Shown here: piece after piece, positions 1-64,000 of the stretch
Layout of the letters: each line of letters starts with the position of its first letter
Position numbering within the stretch: the first letter of the stretch is position 1
DNA from: a virus
Reading direction: 5' to 3' (one strand)
Virus record (IMG/VR): IMGVR_UViG_3300027608_002862
Location: 1 to 64,000 of that record
DNA: 64,000 bases
Notes under the pieces: generated by a model
Told to the model about the DNA's origin: nothing
Databases searched by the model: none
The model's input: the letters and a program-made list of their open reading frames with translations, nothing else
Position numbers and translations under genes: made by a program

Positions 1-696
1 CAAAAGGAATGGGATGAACTGATAAGAATGCAGGTTGTCTCTCATCTGTACGGCATTGAAACTTTTAACCACGAATCGGGAAAGGTCATTGGTAAAGGAA
101 TGAATCCGGAAATATTACAACAAGGGTTGATAGATGCAAAAAATTATTTTCACAAACAAAATGATGGGTTATACAGAGCCACAATCACTTTGATTGCAGG
201 GCTTCCTCATGATACCGAGGCAGATGTAGAAGCTAATTTTCAATGGTGTCTTGACAATTGGCAGGGAGAGAATGTGGTAGCAAATGTACTTGATATCCCA
301 AAGAAAAATGCCTTTGACCATTTAAACCAAAATTCAAAGATGACCATGGACTATGCCAAATACGGTTATGAACCTGCTACTCAAGAAGAGCAAAAAGAGT
401 ATCTAAAAAGTCTTGAAGTGTATGACAATTATAATCACATAACTGGATTCCGCCCGGATAATGTAATATGGAAAAACAAACACACAAATTGGGGAAGAAT
501 GGCAGAATGGGTAGAATTGATGTATTATAAATTTCCTCAAAACGATATTAGGTATCCTATTCAAAAGTTTTTTTACACGGCTCCTGATAAGTCAATACGT
601 GAGCTATTATCTTACGACTACAAAAAAGGTTCGCCAAAGCTCAATCTTAATTACGAAATGATTGAGAATTACAAACGTAGTAAGTTGAATATGTAA
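1..696 (+). CDS. Radical-SAM protein, C-terminal part (truncated by window edge)
   Basis: The frame is open to base 1, so the true start and the Cx3Cx2C cluster lie outside the window. The visible part (HLYGIETFN, VIGKGM, then AGLPHDTEADVE) matches the second half of the complete radical-SAM protein at 37682-39139 (HHYGIESFN, VIGKGM, IGLPGDTVEQIE), so the two are paralogues. That pattern is the C-terminal half of the radical-SAM barrel in B12-binding-type proteins. Substrate unknown. It lies 1 base before the next gene, so they are probably co-transcribed. AT-rich codon use resembles the 37.7 kb paralogue and the right-end island. Confidence 0.8.
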   Translation, partial: QKEWDELIRMQVVSHLYGIETFNHESGKVIGKGMNPEILQQGLIDAKNYFHKQNDGLYRATITLIAGLPHDTEADVEANFQWCLDNWQGENVVANVLDIPKKNAFDHLNQNSKMTMDYAKYGYEPATQEEQKEYLKSLEVYDNYNHITGFRPDNVIWKNKHTNWGRMAEWVELMYYKFPQNDIRYPIQKFFYTAPDKSIRELLSYDYKKGSPKLNLNYEMIENYKRSKLNM

Positions 697-697
697 C

Positions 698-1267
698 ATG
701 AAAAAATGCTGGTATCGACTTAACATAGATGTTTCAAAGGCAATATTAAACGATTGGAAATTTCCCACTCCAAATGATATAGACGACAGACAAGTTTGGC
801 CTATCGAAAGAGAAAATATTTTCAGTAAAGAATGGTTAGAGACCATGGAGACTATAGGTATTCCTATAGCAATAGGAATACTTTTTTATAGACGACCATG
901 TATCGTTGATGATTTTGCACATATAGATCTTGCAGGTAACCCTGCTGAAATTGTGAACTGCGGATTTAATTGGGTTATAAGTGGTGAAGCCGGCGAAATG
1001 ATTTGGTACGATAAACCACAACAGTCTGGCGCATTTATGCCTATTAATTCGGATGGGGAGAGTTACTTGTCTTGGCCTATAAGTCAACTACAAGAAATAG
1101 ATAGATGTGTTATGGAGAAAAATCAATTAATACTCATACGTGTTGATCATCCCCATGCAATGATTAATAGATTTTCTTATCGATGGACTATAAGTGCAAG
1201 ATCTCCCGTGCATTTAACTACTTGGGATAAAATGGTAAATGATTATCAACACTTGCTTGAAAGATAA
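698..1267 (+). CDS. 2OG-Fe(II) oxygenase-like / cupin-fold protein
   Basis: This 189-residue protein has an AHID segment near residue 70, a VDHPHAMIN segment near residue 150 and RWTISAR soon after. That fits the HxD...H...R metal and 2-oxoglutarate ligands of small Fe(II) oxygenases with a double-stranded beta-helix fold. It follows the radical-SAM gene by 1 base; neighbouring radical-SAM and 2OG genes recur in the right-end island. Substrate unknown. The assignment rests on motif spacing only, and a non-catalytic cupin is possible. Confidence 0.55.
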   Translation: MKKCWYRLNIDVSKAILNDWKFPTPNDIDDRQVWPIERENIFSKEWLETMETIGIPIAIGILFYRRPCIVDDFAHIDLAGNPAEIVNCGFNWVISGEAGEMIWYDKPQQSGAFMPINSDGESYLSWPISQLQEIDRCVMEKNQLILIRVDHPHAMINRFSYRWTISARSPVHLTTWDKMVNDYQHLLER

Positions 1268-1287
1268 ATTATCAAAAGGAAAATAAA

Positions 1288-1542
1288 ATGAAAGCTGTTG
1301 TATGGAGCAAATATAATTGTCCCTACTGTGATCAGGCCAAGGCACTGCTCACGCAAAGAGGCATAGAGTTTGAAGAACGCAAGATCGGTGATGGATATAC
1401 CAAAGAAGAACTATTGGAGGCTGTACCAAATGCAAGAACAGTTCCACAGATCTTTATCAATAACACACTTATAGGTGGTTTCACAGAACTACGTGACCAC
1501 ATAGAACAAACAGCCGGTGGATTCGGCAAGGGAAAATTATGA
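1288..1542 (+). CDS. grx: Glutaredoxin
   Basis: 84 residues, full length for a small glutaredoxin. Redox motif CPYC at residues 11-14, cis-proline motif TVP at 51-53 and the glutathione-binding GGFTEL at 63-68 are all present. It reduces disulfides with glutathione in the cytoplasm; phages commonly carry one to feed ribonucleotide reductase. The ribosome-binding site AAAAGGAAA lies about 8 bases upstream of the ATG. Its stop overlaps the start of the next gene. Confidence 0.95.
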   Translation: MKAVVWSKYNCPYCDQAKALLTQRGIEFEERKIGDGYTKEELLEAVPNARTVPQIFINNTLIGGFTELRDHIEQTAGGFGKGKL

Positions 1543-1832
1543 TGTTAATAGACAAAGGTGTTGCAGTAGGAGAAGTAGTTACGTTAAAACTCACTAGCGG
1601 TGAAGAACTAGTAGCAAAACTAGCGGAAGATCAAGTCATGCACTACAAATTAGCGCATCCTATGGTCATAGCTATGAGTCCAAAAGGACCAGCGTTAATG
1701 CCCTACTTATTCACAGTAGATCCCAACAAAGAAATTAGATTAGCCAAAGCTGTAGTAGCTGTGGCAGAAGCCACAGATAAATCATTTGCAGATCAGTTTA
1801 TACAACAGACCACAGGGATTGCACTGGCTTAA
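1539..1832 (+). CDS. Conserved phage protein with Sm-like N-terminus
   Basis: 97 residues. The N-terminal GEVVTLKLTSGEELVAKL stretch reads like an Sm/Hfq-type beta strand pair, a pattern I recognise from small proteins of T4-like phages. The rest (HPMVIAMSPKG) carries no catalytic motif. Two tandem ATGs overlap the glutaredoxin stop, indicating translational coupling. Function unknown; an RNA-binding or virion accessory role is possible. Confidence 0.7.
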   Translation: MMLIDKGVAVGEVVTLKLTSGEELVAKLAEDQVMHYKLAHPMVIAMSPKGPALMPYLFTVDPNKEIRLAKAVVAVAEATDKSFADQFIQQTTGIALA

Positions 1833-1853
1833 ATACTAGTTTAGGAAAGTACT

Positions 1854-2477
1854 ATGGCCAACGACAGTTCATTATTACCTACAACACCAACTGCCCCAGC
1901 AGCAGCAGTGCTCACTACCTCTTCTGCAGGTACAGGAGCAACTGCTAATAATGCAATTGCTTATGATTATAGTCCTCATTTAATTAGAATTGTAACAGCG
2001 TTGGAACAGGTGTCATTGAGTATGGCATTTATAGCTGATAAAATAGATAATGTGTCTGATAAATTAACCGATCTAGCGACTCAGTCATCTATTCAAAATT
2101 CAATACTATCATCGATGTATGCTGCTATAACTCCTGGGTCAACCACCATCGGAGCAATATTATCGGATATTGCTCAAGCATCTGAAGATACCGCAAGAGC
2201 AACTGAATCGATGACGGCTGCTGTAACTCCTGGGTCAACCACCATCGGAGCAATATTATCGGATATTGCTCAGGCGTCGGAAAATTCTGCAGTATCCCTT
2301 GCAGGAATTTATGATCGATCCAAGGGCGCCGGCATACATATGAAAGGACCGTTGGATTGGGTAGGACTAGTTTCGACTTATAAATTGTACGTTGAAAATG
2401 TAGGGCCTGAAAACATTACTCTTGCAGGACTTATAGCATTTAAAGCTAAAATTGATGCCCTTCCAAAGGAATTTTAG
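1854..2477 (+). CDS. Phage protein with an internal 32-residue duplication
   Basis: 207 residues, rich in Ser, Thr, Ala and Ile, with no recognised domain. A segment beginning TPGSTTIGAILSDIAQASE occurs twice, 96 bases apart (about 2121-2180 and 2217-2276), nearly identical at DNA level, so the duplication is recent. Composition suggests an extended, repeat-built structural or appendage protein. It is preceded by TAAATACTAG (1830-1839), a possible late-promoter element. The next gene follows 3 bases after its stop, and that gene is a peptidase, so a virion-associated role is plausible. Confidence 0.65.
   Translation: MANDSSLLPTTPTAPAAAVLTTSSAGTGATANNAIAYDYSPHLIRIVTALEQVSLSMAFIADKIDNVSDKLTDLATQSSIQNSILSSMYAAITPGSTTIGAILSDIAQASEDTARATESMTAAVTPGSTTIGAILSDIAQASENSAVSLAGIYDRSKGAGIHMKGPLDWVGLVSTYKLYVENVGPENITLAGLIAFKAKIDALPKEF
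2121..2282 (+). repeat. Two near-identical copies, 96-bp period
   Basis: Direct in-frame duplication inside the 1854-2477 gene: copies begin at about 2121 and 2217 and stay nearly identical for about 60 bases each. Confidence 0.9.
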
Positions 2478-2480
2478 TAA

Positions 2481-3449
2481 ATGGCAACTACTCCAACACC
2501 TCAATCGACTACTCCCGGCGCTGGATCGAGCAGTGCTGGTGGACACTATCTTGTACCGCACAATCACGCAGCAGGCACCTTAAGCCGACAGGAACCTCTA
2601 TACAATCCGTTCAACGTGTTTGCCAATGGTGTGGAAATTGCGCTGTACAATGCAGCCACAACACCAGGAACATTCGCCTCTGCAGCAGTGCCAAAGGTGA
2701 CTGTGGTAGCTGCTGTAAAAAACGTGGAAGGCGATGAAGACAACACCGCAGGTAAAAGAGAAGCTGATAGATTCCTCGCCGAAGGGCGCATCACTGCTGT
2801 AGAACATAAAACATTAACCACAACACCTACTCCAAAAGGACCAGGCGTGGCGCCCAGTAAAGACAGACCAGCAGACAGACCTAGCGCAGCTGTTTCAGGT
2901 GACATTACATTTGCTACTAAATTAACACCGTCGGGATTTACCCTAGGACAAGCGATAAAAAATGTTACCTTTCCCAGAACTATAGCTCAGTTAGCTGACA
3001 ATGTCAAGGGACTACCGCCTCAAAACATCGTGAATAATTTGGCCGCCCTAGCTCTCAATATTCTAGAACCCATAAAGGCCAAATATCCTAGTATGTTGAT
3101 TACCAACACTTATAGAGAAGGAAAGGGTCAGGCACAACACGGCACAGGTCAAGCAGCTGATCTGCAGTTCCGTGGTGTAGGAGCACATGACTATTTCGAG
3201 ATAGCACAGTGGATTAATAAAAACATTCCTTATGATCAATTGCTGCTGGAATATCTACCAAGCAAAACTGTGTGGATACATATCAGTTATGCTATTCCAA
3301 ACTTACCTTATGGTGGTCAATCTGTGAGGGTTTCGAAACCCATTAATAAACTAGCCACACTAAATGGTGCTGCAGGTGGAAAATTTACTCCTAATCTGCA
3401 TCAAGACATCATAGTGGCTGCAGTACCTAACAGAGTAGTGGCTGCCTAA
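2481..3449 (+). CDS. M15-family (D-Ala-D-Ala carboxypeptidase-like) peptidase, virion-associated
   Basis: 322 residues. The C-terminal third has the zinc-peptidase pattern of family M15: TYREGKGQAQHGTGQAADL (H220, D227) and WIHISY (H267). Such domains cleave peptidoglycan peptides. The first 150 residues are low-complexity and rich in Thr, Pro and Ala, unlike a free endolysin, so this may be a structural protein with a lytic domain that opens the cell wall at entry. It overlaps the next start (TAATGA). Catalytic class is clear; the role in entry versus lysis is inferred. Confidence 0.8.
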   Translation: MATTPTPQSTTPGAGSSSAGGHYLVPHNHAAGTLSRQEPLYNPFNVFANGVEIALYNAATTPGTFASAAVPKVTVVAAVKNVEGDEDNTAGKREADRFLAEGRITAVEHKTLTTTPTPKGPGVAPSKDRPADRPSAAVSGDITFATKLTPSGFTLGQAIKNVTFPRTIAQLADNVKGLPPQNIVNNLAALALNILEPIKAKYPSMLITNTYREGKGQAQHGTGQAADLQFRGVGAHDYFEIAQWINKNIPYDQLLLEYLPSKTVWIHISYAIPNLPYGGQSVRVSKPINKLATLNGAAGGKFTPNLHQDIIVAAVPNRVVAA

Positions 3450-3859
3450 TGAAAAAATTATTTTGGAACACATTGGGTTTTCTAAGTCTTGGCATGGCCT
3501 ATATAGGAGTTATCACTCCGGGCATCCCATACAGTATATTTGTGGTGTTTGCTGCCTATTGTTTTAGTAAAGGTTCAGAGCGCATGCATCGTTGGATCTA
3601 CAATCACCGGTTGTTTGGACCGTTCCTACATAATTGGAATACTAGGCGTGTGTTCCCTCAGAAAATGAAATACTTTATGCTGTTCATGATGTCAACCAGT
3701 TTGGCGATCATGTGGTTGACTGCGATACCTGTTCGTGGTATAATATATACAGCACTGTTTATGTTGTGCGTGGCAGTTTGGGCCTGGAGATTCCCTAGCT
3801 CGGTCGAGGAATATGATCGGCGAATAGCTGCGGGAAAACGCATAGGTTGGATTAAATAA
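3449..3859 (+). CDS. DUF454 (YbaN-like) inner-membrane protein
   Basis: 136 residues with about three hydrophobic segments. The sequence follows the DUF454 pattern: [19 protein letters not shown], then [13 protein letters not shown] and [12 protein letters not shown]. The function of this family is not established. Its start overlaps the peptidase stop. A membrane protein directly after a lytic enzyme could be part of a lysis or superinfection function, but nothing here shows that. Confidence 0.8.
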
Positions 3860-3902
3860 CATACAGAGACAGAGTCTTTTAACAACAAGGAAATCAAGTA
3901 AA

Positions 3903-4106
3903 ATGGTAACAGGAAAAGTAAAATGGTTTAACGACGCCAAAGGTTTTGGCTTTATTACGCCGGACGATGGTGGCGCAGACTTATTTGCTCACTTTTCACA
4001 GATTAATTCGAGTGGCTTCAAGAGCCTACAAGAAGGACAGAGTGTAAGGTTTGAAGTAACTCAGGGTCAGAAAGGACAGCAGGCCAGCAACATTCAGCCT
4101 GCATAA
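3903..4106 (+). CDS. cspA: Cold-shock-domain protein (CspA family)
   Basis: 67 residues, the usual single-domain length. RNA-binding motifs KGFGFI (residues 13-18) and DLFAHF (26-31) are intact, and the start [10 protein letters not shown] is classical. It binds single-stranded nucleic acid and melts RNA structure. The ATG has AAGGAAATC upstream. It is immediately upstream of the tmRNA gene. Phages carry Csp genes occasionally. Confidence 0.95.
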
Positions 4107-4177
4107 ATATGAAAGCCTATCAATTCATTGTAGCAATTCTTATTGTTGTATTTGTATTGATTGAAGTTTTCATGTAA

Positions 4178-4531
4178 GGAATTGTTGTAATCCCTTCAAA
4201 GTGAAGGCATTCTGGACGCGGGTTCGACTCCCGCCTCGTCCACCTAAGCATACTCCGAACCGAGTATTCTGGTAGCAAGGCTTTAGTGCCGAGTGTGCTT
4301 AGTTGGGCGAGCCATGGTTTCGACAGGGTGAGATAATAGAGACGGCAACACGGTAGGCGATGACCGTTAATCAAGCAAATAAACGTAAATGCAAACGCAG
4401 ATACATTTGACTTCAGTGCAATGAGCTTCACTGGTAACACCGTTCGCGGTGCTGCTAATGAAAGCAGATTTGCCCTAGCTGCCTAAAAAACAGCGGTCCG
4501 GGGTAGGACATACCTTGTAACCTAAACCACC
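4178..4531 (+). ncRNA. ssrA: Transfer-messenger RNA, circularly permuted two-piece form
   Basis: The gene order is reversed relative to standard tmRNA: the 3' (acceptor) part comes first, then the 5' (coding) part. T-arm 4218-4234 (GCGGG TTCGACT CCCGC) and 3' acceptor strand CTCGTCC 4235-4241 with discriminator A4242 pair with the 5' strand GGGCGAG at 4305-4311. The third pair is G·U, the alanine identity element. Helix H2 forms between CAGGGTG 4324-4330 and CATTCTG 4208-4214. A tag frame ends ANESRFALAA then TAA 4484-4486, and the stop sits in the loop of hairpin GCTG/CAGC (4478-4481 / 4491-4494), as in H5. Outer boundaries are estimates. It rescues stalled ribosomes and tags peptides for ClpXP-type proteases. 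CCA is not fully encoded (CCT follows A4242). Confidence 0.93.
4245..4301 (+). other. Intervening segment of the permuted tmRNA, with closing 11-bp stem
   Basis: Between the mature acceptor end and the mature 5' end, TAAGCATACTC (4245-4255) pairs with GAGTGTGCTTA (4291-4301) with a single wobble pair. This extends the acceptor stem in the precursor and would hold both mature ends for cleavage. It is expected to be removed, leaving two RNA pieces. Confidence 0.85.
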
Positions 4532-4560
4532 AAAAGCGGCTATTCGTAGCCGCTTTTTCT
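4532..4560 (+). terminator. Rho-independent terminator of tmRNA
   Basis: Stem GCGGCTA / TAGCCGC (4536-4542, 4547-4553) with a TTCG tetraloop, preceded by AAAA and followed by TTTTTCTT. Confidence 0.95.
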
Positions 4561-4589
4561 TGACATGCATAGCAGAAATACTATATACT
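4560..4589 (+). promoter_or_regulatory. Sigma-70-type promoter for the outer-membrane protein gene
   Basis: TTGACA at 4560-4565 and TATACT at 4584-4589 with an 18-base spacer, about 44 bases before the ATG at 4633. It starts at the end of the tmRNA terminator, so the next gene is an independent unit. Confidence 0.75.
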
Positions 4590-4632
4590 AAACATTGACA
4601 TACAAGTCATTTACTTTTAAAAGGAAATATCA

Positions 4633-5190
4633 ATGAAGAAGTTTATCGTAGTGGCCGCTTTGAGCGCCGCAAGTACTGCCTTTGCTGGCGGGTTTGGTGC
4701 TGTTGAGTATAGCAGCCGTGATGGGGTAGATAGTACCGCAGATGCTCGCGCAACTAAAGTTACCATGGGCACAGACATTAACCAAATGTTCAAAGCTGAT
4801 TTCAGCTTGCGTCAAAAGACTGACAACAGTAACAATCTCAGCGACACACGTTTAGAAGCCGGTCTAACAGCTACACAGCCAGTCGGTGCAACTGGTCTCA
4901 GCGTGTACGGTCGTGCAGGTGTTGGTGAGAAGTTCAAGACTGCAACTAACTACAGCTACTACAGTGTAGAGCCAGGCATCAAGTATGCTGTAACTCCATC
5001 GCTTTCAGTTAAAGCAGGTTACCGTTATCGTGCAGCAATGGACAGCGTCAATGCTGACACCACACGCACATATCGCCTGAGTGCAGAGCACGCTCTAAGT
5101 AAGAATTATTTCGTTGGCCTAGGCTACGACAGTGTTCGTGGTGACAGCGATTACAATGCTACTAATATCAGCGTTGGTTTCAAGTTCTAA
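4633..5190 (+). CDS. Outer-membrane beta-barrel protein
   Basis: 185 residues. The signal peptide (MKKFIVVAALSAASTAFA) ends about residue 18. Then comes alternating-polarity sequence ending SVGFKF, the C-terminal aromatic typical of outer-membrane barrels inserted by BAM. Short strands and Tyr/Arg-rich turns suggest an 8-stranded OmpA/OmpW-like barrel. It has its own promoter and terminator, so it is probably well expressed. A phage-encoded surface protein could mask receptors (superinfection exclusion); that is inference. Confidence 0.8.
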   Translation: MKKFIVVAALSAASTAFAGGFGAVEYSSRDGVDSTADARATKVTMGTDINQMFKADFSLRQKTDNSNNLSDTRLEAGLTATQPVGATGLSVYGRAGVGEKFKTATNYSYYSVEPGIKYAVTPSLSVKAGYRYRAAMDSVNADTTRTYRLSAEHALSKNYFVGLGYDSVRGDSDYNATNISVGFKF

Positions 5191-5207
5191 TCTAGAGATT
5201 AGCACAT

Positions 5208-5236
5208 AAAAAGGAGCTTCGGCTCCTTTCTTTTTT
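5208..5236 (+). terminator. Rho-independent terminator
   Basis: AAAGGAGC / GCTCCTTT stem (5210-5217, 5222-5229) with TTCG loop and a CTTTTTT tail. Confidence 0.95.
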
Positions 5237-5287
5237 GATATTGAAAAAATCTATTAGCTTCATAAAAAAATATTCACAAAAAAACTA

Positions 5288-5317
5288 TTGATTGCCTATT
5301 TCAATAGGATATATAAT
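5288..5317 (+). promoter_or_regulatory. Sigma-70-type promoter for rubrerythrin
   Basis: TTGATT 5288-5293 and TATAAT 5312-5317, 18-base spacer; the ATG follows at 5349 with AAGGAGA in front. Confidence 0.7.
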
Positions 5318-5348
5318 ATACACATACATTGACAAACAAGGAGACCCT

Positions 5349-5786
5349 ATGTCACAAACTGTAAAAGGTACACGTACCGAAGAAAATCTAAAAGCAGCTT
5401 TCGCGGGCGAGTCACAGGCCAATCGCCGATATCTATATTTCGCAAACATGGCTGATGTGGCCGGAGACAACGATATCTCTGCACTGTTCCGTAGCACAGC
5501 CGAAGGTGAAACAGGCCATGCACATGGTCATATGGAATACCTGATCGATGGTGGTTCGGGAGATCCTGCCACAGGCATGGCAGCCAAAACCACAGCAGAA
5601 GCACTAGAATCAGCTATACATGGTGAAACACACGAATACACAGACATGTACCCAGGTATGGCTAAAACTGCTCGTGATGAAGGACTGGACGAAATCGCTG
5701 ATTGGTTTGAGACCTTGGCCAAAGCAGAACGCAGTCATGCTAACCGTTTCACCAAAGCCCTGCAGGCACATAAAGCCAATCAATAA
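5349..5786 (+). CDS. Rubrerythrin (ferritin-like diiron protein without rubredoxin domain)
   Basis: 145 residues from the ATG at 5349, chosen because AAGGAGA sits before it and the promoter lies at 5288-5317; an upstream in-frame ATG would overlap that promoter. Diiron ligands are visible: E21 (GESQAN), E54xxH57, E93 region (HGETHEY), E127xxH130. The C-terminal rubredoxin-like CxxC domain of classical rubrerythrin is absent. The family reduces hydrogen peroxide. It would protect the infected cell from oxidative stress and fits with other redox genes here (glutaredoxin, heme oxygenase). Confidence 0.92.
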
Positions 5787-5789
5787 CCT

Positions 5790-6203
5790 ATGCTAGAGTG
5801 CTTGATTATTGGAGACAGCATCGCAGTTGGAACAGCACAGGCAAGGCCTGAGTGTGTGAGCTATGCCCGAGGAGGTTGGAACTCTCAGCAGTGGAACAGA
5901 GATTATCTTGCCAAAGTCAGCAAGAGTCCTGCCAAGACCGTGATTATCAGCCTAGGTGCTAATGATCATGCTGGTGTGAGAAGTATTTGGGAATTGCAGA
6001 ACATGCGTAAAAATATTGCCGCTGATAGGGTATTTTGGATCGATCCTGGTCGTGATAGAAAACCTCTGGTACATGATGCTATAGTTATGTTGGCCAAAGA
6101 ATACGGTGATACGATTTTGTCAAGACCAAAAGCACACATGAGCGCCGACGGCATACATCCCACAGGTCGCGGATATCGAGAGTTGGCTGAGAAAACCAAA
6201 TGA
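5790..6203 (+). CDS. SGNH/GDSL-type hydrolase
   Basis: 137 residues, shorter than most of the family. Block I GDSIAVG (catalytic Ser at residue 10), the GAND block and the C-terminal DGIHPTGRGY with the catalytic Asp-His pair are all present. It hydrolyses esters; in phages such domains can deacetylate polysaccharides or act in wall degradation. No signal peptide. It starts 3 bases after rubrerythrin and is likely co-transcribed with it. Confidence 0.85.
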   Translation: MLECLIIGDSIAVGTAQARPECVSYARGGWNSQQWNRDYLAKVSKSPAKTVIISLGANDHAGVRSIWELQNMRKNIAADRVFWIDPGRDRKPLVHDAIVMLAKEYGDTILSRPKAHMSADGIHPTGRGYRELAEKTK

Positions 6204-6327
6204 CCATAATGATATTTGCTACGGTTATTTAATGATATTAACTATGTGTTCTGTGGCGAATCTGTCATATAATAGTGATACATACTAGCACAATACAGTA
6301 TGTAATTTATCAACAAAGGAGGATATT

Positions 6328-6399
6328 ATGTGGACCACACCAACAGCAACTGACATGCGTTTTGGTTTTGAAATCACTATGTATGTTATGAATAGATAA
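6328..6399 (+). CDS. pqqA: PqqA, ribosomally made precursor peptide of pyrroloquinoline quinone
   Basis: A 23-residue peptide with the complete PqqA pattern: MWTTPTATD, then RFGFEITMYVMNR. The Glu and Tyr that PqqE cross-links and that become PQQ are at positions 15 and 19 with the obligatory ExxxY spacing, matching the numbering in bacterial PqqA. A perfect ribosome-binding site AAAGGAGG (6315-6322) lies 5 bases before the ATG, and a strong terminator follows, so it is a stand-alone and probably abundant transcript. TATAAT at 6268-6273 may be its -10 box; no good -35 is seen. No pqqBCDE genes are visible, so host enzymes would be needed. The match covers the whole peptide, which makes chance unlikely. 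Confidence 0.92.
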   Translation: MWTTPTATDMRFGFEITMYVMNR

Positions 6400-6412
6400 T
6401 TTTGTAACATTG

Positions 6413-6440
6413 AAAAAGCGGCGATAAGCCGCTTTTTCTT
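6413..6440 (+). terminator. Rho-independent terminator of pqqA
   Basis: AAAAAGCGGC / GCCGCTTTTT (6413-6422, 6428-6437), loop GATAA, then CTT. Confidence 0.95.
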
Positions 6441-6515
6441 ACCTATCTTATCTTTTCGGTATATATATTAGACAAGATAAGACTTACCTATTATTGTTTC
6501 TATTTTGGAATTTAT

Positions 6516-7097
6516 ATGCAAAAATATATTGTAGTTAGCCCTGGAAGATCAGCCAGCAATAGTCTGAAAGCTCATATTGAAAACTCATTAGATAAATTAG
6601 GCACACCGAGAATCGTAGAAAATTTAGAAATGCCTATGATATGGCCCGAAATTCAAGAACAGCCAGAACAGTGGACTGTGGTAATTTGTACGAGAAAAGA
6701 CATGTTAGCGCAGGTATTGAGTTTCTACACAATAATGCTTACTAAACAAACCCATAAATTTAAAGATATCGCTCTAGAACCATTTGTTATTCCAAGAACA
6801 TATTTCTTTACGTTTGCACATGGTATTTTATTTTTCCATGAAAGAATTTTTAATATCAAAGAATGGCCGAAATTTAAAAATATACATTGGTTAATCTACG
6901 AAGATATAATTACTGATTGGCACGGAACCGGACAGATCTTAGGATTCGATGATTGGGCATCTGATTCTGATAAGCATTACATTGGATACGGACCGGTCTG
7001 GGACAAAGTCATTAACAAAAAAGAAGTGTTAGATTGGGTACAAGAACTGCAAATCAATTATCGGTTCACTACAGAAAAGGAAAAATATAAATTATGA
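6516..7097 (+). CDS. Sulfotransferase-like protein
   Basis: 193 residues. N-terminal SPGRSASNSL (residues 8-17) fits the PAPS-binding P-loop of sulfotransferases. TRKDMLAQVLSFY near residue 70 fits the 3'-phosphate-binding region, and WLIYEDII resembles the later conserved block. Such enzymes move sulfate from PAPS to sugars, lipids or proteins. The next gene, overlapping by 4 bases, begins with a kinase domain that could make the donor. Family-level call; substrate unknown. Confidence 0.65.
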   Translation: MQKYIVVSPGRSASNSLKAHIENSLDKLGTPRIVENLEMPMIWPEIQEQPEQWTVVICTRKDMLAQVLSFYTIMLTKQTHKFKDIALEPFVIPRTYFFTFAHGILFFHERIFNIKEWPKFKNIHWLIYEDIITDWHGTGQILGFDDWASDSDKHYIGYGPVWDKVINKKEVLDWVQELQINYRFTTEKEKYKL

Positions 7098-7927
7098 CTA
7101 AAAGAATTTTGATAATGGGATTACCTGGTTCAGGGAAAACATATCTTGCCAAGCAACTAAAAAAATATTTAGAAAATAATTTTAAACCTATAAATGAAAA
7201 TTCATTACGCCCCTTAAATGACTCGATGGTTACAGTGAGATGGCTAAATGCTGATGAAGTTCGCAGACAGTTCAATGACTGGGACTTCAGTTTAGATGGC
7301 CGGATTAGACAAAGCCAACGCATGAGAGATTTGGCAGACAAAGCCGATACTGATTATTGTATTGTGGATTTCGTGGCCCCATTGGTAGAAATGCGAAACA
7401 ACTACAAAGCGGATTGGACTATTTGGATGGATACTATAGATAAAGGGCGTTTTGAAGACACAAATAAAATGTTTGTGCCACCCGAAGTTTATGACTTCCG
7501 CATTACAGAACAAAATAGTGAGAAGTGGGCAGAGTTTGTAGGCGAACATATTTTAGAAAATCGTCGAAGACCTGTGTTTAATTGGCGGCAAGAAACTGTT
7601 CAAATGCTAGGTAGATGGCAACCTTGGCATGCAGGCCATCGGGCGCTGTTTGAACGTGCTATAGCGAAAACAGGACAAGTTGTTATACAAATACGTGATT
7701 GCCAGGGCTGGCAAGGCACTAATCCTTTTGCTCTGGATCAGGTAATGCAATACATAAAAAGAGATCTAGACCCCATTTATCAAGGACAATATGAAATACA
7801 GGTTGTTCCTAATATCGTCAATATCACTTATGGTCGTGATGTTGGTTATAAAATCGAACAAGAAACATTTGATTTGTCAATCACTGATATTTCGGCAACA
7901 AAAATTCGAAAAGAAATGGGTCTTTAA
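7094..7927 (+). CDS. Bifunctional P-loop kinase (APS-kinase-like) and HxGH nucleotidyltransferase
   Basis: 277 residues in two parts. Residues 1-155 form a small kinase with Walker A GLPGSGKT (9-16) and NADEVRRQFNDWDFS, reminiscent of adenylylsulfate kinase. Residues 165-277 form a nucleotidyltransferase with GRWQPWHAGH (173-182) and a C-terminal ISATKIR, the pair seen in ATP-sulfurylase, NadM and cytidylyltransferase families. With the upstream sulfotransferase-like gene, a PAPS-forming role is attractive, but an NMN/NAD or CTP-dependent role is equally possible for the second domain. Confidence 0.75.
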   Translation: MTKRILIMGLPGSGKTYLAKQLKKYLENNFKPINENSLRPLNDSMVTVRWLNADEVRRQFNDWDFSLDGRIRQSQRMRDLADKADTDYCIVDFVAPLVEMRNNYKADWTIWMDTIDKGRFEDTNKMFVPPEVYDFRITEQNSEKWAEFVGEHILENRRRPVFNWRQETVQMLGRWQPWHAGHRALFERAIAKTGQVVIQIRDCQGWQGTNPFALDQVMQYIKRDLDPIYQGQYEIQVVPNIVNITYGRDVGYKIEQETFDLSITDISATKIRKEMGL

Positions 7928-7943
7928 CAATCCTTTTTGATTT

Positions 7944-7969
7944 TATCCCACTTTGGTGGGATTTTTCTT
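7944..7969 (+). terminator. Rho-independent terminator
   Basis: ATCCCAC / GTGGGAT (7945-7951, 7956-7962), loop TTTG, then TTTTC; closes the 6516-7927 pair. Confidence 0.9.
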
Positions 7970-8028
7970 GACTTTTTTTGTAGAGGTGTTAAACTCATAG
8001 AGTAGTTTAATTTTTTTGGAGATAAATT

Positions 8029-8418
8029 TTGAGTATGCACTTAGAAGGTCCGTGGTTATCTACCACGGGCAAGAAACGAGGCAAGAAAAAATTTGCATCG
8101 GCAGAACATGCTAGAAAAGCCCGTGAATTAGACGAATCTTGGAAAGATCTTCTGAGAAGGCAGGGTATAGAGCAGACAGAAGGCAAGCGAAAACGTGCTA
8201 TGAGCAGCGAAGTCTGGAACCCCCCGCCTGCATCATATCGAGGTTCGAGTGCTGCCAAAATACCCAGCCTTCCATTTTCCGGAGGTGCTTGTACAATGCC
8301 TGCACCAAAAGTATATACTGGCACAATGGTCAAGGGTATCGCTACCATGCACAAGTCAAATGCGGTACCTGTGTTTTCAGACGAAGAAGCTGTGGATATA
8401 TCCAAAATGCGTCGATAA
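8029..8418 (+). CDS. Conserved phage protein, basic N-terminus
   Basis: 129 residues from a TTG start at 8029 or 127 from the ATG at 8035. TTG is favoured because GGAG (8018-8021) is 7 bases from TTG but 13 from ATG. The N-terminus is Lys/Arg rich (GKKRGKKKFASAEHARKA). The C-terminal half has YRGSSAAKIPSL and VYTGTMVKGIATMHKSNAVPVF, a combination I associate with uncharacterised T4-like phage proteins. No catalytic motif. Function unknown. Confidence 0.75.
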   Translation: MSMHLEGPWLSTTGKKRGKKKFASAEHARKARELDESWKDLLRRQGIEQTEGKRKRAMSSEVWNPPPASYRGSSAAKIPSLPFSGGACTMPAPKVYTGTMVKGIATMHKSNAVPVFSDEEAVDISKMRR

Positions 8419-8708
8419 TCACCGGTTTTTGTATATGAATTCACGATATCGACTATATATTAAACGTTTCGCAAAGAAACTGAGATAGTAGATCCAAAGT
8501 ATGCCAAAAGCTGAAACAGATCCGCGGGTCTTGGCCAATGAGAAACCCGTATTTTCGGGACGCCAAGGGTCGCCAAAGGCACATGAGTTATGAGATCATG
8601 CGTCCAATGGAGACAACTACACGAAAGTAGGGTTCTTTCAGAGCCTCGTGAAGTTAACTCCCTTAATGTAATGTGCAGAATATCGCACACCAAATGAAAG
8701 GAGGACTT
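8419..8708 (+). other. Long intergenic region with several hairpins
   Basis: No gene is seen in these 290 bases. Several short stems are visible, for example CATGA/TCATG (about 8582-8600), CTAC/GTAG (about 8616-8629) and GGTTC/GAGCC (about 8630-8645). It may be a structured leader of the SleB-like gene or a small RNA. I do not recognise a known class. Confidence 0.4.
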
Positions 8709-9263
8709 ATGGAAAAGTCAATTCGTACCATATCCTACATTGTAGGATTTATTCTAGTAGTTGTGTTGGTTCAAACTTTGACCTCGACTAAATTTGCAAA
8801 TCTCAAAGAGAAAAATGGATTTTACAGTCGAGATGTAGTTTCAATTAAAACCCGAGAGCAACAATTGGATTGTCTAGCTATTAACATTTATCGAGAAGCA
8901 GGGTATGAGCCGTTCGAAGGTAAAGTAGCAGTGGCTCAGGTGACTCTTAACCGTGTTCAAGCTGGTGTATTTGGCAAGGATGTCTGCGGAGTCGTGTATC
9001 AAAAAAATGTTGTTATGGAAAGAGTCGTGTGCCAGTTCTCATGGTACTGCGATTCCACACACAAAAATCGTCCCATAAACAAGGAGGCCTACAATGAAAG
9101 CTATGAAGTCGCCAAGAAAGTTCTTTTGGAAGGATTTAGATTATCTGTTCTCAAAGATGCTTTGTATTATCATGCCACCTATGTTAACCCAAGATGGAAT
9201 TTACCAAAAGTTGGACAAATAGGTCAACACATTTTTTATCGAGCAAAGGAAGCTAAACTATGA
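8709..9263 (+). CDS. SleB-like cell-wall hydrolase with N-terminal membrane anchor
   Basis: 184 residues from the ATG at 8709, which has AAAGGAGGA ahead of it; an earlier in-frame ATG lacks this. Residues 9-23 form one hydrophobic segment, fitting a signal-anchor endolysin. The catalytic domain has AINIYREAGYEPFEGKVAV (likely catalytic E63), CQFSWYC and YHATYV, the SleB/CwlJ hydrolase pattern of lytic transglycosylase type. It overlaps the next, holin-like gene, so the pair looks like a lysis cassette. Confidence 0.85.
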   Translation: MEKSIRTISYIVGFILVVVLVQTLTSTKFANLKEKNGFYSRDVVSIKTREQQLDCLAINIYREAGYEPFEGKVAVAQVTLNRVQAGVFGKDVCGVVYQKNVVMERVVCQFSWYCDSTHKNRPINKEAYNESYEVAKKVLLEGFRLSVLKDALYYHATYVNPRWNLPKVGQIGQHIFYRAKEAKL

Positions 9264-9562
9264 TGACAGATATCAATCAACTGAAAGAATTCATTCAAAC
9301 TAAAATTTCTGTGATTTCAGCAGAAACATTTGGATGGTTGGCAGCAATAGTATTGCATGCCTCAACGATACCCAGTCTGCTGGCAGTGATGGCAGGGCTC
9401 ACAGACAGATTACCGGGTGTAGATTTGGTGCTGTTAGTTTGGACAGGTCTCACACTGCTATTTGTTAAAGCAGCTATCCAAAAAGACATGCTGAATATCG
9501 TGACCATCGGAGTGGGATTCATCGTACAGGCCGCGATGATGGCATTGATCTTCTTCAAGTAA
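9260..9562 (+). CDS. Small membrane protein, candidate holin
   Basis: 100 residues with three hydrophobic segments (about 22-43, 53-73, 78-98) and a short polar N-terminus, the size and topology of a class I holin. ATGATG overlaps the stop of the SleB-like endolysin gene. No sequence family is recognised, so the holin call rests on context. Confidence 0.6.
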   Translation: MMTDINQLKEFIQTKISVISAETFGWLAAIVLHASTIPSLLAVMAGLTDRLPGVDLVLLVWTGLTLLFVKAAIQKDMLNIVTIGVGFIVQAAMMALIFFK

Positions 9563-9571
9563 TTTGGTAAA

Positions 9572-9601
9572 CACCGTGGTTGACTTTGATCAGCCATGGT
9601 G
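9572..9601 (+). repeat. Imperfect palindrome overlapping a promoter -35 box
   Basis: CACCGTGGTTGA (9572-9583) pairs with TCAGCCATGGTG (9590-9601), loop CTTTGA; two pairs are G-T type. The -35 element TTGACT lies inside it. Confidence 0.75.
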
Positions 9602-9608
9602 CTATACT
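9580..9608 (+). promoter_or_regulatory. Sigma-70-type promoter for the lipoprotein genes
   Basis: TTGACT 9580-9585, 17-base spacer, TATACT 9603-9608; the ATG follows at 9643 with AGAAAGG upstream. Confidence 0.8.
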
Positions 9609-9642
9609 TGTACTGTTTTAATTCACACACAGAAAGGTTTTT

Positions 9643-10128
9643 ATGAAAAAAGCACTCGCAATTGGTTTGATAACAGCAGCCATTTCTGGTTGTTCGTCAA
9701 TGAAGAGCATTGAGGATCGCAAGACCTATGCTCAACCCAGTTGGTACCAGAGTTGTGCTCAGGCCGGCACTGAAGGATTGTTTTGGTGGTCAAAAGAAAT
9801 GGCTTATTCATGCGGTGCAGGTGAATCAATGCATGCACAGGCCGCTGAAGAACAGATGTATGCCATTGCGATGAATAACTTTGCCAAACGCATTAATTCA
9901 GAAGTGAATTCTGAAACACGAATTGAGTTCAAAGACGACAAGAAATCCACTTACACCAAGATCTCATATGTAGTACGCGATACTGCTATTCGTGAGCACC
10001 TACAGCGTGAAGTGGGACATTTCACTATGCAGGGTCGTCACTACACCTTTGTAAGGTTGAAAATGCCTAAGCCTGTATTTGATCAGTTGATTGCTGAAGC
10101 CAAAGAGCAGAAATTGGCACGCCAATGA
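9643..10128 (+). CDS. Lipoprotein
   Basis: 161 residues. Signal peptide with lipobox ISGC (Cys 17) predicts a lipid-anchored envelope protein. The mature part has no recognised domain; RHYTFVRLKMP suggests a C-terminal beta strand. It is first in a chain of three secreted proteins (9643-10803) with overlapping ends, reading from a good promoter. Possible roles are spanin-like lysis function or surface exclusion, neither shown. Confidence 0.75.
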   Translation: MKKALAIGLITAAISGCSSMKSIEDRKTYAQPSWYQSCAQAGTEGLFWWSKEMAYSCGAGESMHAQAAEEQMYAIAMNNFAKRINSEVNSETRIEFKDDKKSTYTKISYVVRDTAIREHLQREVGHFTMQGRHYTFVRLKMPKPVFDQLIAEAKEQKLARQ

Positions 10129-10448
10129 AACTGATCATAGCTGTCACCGCAGTGGCTCTACTTGCAGGCTGTGGTTCTGTGCCAAAAACACAGGCACAGA
10201 AACCACAGTACTGTTACACTAATCAAACCATTGTCACACAAAATGGAGATCGGGTGAACAGTCGTACCACTGTGGAATGCTCAGACGATCAAGTCAAACG
10301 ACTCACAGTGGCCAGAGTTGGAATAGGTTCTAACTGTGGATACTTTAATGGATGGATGAAGAAAGGTGGAACCGATGTTCAATACCGTGCGCTCAGTTGC
10401 CAGCTGCCTGATGGTAGTTGGGAAATTGTTGATACTCACGGCCAGTAG
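10125..10448 (+). CDS. Small lipoprotein with surface-antigen-like C-terminus
   Basis: 107 residues with lipobox LAGC (Cys 16). The end, RALSCQLPDGSWEIVD, resembles the last strand of 17-kDa surface-antigen-type outer-membrane lipoproteins. ATGA overlap with the gene before. A nested position downstream of another lipoprotein is reminiscent of spanin gene pairs, but the domain hint favours a surface protein. Confidence 0.7.
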   Translation: MKLIIAVTAVALLAGCGSVPKTQAQKPQYCYTNQTIVTQNGDRVNSRTTVECSDDQVKRLTVARVGIGSNCGYFNGWMKKGGTDVQYRALSCQLPDGSWEIVDTHGQ

Positions 10449-10803
10449 TTCGGCACTGGCCAATGATCTAGAGAATCCCAGATTCTTTAACTACAGTTCT
10501 GCCGCTTGGTCTAATAGATTGGCAGACCTTACTTTTGGTTGGTTCAAGACTCTGGATGATGAACAAAAGACCGCTTACAATCAGGCCATACATCATGCAG
10601 TGATGTATGCAGACAATGGTGAAGTAGTGCGTTGGTACAAGAAAGATGCCAGCGGTATGGCTATGACATCTGCTACATGGCCCAGCGGTGCAGGTTACTG
10701 CCGTAGATTGCACGTACAGGCCATTGCCTACAATGTAGAAAAAACCATGCGAGCCACTGCGTGTTTTAACGACGTAGATAATCGCTGGACATGGTCCAAC
10801 TAA
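10375..10803 (+). CDS. Secreted protein, surface-antigen-like
   Basis: 142 residues from the ATG at 10375 (AAAGGTGGA precedes it); GTG at 10366 is an alternative. A signal peptide ends near SSSALA (about residue 28). The mature part has GYCRRLHVQAIAYN and ATACFNDVDNRWTW, like the C-terminal half of 17-kDa surface antigens and like the gene before. It overlaps that gene by 74 bases in another frame, an unusually long overlap for two secreted proteins. Confidence 0.65.
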   Translation: MFNTVRSVASCLMVVGKLLILTASSSALANDLENPRFFNYSSAAWSNRLADLTFGWFKTLDDEQKTAYNQAIHHAVMYADNGEVVRWYKKDASGMAMTSATWPSGAGYCRRLHVQAIAYNVEKTMRATACFNDVDNRWTWSN

Positions 10804-10813
10804 ATACTAGTTC

Positions 10814-12310
10814 ATGAGAATACATACAAGCGACAAATTCATTGCCTGGTCGGCCTTACTCAGCGGTTTAACTGTGTCTGCTGTGGCTATTTGGTACAGT
10901 GTAGCTGGACTAGTAGCTATATTCTCTGCGGCAGTTATCCCAATCATCGTGATGGGCGTGGCTCTAGAAATCAGCAAACTAGCAGGCACTGTTTGGCTCA
11001 AACAAAATTGGACTCGAGCACCGTATTTTATTCGAGCCTATCTGTTAGCCGCCATTGCCATTCTGATGTTGATTACATCAATGGGTATCTTTGGATTCTT
11101 ATCAAAAGCCCACAGTGATCAAAGTCTGGTATCGGGTGATGTACAGAGCAGGATTGCTATCTACGATGAAAAGATTCGAACAGCAAAGGATAATATAGAT
11201 GCGAACCGCAAGGCGCTTAGACAGATGGATGAAGCTGTGGACCAAGTTATGGGTCGAAGCAGTGATGAAAAAGGTGCGGATAAGGCTGTTGCGATCCGAA
11301 GAGCACAGCAAAAAGAACGCATCCGCCTTCAATCTGAGATTGCGTCCGAACAGAAAACTATTGCCACCCTTAGCCAAGAACGTGCGCCCATCGCGGCTGA
11401 AGTCAGAAAAGTTGAAGCAGAGGTTGGGCCAATAAAATACATTGCGGCATTTATCTACGGTGATAACCCGGATGCCAATGTATTAGAAAAAGCAGTTACT
11501 TGGGTGATAATTATCATCGTAGTGGTATTTGATCCGTTGGCTGTGATTTTACTATTAGCCAGCCAATACAGTTTCCAATGGTTCCGTAAACAAGAGGAGG
11601 AAGAGCCTAACCTCCCAGAAGAAAAGGTTGTATGGGAAGACATTGACCATACACGACTTTCATCTGACTCAGAGGAGGAAGAGACAGAAAGAATAGATCC
11701 CCCACATCTAATGGCCAGTCCATATTGGCCGTTTCCTGTGAGAACTGATCCTAATCAAATGGATTTATTCGAAAACATAAAATATCAAGACAAGGTCCAA
11801 GAAGCTTCGTATGTGAAAGATGATGCTGATACGGACAAAAAGAAGCCCATTGACGAATGGAACCAAATGATCGCCGAAGCAGAGCGAGCTGTAGCAGAAG
11901 AACGTGAACAAGAAGATCAAAAATTATTAGAATCTGCTCCTCAGAATGAAAAGCAGGCTATGACTGCCTGGAAACATGATCATCCTGACATGAGTCTTAA
12001 ATTACAAAGACGCCTATTAGAAAAAGGAGTCATAGATCATCTACCATGGGAAGACTATCTCAAACCTCGGGCAGACTTTCAAGACGCAGTCTCAGAAGCT
12101 AAAAAATGGGCAGAAGAAAACCCCAACCTAGAAGAATCAGCCAAGGCCAAAGAATGGGCTGAAGAAAAGGCCGACCCAGATACGTCTGTGAGCTGGATGG
12201 AACACGACGAACAGGGTAATCAGATTAAAAAAATCAAAGAAACCTACACACAAAACGCCGAACAGAATGAGCGCACTCTTTGGCAGAGAATACAAGAAAT
12301 CAAAAAATGA
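10814..12310 (+). CDS. Large membrane and coiled-coil protein
   Basis: 498 residues. Three hydrophobic segments lie in the first 95 residues, then a charged coiled coil (about 110-205), another strong membrane segment (about 228-250, WVIIIIVVVFDPLAVILLL), then an acidic Glu/Lys-rich cytoplasmic tail with repeated AEEREQE and KEWAEEK motifs. No enzyme motif. It resembles long membrane proteins seen in T4-like marine phages. TAAATACTAG lies only 4 bases before the ATG. Confidence 0.7.
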   Translation: MRIHTSDKFIAWSALLSGLTVSAVAIWYSVAGLVAIFSAAVIPIIVMGVALEISKLAGTVWLKQNWTRAPYFIRAYLLAAIAILMLITSMGIFGFLSKAHSDQSLVSGDVQSRIAIYDEKIRTAKDNIDANRKALRQMDEAVDQVMGRSSDEKGADKAVAIRRAQQKERIRLQSEIASEQKTIATLSQERAPIAAEVRKVEAEVGPIKYIAAFIYGDNPDANVLEKAVTWVIIIIVVVFDPLAVILLLASQYSFQWFRKQEEEEPNLPEEKVVWEDIDHTRLSSDSEEEETERIDPPHLMASPYWPFPVRTDPNQMDLFENIKYQDKVQEASYVKDDADTDKKKPIDEWNQMIAEAERAVAEEREQEDQKLLESAPQNEKQAMTAWKHDHPDMSLKLQRRLLEKGVIDHLPWEDYLKPRADFQDAVSEAKKWAEENPNLEESAKAKEWAEEKADPDTSVSWMEHDEQGNQIKKIKETYTQNAEQNERTLWQRIQEIKK

Positions 12311-12696
12311 CAGATAAAATCCTGGTAGTAACTGCTCCAGACGACATACTGCAGAGCGGTATTAGAATTGCACACATTAATCTCACTCAGCCACAGTCTC
12401 AGACAATTTCACAGGCACTGATGCAGAGCATACTGCCCCACACTATAATCAACTACGTGTGGAATCAGGGAGATTCTAAACTGTGGTTATTTGATAAGAT
12501 TTCAAAGACAGATTTAATACTGTTTAATGCTGACTGCGATATAGAATCTTCAATGTTAATCGGTTGGATAAGTGCTGATCCGAGATCGTATTATTTTGGC
12601 GATCTTCGTGATTTAAACATCGTTAATGATCGTGTGCTATATAATAGTGATGACATTTTAAAATTACTGGAGAAGACTGCAAAACCACATGGCTAA
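12307..12696 (+). CDS. Phage protein of unknown function
   Basis: 129 residues from the ATG at 12307, which overlaps the previous stop (ATGA); an upstream in-frame start would lie inside the previous gene. Mixed alpha/beta sequence ([43 protein letters not shown]). Not recognised. It overlaps the bS21 gene by 8 bases. Confidence 0.65.
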
Positions 12697-12928
12697 AATC
12701 TACAACACATTCAAAGGCAACAGTGTTACTGTCAAAGAAAATGAGAATATAAATCAGGCTCTGCGCCGATTCAAAAAGAAAATAGATGAAGCAGGAACAC
12801 TAGATACTCTACGTGCTAAAGAATTCTACGAAAAACCAACCACTGAACGCAAACGCAAAAAAGGTGCTGCCAAAGCACGTTGGCGTAAAAAACTCCGCGA
12901 TCAACAACTTCCTCCTAAACTGTTTTAA
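12689..12928 (+). CDS. rpsU: Ribosomal protein bS21
   Basis: 79 residues. The core [22 protein letters not shown] followed by [14 protein letters not shown] is the bS21 signature, and the basic C-terminus is typical. In the cell bS21 sits on the 30S platform near the anti-Shine-Dalgarno and helps initiation. Phage bS21 homologues are known and are thought to bias ribosomes to phage messages. This one sits among phage genes, and many ribosome-binding sites here are strong AAGGAG types. Confidence 0.93.
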
Positions 12929-12931
12929 TCA

Positions 12932-12960
12932 TTGACCTAGAGTCAGAAAGGTAGTATAAT
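12932..12960 (+). promoter_or_regulatory. Sigma-70-type promoter for the exonuclease gene
   Basis: TTGACC 12932-12937, 17-base spacer, TATAAT 12955-12960. The ATG is only 7 bases downstream at 12967, so the transcript would have almost no leader. Confidence 0.75.
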
Positions 12961-12966
12961 AACTGT

Positions 12967-13548
12967 ATGCAAACAGATATTATGATAGACTTGGAAACAC
13001 TTGACGTTCTCCCTTCAGCCACAATCCTTACCATCGGAGCAGTCAAATTTGATCCGTTCGGTGACGACGTGAACGAAAAGAAATGTGAGAAATTTTATGT
13101 CCGTGTTGATGTTGATAGTTGTGATCGTATCGGAGCCACAGTTTCACAGGCTACCTTAGATTGGTGGGCTTCGCAAAGTCAGAGTGCGCAAGACGAAGCC
13201 TTTGATCCCGCAAATAGAATCCCAGTAGAAGATGCAATAGCACAACTTTACAAATTTTGCTGGGGTGCTAAACGTGTATGGAGTCATGGTGCAGGATTTG
13301 ACGTTACTATTCTAGAATGGTACTTCCGTAAAATCGGCAAAGCTATTCCTTGGCAGTTCTGGGAAGTTCGCGACACACGTACTATCTTTGACATAGGTAT
13401 CAATCCCAATCGTCCTCCTGTGCTGAAACATCATGCCTTAGAAGACGCTTGGAATCAAGCAGTAGGAGTACAAAATGTCTATAAAGCTCTGCGTACCAGT
13501 ACAATGAGCAACGGTAATTATATTGCACCATTTGCAAATCAAAGGTAA
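12967..13548 (+). CDS. DEDD-type 3'-5' exonuclease
   Basis: 193 residues. Motif I is MIDLETLD (D and E metal ligands, residues 6-12), the middle Asp is in SHGAGFDVTILEW, and the last His/Asp pair is in HHALEDAWNQ, a complete DEDDh set. It resembles RNase T/ExoX-like and T4 DexA-like nucleases. Likely role: nucleotide recycling or RNA/DNA end trimming. The next gene follows after 3 bases. Confidence 0.85.
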   Translation: MQTDIMIDLETLDVLPSATILTIGAVKFDPFGDDVNEKKCEKFYVRVDVDSCDRIGATVSQATLDWWASQSQSAQDEAFDPANRIPVEDAIAQLYKFCWGAKRVWSHGAGFDVTILEWYFRKIGKAIPWQFWEVRDTRTIFDIGINPNRPPVLKHHALEDAWNQAVGVQNVYKALRTSTMSNGNYIAPFANQR

Positions 13549-13551
13549 TAT

Positions 13552-13836
13552 ATGGACAGTCAGACAAAAGAAGTAATGGACATTCTACAAGAAGAATGTG
13601 CAGAAGTAATTCAAGCAGTAAGCAAAATCAGCCGCTTCGGTTTGGATAATTTCAAGCCAGGTAAACCTAAAACTAACAGGCAACACTTGGAAGAAGAGCT
13701 AGGCGATATGATGGCTATGATCGATATTCTGCACAGCATGGATATTGTGTCATATACCAATATTGAGCGAGCCCAGGCTGCTAAAATCGAAAAACTTAAA
13801 AAATGGTCAAATATTCAGAATTTAGAGAATATCTGA
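13552..13836 (+). CDS. MazG-like nucleotide pyrophosphohydrolase
   Basis: 94 residues. EECAEVIQAV and EEELGDMMAMID give the ExxE...ExxD metal-binding pattern of all-alpha NTP pyrophosphatases. These cleave (d)NTPs, or in phages possibly (p)ppGpp. Single-domain length is normal for phage MazG. It is co-transcribed with the exonuclease. Confidence 0.85.
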   Translation: MDSQTKEVMDILQEECAEVIQAVSKISRFGLDNFKPGKPKTNRQHLEEELGDMMAMIDILHSMDIVSYTNIERAQAAKIEKLKKWSNIQNLENI

Positions 13837-13844
13837 TATAAATA
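13837..13844 (+). promoter_or_regulatory. TATAAATA element upstream of dnaK (late-promoter type)
   Basis: TATAAATA matches exactly the T4 late-promoter consensus and lies 77 bases before the dnaK ATG. There is no sigma-70 -35 at the right distance. Shorter TAAATA forms recur before other genes in this window. Assignment by consensus only. Confidence 0.45.
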
Positions 13845-13921
13845 AAATTGTGAATTGTACCGTTAAGGGCAGTTCATAGAGCATAGTGCTCAAATAGATC
13901 TTACTTTAAAGGAGATAGAAC

Positions 13922-15826
13922 ATGTCTAAGATCATCGGTATTGACCTCGGCACCACCAACTCATGCGTGGCTGTTATCGAGAACGGAATTCCCAAAGTTA
14001 TTGAAAACAACGAAGGTGCTAGAACTACACCTAGTATCGTGGCATATGCCAACGACGAAGTGTTAGTCGGTGCATCAGCCAAGCGTCAGGCAGTAACTAA
14101 TCCAAAAAACACAATCTACGCCAGCAAGAGATTGATTGGTCGCAAGTTCAAAGAACAGGCCATACAAAAAGATCTTGACTTGATGCCATATGAAATCATG
14201 GAAGCCAGTAATGGTGATGCATGGGTACGAGCCGCAGGCAAAGAACTAGCACCCCCACAGATTTCCGCAGAAGTTCTGCGTAAAATGAAAAAGACCGCAG
14301 AAGATTATCTTGGAACCACAGTCACGCAGGCAGTGATCACTGTACCGGCCTATTTCAATGACAGCCAAAGACAAGCTACCAAGGATGCTGGCAAGATCGC
14401 TGGGCTAGAAGTTCTACGTATTATCAACGAACCTACCGCGGCTGCACTGAGCTATGGTGTAGACAAACAGGACAAGGCAGACAGAAAAATTGCTGTCTAC
14501 GATCTAGGTGGTGGTACCTTTGATGTGTCTATAATCGAAATTGCTAACGTTGACGGAGAAAAGCAGATTGAAGTATTGAGTACCAATGGAGATACATTCT
14601 TAGGCGGTGAAGACTTTGATCAACGCATCATGGACTATTTGGTAGAAGAGTTCAAGAAAGATCAGGGTGTGGATCTGACTAAAGATATGTTGGCGTTACA
14701 GAGACTTAAAGAATCAGCAGAAAAAGCCAAGATTGAACTTTCAAGTTCTGCACAGACTGATGTGAATCTGCCTTATATCACTGCAGATGCCAGCGGTCCA
14801 CGTCACATGAACATCAAGATCACTCGCAGCAAACTAGAAAGTTTGGTTGCTGAATTGATAACACGCTCTATAGAACCCTGCAAGACTGCTATGAAAGATG
14901 CAGGGGTCACTGCTGCTGACATAGATGAAGTTATCCTAGTGGGTGGAATGACACGTATGCCTAAGGTGCAAGAAGCTGTGGAAGCACTGTTTGGTAAAGC
15001 ACCTCGCAGAGATGTGAACCCAGACGAAGCAGTGGCTGTAGGTGCTGCCATACAGGGTGCAGTGTTGGGTGGTGATCGTAAAGATGTATTGTTATTGGAC
15101 GTGACTCCGTTGAGCCTTGGTATTGAAACACTGGGCGGTGTGATGACGAAAATCATACAGAAAAACACCACTATCCCTACCAAAGGACAACAGACATTCT
15201 CCACAGCAGACGACAATCAACCTGCAGTGACCATCAAGGTGTTCCAAGGTGAGCGTGAACTGGTGCAGCATAACAAATTGCTAGGTGAATTTAATCTAGA
15301 AGGTATCGCACCTGCTCGCAGAGGCCAGCCCCAGATCGAAGTCACATTTGATATTGATGCTAATGGTATCATGCATATCTCTGCCAAAGACAAAAGCACA
15401 GGCAAAGAAAATAAAATCACTATCAAATCCAACAGTGGGCTCAGCGATGCAGAAATACAGGCCATGATCAAAGATGCAGAACTCAATGCTGAAGCAGACA
15501 AGAAAGCTCGTGAATTGATCGATGTGAAAAATTCTGCAGAAGCACAGATCCATGAAGTGAAAAAAGATCTCGAAGAATTCCGCAGTGACCTCACTGATGC
15601 GGAAATTACAGAACTTGAAACTGTGATCAAAGAAGTAGAAGAAGCAGTCAAAGGTGATGACAAAGAAAAAATCACCGAAGCACTCAACAAAGTTTTCCCT
15701 GCAATGAAAACATTGCTGGAAAAAAGGCAGGCCAAAGATCAAGCACAAGCACAAGCTGATGCAGGATCGATGCCTGGCCAAGATGATGTAGTTGATGCTA
15801 CCTTCACAGAGAAGAAAGCAGACTAA
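13922..15826 (+). CDS. dnaK: DnaK (Hsp70 chaperone)
   Basis: 634 residues, full length. Nucleotide-binding domain motifs [22 protein letters not shown] and VGGMTRMP are intact, followed by the substrate domain and lid, ending [14 protein letters not shown], which differs slightly from the bacterial EEVKDKK tail. It uses ATP to fold or hold client proteins. No DnaJ or GrpE is seen here, so host partners are needed. SD AAAGGAGA. A complete hsp70 gene in a phage is rare; with hsp20 directly downstream it forms a chaperone pair. Confidence 0.97.
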
Positions 15827-15882
15827 TCATATAGGGGTACTTTCGAGGCCTCTAATTGTTCTTACTTTATAAGGAGACTATT

Positions 15883-16317
15883 ATGAACAATCAATTAGCT
15901 AGAATAGACGCTCTAAGCAGAGCACTTGTGGGATTTGATACCATGTTTGATCAAATGGAACGCAGATTTGCCAACAGTGTATCAAACAACTATCCGCCAC
16001 ACAACATCATTAAACTAGACGAAAACGAATACGCCATTCAATTGGCAGTGACTGGTTTCGATAAGACCGAGATCTCAGTGACTGTTGAAAACAATGTGCT
16101 GATCGTCAAGGGTGAAAGCCAGACCACAGATTATGCGGCAGAGCAGTATCTGCATCGCAGCCTTGCAACTCGTGATTTTATCAAAGAATTTCCTTTGGCC
16201 GAACACATTGAAGTTGTGGGTGCGGAAACCAAGAATGGCATGCTGACTGTGAAGTTGATCAGAGACATTCCAGAATCAGCTAAACCCAAGGTCATTGACA
16301 TTGTTGATGTGAAGTAG
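15883..16317 (+). CDS. Small heat-shock protein (IbpA/Hsp20 family)
   Basis: 144 residues from the ATG at 15883, which has AAGGAGA upstream. Alpha-crystallin domain of IbpA type: FDTMFDQMERRF at the start, EYAIQLAVTGF, then NGMLTVKLIRDIPE. It binds unfolding proteins without ATP and hands them to DnaK. Its leader (CTTACTTTATAAGGAGA) resembles that of dnaK (CTTACTTTAAAGGAGA), suggesting shared translation control or duplication. Hsp20 genes are known from T4-like cyanophages. Confidence 0.95.
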   Translation: MNNQLARIDALSRALVGFDTMFDQMERRFANSVSNNYPPHNIIKLDENEYAIQLAVTGFDKTEISVTVENNVLIVKGESQTTDYAAEQYLHRSLATRDFIKEFPLAEHIEVVGAETKNGMLTVKLIRDIPESAKPKVIDIVDVK

Positions 16318-16323
16318 TATAAT

Positions 16324-16347
16324 ACAAGAGAGGGCAACCTCTCTTGT
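16324..16347 (+). other. 10-bp perfect hairpin with GCAA tetraloop
   Basis: ACAAGAGAGG / CCTCTCTTGT closed by GCAA, without a T-run. It is followed by TAAATACAG. It could be an RNA-stabilising or processing element, or a factor-assisted stop between hsp20 and clpS. Confidence 0.75.
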
Positions 16348-16375
16348 TAAATACAGATATAAACTAGGATTCGAA

Positions 16376-16675
16376 ATGTCTACAGAAATCGAAGTAAAAG
16401 AAAAAACCTCAGTTCAATTAGCTCCCCCAGCTTTGTGGAAGGTGATATTTCTCAATGATGATCAAACACCCATGGAATTAGTTATAGAACTGCTCACAGG
16501 CATTTTCAAACACACAGAATCCAAAGCCAAAGACATCACTCTGGAGATACACGAAACTGGTAGCTGTGTAGTAGGCATATATCCTTTTGAAATCGCAGAA
16601 CAAAAAGGTATTGAAGCCACTACCGTTGCAAGACAAAATGGTTCGCCATTGCGAATCACCGTGGAGCAGGAATGA
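16376..16675 (+). CDS. clpS: ClpS adaptor protein
   Basis: 99 residues, usual length. LNDDQTPMELVIELL is the ClpS signature with the Asp pair that holds the N-degron amino group, followed by EIHETGSCVVGIYPFEIAEQK. ClpS delivers N-end-rule substrates to ClpAP. A phage copy could redirect host proteolysis; a ClpP-like protease gene is at 35020-35595. It overlaps the heme oxygenase start (ATGA), so they share a transcript. Confidence 0.93.
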   Translation: MSTEIEVKEKTSVQLAPPALWKVIFLNDDQTPMELVIELLTGIFKHTESKAKDITLEIHETGSCVVGIYPFEIAEQKGIEATTVARQNGSPLRITVEQE

Positions 16676-17232
16676 GCCTAAGAGACATCACCAAAGACCT
16701 GCACACAGATGCAGAACGCTCAGAGTTTGCCAAGAAATTACTCAGCGGTAATATTGCTGTAGAAGATTATGCCAACTACCTATATCAGATGGTGTTGATC
16801 TATAATCCTATTGAGATGGGTAATAGATTGCAAGGTAATTTTGCTAACCTTCCTGACATAGAAAGAACCTGGGCTATCTATCAGGATTTCGTTGAACTAG
16901 CAGGCAAGGATCACAGTTACACATGGTTGCCTAGCACAGTGGCCTATCACCATTATCTTCTAGAACTGTTACACGATCCTGCCCGTAAGCATCTAATCAA
17001 AGCACATTTATACTGCCGACACATGGGCGATCTTTATGGTGGACAGATTTTGGCCAAACGTGTGCCGGGTCAGGGTAGATTTTATAAATTTAAAGATCCA
17101 GAACGACTCAAAGAACAGATTCGTGCAGAGCTCACAGACGATCTAGGAGATGAAGCTCGTGTGGCCTTTGAATGGGCCATAAAAATAATGCGAGATCTCA
17201 ACAATGAGCCAAGTGTGGAACACGCTGATTGA
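16672..17232 (+). CDS. ho1: Heme oxygenase (biliverdin-producing)
   Basis: 186 residues. Proximal heme ligand H11 in KDLHTDAER and the distal-helix motif GDLYGGQ (119-125) are present, with the overall length of bacterial/plant-type HO. It opens heme to biliverdin IX-alpha, CO and iron using a ferredoxin-type donor. The downstream overlapping gene is a bilin reductase that would use the biliverdin, so the two form a pathway as in cyanophages. Confidence 0.93.
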   Translation: MSLRDITKDLHTDAERSEFAKKLLSGNIAVEDYANYLYQMVLIYNPIEMGNRLQGNFANLPDIERTWAIYQDFVELAGKDHSYTWLPSTVAYHHYLLELLHDPARKHLIKAHLYCRHMGDLYGGQILAKRVPGQGRFYKFKDPERLKEQIRAELTDDLGDEARVAFEWAIKIMRDLNNEPSVEHAD

Positions 17233-17884
17233 AATTCAGCAGCTACTAGAAACTAAATTCAATCAAACCGGAGTAGAAGTTCATGAACCTGGCATGGAAA
17301 GGTTCAACCAACCTGGTTGGGTAAACCGTGTATGGCGCAGCGATCGATACCGCAGAGCTCACGTAGATGTAGTAGATGCCAGAGATACCAAAAGTTTGTG
17401 GATGATGCACTGCTGCATTTTTCCACACATTACAGATCCTAGCCCTATCTATGGATTTGATGTTATAGCAGGAAAAAACAAGATCACAGGCTGTTTTCAC
17501 GATTACTCCAAAGCAGGGGATCCTCATCATCCTATGATGCAGTGGTTCGCAGACTATGTGAGCCAATTGGAATGGCGAAGAGTCCGAGAACTACCCGAGT
17601 GGGCTACCAACATTTTCAGCCCCAGCATGGTGGCAGCGGGTAATGTGCAAAATGAGGAAGAACTAGCTCAGATCATAGCCATGGCCAAGGACACCATAGA
17701 ACACTATCTCAGCACGGTAGGAGAAACATTAGGTCAGGCTGAAAACACCACGGCAGCACAGAATTATTACGCACAGAATCAGAAGCAAAACCCGCATACA
17801 CCGCGTGTAATGGTGAGTTTAGGGCTGAGTGAGGACGATGTGCAGCATTTTATACAGGATTGCCTGTTCCCAGAAATACGATAA
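17204..17884 (+). CDS. Ferredoxin-dependent bilin reductase (PcyA/PcyX-like)
   Basis: 226 residues, normal for the family. The block from HVDVVD (H53, D55) through MMHCCIFPHI (H69) to PSPIYGFDVIAG (D86) lines up by eye with the substrate pocket of FDBRs, where D86 takes the place of the catalytic Asp of PcyA. The enzyme reduces biliverdin to a phytobilin with ferredoxin electrons. It overlaps the heme oxygenase gene by 29 bases. Phage FDBRs (PebS, PcyX) are known; PcyX was described from viral metagenomes outside cyanobacteria. Which bilin is made cannot be read from sequence. Confidence 0.85.
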   Translation: MSQVWNTLIEIQQLLETKFNQTGVEVHEPGMERFNQPGWVNRVWRSDRYRRAHVDVVDARDTKSLWMMHCCIFPHITDPSPIYGFDVIAGKNKITGCFHDYSKAGDPHHPMMQWFADYVSQLEWRRVRELPEWATNIFSPSMVAAGNVQNEEELAQIIAMAKDTIEHYLSTVGETLGQAENTTAAQNYYAQNQKQNPHTPRVMVSLGLSEDDVQHFIQDCLFPEIR

Positions 17885-17892
17885 ATAATCGT

Positions 17893-18987
17893 ATGAGAAA
17901 ATATGAATTTATATCAGAAAAAATCAGTGCTAATGCGGCTAGTAATTCTGGAGATCCTAGTGCATTGTCAAATGTCAAACAAGCAATTATTACTAAAATT
18001 GATACAGTAACCGATATAGACGAACTGCATCAGATTTATTCTTATGTCCGTAAAATAGATATTGGTGGTGGTGTAGATACTATTCTACAAAAAGATGAAG
18101 ATCTGCGACAAGTTCATACGGTTGTATCCAGAGCGATAATCGATGCCAAAGCACCCTACGAAGAAAAAGAAGGGTTTGCTATGGAACTGGCAACAAAAGG
18201 AATTATCAATATTAAAAAATTGTTATCCCCGGGTGTTTCACTAAATCTTGAATCTATAATTCAAACACAATTTCCTAATGTGTATCAACAAGTTGCTCCA
18301 GAGCTGATTGCCATTCAAGGACTATTTAAAACAGGTAAAACAAAAACACAAAAGGGTCCAGGCGAAATGTTTTTGGCTATCTGTAGTCCTAATATTATGT
18401 TAAGCAAAGATGCAGGTGATTTAGTAATAAATGGAAAATTAATCGAGGTGAAAGGCAATGGCGGAAGGATAAAAGGAGTCAGAGGATATGGAAACAGTTC
18501 CTCTACTCTAACCGCGGTAAAAACTGCGGCCGCAGCACTTCCCAAGAAACTCAAATTAAAAACAGCGATAACTGCACCATCGAATGTAAACGTTGGCAAA
18601 ACTTCAGATTTTTGGACCAATTTCGGCCCATCACTAATCGCTGCAGGCGCACCGGCCGCCGGGGTAGTAAAATTTATTAGAACTTCTCTAAGCGGCATTA
18701 TTAATTCAATCTATCTTGATGCTACTCCTGCAGAGCTTCAACAGCTAGTAGCACCTGTAAATAATAAAGGTATGGTTTTATTCGATTCATTTATTGCTGC
18801 ACAAAAAAAGTATGCATTTGATTACTACAAATCACATGACGAATTCAAGGGCATACTGTTCATAAATACAGGTTCTGGAACCACTATCTATATCGAAACT
18901 GCTGAACAATTTGCACAATCGATGATCATACAAAAAATAGGACTTAATGGTGGTGCTCAAAATGGTATGCAGGTCAAGGTACCATAA
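17893..18987 (+). CDS. Phage protein with PD-(D/E)XK nuclease-like motif
   Basis: 364 residues from the ATG at 17893, just after an ATAAATAA element (17881-17888). Residues about 165-200 hold GEMFLAICSPN, then DAGDLVINGKLIEVKGNGGRI, which fits the Glu, Asp and ExK of the PD-(D/E)XK fold. The rest is Ala/Ile rich and unrecognised. It could be a nuclease or a structural protein with a nuclease-derived fold. The MRKYEFISEKIS start is common in virion proteins of T4-like phages, so a virion role is possible. Confidence 0.55.
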   Translation: MRKYEFISEKISANAASNSGDPSALSNVKQAIITKIDTVTDIDELHQIYSYVRKIDIGGGVDTILQKDEDLRQVHTVVSRAIIDAKAPYEEKEGFAMELATKGIINIKKLLSPGVSLNLESIIQTQFPNVYQQVAPELIAIQGLFKTGKTKTQKGPGEMFLAICSPNIMLSKDAGDLVINGKLIEVKGNGGRIKGVRGYGNSSSTLTAVKTAAAALPKKLKLKTAITAPSNVNVGKTSDFWTNFGPSLIAAGAPAAGVVKFIRTSLSGIINSIYLDATPAELQQLVAPVNNKGMVLFDSFIAAQKKYAFDYYKSHDEFKGILFINTGSGTTIYIETAEQFAQSMIIQKIGLNGGAQNGMQVKVP

Positions 18988-19075
18988 TCAATTATCCTTC
19001 AATCTAGATTAAACTCGCCACTTAATTCCCGCCTCCCCCCACGTAAATACTAACAGCAACTACCGGGAGCGAACC

Positions 19076-19522
19076 ATGTGTAGGAAAGCCATAGTGTCAG
19101 CAGCACTGATCTTTGCATGTGCTCACGTACAGGCTGAGTTAGTGCATCAATTCCAAAGTCCAGCCTTTATTCCAGGCAATGGATATAGTTCACACGTACT
19201 AAGTATCTATCAACTAGAAGAAAATCGTAAGAAAGAAATAAAAGCTGAGGAATCAGCGGCATTACTCAAAGCAGAAACTGCCGCCAAGCAGACTAATTTA
19301 TCAAAATTCCTAGTGAACGTAGAAGCACGTATCTACGCACAACTATCCAAACAACTAGCTGATCAGATGTTCACTGACAGTGGTGCCACTAGTGGCACAA
19401 TGGATTTCCAAGGCACGAATATAAGTTGGGTCAAAACAGGAACAGATGTTACACTGACCATTATCGAAGCCAATGGCAGCCGCACTGAAATCACTGTACC
19501 TATAGCGAGCTTTGCATTCTAA
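19076..19522 (+). CDS. csgF: CsgF-like curli assembly protein
   Basis: 148 residues with a signal peptide ending VQA (residue 20). The mature start ELVHQFQSPAF.PGNG matches the CsgF N-terminus, which plugs into the CsgG pore, and GTDVTLTIIEANGSRTEITV matches its C-terminal strand region; the middle helix is Lys/Glu rich. It overlaps csgG by one base (TAATG). SD GGGAGCGAA. CsgF and CsgG form the outer-membrane curli exit gate. Confidence 0.82.
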   Translation: MCRKAIVSAALIFACAHVQAELVHQFQSPAFIPGNGYSSHVLSIYQLEENRKKEIKAEESAALLKAETAAKQTNLSKFLVNVEARIYAQLSKQLADQMFTDSGATSGTMDFQGTNISWVKTGTDVTLTIIEANGSRTEITVPIASFAF

Positions 19523-20769
19523 TGAAACGACTGATGTTATCATTCTTGATGGTCAGCACATTATCAGGCTGTGCTACCATACACATGGACACCGCCAAGG
19601 AAGAACCTGTGGCGCTGAAACCCCGAGAAAATCTGACCATAAAGATTCCATCGTTGGATGGACCACCTATCGCTATTGCTGTTTATGGCTTTCAAGACAA
19701 GACCGGCCAAATGAAGCCCAATGATAGATTGGCTGTGTTTTCAAAAGCCGTGACGCAGGGTGCCGAAGTGTTCCTAATCAAATCACTTCAAGACTCAAAG
19801 AATTGGTTTAAAGTAGTAGAGCGTGTGGGCCTAGACAACCTTATCAAAGAACGTCAATTGATTCGCAACCAACGAGAAGTCTACGAAGGCAAAGATGCCA
19901 AGGCCTTGAAACCAATGACGGTGGCTGGGGTGATGATAGAAGGTGGCATCATCGGCTACGACAGTAATATACGCAGTGGCGGTAATGGTGCTAGGTTTCT
20001 AGGCATTGGAGGCAGTCAACAGTATCGCGTAGACGAAATTGTTATCAGCCTAAGATTGATCAGTGTGAACAGTGGAGAAGTATTATTGACCAACGCTGTG
20101 AGCAAAACCATCTACAGTACACAGCATAACGTAGGTGTTCTACGGTTTGTAGATGCAGGAACCAAAGCATTAGAATTAGAAAATGGTCAGGCCTTGAATG
20201 AACCTACTACCTATGCAGTGCGTGTGGCCATTGAACAGGCGGTCTATGACATGATCGTGGAAGGTGAAAAGAAAGGTCTATGGAGATACAAGGTAGAAAA
20301 ACCTGCGGTCATAGAAGAGAAAAAAGATCAAGCAGTTGTGCCACAGGCCCCGATCTCTCCGCAACCACCTATTACTGTTGAGCCTGTGAAACAAGAAAAT
20401 AAAGATCCAGAACAAAAAGTTGAGACTGCGATTGAAAAAATCTCAAGAGTAGTTCCTGTACAACCTCCGCAGATTCCAGTAATAGAGAAAAAAGCAGATG
20501 TTGAGGAAAAAGTAGATCAACCAACGGGTGTGATTACCCAACCAGATAGTGGTAAAACTAGTACACCATTATGGAGTCCTAGATATCTAAAACAAGATTC
20601 GTTTGTGTATAAAGAACCCGATGAAAAAAGCCAACGTACTTGGCAGTTGAAAAAAGGAACAGAATTTAATATCATTTCTCCAGGACCGGAGGGATGGCAT
20701 TATGTAACGGACGCGGAGAAGCGTAAAGGGTATGTGCGAACTGACGTGCTTTCAGAACACAAACCATAA
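19522..20769 (+). CDS. csgG: CsgG-like curli secretion pore with C-terminal SH3-like extension
   Basis: 415 residues, longer than CsgG (about 277). Lipobox LSGC (Cys 17). The core shows PPIAIAVYGFQDKTGQMKP, VTQGAEVFLIKSL, VERVGLDNLIKERQLIRNQRE and a membrane-hairpin region QYRVDEIVISLRLI, all typical of CsgG, which makes a nonameric outer-membrane channel. From about residue 255 a Pro/Glu/Lys linker leads to an SH3b-like domain (residues about 350-412, ending EGWHYVTDAEKRKGYVRTDVL) that may bind peptidoglycan. csgG-csgF pairs have been reported in marine phages. Confidence 0.9.
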   Translation: MKRLMLSFLMVSTLSGCATIHMDTAKEEPVALKPRENLTIKIPSLDGPPIAIAVYGFQDKTGQMKPNDRLAVFSKAVTQGAEVFLIKSLQDSKNWFKVVERVGLDNLIKERQLIRNQREVYEGKDAKALKPMTVAGVMIEGGIIGYDSNIRSGGNGARFLGIGGSQQYRVDEIVISLRLISVNSGEVLLTNAVSKTIYSTQHNVGVLRFVDAGTKALELENGQALNEPTTYAVRVAIEQAVYDMIVEGEKKGLWRYKVEKPAVIEEKKDQAVVPQAPISPQPPITVEPVKQENKDPEQKVETAIEKISRVVPVQPPQIPVIEKKADVEEKVDQPTGVITQPDSGKTSTPLWSPRYLKQDSFVYKEPDEKSQRTWQLKKGTEFNIISPGPEGWHYVTDAEKRKGYVRTDVLSEHKP

Positions 20770-20851
20770 TGAGTCAAGCATTGGAGACAATTTAACAACA
20801 CTAAAAATATGGATGCATTATAAACCTTAACTTGCATCTGGAGCGAATATA

Positions 20852-21523
20852 ATGAAAAAAAGAATCACAGGCGGTGGCGGGTTGTCGAGAAAATTACTTG
20901 CAAGTCTAATGATGGCTGGAACGCTGTCATCGGGAGCGTGGGCCAACGATGTTTATGTTGAACAAATTGGTGACAATTCAACGGTTTCTATCACCCAAAC
21001 AGGTGCTGGTAATCTAGTGAACGGTAATGTTGATGGTACAGGTAATACAGACGACGCCGCTATAATTAGGGGTGACCTCAATGATGTAACCATAAATCAA
21101 ATTGGTGCCAGTAACACCGTAAAGATGATAATCAACAACGAATCTAACGGCACTGGTTCAACAGTAGTGATATCCGCAGACGGCAGCAACAACAATCAAA
21201 CTGTTGGTTGCGGCACAGCATTGAGTTCGACATGTAATGCAAGCATTATTAGATCGGAAATTATCGGTAACAATAACAATACAGTTCAAACCCTCAGTGG
21301 CGGTGTGGTACAGAGTAAGATTGCTATCACCGGTAATTACAACAATGTGACGCATACTGCAAGTGGCGCAGGGTCACACAACGGTGAGATCACTGTTACT
21401 GGCAGCGGTACTATCAGTATTGCTAATGCAGTGACACTAACACAAAGTGGAGCGATGACTAAAAATGCGGTTATTACCAGCAACGGTTCTAATAACAACG
21501 TTATCGTTACTCAGTCCGATTAA
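20852..21523 (+). CDS. Curlin-repeat (CsgA/CsgB-like) secreted protein
   Basis: 223 residues. A long signal peptide ends AWA (about residue 31). The mature sequence is built of degenerate curlin-type repeats: VEQIGDNSTVSITQTGAGN, NQIGASNTV, GSNNNQTV, GNNNNTVQ, GNYNNVT, NGSNNNVIVTQ. These form stacked beta-arches in amyloid curli. Two Cys (VGCGTALSSTC) are unusual for curlin. SD TGGAGCGAA. It is the natural cargo for the CsgFG pore upstream. Whether it polymerises is unknown. Confidence 0.85.
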   Translation: MKKRITGGGGLSRKLLASLMMAGTLSSGAWANDVYVEQIGDNSTVSITQTGAGNLVNGNVDGTGNTDDAAIIRGDLNDVTINQIGASNTVKMIINNESNGTGSTVVISADGSNNNQTVGCGTALSSTCNASIIRSEIIGNNNNTVQTLSGGVVQSKIAITGNYNNVTHTASGAGSHNGEITVTGSGTISIANAVTLTQSGAMTKNAVITSNGSNNNVIVTQSD

Positions 21524-22568
21524 CAGTTGGGCTACTGTTGGTAAAGTTACTGAACAGACCGGACCGACTGAGATAATAAGAGACAAGAAGAGCATATCTT
21601 CTAGCCTTAACACGGCCGTGAAAATGAATGATGCGGTCAGCACAGCCAAGGCCCGGGCAGAGCTGACCTTTGAGGACGCGACCAAAGTAAAACTCACAGA
21701 GCATTCAAAAATGATCATAGATGATTTTGTCTACGATCCCAAGAAAGGTTCTGGCAAATTGGCCATCAACATGGCCTTGGGCACAGCTAGGTATGCCAGT
21801 GGACAAATCGCCAAAAATAATCCTCAGCAGGTGGCAATTAAAACTCCTACGGCTACCATCGCTGTTCGAGGTACAGACTTTTCTATGACCGTAGATGAAC
21901 TAGGGCGCAGCTTGGTCATGCTGCTGCCCAGTTGTGATGCCCGAGGAGGTTGTGTTACTGGAGTAATCGAAGTCAGTAGCCTAGCAGGGGTAGTGGTGTT
22001 AGATGTGCCGTTCCAGGCCACGCTGGTAAACAGCGCCTATCAACGTCCTAGCGACCCTGTGGTAATTAAAATTGATCAGGCTAATATCAACAACATGCTG
22101 ATCATAAGTAAACCACAAGAAATACAAGAAGATGTTCGAGCAGGAATAAACAAGAAAGAAAAAGGATTATTAGATTTCAATTTACTAGATATAGACCTGT
22201 TAAAATATAATGCACTAGAAGAAAACAAATTAGATGACAACAAGGCCTTGGATCGAAACGACCTTAACACTGACCTATTGGCCTACAACGCATTGAACGA
22301 ATTAGACAGACAGAACGCATCATTGCTCAACGATGAACTAGACATACCAGTGTTGCCGGGGTATGCATCTAACAAGTCATTGGGCCTGTTATATTATTTC
22401 AATGACGATCAAAGCAAAGTCACATTGTACAAAGCTGGAACACACAACGCCACTGCCACATTTGATACCACAAAGAATGTTACCTTTACTCTGATACAAG
22501 ACGGCCAGACCATAATACAAAATGTCAATAAAGGAAGTACCAGCACAATAATCGTTACACAGAATTAA
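21465..22568 (+). CDS. FecR-domain secreted protein
   Basis: 367 residues. The ATG at 21465 gives a clear signal peptide ending SWA (residue 23); it lies 59 bases inside the curlin gene in another frame. FecR domain: VGKVTEQTGPTEIIR, FEDATKVKLTEHS, then TPTATIAVRGTDF. The second half has repeated LLDFNLLDIDLLKYNAL-type Leu/Asp-rich units. Outer-membrane FecR-domain proteins often partner with surface fibres. Its position right after the curlin gene suggests an accessory of that system. Confidence 0.78.
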   Translation: MRLLPATVLITTLSLLSPINSWATVGKVTEQTGPTEIIRDKKSISSSLNTAVKMNDAVSTAKARAELTFEDATKVKLTEHSKMIIDDFVYDPKKGSGKLAINMALGTARYASGQIAKNNPQQVAIKTPTATIAVRGTDFSMTVDELGRSLVMLLPSCDARGGCVTGVIEVSSLAGVVVLDVPFQATLVNSAYQRPSDPVVIKIDQANINNMLIISKPQEIQEDVRAGINKKEKGLLDFNLLDIDLLKYNALEENKLDDNKALDRNDLNTDLLAYNALNELDRQNASLLNDELDIPVLPGYASNKSLGLLYYFNDDQSKVTLYKAGTHNATATFDTTKNVTFTLIQDGQTIIQNVNKGSTSTIIVTQN

Positions 22569-22648
22569 CTCAGCATTTTTATTTCAGTGATACCGCTGTA
22601 AATAATTATATCCAACACCTATAACAATAATAAAGTTGGGGAGCGAAA

Positions 22649-24697
22649 ATGAAAAAACAATTAATTGCAACAATAGTTGCCGCTATGCTATCAGCGTCGG
22701 CATTGGCAGGAAATGAAATATTAGTAAATGAATTTATAAAAGCAGGAGTGAATGAGTCCACAGGTACGCTGGGAAGTGGAGGAAACACCAATCCAGGACT
22801 ACAGTACGATAACACTGGTACTGGAACATTTAACTCTGCATACGATTATCTAACACCAGGTTCGCCCTATGAGGGTTGGGCTGTTCGTATAGATAACGCA
22901 GACGGAACGAAGTTCAAGTTATACGGTAACAACAATGCTGGATTCCAAATGGACGGTAACATTCCTGTAACTGGAGCATGGGTTGGCACACCTACTGCGG
23001 CATCTGCGATATGGGCAGGTACCGCAACAGAATTCGGTATTAGACATACCTACAGTTTGCCATCAGCACAGCGTTATTTAGACATCACCACACGTATTGA
23101 GGCTACCGCCGCAATGCCGCATTTGTACTTTGGTCGTTACATTGATCCAGATGCTGTGGCAGCACCTGGCGACAGTTCAGCAACTGACAACGTTCGTGGC
23201 TACGGTATTATTCCAAAGACCAACGTTGTATTCTCAGAAGCAACTGTGAGTCGTTATGCTCTTGGTTTATACTCAGCACAAGTTGGAACTGTTAATACAA
23301 GTATACAAGGTTGGACAAGTGATCCAAAGAACTACTACCTAAATACAAACGGTCGTGCTGATGTTAGCAACGGTGATGACACTATAGGTATTGCATTCTA
23401 TGCAGCCAATGTTGCAGTAGGCGATATCCTAACATACAACTATGCTTACATCTTTGGACCAAGTGCGTTTACTGCGGCCAACTATGCTATAACAGGTGGG
23501 GCTGGCGGCGGCACAGCAGGTACAAGTAGTTTTGGTACACTGGTAGACGTTGGCAGTGCCACTGATGCGGGATCAGGTACTACCACGACTCCAACTATCA
23601 CTGGTACATCAACTGCGACCATTACTGTGAGTGATACCACTGTGGTGAACACAAGCCTTCCAGTCATCACTGCTAGCCTTGCTCACCACGACGCCAGCGA
23701 AGCCAGTGGTAAGCAGACTATTGCTCGCGAGACCACAACCAATGTGACCACGCCATATACACGTTCTGTTGTCACGCTGGTTAGAACCACCAATACATGG
23801 AGTGATGGTACGACTACAACATCCGACAGCGCCACTACAACTAGCGATACGCTGATCAACGATGTGACCACTACTGTAGCCAATGATTCATTCAGCGGTC
23901 GTGTCGACCAAATGTCGTATCTATCTAATTTGAATCAACAATTAGATCGTGGCCTAAACATGGATGCTTTCCGTCAAGACGGTTACACAGATCAAGATAA
24001 AAAAGTCACGGTATATGTGAATGCCAGTGGTGCGAGATCAAACATAGATAATGGTTACAACGCTAAGAGTCAAATCTATGGCCTAGGTGTCGAAAAAGAA
24101 ATCAACCCAAACTGGAGATTAGGTGCTCAATACAATCGTGTGAATACTACCATGGACGGCACAGATTCTAAAACAGCACAAGACAAAAATCACGTTGGTA
24201 TGTTCTCTGTGTATACAGCAGAAAATGATGTTAAGATTGTCAACAACTTAGGTTACTCTAATAATGCAGTCAAAGGCAATCGCACCATAGAAAATGTTTT
24301 TAATAACAGTCATAGTACCAACGGCGAAAATGTTTGGTTGAACAACAGGATCTATGCTCCAGAGACCAATGGATTACGTCCATACGCCGGTGTAACTGTT
24401 GGACGTTCAACTATAGGCGGCTACACAGAAGCAGGTGATATTCAGAGTGCTAGAACTGTGGCTAAAATCGTAGACAACTACACATACGGTGAAGCCGGTG
24501 TACGTTATGAAAAAGCCATCAACAAGTTTCGTTTAATCGGTGACGTCGGCACAACAACAGATTCCGTAACCACAGGTTCAGCCACAGTTGCGTATTCTCC
24601 AACAAAAATCGGCACTATTGCGTTAACAGCAGCGACACAACAAGGTAATAATATCAATACTAACACAATTTCACTTAACGGCATAATTAGATTCTAA
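22649..24697 (+). CDS. Autotransporter-like outer-membrane protein
   Basis: 682 residues. Signal peptide MKKQLIATIVAAMLSASALA. Passenger region (21-280) is Gly/Thr/Asn-rich beta-type sequence, then a Thr/Ser/Val low-complexity linker (about 290-420, TTTTPTITGTSTATITV). The last about 270 residues (from QMSYLSNLNQQLDRGLN) form a barrel ending NTISLNGIIRF, the terminal-Phe signature of autotransporters. SD GGGGAGCGAA. It is encoded directly after the curli-like module and could display an adhesin or shield the surface. Confidence 0.8.
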   Translation: MKKQLIATIVAAMLSASALAGNEILVNEFIKAGVNESTGTLGSGGNTNPGLQYDNTGTGTFNSAYDYLTPGSPYEGWAVRIDNADGTKFKLYGNNNAGFQMDGNIPVTGAWVGTPTAASAIWAGTATEFGIRHTYSLPSAQRYLDITTRIEATAAMPHLYFGRYIDPDAVAAPGDSSATDNVRGYGIIPKTNVVFSEATVSRYALGLYSAQVGTVNTSIQGWTSDPKNYYLNTNGRADVSNGDDTIGIAFYAANVAVGDILTYNYAYIFGPSAFTAANYAITGGAGGGTAGTSSFGTLVDVGSATDAGSGTTTTPTITGTSTATITVSDTTVVNTSLPVITASLAHHDASEASGKQTIARETTTNVTTPYTRSVVTLVRTTNTWSDGTTTTSDSATTTSDTLINDVTTTVANDSFSGRVDQMSYLSNLNQQLDRGLNMDAFRQDGYTDQDKKVTVYVNASGARSNIDNGYNAKSQIYGLGVEKEINPNWRLGAQYNRVNTTMDGTDSKTAQDKNHVGMFSVYTAENDVKIVNNLGYSNNAVKGNRTIENVFNNSHSTNGENVWLNNRIYAPETNGLRPYAGVTVGRSTIGGYTEAGDIQSARTVAKIVDNYTYGEAGVRYEKAINKFRLIGDVGTTTDSVTTGSATVAYSPTKIGTIALTAATQQGNNINTNTISLNGIIRF

Positions 24698-24725
24698 TAA
24701 TAACAATAGGGCATAGCCCACCTAC

Positions 24726-24750
24726 AAAGTCCGCTGCGGCGGACTTTTTT
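24726..24750 (+). terminator. Rho-independent terminator
   Basis: AAGTCCGC / GCGGACTT (24727-24734, 24739-24746), loop TGCG, then TTTT; ends the secreted-protein block. Confidence 0.93.
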
Positions 24751-24777
24751 ATTAAATATAGTTTTAAGGAGTAAGCC

Positions 24778-25113
24778 ATGCGTATATTAGCATTGGCGTT
24801 CCTATTCTGCCTAATTAGCTCTATAGCCGACGCCCAGGAATCAGTACCAGCATTCACAGATACTGTAATGAAGGATACTTCGTTAATTGCGTTAGGTCAG
24901 CAGGTATGGGACAGTCAGTGTCGACATTGCCACGGCAACAGTGCGTATCCCGGCAAGGCGCCCAAACTCAAATCTTCCAGTTACCAACCTGACTTTGTCT
25001 ACGATCGAGTGACCAATGGATTTCGCAAAATGCCTGCTTGGCGAGATATCTTTAACGAAAGGCAGCGTGTTGGTGTAACTGTATACATAATGAGTTCTGA
25101 ATTTTCACCTTGA
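24778..25113 (+). CDS. Periplasmic c-type cytochrome
   Basis: 111 residues. Signal peptide ends near IADA (residue 19). Single heme motif CRHCH (C48, C51, H52) and a likely axial Met85 in RKMPAW give a class I cytochrome c fold of minimal size. It carries electrons in the periplasm. Heme attachment needs the host Ccm machinery. SD AAGGAG. With pqqA in the same phage, a role as electron acceptor for a PQQ enzyme is possible but unproven. Confidence 0.9.
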   Translation: MRILALAFLFCLISSIADAQESVPAFTDTVMKDTSLIALGQQVWDSQCRHCHGNSAYPGKAPKLKSSSYQPDFVYDRVTNGFRKMPAWRDIFNERQRVGVTVYIMSSEFSP

Positions 25114-25157
25114 AATTTCAAATATATTCTGGTAAATATATGTTTAAGGAGCCGGTA

Positions 25158-25451
25158 ATGCGTTCACTGCTACTGGCGTTCCTCGTCTGCTCATCCAGCC
25201 TAGTTAACGCCCAATTTCAATACGATTATCCATTGTTGTGCGACCGCACTGCAAAGATCATACAAAGTCTAGGAGACAACTGGAAAGAAACGCTGACTTG
25301 GAGTGGAAAACACACCAGTGACAACAGTGTTTATAGTCTGTGGGTCAATGAAAAAGAAGGAACATGGACATTATTAAAGATGACATCAGAAGTTTCATGT
25401 ATACTTGGAACGGGCGAGGAATCTAAAATTACACTAGGTACACCTATATAA
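25158..25451 (+). CDS. Small secreted protein
   Basis: 97 residues from the ATG at 25158 (AAGGAGCCGGTA upstream); the earlier start would place the signal peptide internally. Signal peptide MRSLLLAFLVCSSSLVNA is nearly the same as that of the cytochrome gene, and both genes share the leader TAAATATA..TTTAAGGAG, so these upstream parts look duplicated. The mature part holds two Cys and YSLWVNEKEGTWTLLKM; not recognised. Confidence 0.7.
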   Translation: MRSLLLAFLVCSSSLVNAQFQYDYPLLCDRTAKIIQSLGDNWKETLTWSGKHTSDNSVYSLWVNEKEGTWTLLKMTSEVSCILGTGEESKITLGTPI

Positions 25452-25468
25452 ACTAACCAAGGAACACA

Positions 25469-25624
25469 ATGACTGACGACGATTTCAAAAGACATTTACA
25501 CCGCCAACTAGAAGAAGATAAGAAAAACCACGGACAACTGACCAATAGAATATTTGCCAAAGCTAGAACAAAACCCGCAAATAAATACAGTCATGAGAAA
25601 TCAACTAAAAAAAATCCTTACTAA
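25469..25624 (+). CDS. Small charged protein
   Basis: 51 residues, rich in Lys, Asp, His and Arg (MTDDDFKRHLHRQLEEDKKN). AAGGAACACA precedes the ATG. It overlaps the start of the cyclase gene by 32 bases. No family recognised; real-gene status rests on the SD and operon position. Confidence 0.45.
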   Translation: MTDDDFKRHLHRQLEEDKKNHGQLTNRIFAKARTKPANKYSHEKSTKKNPY

Positions 25625-27644
25625 TCCGTGGACAGCACTGCTGACATTGGCACTTATTATAAGTATAAGAATCGCTGATCCTGTCTTTGTAGAGAGCATA
25701 AGACTACGCTACTTTGATACACTGATCACTGCCAAAGAAATCACAGACAACAACATCTATACGGTCAACATAGATGAAAGTGCTTTGGACAAATATGGGC
25801 AATGGCCATTACCGAGAGAAGAGTATGCGAAAATTATTAAAGATCTCTATGATCGCGGCGCTGGCCTTGTTGTGCTTAACATTATCATGGCTGAGCCTGA
25901 TCGTACTGGTGGTGGTGATGTTCTCGCAAATGCTCTAAAAAAGTATCCTGTGATACTAGGGTCAGTGCCTAGTGGAAAAACCAAAAACACGCCACGCAAG
26001 CCGGGTAGTGCAGTTATAGGACCTGAGTGGCAGGATCAAATTGTGCAGTATCCTGGATTAATTGCCAATATATCGAAATTAGAAAACAGCGCAGCGGGCA
26101 TAGGTATTGTTTCAACCCTGCCAGAAGTTGATGGAGTGAATCGGCGCATACCATTAGTGGTCAGTGTCAACGATAATTTGTATCCCAGTCTAAGTTTAGA
26201 AACTCTACGTGCTGCTGCAGGCGATTCTACCTTCCAGATCAAACTAAACGAATACGGTGTTGAGAAAATGCGTATTCCAAAGTTTGGTCCTATCAGCACA
26301 GATCCATTAGGACGTATATGGATTGACTGGAGTCAGCAGAATAAATCAGTGAGTATAACTAACTTGCCTAAAGACTTTGGAGGAGCTGTCGTTATAGTAG
26401 GTCCGACAGCCGCAGGAATCAGTAATCCCTTGCCAACCAGCATAGGCGCAGTGTTCCCGCATGATGTACAGGCCAGTGTGATTGCCACTATGGCAAATGG
26501 AGTGGTTATAGAAAGACCCGACTATGCAGACGGCGTAGAAATTATTGCAATTCTAGCTGCGGGATTATTATTATTGTTTTTAACGAGGTGGGTATATGCG
26601 GGACTTGCGAGTGTTATCATTATATGTATTGGCGTGGTCTTTGGCAGTCACTACGCTTTCTCTAATTTTCTATTCTTATTTGATGCTACTGCCATTCTTG
26701 TTGGCACAGTCTTGGTCGCTTTGCATGCCTATGGTGTCAAGTTTGTAAGCGAGTTCTTACAGAAGCAGGCCATTAAGAAACAGTTTGAGGGATATGCCAG
26801 TCCCACAGTGGTCAAACTCTTGCAGGAAAATCCAGACATTATCAAGAACGGAACCAAGCGTGAAGTATCTATAGTGTTTTCCGACCTACGTGGCTTTACC
26901 CCTCTCGGTGAAAGTTTTGGAGATGATGTCAAAGGACTAACAGCAGTGATGAATGGTTACATGGATGCCATCACTCAGCCTGTGTTAGATGCTGATGGTA
27001 TGATCATCAAATATATTGGTGATGCCAGCATGCACATCCATAACGCACCTATAGATGATCCTCACCACGCCAAGACCGCAGTGGCCACTGGACTCAAGAT
27101 GTTGAAGGCTGTAAAAGAATTCAGCATCAAGTTAGAAGCCACAGGACGTCCAGGAGTCAAAATGGGCGCAGGTATCAATACTGGTCTAGGTTATATAGGA
27201 GAGATGGGATCAACTCGACGCCATTCGTATGATGTCTTAGGTGATGCAGTTTCCACAGCCGCACGTATTGAAAGCAAATGCAAAGAATACGGGTGTGTGC
27301 TATTAGTCGGCGGTGCCACAGTAGAACAGTGTGGTGATGATTTCTTCTTCCTAAAAGTAGATGACCTAGCAGTCAAGGGCAAGACAGTAGGGGTAGCTAT
27401 TTACACAGTGTTGGACGATGTCGCTGCTGACTATCACGTGTCTAAGAAAATACACAATGCCATGCATGGTGCATACAGATCACAGAATTTCAGCACAGCG
27501 ATTAGCATGTGCAAACAGCTGAGAGATCAATTCGACGGTAGATTAACTGGCTATTATGATATGTGGATAGAGCGATGTGAGTTCCAATTGACACAGAAAT
27601 TACCTGCAGATTGGAATGGTGTTTTTATAGCTACCAGCAAATAG
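25593..27644 (+). CDS. CHASE2-domain class III nucleotidyl cyclase
   Basis: 683 residues from the ATG at 25593 (a longer form lacks an SD). One N-terminal membrane segment, a periplasmic CHASE2 domain (about 25-300; VNIDESALDKYGQWPLPREEYAK, then NIIMAEPDRTGGGDV), three membrane segments (about 305-385), then a class III cyclase catalytic domain with VFSDLRGFTPLGE (metal Asp), KYIGDASMHIHNAP and DVLGDAVSTAARIE. It would make cAMP or cGMP in response to an envelope signal. Such a receptor is unusual in a phage. Confidence 0.9.
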   Translation: MRNQLKKILTNPWTALLTLALIISIRIADPVFVESIRLRYFDTLITAKEITDNNIYTVNIDESALDKYGQWPLPREEYAKIIKDLYDRGAGLVVLNIIMAEPDRTGGGDVLANALKKYPVILGSVPSGKTKNTPRKPGSAVIGPEWQDQIVQYPGLIANISKLENSAAGIGIVSTLPEVDGVNRRIPLVVSVNDNLYPSLSLETLRAAAGDSTFQIKLNEYGVEKMRIPKFGPISTDPLGRIWIDWSQQNKSVSITNLPKDFGGAVVIVGPTAAGISNPLPTSIGAVFPHDVQASVIATMANGVVIERPDYADGVEIIAILAAGLLLLFLTRWVYAGLASVIIICIGVVFGSHYAFSNFLFLFDATAILVGTVLVALHAYGVKFVSEFLQKQAIKKQFEGYASPTVVKLLQENPDIIKNGTKREVSIVFSDLRGFTPLGESFGDDVKGLTAVMNGYMDAITQPVLDADGMIIKYIGDASMHIHNAPIDDPHHAKTAVATGLKMLKAVKEFSIKLEATGRPGVKMGAGINTGLGYIGEMGSTRRHSYDVLGDAVSTAARIESKCKEYGCVLLVGGATVEQCGDDFFFLKVDDLAVKGKTVGVAIYTVLDDVAADYHVSKKIHNAMHGAYRSQNFSTAISMCKQLRDQFDGRLTGYYDMWIERCEFQLTQKLPADWNGVFIATSK

Positions 27645-27648
27645 ATTG

Positions 27649-27987
27649 TTACTTCTTTGGCTCCTCAGATTTATCAGAGCCGACTAATGCATCTTTGAAC
27701 TTGGCATTGGCTTCTTCTTCAGTTTTCTGTTGCTCTATCACACGCTCTGATTCGATGATCTTACCACGCAGATGTAGAACTGTATTGACCTTTTGATTCA
27801 ATCTGATCAAATCGTTGTCTAACATGCGTATTCTGTCAATCAGTGCTATCAGCACTGTGTTGGCTTCGTTTAGAACGGGTTTGACTTCTTTGGTGGCCCA
27901 AGTCCATACATAGAAAATCATGTAGCCCATACCACCGGCGGCCACGATAGGAAACCCGTATTTGTTAATCAGCGATACCACGTCCAT
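27649..27987 (-). CDS. Small membrane/coiled-coil protein, holin-like
   Basis: 112 residues with one N-terminal membrane segment (YGFPIVAAGGMGYMIFYVW) then a long charged helix. The layout and FPI..A motif match the product of 28513-28794, so the two are paralogues; both recall BhlA/UviB-type holin-like proteins. SD AAGGAG lies upstream. It is the last gene of a leftward cluster and converges with the cyclase gene, leaving 4 bases between their stops. Confidence 0.65.
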   Translation of the reverse strand: MDVVSLINKYGFPIVAAGGMGYMIFYVWTWATKEVKPVLNEANTVLIALIDRIRMLDNDLIRLNQKVNTVLHLRGKIIESERVIEQQKTEEEANAKFKDALVGSDKSEEPKK

Positions 27988-28132
27988 TTGTCATCTCCTT
28001 GTCGTTCCAAACTTCACCCCAGGGGTTCCATATTTTCTTTGATTTTATTTTTGGTTCTTTATAGTACCAAACTGCCACAGAGATCAATACTAGGCATTCT
28101 AACAAATAGAACACCATGAATGCTTCAAACAT
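27965..28132 (-). CDS. Small membrane protein
   Basis: 55 residues with an N-terminal hydrophobic helix (FMVFYLLECLVLISVAVWYY) and a basic/Trp-rich tail. Its start overlaps the upstream stop (GGATGATG), and its end overlaps the next gene by 23 bases. It fills the gap in a tight leftward cluster of membrane genes. No family recognised. Confidence 0.6.
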   Translation of the reverse strand: MFEAFMVFYLLECLVLISVAVWYYKEPKIKSKKIWNPWGEVWNDKEMTNGRGIAD

Positions 28133-28332
28133 CATCCCACCAACGGTCTAATCGCACTGACCACGGGCTGATAGGCCCATTCAAATCCTACTAATACTCC
28201 AACGATGAATCCAATTACAGCACCTATCAATGATGATTTAAATAGATCTCTTCCATGGTAAATGGGCTGTGACTCTAGATAAGTTTTCGTATTCTCAGGT
28301 AAATTGTCATACCATTGTTGATATTTGCTCAT
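28132..28332 (-). CDS. Small membrane protein with glycine-zipper-like helix
   Basis: 66 residues: a soluble start (MSKYQQWYDNLPENTKTYLE) and a hydrophobic helix SSLIGAVIGFIVGVLVGFEW with spaced glycines, suggesting helix packing or oligomerisation in the membrane. It overlaps the gene before it. Function unknown; possibly part of a lysis or membrane-remodelling set. Confidence 0.65.
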   Translation of the reverse strand: MSKYQQWYDNLPENTKTYLESQPIYHGRDLFKSSLIGAVIGFIVGVLVGFEWAYQPVVSAIRPLVG

Positions 28333-28516
28333 TTCGCTCTCCGTCTTTGATAAATTTTACTAAAGGATCTACTTTTTTAAGATAGCAGCGACCATTGACA
28401 TTTACCAATTGAAAATAATCCCCGTCTCGCCAACCTAGCTTATCAGCATTAAATTCTTCATCTAATATAATACCGCTAGGGGAACAGTCCCAAGAATAAT
28501 CAATGTATAACATCAA
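28307..28516 (-). CDS. Small soluble phage protein
   Basis: 69 residues. ADKLGWRDGDYFQLVNVNGRCYLKKVDPL reads as a small beta-barrel-like domain, similar to short uncharacterised T4-like proteins. It overlaps neighbours on both sides (ATGA-type), so it belongs to the leftward operon. Confidence 0.65.
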   Translation of the reverse strand: MMLYIDYSWDCSPSGIILDEEFNADKLGWRDGDYFQLVNVNGRCYLKKVDPLVKFIKDGERNEQISTMV

Positions 28517-28794
28517 TCTCTCCTTGCATCGTTCTTGCCATCTGCACGAGCTATACGTTCTACATCTGGACGAAGACCCAAGGCATTAGACACTACAGCA
28601 TCTATGCGTATAACATCGTGATTCATGGTTTTAACGCGGTTATCTAGGGCTGTGATTATGCCGCTCAAACCTTTTACTGAACTCATAACAGAGCCTAATA
28701 CCAATTTGAGGGTTAGAAATACAAAGTATCCGCCTGCCAGCGCCGCAGCGATTGGAAATCCTAGTTCTGCTACTAATTTAAAAAATTCGCCCAT
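28513..28794 (-). CDS. Small membrane/coiled-coil protein, holin-like (paralogue of 27649-27987)
   Basis: 93 residues from the ATG at 28794, chosen for the GGGAGCGAA ribosome-binding site in front; the longer form would run into the divergent promoter region. The membrane helix (FPIAAALAGGYFVFLTLKLVL) is followed by a helix with a recurring TALDNRVKTMNHDVIR pattern that matches ALIDRIRMLDNDLIR in the paralogue. First gene of the leftward cluster. A TTAAATAC element lies upstream on this strand. Confidence 0.65.
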   Translation of the reverse strand: MGEFFKLVAELGFPIAAALAGGYFVFLTLKLVLGSVMSSVKGLSGIITALDNRVKTMNHDVIRIDAVVSNALGLRPDVERIARADGKNDARRD

Positions 28795-28831
28795 CGATTC
28801 GCTCCCGGGTTTTATACGTGTATTTAACCGA

Positions 28832-28860
28832 TTGACAAAATAAATAACTGATGCTATAAT
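28832..28860 (+). promoter_or_regulatory. Sigma-70-type promoter
   Basis: TTGACA 28832-28837, 17-base spacer, TATAAT 28855-28860: full consensus. It drives the rightward cluster from 28889. Confidence 0.9.
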
Positions 28861-28888
28861 ATACACATATTAAGCAAGAGAGACTTTA

Positions 28889-29692
28889 ATGAAAATCCAA
28901 ATTGTATCCGATCTACATCTAGAGTTTTCGGACATACTGATCAAAAATACCAATAACGCCGATGTATTGATACTCGGAGGTGACATCATGTTGGCTGAGA
29001 AAGTTCTCAAGCCTGAAAGTGAATTAGGCATCCGTTTCAGAGATTTCTTGAAACGTTGCAGTTTCCAATTTCCGCATGTGATCTATATCGCTGGCAATCA
29101 TGAGTTCTATGGCGGCTATTGGTCTAAGAGTCTTGAACAACTGCGCATGGCCTGTGGTGTCCACGACAACATCTATTTCCTTGAACGTGATACCAAAATC
29201 ATCGACGATGTGGTGTTTGTAGGCGGGACGCTTTGGACAGACATGAATAGACATGATCCATTAACTCTGCACGGTGTCCGTGACATGATGAACGATTTTA
29301 GATCTATCACTGATGACACCTTGGGCTATATCAAACTCAAGCCTGCCACCACTGCAGAGCGTCATAGACAGACTAGGCAGTATATCGAGTTGATTGTCAA
29401 AGAACACGCAGACAAGCGGGTAGTGGTAGTAGGGCATCACACGCCTAGCTATCAGAGCTGTCACGAGCAGTATCGCAGTGACTATATCATGAACGGTGCC
29501 TATCACAGTGATCTTTCCGGAATTATGTTAGATCATCCACAGATCAAACTGTGGACACATGGTCATACACATCATTGTTTTGATTATGTCATAGGTGAGA
29601 CCAGAGTGGTGTGTAATCCGCGTGGTTATCACCAAGCCAGCGGATGGAGTGAAGACACTGGATGGGATCCAGAGAAAGTAGTTGAAGTATGA
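28889..29692 (+). CDS. Calcineurin-like metallophosphoesterase
   Basis: 267 residues. Five-block pattern: SDLHLEF (Asp, His), GGDIM, GNHEFYGGYW, VVGHHTPS and THGHTHH. It hydrolyses phosphoesters (nucleotides, cyclic nucleotides or RNA) using two metal ions. It overlaps the next gene (ATGA). With the cyclase nearby, cyclic-nucleotide turnover is one possibility among several. A second, different member lies at 44778-45383. Confidence 0.9.
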   Translation: MKIQIVSDLHLEFSDILIKNTNNADVLILGGDIMLAEKVLKPESELGIRFRDFLKRCSFQFPHVIYIAGNHEFYGGYWSKSLEQLRMACGVHDNIYFLERDTKIIDDVVFVGGTLWTDMNRHDPLTLHGVRDMMNDFRSITDDTLGYIKLKPATTAERHRQTRQYIELIVKEHADKRVVVVGHHTPSYQSCHEQYRSDYIMNGAYHSDLSGIMLDHPQIKLWTHGHTHHCFDYVIGETRVVCNPRGYHQASGWSEDTGWDPEKVVEV

Positions 29693-30084
29693 ACATAACT
29701 GTTTACAGTCGGAACCGCCTGTACGAAACATTCTCTAAGTGGGATGTTCCTCGCGACTTTGCAGACCCCATGGCTAATTATTTGGTCTACGGATACAGTC
29801 CTGGCCACTTCTTTACTTCTGTTTTAGCCAATGACTTCCATGGTGCTATGGCTCACAGTCATCCTGTTAACACCATAGAAGCATTGAAAAATCTAAGTGG
29901 ATGGATTTCAGACTGCATGCCTCGTGAAGCTCACGGCAGTTACGATTTTGTCAGCAATTGGTGCTACCTACCTCCACAAGCTCGTAGGCTTGTGCTCGAA
30001 AAGACTAATTTGATCTACACTGAACAAGAAGAAGTGATGTTGGCTCTTCGAGATGAATCTACAGTTGAACCTGTGCTGTTTTGA
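29689..30084 (+). CDS. Conserved phage protein, unknown function
   Basis: 131 residues, MNITVYSRNRLYETFSKWDVPRDF at the start, with WDVPRDFADPMANYLVYGYSPGHFFTSVLANDF-type sequence that I associate with T4-like phage hypotheticals. No catalytic motif is clear. Overlaps the phosphoesterase stop by 4 bases. Confidence 0.65.
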   Translation: MNITVYSRNRLYETFSKWDVPRDFADPMANYLVYGYSPGHFFTSVLANDFHGAMAHSHPVNTIEALKNLSGWISDCMPREAHGSYDFVSNWCYLPPQARRLVLEKTNLIYTEQEEVMLALRDESTVEPVLF

Positions 30085-30097
30085 AAGAGATGAAGAT

Positions 30098-30415
30098 ATG
30101 ATGTCAGAACACCAAAGACTTATGGCTCTGCTCAAAGGACCTGATTGGTATGCTCATGAATCAGGAAAAGATCTACTTGCGGTACTAAATCAAGGTAAAA
30201 GAAAAAGATACAAGTCTATGAATTCCACAGCAGACAAACATATATTGACCATCATGAATCTGTTTGATAAAGAACCTGCAGTAAGGATCCTCAAGACTTG
30301 GTTAAGTACCTACAAGTTACCGTTGGATCCAAATAGGCTAAAAACGTTTGATCAGTTCCATGAACAGTTTGGCAAATTTATCATCAACAACACAACGATA
30401 ATTGAAAGTTATTGA
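30098..30415 (+). CDS. Phage protein, unknown function
   Basis: 105 residues from tandem ATGs at 30098/30101 after GAAAGAGATGAAG; a longer form would overlap the preceding gene by 32 bases. Mostly helical and charged; not recognised. Confidence 0.6.
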   Translation: MMSEHQRLMALLKGPDWYAHESGKDLLAVLNQGKRKRYKSMNSTADKHILTIMNLFDKEPAVRILKTWLSTYKLPLDPNRLKTFDQFHEQFGKFIINNTTIIESY

Positions 30416-30425
30416 AAGCAGCAGT

Positions 30426-30884
30426 ATGAAAAAAATCTATTACGAAAAAGTTGGACGCAGGTATGTGCCTGTGTCAGAATACGACGGCGACTTTATGGAC
30501 AGCTACACCCACGGTACACATTTGCTCATGGTGTATCCTGGTGGCCAAAGTCGCCGGTACAACATTGACCCAGCATATGCTCCTATGATTGCCGCTGGCC
30601 GTGTTGCTGAAGATGCTGTATGTCGAGCTATTAGCAAGGCCAGTGAAATGCGACCACAGCGTACTCCAATTACTCCTAGCCAAAAAAAGGCCTGGGAAAA
30701 GTTGGCTAAAGAATTGGGCGATGAGCTGGCCACTCTTAACGGATTGTGTATTCGTGATTGTGCTGAGGCCGGCATTCAAGCCATGCAGGAAGAAGCAGAC
30801 AAACTTATGAAACATGAGAGTGTTCGTAAATCATATGAACATTTTTTATTAATGTGTGAACTTACAAAGGAGACAGAGCAATGA
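30426..30884 (+). CDS. Phage protein, unknown function
   Basis: 152 residues from the ATG at 30426. The N-terminal part has YEKVGRRYVPVSEYD and GTHLLMVYPGGQSRRYNIDPAYAPMIAAG, a pattern shared by several uncharacterised large-phage proteins. C-terminal half helical. Overlaps the next start (ATGA). Confidence 0.65.
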   Translation: MKKIYYEKVGRRYVPVSEYDGDFMDSYTHGTHLLMVYPGGQSRRYNIDPAYAPMIAAGRVAEDAVCRAISKASEMRPQRTPITPSQKKAWEKLAKELGDELATLNGLCIRDCAEAGIQAMQEEADKLMKHESVRKSYEHFLLMCELTKETEQ

Positions 30885-31126
30885 TAGCAGAACAAATGGC
30901 CATTTGGTTGGTAGGAAGTATTTTATTTGCTTTGGGCAGTATAGTGCTGATTTTCGGATTGATATTGATCAACAATCTCTTGCACAAATATTGGAAACCA
31001 GTGACCATAGTGTTTTTTAGAAATGAAAGCATTTATCCAAAAATACGTTATAGCGTTCCAGAAGATTTTGAATACAAAGAGCCCAACTTTGAGCAACAAA
31101 AAGACATTGACAACACGAAGAATTAG
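30881..31126 (+). CDS. Small membrane protein
   Basis: 81 residues; one long hydrophobic N-terminal helix (residues 8-33) and a polar tail with many Glu/Lys. SD AAGGAGACAGAGC. Unknown function. Confidence 0.65.
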   Translation: MIAEQMAIWLVGSILFALGSIVLIFGLILINNLLHKYWKPVTIVFFRNESIYPKIRYSVPEDFEYKEPNFEQQKDIDNTKN

Positions 31127-31135
31127 TGTTACAAT
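31107..31135 (+). promoter_or_regulatory. Sigma-70-type promoter
   Basis: TTGACA 31107-31112, 17-base spacer, TACAAT 31130-31135; it lies within the end of the preceding gene and reads into 31160. Confidence 0.85.
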
Positions 31136-31159
31136 AGCACATTAAATGAAAGGATTATC

Positions 31160-31726
31160 ATGATTACTCTTAAAGAATGGATGGAATTGGTAGACTATCG
31201 CATCACTGAGGGCAGTGAATACTGTTGGCAATGCTATGGTCCTGATGCTTACACCCTAGATAGTTGGAATGGTGATCAGAATGGACATAGTTTTTGCATC
31301 ATTTTTGATAATAAAACACAGGTAGTCTATGAAGTCCAGGCTCACGATTATGTGCATAATCGTGCCTATAGATTAATCAATCCTGACTTCCAAAGTGACC
31401 ACTCCGATGAAAGTGAAGAGCGTGGAATCAGTGTCAATAATGCCTGGGATGATGTCAAGTACATTGATCTAGATGTAGATGATGATTTCTTCCAAAAAGC
31501 TCTGGCCATTCGTGAAGGTGAAGACTACGATACTCGAGTGCAGATACAAGTAGAATTCGACGATGCAGAATTGTTAGAATATATGAAGATCGCACACGAT
31601 CGTGATATCACTTTCAATCAATTGGTTGAGATCGCGCTACAAGAAGCCATCGACCAACATCGCATGTTAAATGACATTGATTTTTCTGTAGAAAAGAAAA
31701 AGAAAAAGAAAAAGAAAGGCCGTTAA
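31160..31726 (+). CDS. Phage protein with acidic core, possible ribbon-helix-helix region and poly-lysine tail
   Basis: 188 residues. The first half has Trp/Tyr-rich beta sequence, the middle is strongly acidic, and residues about 137-170 (VQIQVEFDDAELLEYMKIAHDRDITFNQLVEIALQEAI) look like a ribbon-helix-helix DNA-binding unit. It ends in a run of nine lysines encoded by AAG/AAA codons, which is prone to slippage. It overlaps the next gene by 1 base. Function unknown; regulator possible. Confidence 0.65.
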   Translation: MITLKEWMELVDYRITEGSEYCWQCYGPDAYTLDSWNGDQNGHSFCIIFDNKTQVVYEVQAHDYVHNRAYRLINPDFQSDHSDESEERGISVNNAWDDVKYIDLDVDDDFFQKALAIREGEDYDTRVQIQVEFDDAELLEYMKIAHDRDITFNQLVEIALQEAIDQHRMLNDIDFSVEKKKKKKKKGR

Positions 31727-32052
31727 TGGTTGAAACTCAAAAGTTTTTGGAAGATCTAAAAACTGGCATAAGACACATAGTAATTAATGACTGCTATGGC
31801 GGCTTTGGTCTCAGTGCTCGTGCCTGCGAGGAATACAAAAAACTCGCAGGCATCACAGATCCCGGTTGGTATGATCGAGAGGTAGCTCGTGACGATCCTT
31901 ATCTAGTCAAGGTGGTCAAAGAACTAGGCTCTGAAGCCAGCGGTGGCCATGCCAAGCTGAAGATCGTAGAAATACCCGGAGATGTGTCGTGGCACATCGG
32001 CGAGTATGACGGTGTGGAGTGGGTAGCCGAGGATCACCGCACATGGAAATAA
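31726..32052 (+). CDS. Conserved phage protein
   Basis: 108 residues. IVINDCYGGFGLSARACEEYKKLAG and IPGDVSWHIGEYDGVEWVAEDHRTW form a pattern seen in small phage proteins of unknown role. Overlaps the following start. Confidence 0.7.
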   Translation: MVETQKFLEDLKTGIRHIVINDCYGGFGLSARACEEYKKLAGITDPGWYDREVARDDPYLVKVVKELGSEASGGHAKLKIVEIPGDVSWHIGEYDGVEWVAEDHRTWK

Positions 32053-32255
32053 CTCGCGTTAGTTTTGGCAAAGATAGATATCACCAACAGGGTGAGATGA
32101 TAGCATGGTGTGAATCTCGTTTCAAGAATGGTGGTTGGCGTGCCATGACCGAAAATTCCAAGGCGGAATGGGCGGTGGATTCAATGTTTGGCAACACACA
32201 TTTCTTTTTCAGGAATCCCAAAGACCTAGTAATATTTTCTCTAAGATGGACCTAG
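32043..32255 (+). CDS. Small phage protein, tandem family member 1
   Basis: 70 residues from the ATG at 32043. Shares with four neighbours a layout of an early WC (IAWCESRF), a Trp/Phe-rich middle and a terminal FFFRNPKDLVIFSLRW. The closing F....DA..F.LRW motif is the family mark. Function unknown. Confidence 0.65.
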   Translation: MEITRVSFGKDRYHQQGEMIAWCESRFKNGGWRAMTENSKAEWAVDSMFGNTHFFFRNPKDLVIFSLRWT

Positions 32256-32482
32256 CACAGATACTGGCCACCCGTAGTCGTGCCGTGTTTAGCTATCGGA
32301 TAAATTTCCAAAACATAGGCTATGCTAACATAGATAAAATGAAAGAATGGTGTGAAACAAACTGTGAAGGCATTTGGCGGCAAGAAACACATTACGCCTT
32401 GTATTGGCAGTTTGAACAGGAACGTGATGCCATGCTGTTCATGCTGCGTTGGGGGTCAGCAGAAGGTAATAGTGTGAAATGA
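32246..32482 (+). CDS. Small phage protein, tandem family member 2
   Basis: 78 residues from the ATG at 32246, overlapping member 1 by 10 bases. KEWCETNC and FEQERDAMLFMLRW are the shared blocks. A longer form would lie mostly inside member 1. Function unknown. Confidence 0.65.
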   Translation: MDLAQILATRSRAVFSYRINFQNIGYANIDKMKEWCETNCEGIWRQETHYALYWQFEQERDAMLFMLRWGSAEGNSVK

Positions 32483-32772
32483 ATAGCGTGGCCTTTCAGA
32501 GATTGTGGAACGATCTACACGCTCGTCCTGTGGAGGATCTCAAACTCACAGAAGGCACAGCCTACGGCTGTCAATACTACTGTGTAGAACCCATAGGAGG
32601 AGTTTGGCTGGAAATGGAAGCGTGGTGCATCAATGCCTTTGATTCAACCCAGGGATCTATCTGGGGAGAGAATCCTCCGCCCGAGCCCGCACAGCGTTGG
32701 TACATGAACAATCGCAAGTTTTGGTTTCGTGATGATGCAGATCGACTTATGTTTGTGATGAAATGGCGCTAA
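32479..32772 (+). CDS. Small phage protein, tandem family member 3
   Basis: 97 residues, ATGA overlap with member 2. Shared blocks: MEAWCINAF and FRDDADRLMFVMKW. The insert between them is longer than in the others. Function unknown. Confidence 0.65.
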   Translation: MNSVAFQRLWNDLHARPVEDLKLTEGTAYGCQYYCVEPIGGVWLEMEAWCINAFDSTQGSIWGENPPPEPAQRWYMNNRKFWFRDDADRLMFVMKWR

Positions 32773-32775
32773 TGT

Positions 32776-33036
32776 ATGAATAATCTAGAAAAACAAATCA
32801 TAGACGAACTTGGCACACGGATGCAGAGTGAGATAGATAGAGAAATACTTTGGGGTATGCTGAAATCACTAGGGTGGCGCAGAGTGAATTTAGATAGATT
32901 CACTGATAACACTCATGCCGTGGATATCACACATTGGTTAGCAGAACACTGTAATCATGCCTTTGAAAGAAGGGGTGCAGACTTTATCTTTGAATCTGAA
33001 ATAGACGCTGTCAATTTTGCTCTGAGATGGCAATAG
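32776..33036 (+). CDS. Small phage protein, tandem family member 4
   Basis: 86 residues. Shared blocks: THWLAEHCNHAF and FESEIDAVNFALRW. It overlaps the next gene by 10 bases. Function unknown. Confidence 0.65.
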   Translation: MNNLEKQIIDELGTRMQSEIDREILWGMLKSLGWRRVNLDRFTDNTHAVDITHWLAEHCNHAFERRGADFIFESEIDAVNFALRWQ

Positions 33037-33383
33037 CAAAAACAAAAGGCTATCAATTTGAGCCTGCTCGAGATTACTTAGGTCGCAGGCCTAGACTAGA
33101 TACATATAGGTATATGATAATCGACGATCGAGTAGAGGAAGTCAGAGAAGTAGTGGTACATACATTCACCATGGGGGATGTTGAGGATCCAGACCTGTAT
33201 GCTGCAGAACCGTTATGGAAATGGCAGCAAAGTGAAGAAGGTGCGTGGATCATGTCTAACGCAGTGGAAACTCCCAGCTGGTATAGAATTCCAGATGTAA
33301 TGCAGTATGGCTACCGGTATGAGATTCGAGCCAAACTTTCTGGTGCTAGACTCACTGAATATATGTTGAGGCATGGAAAGTGA
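33027..33383 (+). CDS. Conserved phage protein
   Basis: 118 residues. VHTFTMGDVEDPDLYAAEPLWKW followed by SEEGAWIMSNAVETPSWYR is a combination I recognise from uncharacterised proteins of large myoviruses, where the end of the protein covers a beta-rich unit (YGYRYEIRAKLSGARLTEY). It interrupts the tandem small-protein family. Function unknown. Confidence 0.75.
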   Translation: MAIAKTKGYQFEPARDYLGRRPRLDTYRYMIIDDRVEEVREVVVHTFTMGDVEDPDLYAAEPLWKWQQSEEGAWIMSNAVETPSWYRIPDVMQYGYRYEIRAKLSGARLTEYMLRHGK

Positions 33384-33637
33384 TAGACCCCGATCCTACA
33401 GCAACCATACTCAAGGCCCAGAGAGCAGAAGAGCATCTCAAAGTAGATGATAGACTAATGGCCTTGTTAAACTCCTATCACGCTATTGTGCTCAAGGACG
33501 ATGACTTTTCAGAAAAACTAACATGGTGTCTGGAAAATTGCCAAAACAAATTCCGGGACCTCAGCGATCCAAATGGGCGAGCTTGGTATTTTCAAAATGA
33601 ACAGGATGCCATGCTGTTTGCGATGAGGTGGTCATGA
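33380..33637 (+). CDS. Small phage protein, tandem family member 5
   Basis: 85 residues from a GTG start overlapping the gene before. Shared blocks: LTWCLENCQNKF and FQNEQDAMLFAMRW. Function unknown. Confidence 0.65.
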   Translation: MIDPDPTATILKAQRAEEHLKVDDRLMALLNSYHAIVLKDDDFSEKLTWCLENCQNKFRDLSDPNGRAWYFQNEQDAMLFAMRWS

Positions 33638-33643
33638 TAATAC

Positions 33644-33672
33644 TTGACAGTTGACCTAGATGATGTTATAAT
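33644..33672 (+). promoter_or_regulatory. Sigma-70-type promoter
   Basis: TTGACA 33644-33649, 17-base spacer, TATAAT 33667-33672: full consensus, upstream of 33697. Confidence 0.9.
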
Positions 33673-33696
33673 GGTATTTTGTTGAGAAAGTGTTAT

Positions 33697-33882
33697 ATGA
33701 ACGAACGAATTAAAGAAATTGAAAAACAATGTTGGGTATCTAGTCAGTCTGAGCCTTACGCCCTGTTCAGTTCAACAAAGTTCGCCGAGTTGATTGTTCG
33801 GGAATGTATGTCTAATTTATATCTACATGGGTATGACGATGCTAGGGCACAGATTAAACAGCATTTTGGAGTTGAAGAATGA
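33697..33882 (+). CDS. Small NERIK-type phage protein 1
   Basis: 61 residues from the ATG at 33697. MNERIKEIEKQ, FAELIVRECMS and a terminal IKQHFGVEE define a small phage protein type. The next gene is a direct paralogue. Function unknown. Confidence 0.75.
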   Translation: MNERIKEIEKQCWVSSQSEPYALFSSTKFAELIVRECMSNLYLHGYDDARAQIKQHFGVEE

Positions 33883-34103
33883 ACGAACGAATTAAGACCC
33901 TAGCCAAAGTCGCTGGCTACGATGAAATTAACAAAGCCGCAATGAAGTTGATAGGGTTTGACCTAGAAAAGTTCGCCGAGTTGATTGTCAAGGAATGTGT
34001 TGAAGTGTGTCATAAGATGGCAGAGGATTCTGATAGTTATGTGGTTCACGATGGTGATACTTGTGCTGAACAGATTAAAAAACATTTCGGAGTTGAAGAA
34101 TGA
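33879..34103 (+). CDS. Small NERIK-type phage protein 2
   Basis: 74 residues: MNERIKTLAKVAGY, KFAELIVKECVEVC and terminal IKKHFGVEE match the neighbour, so this is a tandem duplication. ATGA overlaps on both sides. Function unknown. Confidence 0.75.
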   Translation: MNERIKTLAKVAGYDEINKAAMKLIGFDLEKFAELIVKECVEVCHKMAEDSDSYVVHDGDTCAEQIKKHFGVEE

Positions 34104-34501
34104 AGATAGGATTTAGTTTTGGTCGATGTATCCGTGATATAGTAAATGGGGACGTCAGCATAGACGATGTGGCATTTTTAATCACTGCGACAAACATCAA
34201 AGATCTAGATCATCTGGATAATGTAATAAGTGTCTATATGACAGAGCCCGGGTATCTCCTAGGACTAGACCACGACAGTTGCAAAGAAGTCGCACATCTG
34301 CTTTGGAGTTCTAACAGAGTATTGCAGCCAAGAGCACAGGGCATGCACAGACACGCACAGCCAGAAAATTCAGTTTGGGTAGATATGTTTCCTACCCAAC
34401 TCAGCGAAAATCAGTCAGTCAAAACGGCCTGGGATAACTATAGATTTATGCTACATATGACTGAGAACATCGACAGTGAGGCACTAGAAACATTTAGATA
34501 A
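34100..34501 (+). CDS. Conserved phage protein
   Basis: 133 residues. FGRCIRDIVNGDVSIDDVAFLITAT is a recognisable start of a T4-like phage hypothetical; HRHAQPENSVWVDMFPT near the middle. No catalytic motif identified. Confidence 0.7.
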   Translation: MKIGFSFGRCIRDIVNGDVSIDDVAFLITATNIKDLDHLDNVISVYMTEPGYLLGLDHDSCKEVAHLLWSSNRVLQPRAQGMHRHAQPENSVWVDMFPTQLSENQSVKTAWDNYRFMLHMTENIDSEALETFR

Positions 34502-34510
34502 GGAACTGCT

Positions 34511-34696
34511 ATGGTGAAACAGGGATCAAAGTGGGCAGGCAGCGACGGCAAAGTATTTGTGGTGATTAGCACCACTAATATAGACGGCAAAGATTGGGTA
34601 TATTATCGAGCAGAAAAACCCCAAGATCACATGCCCAATGAATTCAGCTGTTATGAAGAAAGTTTTTTGACACGATTTCGAGAACAGCCAGAATGA
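34511..34696 (+). CDS. Small conserved phage protein
   Basis: 61 residues. KQGSKWAGSDGKVFVVIS and EFSCYEESFLTRFRE form a small beta-barrel-like fold common in phages. Overlaps the next ATG. Function unknown. Confidence 0.7.
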   Translation: MVKQGSKWAGSDGKVFVVISTTNIDGKDWVYYRAEKPQDHMPNEFSCYEESFLTRFREQPE

Positions 34697-34962
34697 TAAG
34701 CCTACAGCTCAATCTCAGGATACCTGGCAGTGATAGATTTGAAAATATCAGATGTTGGCACGGATCTACTGTCTTTAGGAATAAATTTTGGGAACTGCAG
34801 ATCTACAAGGGTGCAGACATAGTAGATATTTTTATCAGATTCACTCATAAACAGAGCCATGCAGGGCTGCACATGGGTATTGGACTAGTGGGCTATAATG
34901 TAGAATTCCAAGTCTATGATCGCAGGCATTGGAATTCAGATTCCAAAAATTGGCATATTTGA
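34693..34962 (+). CDS. Small conserved phage protein
   Basis: 89 residues. ISLQLNLRIPGSDRFENI, KFWELQIYKGADIVDIFIRFT and a terminal YDRRHWNSDSKNW suggest a beta-sandwich of a kind frequent in T4-like phages. Function unknown. Confidence 0.7.
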   Translation: MISLQLNLRIPGSDRFENIRCWHGSTVFRNKFWELQIYKGADIVDIFIRFTHKQSHAGLHMGIGLVGYNVEFQVYDRRHWNSDSKNWHI

Positions 34963-35019
34963 CTATAATATACGCAGTTAATCATGCTATAATATATTAA
35001 GGATAAGTAAAGCATACGC

Positions 35020-35595
35020 ATGGAGCAGAAAGTGAAACGATCAGAATATTTCAATGCTGAGGATCAGATTGATCTCAAACTACTGGAATCCAGTACCTTT
35101 TTCCTCAACGGTGAGATCAACGAGGATTCTGTGGGCGAATGTGTGCGCTGGTTGATCTATGAAAATCTCGATGTAGCCAAAGAAAAAACTCTGACTCTGT
35201 ACATCAACTCCGCCGGAGGAGATCTTTATCAGGCATTTGCCTTGATAGATGTCATGCAAGCCAGTCCCCATAAACTACGCTGTGTGGGCATAGGTGCTGT
35301 GATGAGCGCAGCATTTCTGATCTTTGCATCAGGCACCCACGGTGAAAGATACGCTGCCAAGAACACCAGTTTCATGTGCCACCAATTTTCAGAAAGCATG
35401 GACAATAAATATCACGATCTCAAAGCCACCATGCGAGAAAATGACAGCTGCAATGAACGCATGGTATCTATTTTGAAAACAGCCACTGGACTGGCACCAT
35501 CAGTGATCAAGAAAAAATTGTTGCCAGCCTCAGATGTCTATCTTACCGCAGAAGAAACTGTGGAAATCGGCGTAGCGGATCATTTAATGCTATGA
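35020..35595 (+). CDS. ClpP-like serine protease
   Basis: 191 residues. NSAGGDLYQAFALIDVM, VMSAAFLIFASG (nucleophile Ser 96) and SFMCHQFSES (His 121) match the ClpP fold; an Asp near the end (GVADHL) may be structural or catalytic. It would cut proteins unfolded by a Clp ATPase, alone or mixed with host ClpP. Some phages use ClpP-like enzymes as head proteases, but no head gene is nearby. Overlaps the next gene by 4 bases. Confidence 0.88.
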   Translation: MEQKVKRSEYFNAEDQIDLKLLESSTFFLNGEINEDSVGECVRWLIYENLDVAKEKTLTLYINSAGGDLYQAFALIDVMQASPHKLRCVGIGAVMSAAFLIFASGTHGERYAAKNTSFMCHQFSESMDNKYHDLKATMRENDSCNERMVSILKTATGLAPSVIKKKLLPASDVYLTAEETVEIGVADHLML

Positions 35596-35837
35596 ACAAC
35601 GTTTACACATTTGATCCCAAGGGCAAAGAAGATGAAGAGCGCAAGCAATCACTGCTCGAAGTGATCAACCACGTAAAAGAATTGATTGAACAGGGCGAGA
35701 TCCGAGAAATGGTAGCCTGTACTCTCGACCGAGATGGAGTGGCGCAGATACATGTCAGTGCCTTGGACCTGCCAGGCGGAGTCGGACTCTTTGAAATCGG
35801 CAAGCATCTACTGATCGCACAGGATGATCTGTTGTAA
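35592..35837 (+). CDS. Small conserved phage protein
   Basis: 81 residues. EREMVACTLDRDGVAQIHVSA-like beta pair in the middle and a terminal GLFEIGKHLLIAQDDL helix. Overlap with the ClpP-like gene suggests a linked role, but nothing identifies it. Confidence 0.65.
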   Translation: MNNVYTFDPKGKEDEERKQSLLEVINHVKELIEQGEIREMVACTLDRDGVAQIHVSALDLPGGVGLFEIGKHLLIAQDDLL

Positions 35838-35866
35838 AAAAGCCACATAAACAGGCCGGGTCTAGG

Positions 35867-35895
35867 TTGACACATAAATAAAAAGACCGTATACT
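35867..35895 (+). promoter_or_regulatory. Sigma-70-type promoter
   Basis: TTGACA 35867-35872, 17-base spacer, TATACT 35890-35895. A second promoter lies 56 bases downstream of its -10. Confidence 0.85.
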
Positions 35896-35950
35896 AGCAG
35901 TAATGTTTAGCAAAGAGTCAAAACTTTTTTGCCAGAAGTGCAAATAGAGG

Positions 35951-35979
35951 TTGACACAGAGACTAAATACATGTATAAT
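35951..35979 (+). promoter_or_regulatory. Sigma-70-type promoter
   Basis: TTGACA 35951-35956, 17-base spacer, TATAAT 35974-35979: full consensus. It would transcribe the 36030 small gene to the terminator at 36201. Confidence 0.9.
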
Positions 35980-36029
35980 TAACACATGCACTAGAAACAG
36001 TGTGTGACTTTCAAGGAAATGAAAAGACA

Positions 36030-36173
36030 ATGAAAACAGCATCATTACATAGATCTTGTAAATCCCTAGCCCAGATGGGAGGCTTTGTGCCCTCATATTG
36101 GCTCGCGATTGATAGTATATCTAATGATCGCACACCAGAGCTACAGCCGGGGTCCGTGGAGATGTTAGTGTAA
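36030..36173 (+). CDS. Small protein, 47 residues
   Basis: Short gene between a consensus promoter and a strong terminator, with AAGGAA upstream of the ATG. Basic N-terminus (MKTASLHRSCKSLAQMGGF), then VPSYWLAIDSIS. No family recognised. The promoter-gene-terminator unit resembles a highly expressed early gene; the transcript itself could also be the functional product. Confidence 0.5.
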   Translation: MKTASLHRSCKSLAQMGGFVPSYWLAIDSISNDRTPELQPGSVEMLV

Positions 36174-36200
36174 CAGAAAATACACAGCTACTTCAAAGGA

Positions 36201-36230
36201 CCCCAGGAATAAACACCCTGGGGTTTTTGT
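36201..36230 (+). terminator. Rho-independent terminator
   Basis: CCCCAGG / CCTGGGG (36201-36207, 36217-36223) followed by TTTTTGTTTTT. Confidence 0.95.
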
Positions 36231-36247
36231 TTTTATAAAGGAGAAAA

Positions 36248-36418
36248 ATGCATAGAGAACAGATAGAACACAATAAAAAAGTTGAACAGGCTTACGTATC
36301 TGCTTATACCTTAACCGATGAACAGACACGCAAACTTATTCAAGATAAGTTTGACCGAGCCTACAAGCTCAGAGAAGCTTTGAAGAAGAGTAATCTTCTC
36401 GAGTCCACTGATCATTAA
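36248..36418 (+). CDS. Small charged helical protein, 56 residues
   Basis: AAAGGAG lies 6 bases before the ATG. Sequence is almost all helix formers with alternating Lys/Glu (EQIEHNKKVEQAY, DEQTRKLIQDKFDRAYK). No family recognised. It sits between the terminator and the structured region before the tRNA array. Confidence 0.6.
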   Translation: MHREQIEHNKKVEQAYVSAYTLTDEQTRKLIQDKFDRAYKLREALKKSNLLESTDH

Positions 36419-36644
36419 GTTCGAAGAGTGTGATAGGAAACGAGATCCTAGCCCGCACTTAAAATGGGCGAATGGGCGGCCTACCGGATGGCTTATCCTT
36501 ATGTGGATAAAAAAATGGTAGCGTATTAAAGTATTCTTTACGAACAGGCAGCCTAAGTAGTTTAGAGTACTTTAATACACACTCTCCTACTTTCATGTAT
36601 CGAAAGGACAGGTTGACATAGTCGATGGAGAGTGTTTTCGATTT
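36419..36644 (+). ncRNA. Candidate structured RNA upstream of the tRNA array
   Basis: No gene is seen, but complementarity is dense: an 11-bp perfect stem GTATTAAAGTA / TACTTTAATAC (about 36522-36578), a 9-bp stem ACACTCTCC / GGAGAGTGT (about 36578-36635), TTATCC/GGATAA around 36495-36511 and TAGGA/TCCTA around 36433-36450. It could be one multi-branched RNA or an array leader. It does not match RNase P, 6S or tmRNA by eye. Confidence 0.5.
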
Positions 36645-36732
36645 GGGGGCTGTTCTCTGCGGGAGACTGTAAATCTCTTGCCTTAATTGCAGAGTGGCTG
36701 GCGGTTAGGTTCGATTCCTTCAGTCCCCACCA
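36645..36732 (+). tRNA. tRNA-Tyr(GTA), atypical
   Basis: Acceptor GGGGGCT/AGTCCCC, anticodon loop CTGTAAA, long variable arm, CCA encoded. The D region is only 11 bases and the T-stem has two mismatches, so folding is poorer than in the others. Confidence 0.75.
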
Positions 36733-36738
36733 AGTTTT

Positions 36739-36814
36739 GCCTCGTTCATATAACGGTCTATTATGCCCGCCTGTCTAGCGGAACACAGGGGTTCGACTCC
36801 CCTACGAGGCGCCA
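36739..36814 (+). tRNA. tRNA-Asp(GTC)
   Basis: Acceptor GCCTCGT/ACGAGGC, anticodon loop CTGTCTA, T-loop TTCGACT, CCA encoded. Confidence 0.93.
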
Positions 36815-36820
36815 GTTTAT

Positions 36821-36896
36821 TCCCCAGTAGCACAGCGGTAGTTGCACTTGACTGTTAATCAAGGTGTCCGTGGTTCGATCCCACGCTGGGGAGCCA
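36821..36896 (+). tRNA. tRNA-Asn(GTT)
   Basis: Acceptor TCCCCAG/CTGGGGA, anticodon stem-loop CTTGA CTGTTAA TCAAG, CCA encoded. Confidence 0.96.
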
Positions 36897-36903
36897 ATAT
36901 TAT

Positions 36904-36978
36904 GCACGGTTCGTCTATCGGTTAGGACGCTGCCCTTTCAAGGCGGAAAGACGAGTTCGATTCTCGTACCGTGTACCA
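36904..36978 (+). tRNA. tRNA-Glu(TTC)
   Basis: Acceptor GCACGGT/ACCGTGT, anticodon loop CTTTCAA, T-loop TTCGATT, CCA encoded. Confidence 0.95.
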
Positions 36979-36984
36979 TATAAT

Positions 36985-37058
36985 GCGGGTATGATGTAAT
37001 GGTAACCTGAAACCTTGCCAAGGTTTATTCGCGAGTTCGATTCTCGCTACCCGCTCCA
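36985..37058 (+). tRNA. tRNA-Gly(GCC)
   Basis: Acceptor GCGGGTA/TACCCGC, anticodon loop TTGCCAA, CCA encoded. Confidence 0.95.
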
Positions 37059-37063
37059 AGAAT

Positions 37064-37137
37064 TACTCACTGATGTAATGGCAGCATGACAGTCTCCAAA
37101 ACTGTTCGTCGGGGTTCGAGTCCCTGGTGGGTAGCCA
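37064..37137 (+). tRNA. tRNA-Trp(CCA)
   Basis: Acceptor TACTCAC/GTGGGTA, anticodon stem-loop ACAGT CTCCAAA ACTGT, CCA encoded. Confidence 0.95.
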
Positions 37138-37143
37138 ATCTAT

Positions 37144-37221
37144 AGTGCGGTGGCAGAGAGGTCCAATGCAAGAGTCTGCAAAACTCTAAAACCGTGAGTT
37201 CAAATCTCACCCGCACTTCCA
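37144..37221 (+). tRNA. tRNA-Cys(GCA)
   Basis: Acceptor AGTGCGG/CCGCACT, anticodon stem-loop AGAGT CTGCAAA ACTCT, T-loop TTCAAAT, CCA encoded. Confidence 0.95.
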
Positions 37222-37226
37222 ATAAT

Positions 37227-37318
37227 GCCAGCGAGACTTGGTAGTCAGAGAGGTTTTATAAACCTTTTAGCGCCAGATTAGCGTTCTTGAGAGGGTTCGA
37301 TTCCCTCCGCTGGTACCA
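37227..37318 (+). tRNA. Class II tRNA with anticodon TAT (identity uncertain)
   Basis: Acceptor GCCAGCG/CGCTGGT, T-arm GAGGG TTCGATT CCCTC and a 24-base variable region with its own stem (GCGC/GCGT). Stem GAGGT/ACCTT leaves a 7-base loop TTTATAA, so the anticodon reads TAT (Ile, AUA). Long variable arms normally mark Leu, Ser or Tyr, which makes this pairing odd. Confidence 0.75.
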
Positions 37319-37324
37319 CGTAAT

Positions 37325-37405
37325 GCCCCTGTGGCCAAATTGGTAAAGGCAGCTCTCTCAAAAGGAGTGTTATGTATCCCGGTTCGAGTCCGGGCAGGGG
37401 TACCA
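37325..37405 (+). tRNA. tRNA-Leu(CAA)
   Basis: Acceptor GCCCCTG/CAGGGGT, anticodon loop CTCAAAA. The variable region is short (9 bases) for Leu; the D-arm resembles that of phage T4 tRNA-Leu. CCA encoded. Confidence 0.88.
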
Positions 37406-37413
37406 AAGTTTAT

Positions 37414-37503
37414 GGAAGTGTGGCAGAGTCCGGTTTATTGCACCTGTCTTGAAAACAGACGGCTCGAAAGGGTCCGTGAGTTCGAATCTCACCGCTTCCA
37501 CCA
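37414..37503 (+). tRNA. tRNA-Ser(TGA)
   Basis: Acceptor GGAAGTG/CGCTTCC, anticodon stem-loop CTGT CTTGAAA ACAG, long variable arm, CCA encoded. Confidence 0.95.
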
Positions 37504-37507
37504 ATTT

Positions 37508-37581
37508 TCCCGGATAGTTAAATGGTATAACAATCGGCTGATAACCGGTCATTACAAGTTCGATTCTTGTTCTGGGAACCA
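37508..37581 (+). tRNA. tRNA-Ile(GAT)
   Basis: Acceptor TCCCGGA/TCTGGGA, anticodon stem-loop TCGG CTGATAA CCGG, CCA encoded. Confidence 0.93.
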
Positions 37582-37681
37582 AGTTTAGTATAGCAACAGC
37601 AAAAATCCAATTTCACTTTTAATGAAAAAAGATGCTATCCTGTTTTATTAAACTCCAGTAGCCTAATCATTTAAATAAACA

Positions 37682-39139
37682 ATGCATAAATGTTTATTAT
37701 TCAATGTTTCAACTAACCAGTTAGGAAGGAATTTAGGTGTATACAGAATAGCACACTATCTTAGAGAACATGATTGGGACTCTGAGGTTATCGATTATAC
37801 TTTATATTGGACTTTAGATGAGTTAAAAGAACTGTCTAGATCAAGAATCGATAAAGACACAAAATTTATAGGATTTGGTCACATGTTTTCGGTGTGGAGT
37901 GTAGAATTAGAAAACTTTACAGAATGGTTGAAGATTGAGTATCCTGGGGTTGTTTTAATATCAGGCTCAGGAGTTGCTCCACAGTTCAAATCAAAGTGTA
38001 TAGATTATTACATTCAAGGTTTCGGCGAAAACGCTTTGTTAGTTTTGCTAAAATGGCTTTTTAGCAACGGAGAACTTCCAAAGTTTTCTATTTTCAATAA
38101 AAAGTTAATCAACGGAAATGAAATGTATCCTTCGTTTCCAATGAAAAGTTTAATGGTAAAGTATCAAGACCGGGACTACATTAGTCCCGACGAGTGGTTA
38201 GGAATTGAGTTTGCTCGAGGCTGTAAGTTTAGATGTGCATTTTGTAACTTTCCTGTACTAGGTGTAAAAGGAGATTACAGCAGAGATGCATTAGATTACT
38301 ACATACAAGTTATGGATGCCTATGATAGGTTTGGAGTTACTAACTACTATGTATCCGACGAAACATTTAATGATCGAACAGAAAAAATAACCAAATTTGC
38401 TGATGTAACACAACTATTGCCATTTCGTCCTTGGTTTAGTGGGTTTATTAGGGCAGACTTAATGATAGCTAGAAAAGAAGAAAAAGAAGAATTAGCTAGA
38501 TTAGGATTTCTTGGTCACCATTATGGTATAGAAAGTTTTAACAAAGAGTCAGTTAAAGTTATCGGTAAGGGCATGGACCCTGACAGGATAAAAGCAGGAT
38601 TGATAGATAGTAAAAACTATTTTATGAACCGGGGATTGTACCGGGGAAATATAAGTTTTATTATAGGTCTACCAGGGGATACTGTAGAACAAATAGAAAG
38701 AACAATTGACTGGTTAAAAGAAAACTGGCGAGGACAATCATTTCTTCCATTTGTTTTAGAAATACCAGCGGGAGAGTTTGACACACAATCTAAAATTAGT
38801 ATAGACTATAAAAAATATGGTTATACCGTGATGGATGATGCGATCATACGATCTAACGAGGACCAGGATGCTAAGGTTGCTTCTACAGTATTACATTGGC
38901 AAAACAAGTTTATGAATATAAATCAAGCAACGGATCTACAAGAAAAAATGTGGCGTGAGCTGTTTAAGAAAGAAAATGGTTTTACATTTAACTGTTGGGC
39001 TCTTGCATCGATAGGGATTGACGGTGGTCTAATCAACAGACTAAATGAAACTGCTAAATTCAGCCAGGGTGACCTTGCGGTTGCACTGCCAAAAATACAA
39101 TCTTACAAAGATAAAAAGTTAAGTACTCAGAAATATTAA
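37682..39139 (+). CDS. B12-binding-type radical-SAM protein
   Basis: 485 residues. N-terminal part (1-140) has a cobalamin-binding-like alpha/beta layout without a clear DxHxxG. Radical-SAM cluster CKFRCAFC (C181, C185, C188), then GHHYGIESFN and IGLPGDTVEQIE typical of the barrel end. It cleaves SAM to start radical chemistry; substrate unknown. It interrupts the tRNA array, is more AT-rich than its surroundings, and is a paralogue of the gene at the left window edge, suggesting insertion as a mobile cargo gene. Confidence 0.88.
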   Translation: MHKCLLFNVSTNQLGRNLGVYRIAHYLREHDWDSEVIDYTLYWTLDELKELSRSRIDKDTKFIGFGHMFSVWSVELENFTEWLKIEYPGVVLISGSGVAPQFKSKCIDYYIQGFGENALLVLLKWLFSNGELPKFSIFNKKLINGNEMYPSFPMKSLMVKYQDRDYISPDEWLGIEFARGCKFRCAFCNFPVLGVKGDYSRDALDYYIQVMDAYDRFGVTNYYVSDETFNDRTEKITKFADVTQLLPFRPWFSGFIRADLMIARKEEKEELARLGFLGHHYGIESFNKESVKVIGKGMDPDRIKAGLIDSKNYFMNRGLYRGNISFIIGLPGDTVEQIERTIDWLKENWRGQSFLPFVLEIPAGEFDTQSKISIDYKKYGYTVMDDAIIRSNEDQDAKVASTVLHWQNKFMNINQATDLQEKMWRELFKKENGFTFNCWALASIGIDGGLINRLNETAKFSQGDLAVALPKIQSYKDKKLSTQKY

Positions 39140-39234
39140 CAACGGAGAATGACATGAAACGAGGTAAACTCTAGTGTCATCCTAGACCCCGTATGGTCCT
39201 GGATGGCACGTAAAAGAAAATATTTACGATCCAT

Positions 39235-39309
39235 CCCTTCGTGGCGCAATGGTAGCGCAACGGACTCTTAATCCGCTGGTTGGCAGTTCAAGTCTGCCCG
39301 GAGGGACCA
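39235..39309 (+). tRNA. tRNA-Lys(CTT)
   Basis: Acceptor CCCTTCG/CGGAGGG, anticodon stem-loop CGGA CTCTTAA TCCG, CCA encoded. A strong hairpin GTGTCATCC / GGATGGCAC precedes it (about 39172-39210). Confidence 0.95.
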
Positions 39310-39312
39310 TAT

Positions 39313-39387
39313 GGGGGTATAATTCAAAGGCTAGAATAGCCGGCTTTTAACCGGTCTATCAGGGTTCGAGTCCCTGTGCCCCTACCA
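39313..39387 (+). tRNA. tRNA-Lys(TTT)
   Basis: Acceptor GGGGGTA/TGCCCCT, anticodon stem-loop CCGG CTTTTAA CCGG, CCA encoded; only 3 bases from the previous tRNA. Confidence 0.95.
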
Positions 39388-39445
39388 TATAAAAACACAT
39401 TACTAAGAGTCCAGGTTCAGAGCGTGGCATAGTGTGTTTCTATAT

Positions 39446-39520
39446 GGTAATGTAGCATAACGGTAGTGCAACACCTTCATACGGTGCCCAGTGAAAGTTC
39501 GACTCTTTCCATTACCACCA
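39446..39520 (+). tRNA. tRNA-Met or tRNA-Ile2 (CAT)
   Basis: Acceptor GGTAATG/CATTACC with a normal 1-72 pair, so not an initiator. Anticodon stem-loop CACC TTCATAC GGTG. Elongator Met versus lysidine-modified Ile cannot be settled by eye. CCA encoded. Confidence 0.93.
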
Positions 39521-39526
39521 AAATTT

Positions 39527-39601
39527 GGGGGAAGCCGAGGACGGCGGTGGGTCCTTGCAAGACTCATGACTACAAGGGTTCGATACCCTGGTCCTCCACC
39601 A
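39527..39601 (+). tRNA. tRNA-Ala(TGC), copy 1
   Basis: Acceptor GGGGGAA/GTCCTCC with G3·U70, the Ala identity pair; last pair A-G mismatched. Anticodon stem-loop GGGTC CTTGCAA GACTC. CCA encoded. Confidence 0.9.
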
Positions 39602-39606
39602 ATTAT

Positions 39607-39682
39607 CTCTCTAAAGTGTTATCTGGTTGCATCCGCGGTTTGGGGCCGTGTGGTCTAGGTTCGAATCCTAGTAGGGAGACCA
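39607..39682 (+). tRNA. tRNA-Pro(TGG)
   Basis: Acceptor CTCTCTA/TAGGGAG, anticodon stem-loop CGCGG TTTGGGG CCGTG, CCA encoded. Confidence 0.93.
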
Positions 39683-39690
39683 GTTTCTGT

Positions 39691-39764
39691 TCGGGAATAG
39701 TGTAATGGTAACACTACAGACTTTGACTCTGTCATTCTAGGTTCGAGCCCTAGTTCCCGTGCCA
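39691..39764 (+). tRNA. tRNA-Gln(TTG)
   Basis: Acceptor TCGGGAA/TTCCCGT with an open 1-72 position, common for Gln; anticodon stem-loop CAGA CTTTGAC TCTG, CCA encoded. Confidence 0.93.
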
Positions 39765-39771
39765 ACTTTAT

Positions 39772-39846
39772 CGGGCTTTGGTGAAATGGATATCATTACG
39801 GTCTTCGAAACCGCAGGTAGAGGTTCGATTCCTCTAAGCCCGGCCA
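39772..39846 (+). tRNA. tRNA-Arg(TCG)
   Basis: Acceptor CGGGCTT/AAGCCCG, anticodon stem-loop ACGGT CTTCGAA ACCGC, CCA encoded. Confidence 0.95.
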
Positions 39847-39863
39847 TATTAAAGGAGATCAGC

Positions 39864-40067
39864 ATGAAACCTATTATATTTCGAAATCGTCTAAACAACG
39901 AGCGAGTTATCTGCGAGAACATTCGCAATGTAGAAAGAATAGACGACGTTGAATATCTAGTTGTTCATCGTCCTGAAAATTCTAGAATGTTTCTTATGCG
40001 TAAGGATGTGTTGGAAAAAGATACCACTGTAGTGAAAGGGATATCACGAAACTTTGCGAAAGTTTAA
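39864..40067 (+). CDS. Small phage protein within the tRNA array
   Basis: 67 residues from the ATG at 39864 with AAAGGAGATC ahead; a longer form would run through the tRNA-Arg gene. IIFRNRLNNERVICENIRNVERIDDVEYLVVHRP reads as a small beta-barrel. I recall similar short proteins in T4-like phages but no function. Confidence 0.75.
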   Translation: MKPIIFRNRLNNERVICENIRNVERIDDVEYLVVHRPENSRMFLMRKDVLEKDTTVVKGISRNFAKV

Positions 40068-40068
40068 G

Positions 40069-40097
40069 TTCACGTTCGACTCGTGGCGGTGGTGCCA
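40069..40097 (+). pseudogene. tRNA 3'-half remnant
   Basis: CACG TTCGACT CGTG forms a T-arm followed about 10 bases later by CCA, but no D or anticodon arm lies upstream, where the preceding gene ends. Looks like a decayed tRNA or tRNA 3' end left by rearrangement. Confidence 0.5.
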
Positions 40098-40103
40098 GTC
40101 AAT

Positions 40104-40178
40104 GGAGTCTGTGATGTAATGGTAGCATCCGAGATTGTGATTCTCGTCGCGTGGGTTCGATTCCCATCATTCTCCCCA
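40104..40178 (+). tRNA. tRNA-His(GTG)
   Basis: Anticodon stem-loop CGAGA TTGTGAT TCTCG. An extra 5' G (40104) faces discriminator C40175, the His identity pair. Two acceptor-stem mismatches (positions 4 and 5). CCA encoded. Confidence 0.88.
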
Positions 40179-40188
40179 AGGAATTATT

Positions 40189-40596
40189 ATGGAAAAAATA
40201 AAAACATTAAACACATTAAAAGGTTCTGTTCGAGAGTTCGATGAACTACTAGGACGAACATTATACAAGGCAGAAGCAGATGACGAAACACTAACTTTGT
40301 ATCTGTCAAAGACAAACTATGTACGATTCCAACATCATCAAAACTGTTGTGAAAGTGTTTACATAGAAGACATCTGTGGGGATCTTGAAGACCTAGTCGG
40401 AGCACCATTAATAGAAGCTGAAGAAGTTTCTAACTATGAAGCTGGGCCACTAAATGAATACGAAGAATCATACACATGGACATTCTATCGTTTTCGTACA
40501 CGAAAAGGTAGTGTAACAGTTCGATGGTATGGTTCCAGTAATGGATACTATTCCGAAGATGTTAGTGTAGAGGTAGTTGACACTACTGTGGACTAA
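40189..40596 (+). CDS. Phage protein within the tRNA array
   Basis: 135 residues, SD AAGGAATT. Beta-rich, with KTNYVRFQHHQNCCESVYIEDICGDLEDLVG and a later FYRFRTRKGSVTVRWYGSSNGYYSEDV. This layout (DUF7448-like) is one I associate with small phage proteins. Its stop directly abuts the tRNA-Phe gene. Function unknown. Confidence 0.75.
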   Translation: MEKIKTLNTLKGSVREFDELLGRTLYKAEADDETLTLYLSKTNYVRFQHHQNCCESVYIEDICGDLEDLVGAPLIEAEEVSNYEAGPLNEYEESYTWTFYRFRTRKGSVTVRWYGSSNGYYSEDVSVEVVDTTVD

Positions 40597-40672
40597 GCTG
40601 CTTTAGCTGATGTGGTCATAGCAACGGATTGAAAATCCGAGGAACCCTGTTCGATCCGGGGAGGCAGCACCA
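40597..40672 (+). tRNA. tRNA-Phe(GAA)
   Basis: Acceptor GCTGCTT/AGGCAGC, anticodon stem-loop CGGA TTGAAAA TCCG, CCA encoded; starts on the base after the upstream stop codon. Confidence 0.94.
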
Positions 40673-40677
40673 AGAAT

Positions 40678-40761
40678 GCGAGTGTGGAGAAATGGCATAC
40701 TCAGGAGATTTAAAATCTCCCGTCTTAGGGCATGAGGGTTCGAGTCCCTCCACTCGCACCA
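40678..40761 (+). tRNA. tRNA-Leu(TAA)
   Basis: Acceptor GCGAGTG/CACTCGC, anticodon stem-loop GGAGA TTTAAAA TCTCC, CCA encoded. Confidence 0.96.
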
Positions 40762-40769
40762 AAAAACTC

Positions 40770-40798
40770 TTGACAAGAGTCTAAAATTGTCGTATAAT
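40770..40798 (+). promoter_or_regulatory. Sigma-70-type promoter inside the tRNA array
   Basis: TTGACA 40770-40775, 17-base spacer, TATAAT 40793-40798: full consensus, 15 bases before tRNA-Leu(TAG). Confidence 0.92.
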
Positions 40799-40812
40799 AG
40801 TTGATGTGTTAG

Positions 40813-40893
40813 GCCCCTGTGGTGGAATTGGTAGACACGCTGGTCTTAGAAGCCAGTCTTCGGGTGCGAGTTCGAGTCTCGCTGGGGGCACCA
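40813..40893 (+). tRNA. tRNA-Leu(TAG)
   Basis: Acceptor GCCCCTG/TGGGGGC, anticodon stem-loop CTGGT CTTAGAA GCCAG, CCA encoded. Confidence 0.95.
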
Positions 40894-41055
40894 TTAAAAA
40901 ATAGCATTAGCGGGTATCGTCTATGGACGCATAGACTTATGAAGAATAGGGCCATCTTACTCTTCTGAAACAACCGTGGACAATGGCTGATGAGGAGAAT
41001 CGAACTCCACTCAGAAATCCGTCTCATCCCATAGGGTGTAATGTTATTTTTTAAT
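40893..41055 (+). ncRNA. Candidate structured RNA closed by a 17-bp stem, with reverse-strand tRNA-like half
   Basis: ATTAAAAAATAGCATTA (40893-40909) pairs along its whole length with TAATGTTATTTTTTAAT (41039-41055), one wobble only. Inside are TCTATG/CATAGA (loop GACG, about 40920-40935), GAAGA/TCTTC (about 40941-40965) and GATGAG/CTCATC (about 40989-41028). Read on the reverse strand the inner part shows a T-arm with loop TTCGATT, an acceptor-like stem and AGCCA. It lies between two tRNA genes under a consensus promoter. No known RNA class recognised. Confidence 0.6.
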
Positions 41056-41061
41056 GGTTAT

Positions 41062-41135
41062 GCCTCGTTAATTTAATGGTAGAATGCCCTCCTTACAAGT
41101 GGGATACGGCAGTTCGATTCTGTCACGAGGTACCA
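41062..41135 (+). tRNA. tRNA-Val(TAC)
   Basis: Acceptor GCCTCGT/ACGAGGT, anticodon stem-loop CCCTC CTTACAA GTGGG with one T-T mismatch, CCA encoded. Confidence 0.9.
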
Positions 41136-41142
41136 GTAATAC

Positions 41143-41232
41143 GGAAGACTCCCATAATGGTATTGGAGCGGTTTGCTAAACCGTCGGTCGCTTTAAAACG
41201 TCTTCGGGGTTCGAGTCCCCGGTCTTCCGCCA
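41143..41232 (+). tRNA. tRNA-Ser(GCT)
   Basis: Acceptor GGAAGAC/GTCTTCC, anticodon stem-loop GCGGT TTGCTAA ACCGT, long variable arm, CCA encoded. Confidence 0.95.
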
Positions 41233-41254
41233 ATTTTTTTTAAAAAGGAAATAT

Positions 41255-41434
41255 ATGAAACCAGGTCCAAATTATAGAATGAGTTCGCTGCTAAAAATCA
41301 GTTTAGCCACAGGCAAGTTCAAAGATGCACATCAAAAGGGGCAGTGGAAACGTGCTATGATTGACGCTGAACTATGTGCAGCCATACAACCTAAACGTGA
41401 AAAAGGTCGCAAGCCCGACACAGGCAAACAATAA
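41255..41434 (+). CDS. Small basic phage protein
   Basis: 59 residues, AAAAAGGAA upstream. MKPGPNYRMSSLLKISLATGKF then a Lys/Arg-rich end (PKREKGRKPDTGKQ). Possibly nucleic-acid binding. It sits between tRNA-Ser and tRNA-Ala. Not recognised. Confidence 0.6.
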   Translation: MKPGPNYRMSSLLKISLATGKFKDAHQKGQWKRAMIDAELCAAIQPKREKGRKPDTGKQ

Positions 41435-41440
41435 AATTCC

Positions 41441-41514
41441 GGGGGATTAGTTAAATGGGATAACATCGGCTTTGCAAGTCGAGATTGAGAGTTCGATTCT
41501 CTCATCCTCCACCA
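41441..41514 (+). tRNA. tRNA-Ala(TGC), copy 2
   Basis: Acceptor GGGGGAT/ATCCTCC with G3·U70, anticodon stem-loop TCGGC TTTGCAA GTCGA, CCA encoded. Same anticodon as the 39527 gene but clearly different in body sequence. Confidence 0.95.
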
Positions 41515-41531
41515 GAGATATATACTATAAG

Positions 41532-41605
41532 GCCCTGTTAGTTAAGTGGTATAACACCTGTTTTGTAATCAGGGGTTGGCAGTTCGATTCTGTCACGGGG
41601 CACCA
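41532..41605 (+). tRNA. tRNA-Thr(TGT)
   Basis: Acceptor GCCCTGT/ACGGGGC, anticodon arm CCTGT TTTGTAA TCAGG with a T-T closing mismatch, CCA encoded. Confidence 0.9.
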
Positions 41606-41621
41606 ATTTTACCAATAAGTG

Positions 41622-41650
41622 TTGACAAACACCCTAGACCATGTTATAAT
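41622..41650 (+). promoter_or_regulatory. Sigma-70-type promoter
   Basis: TTGACA 41622-41627, 17-base spacer, TATAAT 41645-41650: full consensus. It gives a leader of about 285 bases before the next ATG. Confidence 0.92.
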
Positions 41651-41656
41651 TGTTTT

Positions 41657-41942
41657 GTTGCGTTAGAAATAACGTGACCGGTGAAGCGAAGGGTAGAAGA
41701 GGATAGACAAATAGGTTTAGGCTACAATCCTAATCCGAACTTACAATCCAACCTTGAAAATTGGAACGTGTTTATGTGATCCGATCTCTAATAGAATGTC
41801 ATTTGTTAATCGGAAATATATGGACCTCTGTGTATTGTTATTTGCACATTGTCAACGAAGATTACAACCCTTCATTGTCCATTGTCCGGTCTATTACTTG
41901 ACCTTTCGTCGATCCGTCATTGTTGTTTGAAAAAGGAAAAAA
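41657..41942 (+). promoter_or_regulatory. Long structured 5' leader
   Basis: No gene is seen. The leader starts with a CGTTA/TAACG hairpin closed by a GAAA tetraloop (about 41663-41676) and later shows CCGAT/ATCGG (about 41782-41814). It ends with AAAAAGGAAAAAA before the ATG at 41943. It could be a cis-regulatory RNA or an independent small RNA; not a riboswitch class I recognise. Confidence 0.45.
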
Positions 41943-42518
41943 ATGAATATCACACTGAGAAAAGCAAATGCTGTGCAGAACAGCATCACAGAAGCAATTA
42001 AGAACATCAAAATTGATCTCACTGTTGAGATCAATGAGTTCCAATCAGTCGAGGACGTTATCACCAAAGCCAATAGTGTCTTGGTAGAAAATGACGGTCG
42101 CCGTCAGAAGCTTACCATGGCTCTGTACAATATCCGTGCCCTAGTAGGCACAGCTAACAGCGCCAGCGGTATCGACACTGCTTTGGCCAAAGCAGCTTTT
42201 ATAGATAAGCGTATAGGTCAGCTAGAAGAATTGGCCAAGGCCACAGAGATCACTGCACTAGATGTGATCAAAGGCAAGTTGGACAAGATCCGCAACGACA
42301 AGAGCGAATCTACTCGCAGTCGTATCTACGGCTACAGTGACACAGTGACCACAGGGGTGCTGGGATTAGAACAGATTGCACAGGCCAAAGCAGAAGTGTT
42401 GAGTCTGAAAAAACAGAAACAAAAGATCAATGACGAGGTGTTAGAACTTAACATCAAAACAGAGATACCTCTTTCAGAAGATGTAGTGGCTGTATTGCAA
42501 GCTGAAGCCTTGATTTAA
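41943..42518 (+). CDS. Helical phage protein, unknown function
   Basis: 191 residues, almost all predicted helix: MNITLRKANAVQNSITEAI, a middle with KAAFIDKRIGQLEELAKA and a coiled-coil end (QAKAEVLSLKKQKQKINDEVLELNIKT). Strong promoter and long leader imply high or regulated expression. I recall similarly built proteins in T4-like phages without known function. Confidence 0.7.
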   Translation: MNITLRKANAVQNSITEAIKNIKIDLTVEINEFQSVEDVITKANSVLVENDGRRQKLTMALYNIRALVGTANSASGIDTALAKAAFIDKRIGQLEELAKATEITALDVIKGKLDKIRNDKSESTRSRIYGYSDTVTTGVLGLEQIAQAKAEVLSLKKQKQKINDEVLELNIKTEIPLSEDVVAVLQAEALI

Positions 42519-42524
42519 AACTAT

Positions 42525-42598
42525 CGCGGGATAGAGAAACGGTATCTCGAGAGTCTCATAAGCTCTAGTTCCTGGTTCGATTCCGGGTCCCGCAACCA
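42525..42598 (+). tRNA. tRNA-fMet(CAT), initiator-type
   Basis: Acceptor CGCGGGA/TCCCGCA with a C1·A72 mismatch, the formylation mark of bacterial initiator tRNA. Anticodon loop CTCATAA as in fMet. The three G-C pairs usual in the initiator anticodon stem are absent (AGAGT/GCTCT). CCA encoded. Confidence 0.88.
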
Positions 42599-42612
42599 AC
42601 TATAAGGTATGT

Positions 42613-42840
42613 ATGAAAAACAAAACACTAAGTCGTGGTCCTGAAATTGACACAGAAAAATGTGTGGAAAATGTAGGCGGTAATAGATTCGACTTGGTGC
42701 TGATAGCATCAGCTCGTGCCAGAGAGCTCAGTCGCAGACACAAAGCAGCTGAACTACAGACTCAGATGAACGCACCTGTTGGCGCACTGTTAGATGTGCA
42801 GTCAGGTGCTGTAGGTCGAGAATACCTTAAAAAAGTCTGA
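42613..42840 (+). CDS. rpoZ: RNA polymerase omega subunit homologue
   Basis: 75 residues. IDTEKCVENVGGNRFDLVLIASARARELSRRHKAAE matches the omega core, where NRFxLVxxAxxRARxL is the conserved helix wrapping the beta' C-terminus; then a second helix as in bacterial RpoZ. No strong SD (AAGGTATGT). It could replace host omega and alter polymerase assembly or promoter choice. It lies between initiator tRNA and tRNA-Arg. Confidence 0.87.
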   Translation: MKNKTLSRGPEIDTEKCVENVGGNRFDLVLIASARARELSRRHKAAELQTQMNAPVGALLDVQSGAVGREYLKKV

Positions 42841-42843
42841 TTG

Positions 42844-42918
42844 CTCGCTGTGGTTCAATGGATAGAACAAGTTCCTCCTAAGAATTAGATCCAGGTTCGA
42901 TTCCTGGCAGTGAGGCCA
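42844..42918 (+). tRNA. tRNA-Arg(CCT)
   Basis: Acceptor CTCGCTG/CAGTGAG, anticodon stem-loop AGTTC CTCCTAA GAATT, CCA encoded. Confidence 0.93.
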
Positions 42919-42936
42919 ATGAGTAAATAAATCTAT

Positions 42937-43010
42937 GCGGGGTTCGTATAGTGGTAATACCTTAGCCTTCCAAGCTAAAGCGGAGAGTTCGATTCTCTTA
43001 CCCCGCTCCA
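42937..43010 (+). tRNA. tRNA-Gly(TCC)
   Basis: Acceptor GCGGGGT/ACCCCGC, anticodon stem-loop TTAGC CTTCCAA GCTAA, CCA encoded. Confidence 0.96.
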
Positions 43011-43016
43011 AATAAT

Positions 43017-43592
43017 ATGTTGAAAGTTATAGATCATAATCCTCAGGCTTGCAAATACGATTTCTCATCTCTAATAACCAAACAGGATGATCTCGCAGCC
43101 TGTGAGATTATCAAAGGCATCATTGCCGACGGTAACTATTTTACCAATTCACCTAAGTTCCAGACCAAAGAAAACATCTTTGCTAGATCGGAGGCTGTAT
43201 GGTTAAAGTACCGTGTGAGTTTTATGATGAGTGTATTCATGTATCTAGGCCGTGAAGCCAAAATATCTAACATGATGGCCTGGAGTTTTATGACCAATCT
43301 CGAGGGTGCCGAAAACCGTGATAATCTCTGGCATCATCATTGGCATCCTACTACCCCTACCGCACAAATACTCAGTGGTATTTGGTATCTACACATACCC
43401 GAGGATGTTAAAGATCGAGACTATTGCGGTACAGAGATGGCACCAGAGGGTCCACAATCTGATGACAGATATTTTGTGCGCCCCACAGACGGTAATTGGT
43501 TGATCTATCCCGGCAACATGTGGCACCGCCCCGGCATCGTACAGAGCCTTCAATACAGATTTGTATTAGCCGCAGACATTCAAATAGACTAA
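43017..43592 (+). CDS. 2OG-Fe(II) oxygenase (putative, phage type)
   Basis: 191 residues. WHHHWHPTTPTAQILSGIWYLHIPED gives the first metal ligands and strand, and GNWLIYPGNMWHRPGIVQSLQYRFVLAADI gives the second His and the 2OG-binding Arg, the pattern of the Tpa1/PF13759-like oxygenases common in marine phages. Substrate unknown. No clear SD; it starts 6 bases after tRNA-Gly. Confidence 0.75.
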   Translation: MLKVIDHNPQACKYDFSSLITKQDDLAACEIIKGIIADGNYFTNSPKFQTKENIFARSEAVWLKYRVSFMMSVFMYLGREAKISNMMAWSFMTNLEGAENRDNLWHHHWHPTTPTAQILSGIWYLHIPEDVKDRDYCGTEMAPEGPQSDDRYFVRPTDGNWLIYPGNMWHRPGIVQSLQYRFVLAADIQID

Positions 43593-43594
43593 AC

Positions 43595-43669
43595 TGGCCA
43601 TAGTATAATGGATAATACAGCGAGCTTCTACCTCGCGAATGTGGGTTCGATTCCTGCTGGCCGGACCAC
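43595..43669 (+). tRNA. tRNA-Arg(TCT)
   Basis: Acceptor CTGGCCA/TGGCCGG, anticodon stem-loop GCGAG CTTCTAC CTCGC, CCA encoded. It begins 2 bases after the upstream stop codon. Confidence 0.95.
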
Positions 43670-43673
43670 GCCG

Positions 43674-43747
43674 CTCTCATAGTATAAAAGCATTACACTA
43701 CATTGGTAATGTAGAAACGGTGGAGCATTACCACCTGAGAGCACCAC
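43674..43747 (+). tRNA. tRNA-Thr(GGT)-like RNA with non-canonical D- and T-loops
   Basis: Seven-pair perfect acceptor GCTCTCA/TGAGAGC, discriminator A and encoded CCA; anticodon arm CTACA TTGGTAA TGTAG (GGT, Thr); T-arm GGTGG AGCATTA CCACC. Total length 74, exactly that of a class I tRNA. But the T-loop is AGCATTA, not TTCRANY, and the D region (TAGTATAAAAGCATTACA) lacks GG, so the usual elbow contact cannot form. It may be a divergent tRNA or a mimic. Confidence 0.7.
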
Positions 43748-43748
43748 T

Positions 43749-43777
43749 TGACACACAGCGATAGTGATTGTATAATA
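43749..43777 (+). promoter_or_regulatory. Sigma-70-type promoter
   Basis: TTGACA 43749-43754, 17-base spacer, TATAAT 43772-43777: full consensus; the ATG is at 43804. Confidence 0.92.
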
Positions 43778-43803
43778 GTATAAACAATCTTCAAAGGCCA
43801 CAG

Positions 43804-44226
43804 ATGCAGATCATCATGGAAGGTAGAGCTAGTTCTACCAAATCAATCATAGAAACTTCCGCGAATTTCTTTGCCAAAGAACTGGGATTGAATCGCAGCC
43901 GTTTCACTCTGTTAATCATGACTGAAAAAGGAATGGCCCGTAAAGAAGGCATGCGAGGTGTGGTGCATAAAGTAGGTCCAAAATTTATAACTATGATCAT
44001 AGATTCTGGACTGGAGTTTGAAAGACTGATCATTACCTTGGCGCACGAAATGGTACATGTCAAACAGTATGCTCGTGGTCAGATTAAGCCCAGTCGCAGT
44101 TGTAAAACACACTATTGGATGGGGCAGCACATACGCAAAAGCTACTACGACCAACCTTGGGAGATAGAAGCCTATTCTAAAGAACGTGTGTTAGCCAATA
44201 AAATTTTTGCAATAACAGGAGCATGA
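43804..44226 (+). CDS. SprT-like zinc metalloprotease
   Basis: 140 residues from the ATG at 43804; an in-frame ATG at 43768 would lie within the promoter. Zinc motif HEMVH (81-85) and a downstream PWEIEAYSKE Glu complete a gluzincin-type set as in SprT/Spartan and small phage zincins. Such proteases act on DNA-bound or virion proteins. A TGATG junction links it to the phosphatase gene. Confidence 0.8.
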   Translation: MQIIMEGRASSTKSIIETSANFFAKELGLNRSRFTLLIMTEKGMARKEGMRGVVHKVGPKFITMIIDSGLEFERLIITLAHEMVHVKQYARGQIKPSRSCKTHYWMGQHIRKSYYDQPWEIEAYSKERVLANKIFAITGA

Positions 44227-44227
44227 T

Positions 44228-44764
44228 GTGAATCCATGGATACAGAACGTAGCACTCAGCGACATCCCAAAAGGACATCACATCGACGCGGGTATAAACT
44301 CTATGCTGATCCAAATTGTAGATCCTGACATGGAGTTTCCTACTCCCAAGCATCAATTCAAAGAAGTTCATCAATTCCAGTTTTTAGACATAGAAGAAAA
44401 GGATCATGCCTTAGACGAAGCCATGCGGTGTAGTCAAGAGCAGGCCAACGAACTTGTGCGCTTACTGCAATACGCATTTGAAAATCGCATGAATGTTGTT
44501 GTGCATTGCCATGCCGGCGTGTGTCGCAGTGGTGCTGTTTGTGAAATCGGTGTTATGTTAGGCTTCCGAGACACTGAAGCGTTTCGTAGCCCTAACCTAT
44601 TGGTCAAGCATCGTATGATGCGAGCATTGGGATGGACCTACGATGAACAGGAACCTCACTCGATAAACGGAGTGCCGGTTCCAGAAGATTGGACCAATGA
44701 TAACGAAAAAGTCTTTATATTAGCAGCTGAACGTAGAGCTCGCAGGCAGAGAGACGAAACTTAG
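44228..44764 (+). CDS. Protein tyrosine/dual-specificity phosphatase-like protein
   Basis: 178 residues from GTG at 44228, directly coupled to the previous stop. The P-loop HCHAGVCRSG (C94, R100) is the full Cx5R cysteine phosphatase motif. The Asp acid could be in the FLDIEEKDH region. It would remove phosphate from proteins or small molecules. The C-terminal tail is rich in Arg and Glu. Confidence 0.87.
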   Translation: MNPWIQNVALSDIPKGHHIDAGINSMLIQIVDPDMEFPTPKHQFKEVHQFQFLDIEEKDHALDEAMRCSQEQANELVRLLQYAFENRMNVVVHCHAGVCRSGAVCEIGVMLGFRDTEAFRSPNLLVKHRMMRALGWTYDEQEPHSINGVPVPEDWTNDNEKVFILAAERRARRQRDET

Positions 44765-44777
44765 AAAGGAGCAATAC

Positions 44778-45383
44778 ATGCCCAGCGTATTTTTAGTATC
44801 AGACACACACTTCGGACACACAGGTGTTTGCCGTTTTACCCGAGATGATGGCTCAAAATTGCGTCCTTGGGACGACCCTGATGAAATGGATGAAGCCATG
44901 GTCAAGGCCTGGAATGAACGGGTCAAACCCTCAGACAAGGTCTATCACTTGGGCGATGTGGTGATCAACCGAAAGGCGTTGAACATTCTGCATCGTTTGA
45001 ATGGTGACAAGGTGTTGATCCGTGGTAACCATGATATTTTCAAGGACACAGACTATCGAGAACACTTCCGTGAATTACGTGCATATCATGTGATGAATGG
45101 AATGATCTTGAGCCATATTCCTATACACGAAGCTAGCTTGGGCCGATTTGGAGTGAACATACACGGACATCTGCATTGGAATCGTGTTAAAAAAGCCCGT
45201 GGGGTTGAAGCTAGAACAGGTACTGTGTTATACAGTGATGAGGTGGATACACGTTATCATTGCGTATGCGTGGAGCAGACCCCAGACTTTGCACCTATTT
45301 TGTTTGAAGATGTAGTTAAACGCATCGAAGCAGAAGGCGGAGAAGTGGGATTTAGGAACGGTAACGGTCCTACAGTAGATTAG
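44778..45383 (+). CDS. Calcineurin-like metallophosphoesterase (YfcE/MPE type)
   Basis: 201 residues. SDTHFGHTGVCRF, YHLGDVVINRKAL, IRGNHDIF, LSHIPIH and NIHGHLHW give a full set of two-metal ligands. AGAAAGGAGC ribosome-binding site. It follows the phosphatase and protease in one transcript unit, ending at the 45433 terminator. Substrate unknown; distinct from the 28889 enzyme. Confidence 0.9.
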   Translation: MPSVFLVSDTHFGHTGVCRFTRDDGSKLRPWDDPDEMDEAMVKAWNERVKPSDKVYHLGDVVINRKALNILHRLNGDKVLIRGNHDIFKDTDYREHFRELRAYHVMNGMILSHIPIHEASLGRFGVNIHGHLHWNRVKKARGVEARTGTVLYSDEVDTRYHCVCVEQTPDFAPILFEDVVKRIEAEGGEVGFRNGNGPTVD

Positions 45384-45432
45384 GACATAGTCCTATTTTA
45401 GCGCCAGCCCTTAGGCGCTTTACAAAAAGGGT

Positions 45433-45461
45433 AAAATAGCACCTCCGGGTGCTATTTTTTT
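45433..45461 (+). terminator. Rho-independent terminator
   Basis: AAAATAGCACC / GGTGCTATTTT with loop TCCG (45444-45447) and T-run. Confidence 0.95.
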
Positions 45462-45524
45462 GGCTATATGTTCTGAACTCCGTGACATAAATATACTAGT
45501 AGGAACAATTCCAGGAGTTGAGAT

Positions 45525-46625
45525 ATGCCCTTACAGATTCGCAGAGGCACAAACGCACAAAGACAAGCTATGACCCAGGCTCTTGCCCAGGGCGAACTGC
45601 TGTATGTTACAGATGATCAAAGACTATACATAGGTAATGGTAGCACACTGGGTGGTGTACAAATCACTGGCTATACCAATGAAGACGCACAAGATGCTGC
45701 TGCTCAGTTGTTTGTAAACGGCGCACCACATACTGGTATAAATTTCACATATAATGATGCAGGTGCTAGTATAACTGCGGTGGTCGACCTTCTTAATAAC
45801 ACAGGAACTATAGGAGGAGTTTTCAAAGGCAACGTGGTTGCCGAAGATTCTACACTGCTTATAGATGCTGCTTCGGGACAAATTTTTGGTCCGCTTACAG
45901 GTAATGTCACAGGTAATGTCACAGGTAATGTCACAGGTAATGTCACAGGTAATGTCACTGGCAATATATTCACTAATTTAATCGACTCAGCAGATTCATC
46001 TGCGATAACATTCACACCTGCTGTGGTATTCAACAGTGATGTTACTGTAGATAATCAACTATTTGCTAATTTGGTTGGTAATGTCGAAGGTAATGTCGAA
46101 GGTGATCTCGCAGGTGATGTCACCGGTAATAGAATTTTACTTAATCAGCTACCAGCTACGACAGGAATAAAAATAGTTACTTCTGCAGGCACGTCAAATG
46201 TTAATTTGTTTGAGATTGATACATATCATGATGAAGGGTTACCTGGAGCAATGGTGTTGGGGCGAAGCCGGGGAACACCGAGCAGTCCAACTGCATTAAT
46301 AAACAATGATGCTATCTTTTCATTAGAATTTGGTGGCAGCACTGGAAGTGGCACTTACGGAGCAGCCTATATTACTGCCAGTGTTGGAGGTGTAGTAAGT
46401 CCTGGAGTTTTACCAGGTAGAATGAATATTTTGACTACTTCTACACTTGGAGTTCCAAGTATAAAATTAAGTATTGGTCCTGATGGACAACTGACACTAG
46501 TAGCTCCTGCACTAGTAGCAGGCGGAGCGAGCGGACAAGTAAATGTTAGTTCAATTCTTTCATGGATGAAAGTGACCTTTAATTCAGTTGAGTACGCTAT
46601 TCCAATGTACGCAATTAATCCTTAA
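45525..46625 (+). CDS. Tail-fibre-like structural protein
   Basis: 366 residues. The start PLQIRRGTNAQRQAMTQAL..GELLYVTDDQRLYIGNG is the N-terminal module found in many tail-fibre and hyaluronidase-type proteins of T4-like phages. The middle holds five GNVT units (12-bp tandem repeat), then GNVEGNVEGDLAGDVTGN, a beta-helix-like stack; the C-terminus is Ser/Gly/Val rich. ATAAATATACTAG lies upstream (late-type element). It overlaps the tail of the next gene on the other strand by 11 bases. Confidence 0.88.
   Translation: MPLQIRRGTNAQRQAMTQALAQGELLYVTDDQRLYIGNGSTLGGVQITGYTNEDAQDAAAQLFVNGAPHTGINFTYNDAGASITAVVDLLNNTGTIGGVFKGNVVAEDSTLLIDAASGQIFGPLTGNVTGNVTGNVTGNVTGNVTGNIFTNLIDSADSSAITFTPAVVFNSDVTVDNQLFANLVGNVEGNVEGDLAGDVTGNRILLNQLPATTGIKIVTSAGTSNVNLFEIDTYHDEGLPGAMVLGRSRGTPSSPTALINNDAIFSLEFGGSTGSGTYGAAYITASVGGVVSPGVLPGRMNILTTSTLGVPSIKLSIGPDGQLTLVAPALVAGGASGQVNVSSILSWMKVTFNSVEYAIPMYAINP
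45898..45960 (+). repeat. 12-bp tandem repeat, five units
   Basis: GGTAATGTCACA repeated five times (last unit ends in CACT), encoding GNVT; a possible slippage site for changing fibre length. Confidence 0.95.
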
Positions 46626-47505
46626 CAGAGTTGATTATTTCTCTGAACGCACTAGGTGAAAAAGTTGGTAATAATTTTTTCAATTTTGTAATATCAGGTT
46701 TTCGTTTTTTAGCACTACCTAATAACCCAGGGATTGTAATCCATTTAATATGAGTTTTTCCTAACGACTGAGCAATAATATTAGCTGCTTCTAAGATAGT
46801 TAATTCCTCGTCACTGCCAACATTCACTACTTGTTTGCTACAGTTTGATATTTTAATCACTGCATCAACTGCATCTCTTACATAGCAAAAAGAACGAGTT
46901 TCGTCCGCACCAACAAGTTCAAAATTTTCCTTTTGAATTTTATCAATAATATCTTTAACAAAATGGCCAGTGCCAGAATGTTCGCTATACACATTAAAAA
47001 ATCTAATAACTAAAAAATCAATATTACTGTTAAACAAATAATTCTCTGCTATTACTTTAGGTAACATGTAACTCCAACGAGGGTTGTGAATGTTGCTAAC
47101 ATTTATGTCTGTAATTTCAGGTGTAGGAAAAACAGTAGTGCCTGCTACAACTTCACTGCTGCTTGCATAGATTAATTTGCAGGCAGGATTAGATTCTGCA
47201 AATCTAAACATGGATAGATCTAGTGTTACATTGTTTCTTAGCACATCGTTTGCTTGACTATAAAAATACGTTGTGCCATTTGTTGCGGCCATGTGATAGA
47301 TTATATCAAATTTATTAGACGATTGATCTAAATATTCAATTAGATTGGATCTTACATACGAACAATTTTTAGGCATATAATCACTAAAACGTTGATTGTT
47401 ATCCACAGCCGTGACATCATTATACGGACTAAGTTGATCGCAAAGTTCTCTTCCAATTAATCCACATGCACCTGTGATTAAGATTTTCTTACGGTTACTG
47501 GCCAT
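46615..47505 (-). CDS. NAD-dependent sugar epimerase/dehydratase
   Basis: 296 residues, extended SDR. TGACGLIGREL (NAD binding), DIIYHMAATNG, YASSSEV and catalytic YMLPK are in place. Acts on NDP-sugars. It overlaps the UDP-sugar dehydrogenase gene by 28 bases, so the two likely work in one sugar pathway at the end of a leftward operon. Confidence 0.9.
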   Translation of the reverse strand: MASNRKKILITGACGLIGRELCDQLSPYNDVTAVDNNQRFSDYMPKNCSYVRSNLIEYLDQSSNKFDIIYHMAATNGTTYFYSQANDVLRNNVTLDLSMFRFAESNPACKLIYASSSEVVAGTTVFPTPEITDINVSNIHNPRWSYMLPKVIAENYLFNSNIDFLVIRFFNVYSEHSGTGHFVKDIIDKIQKENFELVGADETRSFCYVRDAVDAVIKISNCSKQVVNVGSDEELTILEAANIIAQSLGKTHIKWITIPGLLGSAKKRKPDITKLKKLLPTFSPSAFREIINSVKD

Positions 47506-48218
47506 AGTTGATTGTCTTCTTTCATTGCTGTAAAATAAGTCTGCGGAATACCTAGCTGCTTAAAGGTATTGATTAAAAAATCTAGATCTTTTGGCAAACA
47601 TTTGCCTCCGAATGCTCGCAGGTTGTCATTTACTTCTAGATAGTGTTGATCGTGATTAACCTGTAAGTATGCATTTAGTACGTTATCGTAATTTGCACCT
47701 GCTGCCTTGCTTAGTTCATACATATGATTTGCAAATACAACCCTTGCCGCGGCCATATTGTTGCTTAACATCTTAATAACTTCTGCTTCTTCTAATGTAC
47801 AAAATATACATTCCTCTCCCCGTAACCAAATAGGGACTGCTTGGTTATCATTACCTACAATTATAGGACGATCGTAACAATCTTCTTCCCACATACGTTC
47901 ACGCAGGAATTCTGGCATATAGTAAATTTTATCATTGATTATTTGTGCAATAGATTTACAGGTTCCTACAGGAACAGTACTTCTAATAACAATACTGCAA
48001 CTAGGATTAACAGCCTTAAGACATTTGATATTATCGACTAGTACTTGTAGACTCAAATCGGTGTCAGTTGGTGTACAAAAAAACACATAATCACAAACAT
48101 ATAAATCTTCAATCGTTGTTCCAGTTAATAAATCGTGTATTACTACAGGACCATTTTTAAGTAAACCTTTGTGTGTGGCCTTTCCTACAATACCGTAGCC
48201 TGCAATTCCTAATTTCAT
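47478..48218 (-). CDS. UDP-glucose/GDP-mannose 6-dehydrogenase family protein
   Basis: 246 residues from the ATG at 48218 (ATGA overlap with the upstream gene). GIAGYGIVGKATHKGL binds NAD; the catalytic Cys is in FGGKCLPKD; EFLRERMWEED is the typical substrate loop. It is shorter than usual (about 390-450) because the C-terminal UDP-binding domain is missing, as in a compact phage form. Makes a uronic acid from an NDP-sugar. Confidence 0.88.
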   Translation of the reverse strand: MKLGIAGYGIVGKATHKGLLKNGPVVIHDLLTGTTIEDLYVCDYVFFCTPTDTDLSLQVLVDNIKCLKAVNPSCSIVIRSTVPVGTCKSIAQIINDKIYYMPEFLRERMWEEDCYDRPIIVGNDNQAVPIWLRGEECIFCTLEEAEVIKMLSNNMAAARVVFANHMYELSKAAGANYDNVLNAYLQVNHDQHYLEVNDNLRAFGGKCLPKDLDFLINTFKQLGIPQTYFTAMKEDNQLWPVTVRKS

Positions 48219-48700
48219 TTGAATGAACTCACTTGACATGAATAAAAAGGAACATTGCTGGCATTAACACCGTAGTGCGCTTCCTTGCTATCAAAGATCC
48301 AAACGTCGCCGGCCTTCCAATTTGTTATATTAAGTTTTTCAAATCCCGCATGATGCCCAAATGTCCAATCTTCTAAAAAGATTAGATATCTAAAGCACCT
48401 GTCTAAGTCTATGCTGTGTTGTTCTCGTAGGGTATAGAATGTATCTGAATGCGTGGGCAATATTAAATTTGGAAGTATGCAAGTCCAACTAACAGAACCT
48501 TCTGCAACATTTAACACTTTTTTAAATCCTTCAGCATTGACTAATTCGTCATTAAAGCTCTGCAATAGATAACCAGAATTATAAAACTTCCTATCCAAAT
48601 GCTCAAAATTTTTAGCAACAAAAGGAACTTGCCTCGCAAACTCGTGGATTTTTAAATCATCCTCCCAGAAGTTTGTTATGTTCCTTACATATTCAATCAT
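48215..48700 (-). CDS. 2OG-Fe(II) oxygenase-like protein
   Basis: 161 residues. THSDTFYTLREQ (HxD), YLIFLEDWTFGHHAG and GDVWIFDSKEAHYGVNAS (second His) fit aspartyl/asparaginyl-hydroxylase-type oxygenases. The 2OG anchor may be the final SCQVSSFK region, which is not typical. ATGA overlap downstream; it overlaps the DUF6356 gene upstream. Confidence 0.7.
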   Translation of the reverse strand: MIEYVRNITNFWEDDLKIHEFARQVPFVAKNFEHLDRKFYNSGYLLQSFNDELVNAEGFKKVLNVAEGSVSWTCILPNLILPTHSDTFYTLREQHSIDLDRCFRYLIFLEDWTFGHHAGFEKLNITNWKAGDVWIFDSKEAHYGVNASNVPFYSCQVSSFK

Positions 48701-48935
48701 TTTTCTTTTTGGCCTTTTCTATTAAATCTTGATATTCTGCATTTGGATGATCTGTTAGATGAGAATGATAAATGTCAATAACTGTCCTAGGTGCTGTGCT
48801 GTTAAACAAGGAAGGTAATACTCCGTGAATAATACTAGCCATACCAGCATAAATTAATCTTATTCCAGAAATCAACGCCCAGGATAGATGCTCTAGGTAT
48901 GTAACTTTGCTTGAATTGAGATGTTTATCAAACAT
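48693..48935 (-). CDS. DUF6356-like small protein
   Basis: 80 residues. TYLEHLSWALISGIRLIYAGMASIIHGVLPSLFNSTAP matches the DUF6356 pattern (EH...A...AG..C..HA..P..F). One amphipathic or membrane helix. Function unknown. Overlaps both neighbours. Confidence 0.75.
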   Translation of the reverse strand: MFDKHLNSSKVTYLEHLSWALISGIRLIYAGMASIIHGVLPSLFNSTAPRTVIDIYHSHLTDHPNAEYQDLIEKAKKKND

Positions 48936-50370
48936 AATTTCTAAAGTATTCTCTCAACAATTCGTTATCTATCTTAATACCTGTTAAGAATTTATGTTTA
49001 TTTAATACTGCAGTCTTTGCTATCTCTATCCGTTTGAAATTATTTTTAAAAAAGTTAGTGTACTCGTTAAGTATGTACGAATCTTTATTGTTCCAAAATG
49101 CCAGATATAGACAATTTTTAACAGTATCTGTGACTAGATATAAGTTGGTATTTTTATTGTTAAAATCATTGACAATTTTTATGTCCAATACTTCACCATT
49201 AATTTTAACTAGATCGCTTCTTCCTTTATGTCTATAAGACACTCCCTGTAGCTCAAAAAGATCGTTGGTTATTATTTCTGTATCATATACTGGCAGGGTA
49301 ACTCCTAGCAGCCCGCCTTGATAAATTTTGATTTTATAAAAATCATCTACGTGATCAAATATCGCAGAATCCTGATATATATTTGATTTATCAATGACCA
49401 CTGTAAAAATTGGTCCGCTAGTCTCATTAGAACCAAATATGCTGGTAATAGATCTAAATACTCCTTGAGCGATAGCCTGTTTTGGTTTATCTTGTATGTA
49501 TGATAAAGTTTGTACATTTAAGTTAGGCCATTGAATATTATTTTTTATGCTAACATCTATAAACTTATCTATCATAAACGGATAAGGGAATATAACAAAC
49601 TCTAGATCATTTTTAAATTCGTAGATATCGTTTATAAAATCTTCTATCGGAAGCATTTCATCTAGATCGTTGAATATGTGTCCAGTTACCTTGTCGCTGA
49701 TTAATGTTGGTAAAAGATATACTGCTAAACTACTTCCGTGATTTAGGTTTCTTACATGTAAACATTTTCCAGAAAACTTTTTTGAATTTCTTATAGAAAC
49801 TTTGTACAAGAATTCGTGTGTATGTTCTACTATTTTAGGTGTTCCCGTAGTACCGCTGCTGGTGCATCGCATCACTACGTTGGACGGGTTAGGGAAAATA
49901 TTCTTAGAAATTTTGAACTGTTCATCATCGACAGTAAAATCTATTTCTTTTATACTGTAGGTTCTATTTGAGCAATTTGAAAAAAATATAAACTTAGAAA
50001 ATGCTTTTGGCTTTTCTTCAATTTCTTTTTTTGAATAATCGTGCAAAAATATATCTATAGGTGATAGTATTTTTGTCTTTGGATCAAAATATGTAACATC
50101 TGAAAAATCATCATTTCTAGTGTAGTCCACTATCACTATCTTTAAAGACAATTCTGCCGCAGCGAAACACACTGCAAGATAATCAATATTAAGTGTCTGC
50201 ATTCCTATGAGAACAGATTCACCGGATTGTGCAGCACATTTATATTTCAATACATATTTCCAAAGATCGATTTTAGAAACTAGATCTTTTTTATCGTATT
50301 GATGTCCCATATGTAAAGGTAATCCTATAAAATTATCACTGATCATGTATCTAGAGATAATATTTTGCAT
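48928..50370 (-). CDS. AMP-forming ligase (ANL superfamily)
   Basis: 480 residues from the ATG at 50370 (TAATG coupling to the upstream gene). TSSGTTGTPKIVEHTH is the ATP-binding motif, FGSNETSGP the second block and GRSDLVKINGEVLD the hinge. It activates a carboxylic acid as an acyl-AMP. The C-terminal Lys domain looks short. No carrier protein is evident nearby. Could attach a small acid to an amine or thiol in this pathway. Confidence 0.85.
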   Translation of the reverse strand: MQNIISRYMISDNFIGLPLHMGHQYDKKDLVSKIDLWKYVLKYKCAAQSGESVLIGMQTLNIDYLAVCFAAAELSLKIVIVDYTRNDDFSDVTYFDPKTKILSPIDIFLHDYSKKEIEEKPKAFSKFIFFSNCSNRTYSIKEIDFTVDDEQFKISKNIFPNPSNVVMRCTSSGTTGTPKIVEHTHEFLYKVSIRNSKKFSGKCLHVRNLNHGSSLAVYLLPTLISDKVTGHIFNDLDEMLPIEDFINDIYEFKNDLEFVIFPYPFMIDKFIDVSIKNNIQWPNLNVQTLSYIQDKPKQAIAQGVFRSITSIFGSNETSGPIFTVVIDKSNIYQDSAIFDHVDDFYKIKIYQGGLLGVTLPVYDTEIITNDLFELQGVSYRHKGRSDLVKINGEVLDIKIVNDFNNKNTNLYLVTDTVKNCLYLAFWNNKDSYILNEYTNFFKNNFKRIEIAKTAVLNKHKFLTGIKIDNELLREYFRNYV

Positions 50371-51425
50371 TAAAAATAATCCTCGAGGTTGCCTTGTCTT
50401 ACTAGATCTAACGTAGCACAATGATAACCTCCACTGAGGGTTTGTGCATGTCTCATGCGTGTTGGAATGACTGTGAACTTGTGTTGCTCTAATACCTTTA
50501 TTAAATTAGTTTGATCTTTTCCTACTATTACCGTATTCTGATCGATACTTAGAATGTTCATTCCAATGTAAGGACTACACGGACTAATACTTCCCGGGCC
50601 AGATTGTGTAACAGGATTAACATTAACGTCTTTAAAATAAATCTTATCCCACTTCTCAAATAATTTAGGACAATTCTCCGGTGTTACTCGTGCGCTGTTT
50701 AACAATACCAAACCAGGACGAAGAGGAATAATGGTGCTGTCAAAGTGTGCGAAACTATAGATATGTTCTGCTGCGTGTAATCGATAACCTCTGGACTCTA
50801 AAGTATTTTTTAACCACTGGAATCCTAACCAATTACCTGTATTAGATATTTGAAATAAAATGTCGCGTCCTAATCTTATACAATTAGGGGCATCGAATAT
50901 AGGTTCAAGATTATTAAGACTGGGTTTTCTAAGATCGGTGAATTGATAAGACTCGTCTAACAGTCTAGGCCTAGGTGCAGAGATCCATTCGGTCCCATCT
51001 GTTATAGCCTCTATCATCACATCATGATAAGCCGTTGTTTCAAACTGTCTGCTTCTGCATGGACTAGGAGTTTCAATCATTAGGTTATCTAACGGCAACA
51101 ACAGGTCTCGGGGACACCAAGTGTACCACCCGGTAGTGGTCCAATCCGGAGTACTAAAAGTTTTGCTGTGATCGATAGGCAAAGGACGATGTACTTTAAC
51201 TCCAGCAAGTGTTAACACATTGCATAATTCATTTGCATCTTCGTTGGCTTCTTCGATTAACCATTTTGGGTAAGGCCCTTCTAACGGCTTAATTTTTTCT
51301 ATGTCATAGTTTGTATAACTCATGCTCATAGTACTACGATCTACGGTTGGAATACGGGCGTTGTCTGCTCTGCCAACAATTATTTCCTTTAAAGGATCCC
51401 AATCATTATTTGATATTATTTTCAA
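50370..51425 (-). CDS. Amidinotransferase (glycine/scyllo-inosamine type)
   Basis: 351 residues. Catalytic Cys in SGGYHCATLDLVR, Asp/His in FAHFDSTIIPL, GRD in CIRLGRDILF, and the start NDWDPLKEIIVGRADNARIP are all typical. It moves the amidino group of arginine to an amine. Overlaps both neighbours. With the PLP enzyme upstream it could guanidinylate an amino sugar or amino acid. Confidence 0.92.
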   Translation of the reverse strand: MKIISNNDWDPLKEIIVGRADNARIPTVDRSTMSMSYTNYDIEKIKPLEGPYPKWLIEEANEDANELCNVLTLAGVKVHRPLPIDHSKTFSTPDWTTTGWYTWCPRDLLLPLDNLMIETPSPCRSRQFETTAYHDVMIEAITDGTEWISAPRPRLLDESYQFTDLRKPSLNNLEPIFDAPNCIRLGRDILFQISNTGNWLGFQWLKNTLESRGYRLHAAEHIYSFAHFDSTIIPLRPGLVLLNSARVTPENCPKLFEKWDKIYFKDVNVNPVTQSGPGSISPCSPYIGMNILSIDQNTVIVGKDQTNLIKVLEQHKFTVIPTRMRHAQTLSGGYHCATLDLVRQGNLEDYF

Positions 51426-52053
51426 AATACTTTCTTTGTATTTTAATACTTAAAACAATCCAGTCACCGCCTGAGAAATTTTCAGCTCCGTGGGGGTAAT
51501 GTGAATCAAATCCGAATATACTATTCGGTTGTTGTCTAAATTTTTTATCTTCTATAATCAACGATATGTCATCGGATATAGGAGCATCTGCATTTAACAG
51601 CAATTGATAATAGTAGCTGTCGTCTTCAAACTTTTCATAACCGTCTACGTGATGCTGAACTACTGTGTTATCACTGATGAAAGATAGTGTTGCCATCCTT
51701 ATTCCAGGTAGCTTATTAATTAATTGTTTTTCTTTAAAAAAAATACTATCAATTATTTTATTGTCATGCGTTTCTTTCCAGCTGTCGTCGGCCAACATAA
51801 TTACTAACCAGCTAGAGCCATTCTTTGATTCGTTTACACGACCATAATTTATAGAAAAATTAGTTTCGTATTTTTGTGTATCGTTGTCTGTAGATAGCAC
51901 CCACCATACGTCTTCGGTGGTATCTTCTTTGGGAAGTTCTAACAATCTTGACAGTACATTTCTCCAAGGATTAGAATTTACAGTAGCAGTAAGACTGGCT
52001 AACAGTTCTTCTAACAAAGTATAGTACTGATAATTATTGTGTTCGACTAGCAT
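51406..52053 (-). CDS. 2OG-Fe(II) oxygenase-like protein
   Basis: 215 residues. HHVDGYEKF (HxD), YYYQLLLNADAP and SIFGFDSHYPHGAENFSGGDWIVLSI (second His) fit the fold; the usual Arg is not obvious. Overlaps the amidinotransferase by 20 bases. Substrate unknown. Confidence 0.65.
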   Translation of the reverse strand: MLVEHNNYQYYTLLEELLASLTATVNSNPWRNVLSRLLELPKEDTTEDVWWVLSTDNDTQKYETNFSINYGRVNESKNGSSWLVIMLADDSWKETHDNKIIDSIFFKEKQLINKLPGIRMATLSFISDNTVVQHHVDGYEKFEDDSYYYQLLLNADAPISDDISLIIEDKKFRQQPNSIFGFDSHYPHGAENFSGGDWIVLSIKIQRKYFENNIK

Positions 52054-53071
52054 ATGCCCTCACTAGATGATGGAATCCTTTTTGATTGAACCATTTATCA
52101 ATCTCGTGTTGTTCTATATGAAATTTGTTTTTTATATAATCCAACGTTTTTAAATTCTTGTTTGCTAATTTGTAAAACAGATTGTAATTATGCTCGATAT
52201 CTGCTTCAATATCTAGTTGGTATGCTTGATAGTTTGCTAGAAAATGTTTTGTATTTTTTACAATAGCATCTAACCTGTCTTGTTCGTTTGGCAAATAAGC
52301 ATAATCTTTTATTAGCATATATTCTTCAAAAGTTTTAAATCCTAATTCCTTAATGTATTTAAACATCTCCGGAGTAGAAGCATGTAAAAATGGATGGCGT
52401 TGGACAAATACTCTGTAGGTCTTTTCTGTAAGATATCTAGAAGTTAAGTCACTGCTGCTTACACCTTCTGAAATTATGCTTAATGCGGTATTCTTATAAA
52501 CTGCCGGTTCGATCCATCCTATATTTTTCGTCCATTCATTCTGAGAAGGATTGGTTCCGTAATGCTTAGATGCGGAATAAACATCGTCTATAGACTGCTC
52601 GACTATCTTATCATACCCATCTACATTATTTTTACACCATTGTTTTTGTTCTTCGGTCCAGGGTTTAAAAAATGTATATACTGAATCGTTTAATAAATCG
52701 CTTTTTTTAAATTTATTCAGGAGACCTGCTCTGTTGTGCCTGTTAGGAACTCCTCCTAGAAATAAAAATTTATTAGAATTTTTATTCCAGATGTATGTTT
52801 CTTTATTTTTATATCCCAAGAAAACAGTATGCATCATAAAATCAAAATGAATTATATTATTGTATTGATGTTGATCGTTAACTATGCCTGCCACCACATG
52901 CAGATCGATACTTTTGTCTAGTAGATCTATGTTACAGTTGTTGTTAAAAAGAAATCCATCTAATAATAGCAACCCTAAAATCTGTTTGCTATCACCTATC
53001 TCTTGCTTTAATAAATCTTCAACTGTGTCTTGTGATATAGCAAATGTTTCTAAATTAACAATCTTATACAT
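52034..53071 (-). CDS. Possible glycosyltransferase
   Basis: 345 residues. The C-terminal half has SRYLTEKTYRVFVQRHPFLHAST followed by YIKELGFKTFEEY, a pattern seen in putative viral glycosyltransferases of the GT10/exostosin-like kind. The N-terminal half is unrecognised. Overlaps neighbours on both sides. Weak family call. Confidence 0.5.
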   Translation of the reverse strand: MYKIVNLETFAISQDTVEDLLKQEIGDSKQILGLLLLDGFLFNNNCNIDLLDKSIDLHVVAGIVNDQHQYNNIIHFDFMMHTVFLGYKNKETYIWNKNSNKFLFLGGVPNRHNRAGLLNKFKKSDLLNDSVYTFFKPWTEEQKQWCKNNVDGYDKIVEQSIDDVYSASKHYGTNPSQNEWTKNIGWIEPAVYKNTALSIISEGVSSSDLTSRYLTEKTYRVFVQRHPFLHASTPEMFKYIKELGFKTFEEYMLIKDYAYLPNEQDRLDAIVKNTKHFLANYQAYQLDIEADIEHNYNLFYKLANKNLKTLDYIKNKFHIEQHEIDKWFNQKGFHHLVRAYASRTQ

Positions 53072-53921
53072 AGTGCTTGTATAATCCCAGACGATTTGTT
53101 GAACCGCCTCTGTTGTATTCTGGATAACGATTGTGTTCGTCTATACCAAACAACACAGTATTACTAGATTTAATACCAAGAGTCTTACAAAGTTCTATTT
53201 GACGTTTCTTATAACGCTGAACAATAAAATCTGGAGAAAATCTTTCGATCATTTTATATCCTAATCCTGCTCCCACTCTATTGGTGTAATCGATCTTGTG
53301 CATCATTAACAAAGAATCGTCATTGTCCTCTCTAGTCAATCTCATACCAACACGAGCATATGCTAAAGGAAATGCTTTTGATAGACTAAACGTAATATCT
53401 GTAATGCAGTCAAAATTAAAATTAAAATCTATGTTAGAACATACACCAAAATACACACAGTCAACTAATACAGGAATTTCAAGTTCTGTACAGATACGCA
53501 AAGTTTCTCCCATTTTGGAATGTTCGTTCCCTGTGTCGCTAAATGGTAGGCTGATAATCACTGCATCGTTAGTTTCTAATGGAGCATCTTCTATAAATTG
53601 CCAATTCGGCCAGCTGCTCCTCCAGGTCACTTGATGATAGATATATTCTCCTTTGAAGCAGCGAAATCGTCGTTTATTATTTTTGATATAGAACTTATCA
53701 AATGCTTCTGTAGTTCCGTTAGAAAATACAGCGTATGGAAAGTGTTCTATTCCTGTAATAGTGTTTAGTTCAGTGGATTTTATCCACTCTGAGTATCTTT
53801 TACAAAATGTCTCGGCATCTACATTCATAGCCTGAGGTAGGATGTCCAAAGTTTCCGGATCCATAATAGCAAATGATCCGCCATAGGGTAGCGATCTTTT
53901 ATCGTTAGGTGGTACAGTCAT
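53064..53921 (-). CDS. PLP-dependent aminotransferase-like protein
   Basis: 285 residues, shorter than fold-type I enzymes (about 370). FSNGTTEAFDKF (cofactor phosphate), PVLVDCVYFG (Asp under the pyridine ring) and TFSLSKAFPLAYARVGMRL (Schiff-base Lys) are visible; the small C-terminal domain is mostly missing. It would transaminate a keto-sugar or keto-acid. First gene of the leftward block; ATAAGTAGTTAT lies directly before its ATG. Confidence 0.75.
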   Translation of the reverse strand: MTVPPNDKRSLPYGGSFAIMDPETLDILPQAMNVDAETFCKRYSEWIKSTELNTITGIEHFPYAVFSNGTTEAFDKFYIKNNKRRFRCFKGEYIYHQVTWRSSWPNWQFIEDAPLETNDAVIISLPFSDTGNEHSKMGETLRICTELEIPVLVDCVYFGVCSNIDFNFNFDCITDITFSLSKAFPLAYARVGMRLTREDNDDSLLMMHKIDYTNRVGAGLGYKMIERFSPDFIVQRYKKRQIELCKTLGIKSSNTVLFGIDEHNRYPEYNRGGSTNRLGLYKHYV

Positions 53922-53960
53922 ATAACTACTTATTCTTTAAATACGCAGATAACTACTTAT
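53922..53960. promoter_or_regulatory. Divergent control region with repeated 12-bp element
   Basis: ATAACTACTTAT occurs at 53922-53933 and again at 53949-53960. The first copy, read on the reverse strand, abuts the leftward gene's ATG; the second abuts the rightward gene's ATG. TTAAATACG lies between. The same element (ATAAGTAGCTAT) precedes the ATG at 59459. Confidence 0.7.
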
Positions 53961-54716
53961 ATGAATATCCAGACAGCATTTGATTTTTATTTGAAGAACA
54001 AAGATATAATTTGGAAGACTCCACAAATACCAGAAGACCTTCTCGGCAATCTGCAGATTGCCCGATGGATTTTAAACTATTCCAAGATAGGATGGTTAGA
54101 ACTTGATATGGACATTGATGTCGAAAACTGGCAAAGAGAATCAGACAAATCTACATTTCGCTTAGTACCACATAGAGAAACAGACAGCAAGGGATGGAAC
54201 AGTTGTTGTATACACGGTATTGATGTTGATAAAACAGGAGCCTGGACGAACTATGGCTATACTGATGAATCTCAAGTTCCTTATAATTGGACATCTTTAT
54301 CGGAACAGACTCCTTCTATAAAATCTTTTTGGAAAGATTTCCCTTACGAGTCTTATCGCAGAATAAGATTTATGCAGGTAGAATCTAACGGATATATTAA
54401 TCCTCATAGCGATGCACCTGGAAAACTGCCGGGAGAAAATGATCTTGATATGTTAGATTTCGGAGTACCAATTAATGTAGCTATTCATCATCCAGATAAT
54501 TGTTATCTATCAGTTCAAGGGTATGGAGTTGTTCCTTTTAAAGAAGGTCGAGCATTTATTGTTAACATAAGGAACTATCATAGTGTTATCAATCTTTCTC
54601 ACATTCCTAGAGTACACTTAATATCGCACGGTATTCCTGGTATTAAAAAAGAAGCATTTGCAGAGTTGGTTGTTCGAAGTTATATAAAACAGTATGATAA
54701 ACATTCTAGAATTTAA
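53961..54716 (+). CDS. Aspartyl/asparaginyl beta-hydroxylase-like 2OG oxygenase
   Basis: 251 residues. NPHSDAPGK gives HxD, VAIHHPDNCYL the strand, and RNYHSVINLSHIPRVHLISHG the second His and Arg, a complete set for the Asp/Asn hydroxylase family. No leader between promoter-like element and ATG. Its 3' end overlaps the next gene by 23 bases. Confidence 0.85.
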   Translation: MNIQTAFDFYLKNKDIIWKTPQIPEDLLGNLQIARWILNYSKIGWLELDMDIDVENWQRESDKSTFRLVPHRETDSKGWNSCCIHGIDVDKTGAWTNYGYTDESQVPYNWTSLSEQTPSIKSFWKDFPYESYRRIRFMQVESNGYINPHSDAPGKLPGENDLDMLDFGVPINVAIHHPDNCYLSVQGYGVVPFKEGRAFIVNIRNYHSVINLSHIPRVHLISHGIPGIKKEAFAELVVRSYIKQYDKHSRI

Positions 54717-55821
54717 TCCCGGATGGGATAGAAACATAGCTGTATGTTTTGTTGATAACACAAGACAGTATCAGCCCGAGATCCGCCAATTAATAAAAAA
54801 TCAAGCAGACGGAGTTTTATCTAATCTATACAAAAAAGGTTATACTGTTTTTCAATGGGTAGATGAGGACGCACTGATTAATCATGTATCTACATTAGAA
54901 TATGACTTTGCATTAGTAGTAAGCACTGGTACAGAATTTATCAACGGAACAGCATTCTTTGATGCATTATCAAATCTGATTACAAAAGATTTTTTTATAG
55001 CAGGACATATATTAGATCGAAGTGATGCGTATTATGAATTGCATCACCAATGTTATGTTATTAACTTAAAGCATTATAAACAACTAGGTAATCCAAAAAT
55101 AGGAAAACAGCAACTAGGAGCAAAACACAAGCAGTGGATGCCCTGGCGTAGCCGTGAAAATTGGCACGACGACTTTACTCCTAAATGGGTCAGCGTAGGG
55201 GATGATACTAAACAATATAATCACCAATGCCACGGTTGGAATATACTTAGCAAAGGTTTCGAAGAAGGTTATACTATGTTAGTGTTTGACGAAGAACTTA
55301 GGAATAATAAAAAACATTTCTATCCCGAGAGTCCTGATGATTTTTACAAGCAATTAAGTTGGGCATACCATCGACTAAACTATTGCCACGATACATACGT
55401 TCATACAGCTAACACCGAAACTGTAGATCTTCCTGTAAAGAAATATGATCAGATTGTTACTCCTGCTAGTGGAGTGTGGTTTGCTGAATATCTATCCGAT
55501 AATGGAACAGTAATTATGTATGATTACAACAAATCGTCTTTAGATTATTGGCAGAAGCAATATCCTGATTACAAATTTGTAAAGTGTGATCTTCTAGGCA
55601 ACGATAATTTGTTAGATTATGTGGACACAAGCATAGGTAATACACTAATAAATCTTTCAAACATATTTAATTACGAAGGAACAACATTTTTTTACAGCCT
55701 TGAATATCGTAAATTTAAAGAAGAAAAATTATTAAAGGCCATTAATGATAAATTTGATGCAGAAATTTACTTTAGTTTAAAAGCAAGTTTGTTCGATACT
55801 ATACCAACATGGCATTTATGA
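54694..55821 (+). CDS. Protein of unknown function, possibly two domains
   Basis: 375 residues. The first half (RNIAVCFVDNTRQY, DFALVVSTGTEFINGTAFFDAL) reads like a nucleotide-sugar or glycan enzyme; the C-terminal third (GTVIMYDYNKSSLDYWQKQYP, FVKCDLLG) recalls a Rossmann-type methyltransferase. No firm motif. It ends 6 bases inside the converging gene. Confidence 0.55.
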   Translation: MINILEFNPGWDRNIAVCFVDNTRQYQPEIRQLIKNQADGVLSNLYKKGYTVFQWVDEDALINHVSTLEYDFALVVSTGTEFINGTAFFDALSNLITKDFFIAGHILDRSDAYYELHHQCYVINLKHYKQLGNPKIGKQQLGAKHKQWMPWRSRENWHDDFTPKWVSVGDDTKQYNHQCHGWNILSKGFEEGYTMLVFDEELRNNKKHFYPESPDDFYKQLSWAYHRLNYCHDTYVHTANTETVDLPVKKYDQIVTPASGVWFAEYLSDNGTVIMYDYNKSSLDYWQKQYPDYKFVKCDLLGNDNLLDYVDTSIGNTLINLSNIFNYEGTTFFYSLEYRKFKEEKLLKAINDKFDAEIYFSLKASLFDTIPTWHL

Positions 55822-56568
55822 AATTTTGTATAGTCGATTTTGTTCTACAATATCGTCTTTGGTTAGTAATTTTCCATTGTGATGCTCATTGATGGCTTCT
55901 ATAATAAAATCTGCAAGTAATGTATTATTCAGATTACCATATAAATGATTAGGCACCGGACCTTCATCTAATACATCCCCAGAGAGATTACCAAAACATT
56001 TTAAACTAGGTCTTAGTTCAACTCCAGTCTTCCATCTGTAAATATAATCAAGATTATCCGGAATATAGATATTATTAGAATCAGTATTTCTCGGAATACC
56101 AAAACTCCACAAGTGAATAATTTTAGTCTTATCTTGTATAGGAGCAAGCACTTCTCGATCAAAAAAATAAAATGCTGACAATGCTTCGTGTAATGCCTTT
56201 TCGTCATCATACAAATGTGTAAAATATTTCTGTGCTGCAAGGTATGTATTGTGATTTAATATATGGCCAGGATGATCCATGTAATTAATTTTTTCCATTA
56301 CCCATGAACCTAAATTTCTAGTACTCGGGTTATATATACGAGAAGGATCAGTCCAACAAAATATGCATATATCTGGTAAATTGTTTAAGGCAGGTGGAAA
56401 CTGTTTCAGCATCAAGTCCCAATAACTACTACCTCCCACCCCTAGGTTTATAACTTCTGCATTATAATGATTCTTGACAAGTTTGATATATGTTTGATAT
56501 TTGTGATATTGGCAGTGTAACGAATCTATTTTCACGCAATAACTATCACCATAAAACCCTATTTTCAT
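55816..56568 (-). CDS. SGNH-hydrolase-like protein
   Basis: 250 residues. GFYGDSYCVK with Ser in block I, INLGVGGSSYWD for the oxyanion Gly and WTDPSR in place of GxND fit the SGNH fold; the final Asp-His pair is not clear. Possible esterase or O-acetyl transfer enzyme acting on a glycan. ATGA overlap with the upstream gene. Confidence 0.65.
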   Translation of the reverse strand: MKIGFYGDSYCVKIDSLHCQYHKYQTYIKLVKNHYNAEVINLGVGGSSYWDLMLKQFPPALNNLPDICIFCWTDPSRIYNPSTRNLGSWVMEKINYMDHPGHILNHNTYLAAQKYFTHLYDDEKALHEALSAFYFFDREVLAPIQDKTKIIHLWSFGIPRNTDSNNIYIPDNLDYIYRWKTGVELRPSLKCFGNLSGDVLDEGPVPNHLYGNLNNTLLADFIIEAINEHHNGKLLTKDDIVEQNRLYKIS

Positions 56569-57062
56569 ACGTATTCGGTTATCAACAAACTTAATCTAGG
56601 AATATGTCCAATGTTTGCAGACCCATGCATATCGTAAGAATCGAGAAACACAAACACATCCCCTTTTTTGTAACCTGTCATTAGTGTGTCATTATATATA
56701 AACACATGCCCAGGATGATAGTCCTGTAAAGGAATCCAATATCGCGTTCCGTCCTTTTCATGTACATGCGGGTCTGAATGCATCGGCATGTACTGTCCGG
56801 GATAAAGTTTTGTAATCCACCAATGATTTTCATTCTTTAAAAACGGGAACTCAATTTGAAAACTAAGATCTTCCCCGCTGTCAAATACATACCAGTGAAT
56901 TCCTTCGAGGTCGTATCCTGCATCTGTTGCCTTTTTGTATTCATTGCTTTCTTGTGTATATGCCGGCGGCCAATCTTTTGGTCTAGCCTTGCCTCGGCCA
57001 GATAACACTTCTGCGATCCACTCGTCTTTTATAAATTCAGCAAAATTTCCAATATATTTCAT
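56565..57062 (-). CDS. Aspartyl/asparaginyl beta-hydroxylase-like 2OG oxygenase
   Basis: 165 residues. MPMHSDPHVHE (HxD), HVFIYNDT, GDVFVFLDSYDMHGSANIGHIPRLSLLI (second His, Arg) make a full set. Shorter than the 53961 protein but with the same NIGHIPR ending motif, so the two are related. Coupled to the SGNH-like gene. Confidence 0.8.
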   Translation of the reverse strand: MKYIGNFAEFIKDEWIAEVLSGRGKARPKDWPPAYTQESNEYKKATDAGYDLEGIHWYVFDSGEDLSFQIEFPFLKNENHWWITKLYPGQYMPMHSDPHVHEKDGTRYWIPLQDYHPGHVFIYNDTLMTGYKKGDVFVFLDSYDMHGSANIGHIPRLSLLITEYV

Positions 57063-57071
57063 AATGTTTCC

Positions 57072-57887
57072 TCAATAGCTATCCAAGTGTGCAATGCCTA
57101 ACTTGGCACGAAACTCTTGTGTAAACTTACAGTCCACACGTAACGCATAGTCTTGCTCGCCTATGCTGTCTCCACCGTGCCAATCTTCATCGTTCCAGAA
57201 GCCTGCGTTGCTGTTAATATAGTGTTTATTTTCAGTATCTGGATCCCAAATATAAAATCCACGCTTGGTTCTAAAACGTATGTGTATAAACTCGTTGCGA
57301 TGATCTGTGTAAGAGTTTTTTTCTAATATGCCATTGTTGGCATCTAGGTCTCTATGCTCAAATCCTAATCCGTTATGGTCACAGTGGAAGAATATAACAC
57401 GACCTACCTGGCTAATAATATTCTGTTCTAATAAGTTTTTTACCCATACTACTACACCTGGAAAATATTTGCTTTCTTCTGTGGGTCTACGTTCAGCACC
57501 ACGGTTATTCCAGTCACCTTGCTCCCATAAGAAATAGTAAATGTAAGGATCACTAGCGCCTAGCACCATTTTTAAATAGCGTGTAAATGTATTACGATTT
57601 TTAAAATTGCTCAGGTCTGTAAAGTACAATGGGTCACCGGCAACACGTATAGGATCTGTTTCTGGCAACGCTAGGTATTCTTCTACTGCCTTATAAATTG
57701 GTTTCCAGTTAATAATGTAACTAGCATCTTTCCAATTAAATCCAGGTTTCATCCAGGTGCCTTCTTTAGCATAATCTCTTGCCAAAGCAAAGCCCTTACA
57801 TATTTCAGGATGTAAGTTTTTGAATCCTTCAATGTCTAAGTAAGAATCTAAGTTTATATAAGGCTTACCGCCGATACCTTTAATCAT
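57072..57887 (-). CDS. 2OG-oxygenase-like protein
   Basis: 271 residues. GFEHRDLDANNG, HIRFRTKRGFYIWD and NDEDWHGGDSIGEQDYALRVDCKF place HxD-, strand- and His/Arg-like elements in the right order for a Fe(II) oxygenase. Overlaps the radical-SAM gene by 8 bases. Substrate unknown. Confidence 0.65.
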   Translation of the reverse strand: MIKGIGGKPYINLDSYLDIEGFKNLHPEICKGFALARDYAKEGTWMKPGFNWKDASYIINWKPIYKAVEEYLALPETDPIRVAGDPLYFTDLSNFKNRNTFTRYLKMVLGASDPYIYYFLWEQGDWNNRGAERRPTEESKYFPGVVVWVKNLLEQNIISQVGRVIFFHCDHNGLGFEHRDLDANNGILEKNSYTDHRNEFIHIRFRTKRGFYIWDPDTENKHYINSNAGFWNDEDWHGGDSIGEQDYALRVDCKFTQEFRAKLGIAHLDSY

Positions 57888-58806
57888 ACTGAGTTAATTT
57901 AAATTGTCTAAATTTTTTCTTACGACTAGAATCTAACGTGACTGGTATTCCTAGTTCTACTTTTTGTTTGTCAAATGCACATAGTTCACATACTCGTATT
58001 GGTACTGCTAAGTTGTTAATAAACTCAATTACCGATTTGTCATCGCTTAAAGGATCACATCCCTTATACTGTTCTAATATTTCTCTTGCTTCTTTTTCAA
58101 ATCCAACCTGTAACTTAGCCTCTGGATAATTTGTTACAGGTGGACATTTATATAGAATTCCATGCTGGAATGTGTAAGAGTCTTTCCACACACATGATTC
58201 ATGGCTTTTAACCATATCCCCACCCATCTCAAAATACACAGTACCGTTGTCGACATACTTGTGATAAGGAGGCGCCATTTCTGTAACTTGTTGTAGTCTT
58301 GCTATTAATCGTCCTTCTGAATAGTACTCAAGCATTTTCCAAGACTCTAAAGGTACTTTCTCTTTTTTAACATTTGATAGTGAATCTTTCCAGGGCTCTA
58401 AAATTGCTAATAAGTCTTCATTCATACTATTAAATGTATCTGCATCATGGCAAGAAACCTGTAAGTATGCATTACCATCTCTTATTATTTTTCTTGATAA
58501 CTCAATCCGTTTAGATAATCTAGTGCCGTTAGTGAGTATTTCTATTTTAGCCTCAGGCCACCATTCACGTAAGCTATCAAACCATAACTCTAACTCTGGA
58601 TGTAGATAAGGCTCTCCACCGCATATAGACACATATCTTAGATCTAGAATTTCAGACCATCGCTTATATCGTTGGTTCCAATCACCCCATTTGAACGTAC
58701 CTAAGAAATCATACATAGCTAACCCTGTGCAATGACTACAAGTCATGTTACACAAGTTGTTCACCATCACGGAGAAATTAGTCTCAAATTTTATTCTATC
58801 GGTCAT
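57880..58806 (-). CDS. Radical-SAM protein
   Basis: 308 residues. CNMTCSHC cluster near residue 20, ICGGEPYLHPEL (SAM-binding GGE) and ILTNGTRLS follow in order. The C-terminal ICxxC-like segment (RVCELCAFDK) may hold an extra cluster, as in SPASM/twitch enzymes that modify peptides. Overlaps both neighbouring 2OG genes. Confidence 0.9.
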   Translation of the reverse strand: MTDRIKFETNFSVMVNNLCNMTCSHCTGLAMYDFLGTFKWGDWNQRYKRWSEILDLRYVSICGGEPYLHPELELWFDSLREWWPEAKIEILTNGTRLSKRIELSRKIIRDGNAYLQVSCHDADTFNSMNEDLLAILEPWKDSLSNVKKEKVPLESWKMLEYYSEGRLIARLQQVTEMAPPYHKYVDNGTVYFEMGGDMVKSHESCVWKDSYTFQHGILYKCPPVTNYPEAKLQVGFEKEAREILEQYKGCDPLSDDKSVIEFINNLAVPIRVCELCAFDKQKVELGIPVTLDSSRKKKFRQFKLTQYD

Positions 58807-59405
58807 TATTCAACCCTCGGACCGTTTGCAATAAAAGTTGCACATATCCACTTCTCACCTTTGGTAATTATTGTAGATTCGTGTACGCTAGATTGATTAA
58901 TAGACTCGTCCGGATAGTCATACTCTATCCAAGCCATTGATCCTTTTTTAGGTTTAATAGAAAATCCTAAAATTGGAAAGTAAAACTCACCACCTTCAAA
59001 GTTATCATTTAAATAAAAAATTGCAGTGTGTTTTCTATCCCCACCATTAGTATAATAATTTATCTTTTTTGGTTCAAGAGGATAGTCAACATGCAGATCA
59101 AAAAATTGACCTTCATCATATCTATAAATATCGCCTGCTTCGATGTGTGTTCTAGGAACACCGGTAACTCTAGTTATAATAGCCCAAAAGAATTCTCGAA
59201 TCTCTTGAGGAGTGTCCCAGCTAATATTTCTTTGCTCTATACCTTCGTGCACTTGCCCGTCAGATTGTTGATATGATTCCCATCCTGCTCTTGGGTTCAT
59301 TCCTGCTTTGGTGAATTTGTTAATAATATAGTCACAAAACTCATGATCTACAACGTCTTCGTACACTGTTACCCTAGGCATCTCGCTATAGACAACCTCT
59401 TTCAT
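58806..59405 (-). CDS. Prolyl-4-hydroxylase-like 2OG oxygenase
   Basis: 199 residues. YDEGQFFDLHVDYP (HxD), HTAIFYLNDNFEGGEFYFP, KKGSMAWIEY and SSVHESTIITKGEKWICATFI (His, Lys) form the complete P4H pattern. Hydroxylates prolyl or similar residues, or a free substrate. First gene of this leftward block. Confidence 0.9.
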   Translation of the reverse strand: MKEVVYSEMPRVTVYEDVVDHEFCDYIINKFTKAGMNPRAGWESYQQSDGQVHEGIEQRNISWDTPQEIREFFWAIITRVTGVPRTHIEAGDIYRYDEGQFFDLHVDYPLEPKKINYYTNGGDRKHTAIFYLNDNFEGGEFYFPILGFSIKPKKGSMAWIEYDYPDESINQSSVHESTIITKGEKWICATFIANGPRVE

Positions 59406-59437
59406 TATATACTATCCTTAATTTAAATTACGTACAT

Positions 59438-59458
59438 ACTTATCAGATAAGTAGCTAT
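59438..59458. promoter_or_regulatory. 15-bp palindrome and 12-bp element at second divergent junction
   Basis: ACTTATC A GATAAGT (59438-59452) is a perfect palindrome with a central A. The overlapping ATAAGTAGCTAT (59447-59458) abuts the ATG at 59459 and matches the two copies at the 53.9 kb junction. Confidence 0.7.
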
Positions 59459-60154
59459 ATGACAACAAAGTTTGAGTACTACTATAATAACGTTCCGGGA
59501 AAAGGATTATGTAGGAATAATTTGATCTACACAAGTTTAGTTAATGAAGACAAAACAATTTTTTGCCAACATTATACCAACGATACCGATTATCATAAAG
59601 AACAGAACCAAGTAGTTGATCCAGCATTAATGGAAGAGAAGTGGCTACGAGAAGTGAACTATCTTACTCAAATGCGTAATTCATTCCCGGACATGGTTCC
59701 GGAAATAACAAATATAGATTTAGATAATAAAAAAATCTACATGCAAATACAAGGTGTAGATTTTTGGCAACAAACTCTAGATAACAACTGTGCGTATGAC
59801 GACATATTACCCGATTGGCAAGAACAGATGTTAGAAATTTTTAAAGCGCACAAAACATTAGGTATATACAAGTACAGTTTGCATCCTAGTAGTTACTTTA
59901 TAGTAGATGGCAAACTTAAGAGCATTAATTATTTCTTCTGCTATAAAGATTTTGAACCACAAATATCTATACGTAGTGTATTAAGTCATATTAGTGAAGA
60001 TAGACAACATGATTTGTTTTCTAAAATAGATTCAATGGGGATTTCATTAGATATTCCTACTTCATTTAGCAATCTTCAAATGTTAGCATTTGAAAGTTTT
60101 AAGACAAATTTCCCCATAGACTTCATGGACCGAGCAAAACAATTATATGCATGA
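59459..60154 (+). CDS. Kinase-fold-like protein
   Basis: 231 residues. EEKWLREVNYL, KKIYMQIQGVDFWQ and GIYKYSLHPSSYFIVDGKLKSINYFF occupy positions of a small protein-kinase-like fold, but the catalytic HxD and DFG are altered (HPSSYF, INYFF). It may be a degenerate kinase that binds a substrate. Overlaps the next gene by 8 bases. Confidence 0.5.
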   Translation: MTTKFEYYYNNVPGKGLCRNNLIYTSLVNEDKTIFCQHYTNDTDYHKEQNQVVDPALMEEKWLREVNYLTQMRNSFPDMVPEITNIDLDNKKIYMQIQGVDFWQQTLDNNCAYDDILPDWQEQMLEIFKAHKTLGIYKYSLHPSSYFIVDGKLKSINYFFCYKDFEPQISIRSVLSHISEDRQHDLFSKIDSMGISLDIPTSFSNLQMLAFESFKTNFPIDFMDRAKQLYA

Positions 60155-61310
60155 CACTTATTGTTCATTACCTTTTAGAGAAGTTACAATAAACAACGGC
60201 GACGTGTTGCAACCGTGCTGTCAGAATTATTCCCATCAGATACTAATTAACGAATCTTTTGAGAAATCGTTTAATACCGGTCAATTAGAAAAAGTAAGAA
60301 AACAAATGTTGGCTGGCGAAATTGTAAACGGTTGTGATCAATGCTACAGGGAGGAAGTTGCAGGCATAGAATCCATGCGTCAACGGAGTGTTAAGAAATA
60401 TGGTAATGTTGAAAATATAGAGATACATGCTATACAAATACAATTTGATAATCTATGCAATTTAAAATGCAGAATGTGTTCATCTGCAAACAGTCATCTA
60501 TTATACGATGACGAATTAAAAATATTAGGGAAACCAATTAGCCCTAAAAAATTTGTAGCATCTACAACACACAACGATATCGATAAAACTCATTTAAAAG
60601 AAATTAAATTATTTGGGGGCGAACCGTTGATAAGTCCTCGGGCTCAGGAGTTTGTTAAAGATATGGTACTATCCAATGAGATATCAAAAGTTGTTGTTTC
60701 TACATACACCAACGGAACGGTGCTGCCAACAGATTATATACTCGAAGCATTTAAAAAATGTAGATTTTTAGACTTAAATGTAAGCATAGACGGGGTTGGA
60801 CATTTAAATGAATACATTAGAGGCAAATCAGATTTTAATGAGATAGTAAAAAATTTAAAATTCTATAGTTCTTTAATTGATTCAAGACCAAAGCAGAGTA
60901 CTACTATAGGAATTTCTACGGTTGTAAATGTGTATAATGTAAACAAATTAAAAGAACTAGATCAGTTTATAACTAAAGAATTTTCACAGTTCGAATTAGA
61001 AAAAAAATTCTTATCTTATCCTGAATTTCTACGGATTTCATGTTTGCCTAAGGAATATAAAAATATCATAAAACATGCTGTACAAGACTACCCGGAAGTT
61101 TTGCAATTTTTAAACAAAGATGACAACAACTACTTTGAAGAATTTATTTTTTATAATAATTCTGTAGATAAATTAACCGGTCATTCGTTAAAAGACGTTA
61201 ATTTAGAACTGGCAGAATATATTGAAAATTATAAATCTAAAAAAGAAATCAGCAATCAGCATGTACGAAAATTTTATCCTGTTATAGATCTGAGATCATC
61301 AAATGACTAA
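60147..61310 (+). CDS. Radical-SAM protein with twitch/SPASM-like features
   Basis: 387 residues. An N-terminal Cys-rich start (YCSLPFREVTINNGDVLQPCC, then GCDQC) precedes the cluster motif CNLKCRMC (about residue 107) and FGGEPLISPRA. This order, with Cys outside the core, is typical of twitch-domain radical-SAM enzymes found in large phages. Substrate unknown. Confidence 0.9.
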   Translation: MHDTYCSLPFREVTINNGDVLQPCCQNYSHQILINESFEKSFNTGQLEKVRKQMLAGEIVNGCDQCYREEVAGIESMRQRSVKKYGNVENIEIHAIQIQFDNLCNLKCRMCSSANSHLLYDDELKILGKPISPKKFVASTTHNDIDKTHLKEIKLFGGEPLISPRAQEFVKDMVLSNEISKVVVSTYTNGTVLPTDYILEAFKKCRFLDLNVSIDGVGHLNEYIRGKSDFNEIVKNLKFYSSLIDSRPKQSTTIGISTVVNVYNVNKLKELDQFITKEFSQFELEKKFLSYPEFLRISCLPKEYKNIIKHAVQDYPEVLQFLNKDDNNYFEEFIFYNNSVDKLTGHSLKDVNLELAEYIENYKSKKEISNQHVRKFYPVIDLRSSND

Positions 61311-62286
61311 ACCATACCTTAAAATGCTTGATGTGTACTACGGTGCTAAATGTAATCTATCATGCAATCAGTGCGATACTAGAAGTAATGTCGTTAGAGA
61401 TACAGATAAAGATCCGGATATTGAAACAATATTAGAAGGCATTACACTAGCCAAAGAAAAGTTTGAGATTGAATTGTATAGTGTTATTGGAGGTGAACCG
61501 TTATTATACTTAGATAAGATCGATATTATACTAACGCACATACGAAAAATAGATCCTACTGCAAAGATACAGTTCTCAACAAACGGAACACTGTTATCTA
61601 AACACGTAGATGAAGTCGCAGACTTTTTAATTAAACACGAATCTGGTTTGTTTGTATGTAATCATTTTGCAGCCTTTGATGCAAAAATGACTTCAAAAAT
61701 AACTGAAGGCGTTAACCAGTTAGTTACAAGATTAGGATTACCTAAAGATGATGCAAATCAGTTTTTAAAAAAGTTCATGCAGTTAGATAATCCTAGGAAA
61801 GATCCCTACTTTGGGAAATGGATTGATCAGAATAAAGAATATTTCTTAGGCGAACAGCCTAATGACCATTATTACTGCAACGATAAAATTTTTGTTCACT
61901 TCCGTCCGCAATTTGATTTTAAAAAGAATCACTATATGCAGGCCACAAAACCTAAGCCTTTTAAAACAGGATTACCCCATATCTCTTACAAAGAAGGATG
62001 TAGTAGTCCGATGTGTAATTTTTTACTAGATAAAAAGATATACAAATGTTCTGCATTAGGTACTGTAAAGAAACTTTTAGAATTCCATAATAGCTTAGAC
62101 GACCCCGACTGGAAGAAGTATGTTGACTATCAAGCTCTAAATTTAGAAACATGTTCAGAAGGTGATGTTTTAAAATTTCATTTCTCAAAGTTTTGTGCAA
62201 TACCGGAGTGCGATATGTGTGGAACTGATCACTTTATAAGAAATAAAGAAGATGTAATCAATGTACAAATTAGTAGAATGGAATGA
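61303..62286 (+). CDS. Radical-SAM protein
   Basis: 327 residues. CNLSCNQC cluster near residue 17, VIGGEPLLYLDK and FSTNGTLLSKH follow. The C-terminus has spaced Cys (KYKCSALG, FCAIPECDMCG), likely a second cluster. Overlaps the previous radical-SAM gene by 8 bases and the next gene by 26 bases, so two radical-SAM enzymes are made together. Confidence 0.9.
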   Translation: MTKPYLKMLDVYYGAKCNLSCNQCDTRSNVVRDTDKDPDIETILEGITLAKEKFEIELYSVIGGEPLLYLDKIDIILTHIRKIDPTAKIQFSTNGTLLSKHVDEVADFLIKHESGLFVCNHFAAFDAKMTSKITEGVNQLVTRLGLPKDDANQFLKKFMQLDNPRKDPYFGKWIDQNKEYFLGEQPNDHYYCNDKIFVHFRPQFDFKKNHYMQATKPKPFKTGLPHISYKEGCSSPMCNFLLDKKIYKCSALGTVKKLLEFHNSLDDPDWKKYVDYQALNLETCSEGDVLKFHFSKFCAIPECDMCGTDHFIRNKEDVINVQISRME

Positions 62287-62815
62287 TAAGTTAGACCTTT
62301 CTAGTTTTTATAAAGAAGCAACAGAGAAAGGTTTTTACAATAACAGTAGTCAAAAAACAATGATAGAATGCTTTCATAACGAACATAAGTGGAATGCATG
62401 GATTCTGTATCAAGACGATATTGCTATTGGAAGTGTTGCCGCACATTCGTTTGATGATGTTATGGGCCAGAACAGTTATAGGGTTTTAACTCGTTGTTGT
62501 ATATTGCGTGGAGCAAGAAATGGTGGTGGAATGATGACTGCTAATGTTGCTATAGGCCAACATCAAAATTTAACAGATCAATTCCTATTACCTCAATGCA
62601 TTGAGTGGGCCGGTAATAATGTATATGCTACATCAAACGAAAGTAAGATTGCTAGTCAAAGATTTGTGCACAGAACTTATTTTCCAACGCTAGAAAAAAT
62701 AGGTGTGGTCAAAAAAGTGAAAGACATATTCTACAGAGGTACAGATCAAACTGTATGGAAAATTAATGTAGATTTGTTTTATGAAAACTTAAACCGTTAT
62801 CCTCGCTGGATCTAA
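62261..62815 (+). CDS. GNAT-acetyltransferase-like protein
   Basis: 184 residues. DDIAIGSVAAHSFDD and TRCCILRGARNGGGMMT resemble strands 3-4 and the cofactor turn of GNAT enzymes; later QCIEWAGNNVYATSNESKIASQRFVHR fits the second half. Its 3' end overlaps the convergent SDR gene by 27 bases. Family call is moderate. Confidence 0.55.
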   Translation: MYKLVEWNDKLDLSSFYKEATEKGFYNNSSQKTMIECFHNEHKWNAWILYQDDIAIGSVAAHSFDDVMGQNSYRVLTRCCILRGARNGGGMMTANVAIGQHQNLTDQFLLPQCIEWAGNNVYATSNESKIASQRFVHRTYFPTLEKIGVVKKVKDIFYRGTDQTVWKINVDLFYENLNRYPRWI

Positions 62816-63388
62816 ATTAGGATTACATTTATATAGTTGTTCTTTTAAATAAGGAGTAAGCTGCCATCTGAACTCCACTTGTCGTACTACAGGATGTTGT
62901 ATCCAGAAAATAATAGTATCAATAATATCTTTATGACTTACAGTATTGTCACTTACAAAAGCAGTGGGGATATCTTCATCAACGGTTGTTCCTTCAATAA
63001 AACTCAAATCTAAATGTAACAACGGTATGCCAGTTGGATCAAGACTAATTTTTCTACATGCTTCGGCCAAGGCTTGCTTATCATAAACATATTGTGTTGG
63101 GATAATTTCAGGATAGAATCTACTAACGCTACCCATTACTACCATCATATCAACCTTATTTTTAAGAGCCTGTAATAATTTTAATTGCTGTCCATCTCTA
63201 TACGCATTATTGATAAAGATTTCAGCTCCGGTGGCTTCTTCTACAATTTTGTCAAAGTCTTTATCTATATCGTATCCGTTGCTACGACTCATACCTAGAA
63301 TTTCTCTACAACTACCTTCTTTAAAAGTATTGTATATAGATTTGCCAATGCCATTAGTATGACCCGTGATAATAATTTTCTTTTCCAT
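62789..63388 (-). CDS. Short-chain dehydrogenase/reductase (SDR)
   Basis: 199 residues from the ATG at 63388, which forms TAATG with the upstream stop. TGHTNGIGKSIYN (NAD(P) binding), INNAYRDG and VMGSVSRFYPE then YVYDKQAL (YxxxK) form a compact SDR. Paralogue of the next gene upstream. Oxidises or reduces a small alcohol or ketone. Confidence 0.85.
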   Translation of the reverse strand: MEKKIIITGHTNGIGKSIYNTFKEGSCREILGMSRSNGYDIDKDFDKIVEEATGAEIFINNAYRDGQQLKLLQALKNKVDMMVVMGSVSRFYPEIIPTQYVYDKQALAEACRKISLDPTGIPLLHLDLSFIEGTTVDEDIPTAFVSDNTVSHKDIIDTIIFWIQHPVVRQVEFRWQLTPYLKEQLYKCNPNLDPARITV

Positions 63389-63855
63389 TAGTTTGGCTTC
63401 CCTGGTATAAATGATACACATGTTATCTTAGGATACTCTAACCAAAAATCTATAGTGCGGATGATGAGATCGTAGTCGTTGTAACTGTCGCCTGTTAGTT
63501 GTAATAGCAAGATATCTGCTTTGTTCACAGAGCTATTGGCGACTTCTAGCACACGTTCTTTTAATTCTTTCTTGTGTTTACTATAATCTAGCATATTAGG
63601 ATCTGGATAATCGGAAGCAATGCTACCCATTACAACCATCTTAGCAACGCTAGCGTACAGTTGGTTGAAGATATCTATCTGGTGTCCATTAATGTAAGCG
63701 TTGTTAATAAACAAATCACAACCCACACCCGACTTAATAATTTCATCTCCGCGATTGAGCTCTACAACCTTCCACCCTGATTTTTTAAAGTGTTTAGATA
63801 ATACGTTACCAATGCCGCGTGTTGTTCCTGTAATACAAACTTTCATAGTTACCAT
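63388..63855 (-). CDS. Short-chain dehydrogenase/reductase (SDR), compact
   Basis: 155 residues (or 152 from the ATG at 63846). TGTTRGIGNVLSKHF, INNAYINGHQ, VVMGSIASDYPD and YSKHK (YxxxK) match its downstream paralogue, with the C-terminal part trimmed. The pair may act as a heterodimer or on successive intermediates. Confidence 0.82.
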   Translation of the reverse strand: MVTMKVCITGTTRGIGNVLSKHFKKSGWKVVELNRGDEIIKSGVGCDLFINNAYINGHQIDIFNQLYASVAKMVVMGSIASDYPDPNMLDYSKHKKELKERVLEVANSSVNKADILLLQLTGDSYNDYDLIIRTIDFWLEYPKITCVSFIPGKPN

Positions 63856-64000
63856 AAGTTAAAAATATATTTAGGTTCTAATCCGCAGTTAGAACCAGCA
63901 TGCCAGTATCGTCTGTCTTGCCATCTAAATGTATCACCCTGTGCTTTATTATAAAAGCATTGGTTCTCTACTATAAAGACATGTCCAAACTTTGGCTTTC
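63849..64000 (-). CDS. 2OG-oxygenase-like protein, C-terminal fragment (window edge)
   Basis: The reverse-strand frame is open to the window end. The visible 49 residues (PKFGHVFIVENQCF, GDTFRWQDRRYWHAGSN, then EPKYIFNLW) look like the last strands of a Fe(II) oxygenase or cupin with a metal His in WHAGSN. It overlaps the SDR start (ATGGTAA). Confidence 0.6.
   Translation of the reverse strand, partial: KPKFGHVFIVENQCFYNKAQGDTFRWQDRRYWHAGSNCGLEPKYIFNLW

Follow-up and report, generated by a model that had tools for sequence, protein, structure and literature searches.

The window, a 64,000-nucleotide stretch of a 68,060-base virus record in IMG/VR, contains a 23-codon gene whose product, judged from its sequence, is a genuine PqqA, the precursor peptide of PQQ (Table 1). 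The first-pass annotation had named the peptide PqqA and proposed a search against PF08042; it scores 38.7 bits against that profile (E=9.3e-10, cut-off 21.1) and 37.7 bits against the NCBIfam equivalog TIGR02107 (cut-off 20), above both curated cut-offs, and the entire record contains no second PqqA match. Glu15 and Tyr19 can be read in the translation with the ExxxY spacing intact, as had been claimed. In known PqqAs, the Glu and Tyr of this motif are the residues joined by PqqE, forming the PQQ skeleton. The peptide resembles the family (PF08042, TIGR02107) in length, in its W/P start, in RFGFE and ExxxY and in its C-terminal N-K/R, but differs in being phage-encoded, alone, away from pqqBCDE and behind a phage-specific 5' hairpin. 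The match and the accompanying signals go far beyond chance; a search of solved structures with PqqA gave no match.

Table 1. Features of the pqqA locus in the window (positions in the 64,000-nucleotide stretch)
Feature	Position	Strand	Basis or remark
Rubrerythrin, pqqA neighbour	5292..5786	+	Pfam
PQQ box TTTAATGATATTAACTAT, putative activator site common to bacterial pqqA	6228..6245	+	motif discovery, viral matrix
-10 hexamer TATAAT	6268..6273	+	40 nt past box start; without consensus -35
Inverted repeat TACATACT-N10-AGTATGTA, predicted 5'-terminal mRNA hairpin	6279..6304	+	begins at expected transcription start
Shine-Dalgarno AAAGGAGG	6315..6322	+	sequence; 5 nt ahead of ATG
pqqA, 23-aa PQQ precursor peptide MWTTPTATDMRFGFEITMYVMNR	6328..6399	+	translation, Pfam and NCBIfam profiles
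Intrinsic terminator, 11-bp stem, 5-nt loop	6412..6438	+	folding

The Shine-Dalgarno and the terminator that the first-pass annotation assigned to the gene are both present. An SD-like motif lies ahead of 127 of 127 viral pqqA copies, and the 66-nt stretch that includes the window's terminator folds at -23.5 kcal/mol (z -6.2). As to the claim that the gene has its own promoter, a generic sigma-70 scan finds none at the window's pqqA, which the promoter's make-up explains: a TATAAT hexamer follows an upstream element that we call the PQQ box, and this box takes the place of a -35. A low-stringency Rfam search of 6150-6520 yielded nothing above the gathering score.

Linkage of pqqA to pqqBCDE is typical but not required, and many bacteria have orphan copies. 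The window's pqqA is not so linked: tblastn with PqqB, PqqC, PqqD and PqqE found none of them in the window, and PqqE is missing from the full 68,060-base record. The earlier description of a gene without other pqq genes, alone on its own transcription unit, is supported by these results. Other viral pqqA loci likewise stand apart from the rest of the pathway: none of those searched has PqqB, PqqC, PqqD or PqqE by tblastn, and the same queries match 24-39 of 119 bacterial pqqA loci. In 50 viral records searched from end to end, no PqqE match reaches its cut-off. Weak matches to the PqqE model in three viral records fell far below the cut-off and were taken as other radical SAM proteins. The window itself encodes radical SAM proteins of unassigned function at 37682-39139, 57880-58806, 60147-61310 and 61303-62286, none near the PqqE model.

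Phage genomes that carry pqqA

Proteins of the window's record match an endolysin and, weakly, a baseplate hub; neither terminase nor gp23 was found in its 68 kb. It shares 49 of 107 ORFs with the viral record G031 and 16 with G017. A T4-type gp23 (major capsid protein, E<1e-80) is encoded in G006 (356 kb), G013, G017 and G034, and these pqqA carriers are therefore phages. These phage-type matches, the ORFs shared with G031 and with the gp23-bearing G017, and the presence of pqqA in cultured phages place the window's gene on a bona fide phage genome. G031 is closely collinear with the window and its pqqA lies in the corresponding region, but on the opposite side of a GDSL-like gene. In G017 too a rubrerythrin gene lies near pqqA, about 0.5 kb upstream, and its product is 88% identical to that of the window. 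G011 is partly collinear, with window 19522-28866 corresponding to G011 30006-47630.

The window also encodes a full-length DnaK of 634 aa (13922-15826; 80% identical in G031), a 696-aa protein with CHASE2 and adenylate/guanylate cyclase catalytic domains (25554-27644; 68% in G031, 49% in G011), an autotransporter beta-domain protein and an outer-membrane beta-barrel protein (22649-24697 and 4633-5190), and 29 tRNA genes with a permuted tmRNA (36739-43668 and 4153-4577).

A PQQ_2 domain or PQQ dehydrogenase is absent from the 68-kb record, a linear and probably incomplete sequence. Besides pqqA, the partly collinear G011 (72 kb) encodes a PQQ dehydrogenase of 624 aa that belongs to the methanol/ethanol family (TIGR03075, 607.9 bits) and is XoxF-like by our reading of its sequence. 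It is the one record with a recognisable PQQ dehydrogenase among the 50 viral records searched, many of which are fragments. Directly upstream of this dehydrogenase gene is one for a curlin-like repeat protein (L249 3-881).

In 50,697 phage records, tblastn of PqqA matched nine from Methylophilales phages (P19250A, Venkman, MEP301, MEP401, MEP402 and four Melnitz isolates), one from a spring-water phage and two labelled 'Acinetobacter phage'. We set aside 'Acinetobacter phage MD-2021a' as a carrier: CAKLQF020000010.1 holds a bacterial pqqABCDE operon with other chromosomal genes and looks like mislabelled bacterial DNA, and CAKLQH020000055.1 gives the same pqqA match. The cultured OM43/LD28 phages (P19250A, Venkman, MEP301, MEP401/402, Melnitz) resemble the window in that each has a stand-alone pqqA of 23-24 aa, but they belong to other phage lineages. 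With MEP401 DNA as the query, similarity to other Methylophilales phages, MEP402 excepted, is limited to about 60-95 bases around pqqA. The first-pass annotation had expected the gene to escape ordinary gene callers, and pqqA lacks annotation as such in all ten genuine phage records that carry it; in six of the ten there is nothing annotated, or a 'hypothetical protein' (ctXG6705, four Melnitz), on the opposite strand where inspected. At 72 bases, pqqA is short enough to have been overlooked in phages for that reason.

Two pattern scans of IMG/VR each found at least 120 viral contigs with pqqA. The second pattern fixed residues 1-14 in part and left Glu and Tyr free, yet Glu15, Tyr19 and the 23-residue length are kept in 120 of 120 peptides among the matches listed, which bears out the conservation that the first-pass annotation had required of related phages. 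Dropping one codon from this pattern left no matches. One identical peptide is specified by 18 different DNA sequences, and pN/pS is 0.32 over 114 distinct genes, calculated on codons outside the first search pattern; this value replaces the 0.17 obtained over all codons, which is biased by the pattern. By these sequence comparisons, phage pqqA is real, selected and widespread. One member of the viral set, L120, looks bacterial by its peptide and has no clear box.

The first-pass annotation knew of no described phage pqqA, but one was published in 2020, when Coutinho et al. (PMC7678222) described the Lake Baikal phage population VP_266 as encoding PqqA together with methanol dehydrogenase. The Methylophilaceae phages VP_266 and VP_139 of that study share with the present case a phage PqqA, a T4-like affiliation, a methylotroph host and a proposed boost to methanol oxidation; the window's record differs from the VP_266 type, which has methanol dehydrogenase, in lacking a PQQ dehydrogenase domain. 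The same paper gives PqqA for VP_266 only and states that P19250A lacks such genes, contrary to our finding of pqqA in that phage. A 2026 reservoir study (PMC13188868) includes pqqA, pqqE and pqqD of viruses in its set of phosphorus genes, and the publications describing Melnitz, Venkman and MEP401/402 make no mention of phage pqqA. In the literature searched, phage pqqA has been described once and never generalised, and it is far commoner than that report implies. What is new here is the PQQ box common to viral and bacterial pqqA, the phage-specific 5' hairpin and the PQQ dehydrogenase in a partly collinear relative.

The PQQ box and the 5' hairpin

Enriched words upstream of pqqA were followed by motif discovery, run separately on the viral and bacterial sets. 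The viral motif, aTTaATGATTTTC.tTAt, is found in 94% of sequences with a log-likelihood ratio of 602 (73 in shuffles), and the bacterial sequences independently gave CTCATGATTTTCcTTAGt. When a matrix built from bacteria only was applied to the viral loci, the best match of the whole locus lay upstream of pqqA, no more than 165 nt away, in 78 of 104, where 2.65 were expected. The window is absent from those 78, as the bacterial matrix scores its box 9.8, fourth in the 64 kb. When the window and its relatives are left out of the training set, a viral matrix scores the window's box 17.7 bits, the top match in 64 kb (next 11.9), and its top match is also upstream of pqqA in G031, G013 and G017. 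The box is present in P19250A, Venkman, MEP301 and Melnitz, and MEP402 has no clear box. The -10 begins 39-40 nt from the box start in 48 of the 79 viral promoters whose -10 could be recognised, and the absent consensus -35 would fit an activator-dependent promoter.

The exact consensus occurs at 16 sites in eight bacterial genomes (one for the reversed pattern). Thirteen of the 16 are at PQQ genes, of which 11 precede pqqA copies, one precedes pqqBC and one, in a Methylophilaceae genome, precedes a homologue of PqqU (E=1e-86 to E. coli YncD; TonB_rec_PqqU is the best NCBIfam match of this incomplete sequence). Two of the remaining three precede a glycine-zipper protein and one an unknown gene; the glycine-zipper protein is outer-membrane-like, and its two boxes are in Methylotenera genomes (L333, L337). 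The box is shared by viral and bacterial pqqA and looks like the PQQ control element of the likely hosts themselves. Neither the box nor the 5' hairpin is described in the literature searched, which covered few subscription journals.

The inverted repeat between the -10 and the Shine-Dalgarno is the only ACATAC-N2-16-GTATGT repeat in the window. Stems of at least 6 bp occupy this interval in 56% of viral copies and in 17% of shuffles. The stem-loops vary in sequence and are constant in place, mostly beginning 3-9 nt past the -10, where the transcript is expected to start. Bacterial pqqA copies lack such an excess (10% vs 8% in shuffles). A 5'-terminal hairpin is predicted on viral, but not host, pqqA transcripts. 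Hairpins at the 5' end are known to shield mRNA from decay; an operator role for the repeat may also apply in the window's lineage.

Proposed PqqA supply in the infected methylotroph

All 49 genomes searched from bacterial taxa with window-type PqqA have pqqA, and pqqB-E adjoin many bacterial copies. The orphan copies of Methylophilaceae and Methylophaga are the closest bacterial parallel to the viral genes: there are several pqqA copies per genome, and the Methylophilaceae copies inspected have a PQQ box, but these genes are chromosomal and without the 5'-terminal hairpin. Methylophilaceae genomes have 1-12 copies, which would fit PqqA supply being a limiting step sensitive to gene dosage. 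The majority of the viral peptides match PqqA of Methylophilaceae and some resemble Burkholderiales types, with three peptide sequences identical between viruses and bacteria. The window's peptide is mixed, with D9 and I16 Burkholderiales-like and VMNR Methylophilaceae-like. Its DnaK is 73% identical to Burkholderiales and 70-71% to Methylophilaceae proteins, and comparison of the tmRNA DNA favours neither. From the C-terminus of the peptide we favour a Methylophilaceae host for the window's phage, with Burkholderiales also possible.

We consider it quite probable, as the first-pass annotation suggested, that the phage supplies consumable PqqA, borrows PqqB-E from the host and so sustains PQQ-dependent methanol oxidation. 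The gene would derive from a betaproteobacterial host, most likely a methylotroph, and selection would have retained it. It would be expressed as a short dedicated transcript of PQQ box, -10, 5' hairpin, Shine-Dalgarno, 23 codons and terminator. Host PqqD would bind the peptide, host PqqE would cross-link Glu15 to Tyr19, and host PqqB and PqqC with a protease would finish it to PQQ. Because one PqqA is spent for each PQQ made while the catalytic, stable enzymes persist, pqqA alone could be enough; PqqA would be the one pathway component to run short once host mRNA is lost in infection. The PQQ so raised would keep PQQ-dependent dehydrogenases going, above all XoxF-type methanol dehydrogenase, and methanol oxidation would supply phage replication with carbon and electrons, to the phage's benefit. 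Given pqqA in many unrelated methylotroph phages, it is likely that phages maintain PQQ, and with it methanol oxidation, while infection proceeds.

Extra PQQ could instead serve to close PqqU, the outer-membrane PQQ transporter that some phages use as receptor, thereby excluding superinfection or sparing progeny from adsorbing to debris. PQQ does close this receptor, blocking a PqqU-dependent E. coli phage (PMC12124388), and a PqqU homologue stands behind a PQQ box in the Methylophilaceae genome described above. Still, we think this improbable: it would require pqqA phages to use PqqU, pqqA is spread over many unrelated phage lineages that need not have a receptor in common, and the relative G011 has a PQQ dehydrogenase instead, which points to metabolism. 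Slightly less probable again is that the peptide or the box acts by titration of PqqD/PqqE or of a PQQ-responsive transcription factor, shutting down or rewiring host PQQ synthesis. A lone small peptide without partners, and a box common to phage and host, are what such a decoy might look like, but a titrating decoy does not need both cross-linked residues and the 23-residue length kept in 120 of 120 peptides among the matches listed, and G011 encodes an enzyme that uses PQQ. That pqqA is a host gene caught by chance, or host DNA mis-binned as viral, is very improbable: the 'Acinetobacter phage' record and the bacterial-looking L120 show that contamination occurs, but this explanation is contradicted by isolated, cultured phages, by pqqA in records with the T4-type capsid protein at E<1e-80, by synonymous change while the peptide is kept, by viral loci without other pqq genes and by the phage-specific 5' hairpin.

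With the supply of PqqA to host enzymes as the preferred reading, a broader proposition is one that we hold with less assurance, though we lean towards it: that unrelated methylotroph phages repeatedly took or kept the substrate peptide alone together with the host's PQQ-regulon box, and added the 5'-terminal hairpin, giving an mRNA that has a hairpin at either end and answers to the host regulator. If so, phages infecting methanol oxidisers would generally target PQQ supply, and the box would define an undescribed PQQ regulon of pqqA copies, pqqBCDE and PqqU.

Phage takeover is seldom considered to target cofactor supply, and what the phage would give in this case is a consumable peptide, not an enzyme. 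The PQQ box may provide a first handle on a PQQ regulator in the bacteria that have it. Among the important consumers of methanol in coastal and fresh waters are OM43/LD28-type cells, and, if this reading is true, PQQ may limit methanol oxidation in such cells when they are infected.

Follow-up and report, generated by a model that had tools for sequence, protein, structure and literature searches.

A viral curli-type gene cassette with a variable surface-protein slot between its FecR-domain and CHASE2 cyclase genes

The window analysed here, positions 1 to 64,000 of the 68,060-base viral record IMGVR_UViG_3300027608_002862, carries at 19076-22568 on its plus strand four tandem genes in the order CsgF, CsgG, curlin and FecR. 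Each of them is recognised by its family model, in agreement with the identities proposed in the first-pass annotation, whose reading as a curli-like export module holds. The CsgF homologue (148 aa, 19076-19522) is followed by the CsgG homologue (415 aa, 19522-20769), the stop of csgF overlapping the start of csgG, by a curlin-repeat protein as putative fibre subunit (223 aa, 20852-21523) and by an exported FecR-domain protein (367 aa, 21465-22568; PF04773, E 6.5e-11). The module reaches past the end at 22568 assigned to it earlier, up to 27644, and comprises on the same strand, within 22649-27644, an autotransporter (22649-24697), an exported cytochrome c (24778-25113; PF13442, E 1.3e-13), a small exported protein without assigned function that is found in several relatives (25110-25451) and, as final cassette gene, a CHASE2-adenylate/guanylate cyclase (25554-27644; PF05226, E 4e-38; PF00211, E 7e-18; phrog_35576, E 6e-193). 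Reading of the N-termini combined with a hydropathy scan places export signals on the proteins preceding the cyclase and a lipobox (LSGC) on CsgG. The cytochrome c gene, which has no BLAST match in the related loci, may be a passenger within the cassette. CsgE, CsgC and CsgD were not identified, with no model match for CsgE among the cassette proteins scanned, which leaves the secretion competence of the cassette open to doubt.

Upstream of these genes, at 13922-17884, lies a block encoding DnaK, Hsp20, ClpS, heme oxygenase and a ferredoxin-dependent bilin reductase, the last of which is 50% identical to its counterpart in Pelagibacter phage Mosig; many related viral contigs have the same block ahead of their curli genes. 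A tmRNA with an unusually long tag peptide is called at 4153-4577, while all 29 tRNA genes called by ARAGORN are plus-strand genes located at 36739-43668, where a radical SAM gene (37682-39139) is interposed. The product of 45525-46625 possesses an Mtd_N (major tropism determinant N-terminal) domain, with no reverse transcriptase among the neighbours scanned. The stretch from 46000 to 64000 is of lower GC content and encodes, on both strands, sugar-nucleotide enzymes, aspartyl/asparaginyl hydroxylases and several radical SAM proteins.

The CsgF match to PF10614 (E 3e-14) covers profile positions 10-132 of 132. After the Sec signal follows the conserved pore-binding segment ELVHQFQSPAF, in which, and shortly thereafter, residues F26, P29, F31, G34 and G36 are invariant across 15 phage CsgF proteins (motif F-x-x-P-x-F), with 29 invariant columns in the family alignment; the pore-plug segment on which the first-pass annotation had made its reading depend is thus conserved. 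The phage N-terminus aligns to that of E. coli CsgF, the direct match being weak when taken alone (E 0.28). CsgG (PF03783, E 2.6e-53) matches solved CsgG (6lqh) with a phmmer E of 1e-48 over residues 2-262, which correspond to the pore domain. Beyond this domain, a C-terminal extension of approximately 150 aa has at its end a bacterial SH3-like domain, whose match to SH3_4 (E 1e-4) falls slightly short of the cut-off, and such a long tail, found in 18 of 39 CsgG clusters, defines an SH3-tailed CsgG variant, the tail of which may anchor the protein to peptidoglycan.

From the window protein alone, which scores 21.5 bits against PF07012 at a cut-off of 20.7, the curlin assignment is marginal, while it is firm for the family, as 13 of 14 members match PF07012 and a 23-sequence family profile retrieves 8c50, a curlin-repeat fibril of solved structure (E 8.7e-8), as well as E. 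coli CsgA (E 0.003). The curlin repeats, whose failure to be recognised by any model would have spoken against the first-pass reading, are thus recognised. The Q-x-G-x-x-[NST] signature occurs four times in the window protein versus 0.38 times expected and the G-x-x-[NS]..Q signature three times versus 0.05, each count being equalled in none of 5000 shuffles, and the Q/G/N ladder along with two cysteines is invariant in the family. AlphaFold2, with an alignment of the window and viral-contig rows only, models the protein as an all-strand ladder (pLDDT 83.5, pTM 0.76), for which a Foldseek search of the PDB returned no significant solved match (best E 0.02).

The last 59 bases of the curlin gene (21465-21523) are also the first 59 of the FecR gene, such that part of the last curlin repeat specifies, in a different frame, the FecR signal peptide. 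This overlap, which measures about 38-107 bases when the first start codon is taken, is conserved among the loci tallied (L002, L005-L072) with the sole exception of HTVC008M (L003), where it is absent. In the FecR protein the signal peptide is immediately followed by the FecR domain, with no other Pfam domain, and a hydrophobic stretch just past the FecR domain (residues 161-188) is judged to belong to the fold and not to span the membrane. A role as anti-sigma regulator of the FecIRA type was considered and rejected, the protein being devoid of a cytoplasmic anti-sigma N-terminus and a transmembrane segment and the cassette being devoid of FecI and FecA. Equally, a curlin-like C-terminal strand common to the FecR proteins is not claimed, the curlin C-terminal HMM giving E values of 3-9 and profile comparison a probability of 2%. 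The pattern Q-x(10-13)-G-x(7-9)-Q terminates all 44 full-length FecR proteins and about 1.3% of shuffled tails, figures to be read with the pattern having been picked post hoc and the FecR sequences being mutually related.

One scan of viral contigs yielded 71 loci, which fall into 39 clusters upon clustering of CsgG at 95%. In related viral contigs of sufficient length the order CsgF-CsgG-curlin-FecR-cyclase is essentially invariant: counting only clusters whose contig reaches far enough, CsgF is located upstream of CsgG in 35/36, and curlin, FecR and the cyclase are located downstream in 27/29, 29/29 and 24/24 respectively. The exceptions (L031 and L074 for curlin, L050 for CsgF) arise from start-position cut-offs or overlaps, the genes being there. 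Comparison of the window with four relatives (L014, L008, L005 and L030) gave dN/dS values of 0.06-0.11 wherever synonymous sites were unsaturated; three FecR comparisons, one of CsgG and one of CsgF were saturated and yielded no ratio.

The gene content between FecR and the cyclase, on the other hand, differs among loci and constitutes a variable slot. It is occupied by an autotransporter in the window and in eight relatives (L012, L014, L018, L019, L022, L024, L030 and L042), by a large barrel protein in L008, L016, L025, L027 and L029, and by a curlin-repeat protein in HTVC008M, Melnitz and L041, while some loci have no surface protein or unrelated genes in the slot. With the barrel of L025, which Pfam recognises, the C-termini of the large barrel proteins match at 42-47%. 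In L031, L033, L034, L035 and L037 an autotransporter of the window type is located between csgF and csgG instead. The window protein displays the characteristics of type V secretion, a signal peptide, a conserved passenger, a C-terminal 12-stranded barrel (PF03797, E 9.8e-12) and a C-terminal Phe; AlphaFold2 models the passenger at low confidence and the barrel confidently, the latter matching the NalP translocator in a Foldseek search (E 4.5e-12, TMt 0.84). An N-terminal domain of approximately 185 aa is common to the curlin-repeat proteins of L036 and L041 and the barrel proteins of L008, L012, L016, L022 and L029 (34-45% BLAST identity, E down to 2e-39, 44 invariant columns); therefore, one domain is borne by two unrelated anchors at the same gene position. 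Further slot-protein domains are of sugar-binding type, such as F5/8C (L008, L012) and PA14 (HTVC008M). Between the window and L014 the autotransporter genes differ by a dS of 0.53 and the neighbouring genes by a dS of 1.2 or more, which suggests that the autotransporter gene alone was recently exchanged.

By identity of its components, the cassette is very probably a curli-type export system. What phages gain from curli genes is debated, with proposals ranging from lysis timing to nutrient uptake. We consider type VIII (curli) secretion for surface display on the infected cell to be a probable function, as every part has family or structure matches, gene order is essentially invariant, dN/dS is low, a domain is swapped within the slot, the slot domains are of sugar-binding type and FecR and CHASE2 cyclase genes are neighbours also in bacteria. 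The CsgG lipoprotein pore, aided by CsgF, would export the curlin-repeat protein, which would then build a surface fibre, while a second, variable surface protein would leave either on curlin repeats via the CsgG pore or, as in the window, on its own autotransporter barrel. The FecR protein, itself exported, would most likely act together with the cyclase's CHASE2 domain in the periplasm, such that the state of the envelope would be reported as cAMP. The cassette as a whole might, with chances a little short of even, represent a modular display platform, in which one adhesin-like domain is swapped, at a fixed place in the gene order, between two unrelated anchors for export, the type VIII curli fibre and the type V autotransporter barrel, and FecR reports to the CHASE2 cyclase. 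The presence of one domain on two different surface anchors in the slot points to display outside the cell as the selected function, which is directly testable. The likely gain would be that the infected cell adheres or is masked; adhesion and the blocking of other phages, among the uses initially put forward, are plausible, and we tentatively propose adhesion, masking and exclusion of other phages as the benefit for the phage. The lack of clumping in Melnitz cultures (PMC9004378) counts against surface display, as do the missing PDB match for the curlin fold and the low-confidence passenger model.

For Melnitz, a function of CsgG as a pinholin-like lysis timer or a leak in the outer membrane, with a repurposed CsgF, has been proposed (PMC9004378), based on a modelled narrowed CsgG neck and synteny with lysis-timing genes, and would be in line with the lack of a visible CsgE gate. 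A plain pore, though, requires neither curlin nor FecR, which always adjoin it under purifying selection, and CsgF retains its pore-binding segment, so that we regard this role as unlikely; the timed leak of the outer membrane suggested in the first-pass annotation is disfavoured likewise, the cargo genes being always kept and under purifying selection. The fibre genes are also left unexplained by an uptake channel, a pore that admits larger nutrients or cofactors to the infected cell, as proposed in both PMC7029224 and PMC9599517; the name FecR hints at iron, but the protein has a signal peptide and no N-terminal anti-sigma part and is not accompanied by FecI or FecA in the cassette, and this function is, if anything, still a little less probable. 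Very improbable is an assignment of the curlin-repeat and slot proteins to the virion as adhesive particle fibres instead of cell-surface products: lectin-like slot-protein domains would fit host attachment, but all of these proteins bear Sec signals and accompany an outer-membrane pore or barrel.

The FecR protein is more likely a periplasmic partner of the cyclase than an iron regulator, because it is exported without a detectable anti-sigma part and because pairs of FecR and CHASE2 cyclase genes are common in bacteria. Clusters of the two genes have been reported from Campylobacterota (PMC9239204). A bacterial collection gave 33 loci, of which six (L075-L080) contain the cassette in whole or in part; in most of the non-cassette Rhizobiales loci the FecR match is followed, after approximately 2 kb, by a CHASE2 cyclase gene, the pair in L087 overlapping by a few bases. 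Instead of the iron regulator assumed for pelagiphages (PMC9599517), the pairing suggests a signalling partner that can be put to the test.

The phage curli system itself is not new. The genes csgF and csgG were described in pelagimyophages (PMC7029224), and curlin, FecR and cyclase genes alongside them in myo- and podovirus pelagiphages (PMC9599517, published in 2022), in a study which proposed an alphaproteobacterial origin. Novelty of the linked curlin and FecR genes, as initially supposed, is thus not given, since they are published for those phages and annotated in Melnitz, whose description states that fibre genes are lacking (PMC9004378), contrary to its record MZ577097 with two annotated curlin-repeat proteins. 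None of these three papers mentions an autotransporter, and a literature search of incomplete coverage did not find the combination of curli and autotransporter. New here are the extent of the module to 27644, the variable slot with its domain swap, FecR as candidate cyclase partner and the SH3-tailed CsgG variant.

Compared with E. coli curli (csgBAC, csgDEFG), the window shares the CsgG pore, the CsgF N-terminus and the curlin repeats, but has no identified CsgE, CsgC or CsgD and additionally encodes FecR and a CHASE2 cyclase. The latter two adjoin also in the clusters of Rhizobiales and Campylobacterota (PMC9239204), although the Rhizobiales loci fetched have, unlike the window, no match to CsgG, CsgF or curlin. 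A bacterial operon in phage order (CsgF, CsgG, curlin, FecR, CHASE2 cyclase) is present on Caulobacteraceae MAG contig L077, surrounded by bacterial metabolic genes for acyl-CoA dehydrogenase and amidohydrolase; its proteins are 36-42% identical to those of the window (curlin 25%), and FecR is directly followed by the cyclase without a slot gene. This operon is in line with an origin in alphaproteobacteria, as put forward in PMC9599517. Misbinning of phage contigs may account for L075, L076, L079 and L080. Among phages, Methylophilales phage Melnitz EXVC044M has the same gene order (CsgG 48% and FecR 44% identical to the window) with a curlin-repeat protein in the slot where the window has the autotransporter, and the type VIII module of pelagiphages such as HTVC008M and the HTVC023P-type podoviruses (PMC9599517, PMC7029224) has the corresponding order CsgF-CsgG-curlin-FecR-(second curlin)-adenylate cyclase, from which the window differs in its SH3-tailed CsgG, in having a cytochrome c gene and in the autotransporter that stands where those phages have their second curlin.

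Follow-up and report, generated by a model that had tools for sequence, protein, structure and literature searches.

A conserved viral tRNA-Thr(GGU) with a probable alternative D-loop/T-loop elbow

The tRNA-Thr(GGT) gene and its surroundings

The window, the whole stretch of 64,000 nucleotides analysed here, corresponds to bases 1-64000 of a 68,060-base IMG/VR virus record and carries an intact class I tRNA-Thr(GGU) gene with an encoded CCA at 43673-43746 on the plus strand, one base upstream of the position (43674-43747) given in an earlier note on this DNA. The 5' strand of its acceptor stem (GCTCTCA, 43673-43679) forms 7 bp with TGAGAGC at 43736-43742. The D arm that follows (43680-43697, 18 nt) contains U8 and A14, and same-length alignment with canonical relatives places A18 at 43689 and G19 at 43690, replacing G18 G19; its loop, AAAAGCA, lacks GG. 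The anticodon arm (43698-43714) consists of a 5-bp stem, CTACA/TGTAG, and the loop TTGGTAA, with U33, A37, and the anticodon GGT at 43705-43707, and is followed by a variable loop of 4 nt. The T arm (43719-43735) has a 5-bp stem, GGTGG/CCACC, and the loop AGCATTA, with A54, G55, C56, A57, U58, U59, and A60 at 43724-43730. The discriminator A73 and the encoded CCA occupy 43743-43746. Reading the gene in this way bears out the unusual T-loop and the D-loop without GG that had been reported earlier. We also observe A15 with C48, which is not a standard Levitt pair but is the commonest combination (114 of 165) in the A54-U58 subclass of tRNAs described below.

ARAGORN lists 29 tRNA genes and a tmRNA in the window and misses this one, whereas the Rfam model RF00005 scores it at 51.1 bits, against a gathering cut-off of 29. 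The suspicion that the gene is invisible to standard finders is thus justified for ARAGORN and not for a covariance model. The RNA folds with z = -4.4, and none of 200 shuffled sequences is equally stable; the predicted minimum departs from the cloverleaf by pairing part of the D region with the anticodon arm, and the case for the cloverleaf is therefore comparative and not energetic.

Four nucleotides upstream lies an ordinary tRNA-Arg(TCT) gene (43594-43668, plus strand), which is probably on the same transcript. A promoter-like sequence, TTGACA-17 bp-TATAAT (43748-43776, plus strand), begins 2 nt past the CCA and probably serves the next gene; both hexamers are also seen in the 11-contig alignment described below. 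The other tRNA-Thr gene of the window (TGT, 41532-41605, plus strand) has a canonical elbow. Counting tRNA-Thr(GGT), the window holds 30 tRNA genes, a very large set for a phage, spread over 36739-43746. One of the 29 listed by ARAGORN, a 92-nt "tRNA-Ile(TAT)" at 37227-37318, has the length of a class II tRNA and may be a tRNA-Tyr, the only amino acid otherwise missing from the set. The tmRNA gene (4132-4577) is supported by ARAGORN and by the permuted tmRNA and betaproteobacterial tmRNA models of Rfam. Several host-like genes lie at 13922-27644, namely Hsp70, a heme oxygenase adjoining a bilin reductase, CsgG with a curlin-repeat protein, and a CHASE2-adenylate cyclase.

Conservation, stem covariation, and coupling of positions 18 and 55

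The ten closest relatives of the window were chosen by the gene upstream of the tRNA, which encodes a 2OG-oxygenase whose protein they share with the window at 88-95% identity. Over these 11 contigs, none of the 71 columns of the tRNA body varies, whereas 179 of the 576 columns of the 2OG-oxygenase gene and, in the spacer downstream of the tRNA, 27 of 57 columns do. Two further contigs, found by pattern (L405 and L407), share the same body, which is therefore identical in 12 viral contigs besides the window. One relative, L128, has a CCG end instead of CCA and additionally carries a canonical Thr(GGT) tRNA. At 69-77% protein identity, the relatives carry a canonical tRNA-Thr(GGT), with GG and the T-loop TTCGATT, in the same place, directly after the 2OG gene, as in L132, L153, and L172. 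The intact arms, the Rfam score, and the invariant body agree with the reading of the earlier note as a non-canonical tRNA-Thr(GGT)-like RNA, and show it to be genuine and conserved.

More distant relatives were sought by pattern in the viral collection. A pattern with open spacing, combining the GGT loop with AGCATTA, gave mostly chance matches and was abandoned, with 2 tRNAs passing the filters in 119 loci (996,409 bases). A scan for tRNA-framed AGCRTTA T loops that placed no constraint on stems, anticodon, or positions 16-20 returned at least 119 loci, and most of the matches listed are intact tRNAs of the alternative-elbow type, belonging to many isotypes. A Thr(GGT) pattern demanding A18 G19 gave 32 stretches, which together with the window amount to 19 distinct Thr(GGT) sequences. 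Homologues with these loops retained, which the earlier note proposed to look for, do exist. In the gap-free alignment of these sequences, 98.7% of the 380 stem cells are paired, 17 of the 20 pairs have changed on both sides, and the covariation score is reached by none of 500 shuffles. The stems do drift, which had been named as a sign against the RNA, yet they drift with compensation. U33 and A37 are invariant, the GGT anticodon and U33 being part of the search pattern. The GGU anticodon, G1-C72, and C2-G71 are identity elements of tRNA-Thr, and all three are invariant in the 19 rows, the anticodon having been a search criterion.

Most of the Thr(GGT) relatives sit in gene neighbourhoods other than that of the window. 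Among 29 loci, 8 match the flanking genes of the window at about 89-94% protein identity and one (L400) shows a weak peptidase match, and 20 have no match on the fetched stretch. The sequence AGCATTAC is present twice in the window gene, at 43689-43696 and 43724-43731, an observation already made for the D region and the T-loop. Both copies occur in only 4 of the 19 distinct relatives (the window, L414, L406, and L402), so the repeat is incidental and a functional duplication was dropped.

Compared position by position with its canonical relatives, the D arm of the window tRNA has A18 G19 for G18 G19, and its T-loop has G55 C56. The same two positions vary together in other tRNAs. In a set of 485 distinct tRNAs whose D arm has 18 nt, drawn from loci fetched before the genome scan and with no selection for A18 G19, the residues at 18 and 55 are G and T in 343, A and G in 134, and other combinations in 8. 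When all D-arm lengths are included, 1017 tRNAs (and 30 ambiguous ones) have GG with T55, 223 have AG with G55, and 35 fall in other classes. The G55 tRNAs occur in 37 anticodon classes, in 34 of which AG is found. Positions 54 and 58 also differ between the two sets, being TA in 365 and AT in 18 of 391 T55 tRNAs, and AT in 165, TA in 88, and GG in 26 of 286 G55 tRNAs, counts that include genome hits chosen by a pattern requiring A18 G19. The 54/58 pair is partly independent of 18/55, and TA, AT, GG, and CA are all seen. The G19-C56 pair is kept in 279 of the 286 G55 tRNAs, including that of the window (G at 43690, C at 43726); among the 286, seven tRNAs combine G18 with C19 and one carries C18.

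The claim that the elbow cannot form normally is not supported by these data. G19 and C56 are retained, and hundreds of tRNAs show joint changes at 18/55 and 54/58, which we take as the sign of an elbow that has been rebuilt. According to the available text of PMC4810234, residue 18 of a canonical tRNA intercalates in the T loop and pairs with Psi55, G19-C56 being the exposed outer pair. The simplest reading of the aligned sequences is that A18 occupies the same slot and faces G55. ARAGORN recovers 48 of the 141 tRNAs with A54, G55, and U58, compared to 1287 of the 1290 with U54, U55, and A58.

Alternative-elbow tRNAs in SAR11 and in RNA-repair islands

One genome per species, for 84,980 species, was scanned with a pattern demanding A18 G19, AGCRTTA, and A73. 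Of the 75 stretches obtained, at least two (L334 and L367) are chance matches and the others are alternative-elbow tRNAs; Thr(GGT) is not seen among the 75. With these matches in bacterial genomes, the view that the trait is confined to phages was given up. The loci comprise 13 from SAR11 and 14 from other alphaproteobacteria, with Val(GAC), 39 from Verrucomicrobia, with several isotypes, and a few others.

One SAR11 genome, G001, has 28 RF00005 matches, 27 of them above the cut-off. The A18-G55 elbow is present in its tRNA-Phe(GAA) and tRNA-Val(GAC), and a canonical version of either tRNA is not seen among the matches read, which leave aside six of class II size. Pattern matches in 60 SAR11-family genomes assign the alternative tRNA-Phe to 20, the canonical one to 29, both to none, and neither to 11, and for Val(GAC) the alternative form to 3, the canonical one to 27, and both to none; the counts are not independent observations, since the genomes are related to one another and in part incomplete. 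Thus, in part of SAR11 the housekeeping tRNA-Phe has been replaced by an A18-G55 form. As tRNA-Phe is indispensable, no other observation argues as strongly for the elbow working in ordinary translation. The alternative tRNA-Phe of SAR11 combines G55 with U54-A58, and thereby supports A18-G55 and not the A54-U58 turn; the alternative tRNA-Val shows the A54-U58 turn, as in the window. Another genome of the family, G043 (L438 and L441), has a canonical tRNA-Phe and an alternative tRNA-Val(GAC), which indicates that the Phe and Val switches are independent.

In genome G002, from the Verrucomicrobia, contig C125 carries an array of 14 anticodons, every one of them on G55 tRNAs, alongside genes for RtcB (E 8.7e-86), HNH, and TROVE/Ro60; those for RtcB and TROVE are the sole matches of their kind in the genome. 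The 30 scattered tRNAs read elsewhere in G002 are all T55, nine anticodons being common to both sets. Relatives of RtcB, HNH, or Ro60 lie on the fetched stretch of 23 of the 39 Verrucomicrobia loci, of none of the 13 SAR11 and 14 other alphaproteobacterial loci, and of 16 of the 119 viral loci listed (mainly HNH); they are found in none of 199 comparison loci, which are viral and hence not a matched control. In many genome loci the arrays are nearly all G55, whereas mixed arrays are common among the 119 viral loci listed, which total 752 T55 and 254 G55 tRNAs. In the verrucomicrobial locus L434, the RtcB, HNH, and Ro60 (TROVE) genes (4590-9055) are flanked by an array of tRNAs that all have the alternative elbow, and a match to a nematode sRNA family of Rfam at 9113-9183 may be a Y-RNA-like or tRNA-like piece.

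The alternative class is present in none of the 11 isolate or named phage regions examined (Kaldavass, CBB, DSS3_MAL1, RcXuper, RpAliso, MD18, DLP_6, Moab, LR745206, StAB, and Alone3); searches among named phages gave short partial matches. The 11 regions hold 119 T55 tRNAs and one G55 candidate, in CBB, which lies inside a coding gene and looks like a chance match. In two of them, those of Streptomyces phages Moab (L449) and Alone3 (L452), genes for a Ro-like RNA-binding protein and an RNA ligase lie among canonical tRNA arrays.

Probable decoding role and possible reasons for the alternative elbow

The window gene very probably encodes a functional decoding tRNA-Thr(GGU) in which an alternative D-loop/T-loop elbow is equivalent to the usual one, a conclusion drawn from sequence comparison. 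A18 against G55 would replace G18-Psi55, G19-C56 would be kept, and the reverse-Hoogsteen pair U54-A58 would be turned round to A54-U58, with A60. Since there is a uridine at neither 54 nor 55, the tRNA can carry neither m5U54 nor Psi55. It would be expressed, charged with threonine, and used during infection to read ACU and ACC, as a member of the decoding set that the phage itself encodes. The 47 ORFs analysed in the window contain 288 ACT, 177 ACC, 321 ACA, and 58 ACG codons, so that 465 of the 844 Thr codons (ACU and ACC) suit the GGU anticodon. The tRNA probably belongs to a spare set, most likely standing in for a host pool that has been depleted or damaged. PMC7824862 presents phage tRNAs as possible replacements for host tRNAs that have been cleaved, and it records RtcB and TROVE in jumbo phages.

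Readings that deny the tRNA a decoding role fare poorly. A decaying pseudogene would explain the departure from near-universal residues, but an unvarying body beside drifting flanks in the 11 contigs in effect refutes this, and we give it almost no credence. A non-decoding decoy or regulatory mimic of tRNA, as the earlier note suggested, would fit the unusual loops and the CCG end of L128; it gains no support, however, and is very improbable, given an intact anticodon arm, an encoded CCA, compensated stems, and the occurrence of the same 18-55 elbow in many anticodon classes and, in 20 SAR11-family genomes, in the sole tRNA-Phe that was found there. More serious is the proposal that compensatory change has led to a structurally equivalent elbow that is neutral and serves nothing beyond ordinary decoding. 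The clean swap of a housekeeping tRNA-Phe between related SAR11 genomes, the mixed viral arrays, and the existence of 54-58 variants both with and without G55 all argue for it, whereas it predicts neither the strict division in G002 between scattered canonical tRNAs and an array made up wholly of alternative ones, nor the many genome loci whose arrays are almost entirely G55; on balance we consider it a real possibility, somewhat short of an even chance.

Enzymes that recognise or cut the canonical T54-Psi55-C56/G18-G19 elbow might instead be the reason for keeping the alternative one; by escaping them, these tRNAs would be damage-proof spares in phages and bacterial RNA-repair islands. Such escape would add a reason to the decoding role proposed above and would not replace it. 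It would account for the G002 split, in which the all-G55 array accompanies the only RtcB and TROVE/Ro60 genes, and for the repair-type genes in most of the Verrucomicrobia loci. A toxin that cuts in the T-loop exists, CdiA-CT of strain E479, which according to the available part of PMC9086364 cuts tRNA2-Arg between the conserved T and Psi, and the window tRNA, with A54 and G55, lacks such a site. A supernumerary tRNA array connected with RtcB, as in the Verrucomicrobia islands, is also described for Anabaena, where, in the excerpt available of PMC10272220, the trn operon is silent until induced by translational stress and shares its repressor with rtcB. Against escape stand the SAR11 and other alphaproteobacterial loci, which have no such repair genes on the fetched stretch, the SAR11 elbow being a housekeeping one; Moab and Alone3, which have both repair genes and tRNA arrays but only canonical elbows; and the window itself, where Pfam detects no RtcB or Ro60 in the 30 ORFs to which it was applied. 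Protection from tRNA-cutting enzymes, already suggested in the earlier note as nuclease resistance, is plausible and draws indirect support from the RNA-repair islands, but as the reason for the elbow being kept we regard it as doubtful. Equally tentative is a broader hypothesis, in which A18-G55 with A54-U58, U54-A58, or G54-G58 would form a second elbow code marking the reserve tRNAs of phages and RtcB-Ro60 islands; such tRNAs would withstand enzymes directed at the universal elbow and bypass Psi55 (and often T54) modification, with a housekeeping takeover in part of SAR11.

In accounts of tRNA, the G18-Psi55/G19-C56 elbow passes for near-universal, and the alternative elbow appears to be an overlooked working version of this structure. 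With canonical elongator tRNAs (G18-Psi55, G19-C56, U54-A58), as presented in the available text of PMC4810234 and PMC7912444, the window tRNA has in common the cloverleaf and its lengths, U8, A14, U33, G53-C61, G19, C56, and R57, and it differs in A18, G55, A54, U58, and A60 and in having no uridine for m5U54 or Psi55. The eukaryotic initiator tRNA likewise has A54, in an A54-A58 pair (PMC7912444, in part); the window tRNA differs by U58, by G55 with A18, and by its GGU anticodon, and is not an initiator. tRNA-Pyl and some mitochondrial tRNAs also lack GG and TPsiC, but, from what is available of PMC7609411, they lose G19-C56 or shrink their loops, whereas the window tRNA keeps both and its 18-55 pair covaries. 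The available text of this 2020 review of non-canonical tRNAs does not mention the A18/G55 class, and a full-text literature search of partial coverage found no description of it. Phage tRNAs that evade anticodon nucleases are described in the available part of PMC10264068; like the window tRNA they are phage-borne and out of the ordinary, but their changes are in the anticodon loop, whereas that of the window is in the elbow and any evasion by it is hypothetical.

Staphylococcal cell-wall tRNA-Gly and laboratory-selected suppressor tRNAs have non-standard D/T loops in an otherwise normal tRNA. In comparison, the A18-G55 class is natural, extends over many anticodon classes, and represents one fixed, coupled solution; given the laboratory-selected tRNAs with altered D/T contacts, the principle may already have come to light in vitro. 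A naturally occurring elbow with two contacts changed jointly, present in 37 anticodon classes and in the only tRNA-Phe found in part of SAR11, a family of very common ocean bacteria, would change the supposed requirements for the elbow and would explain why tRNA genes are missed, as with the low recovery by ARAGORN. The separation in G002 of scattered ordinary tRNAs from an all-alternative array next to the RtcB and Ro60 genes hints that the change of elbow has a biological cause. The T loop also varies on its own: three relatives of the window phage (L141, L184, and L187) have tRNAs with ATCGTTA, ATCGTTC, or ATCGATA T loops, many of which keep a GG D loop and have thus changed 54, 58, and 60 without a change of 18-55.
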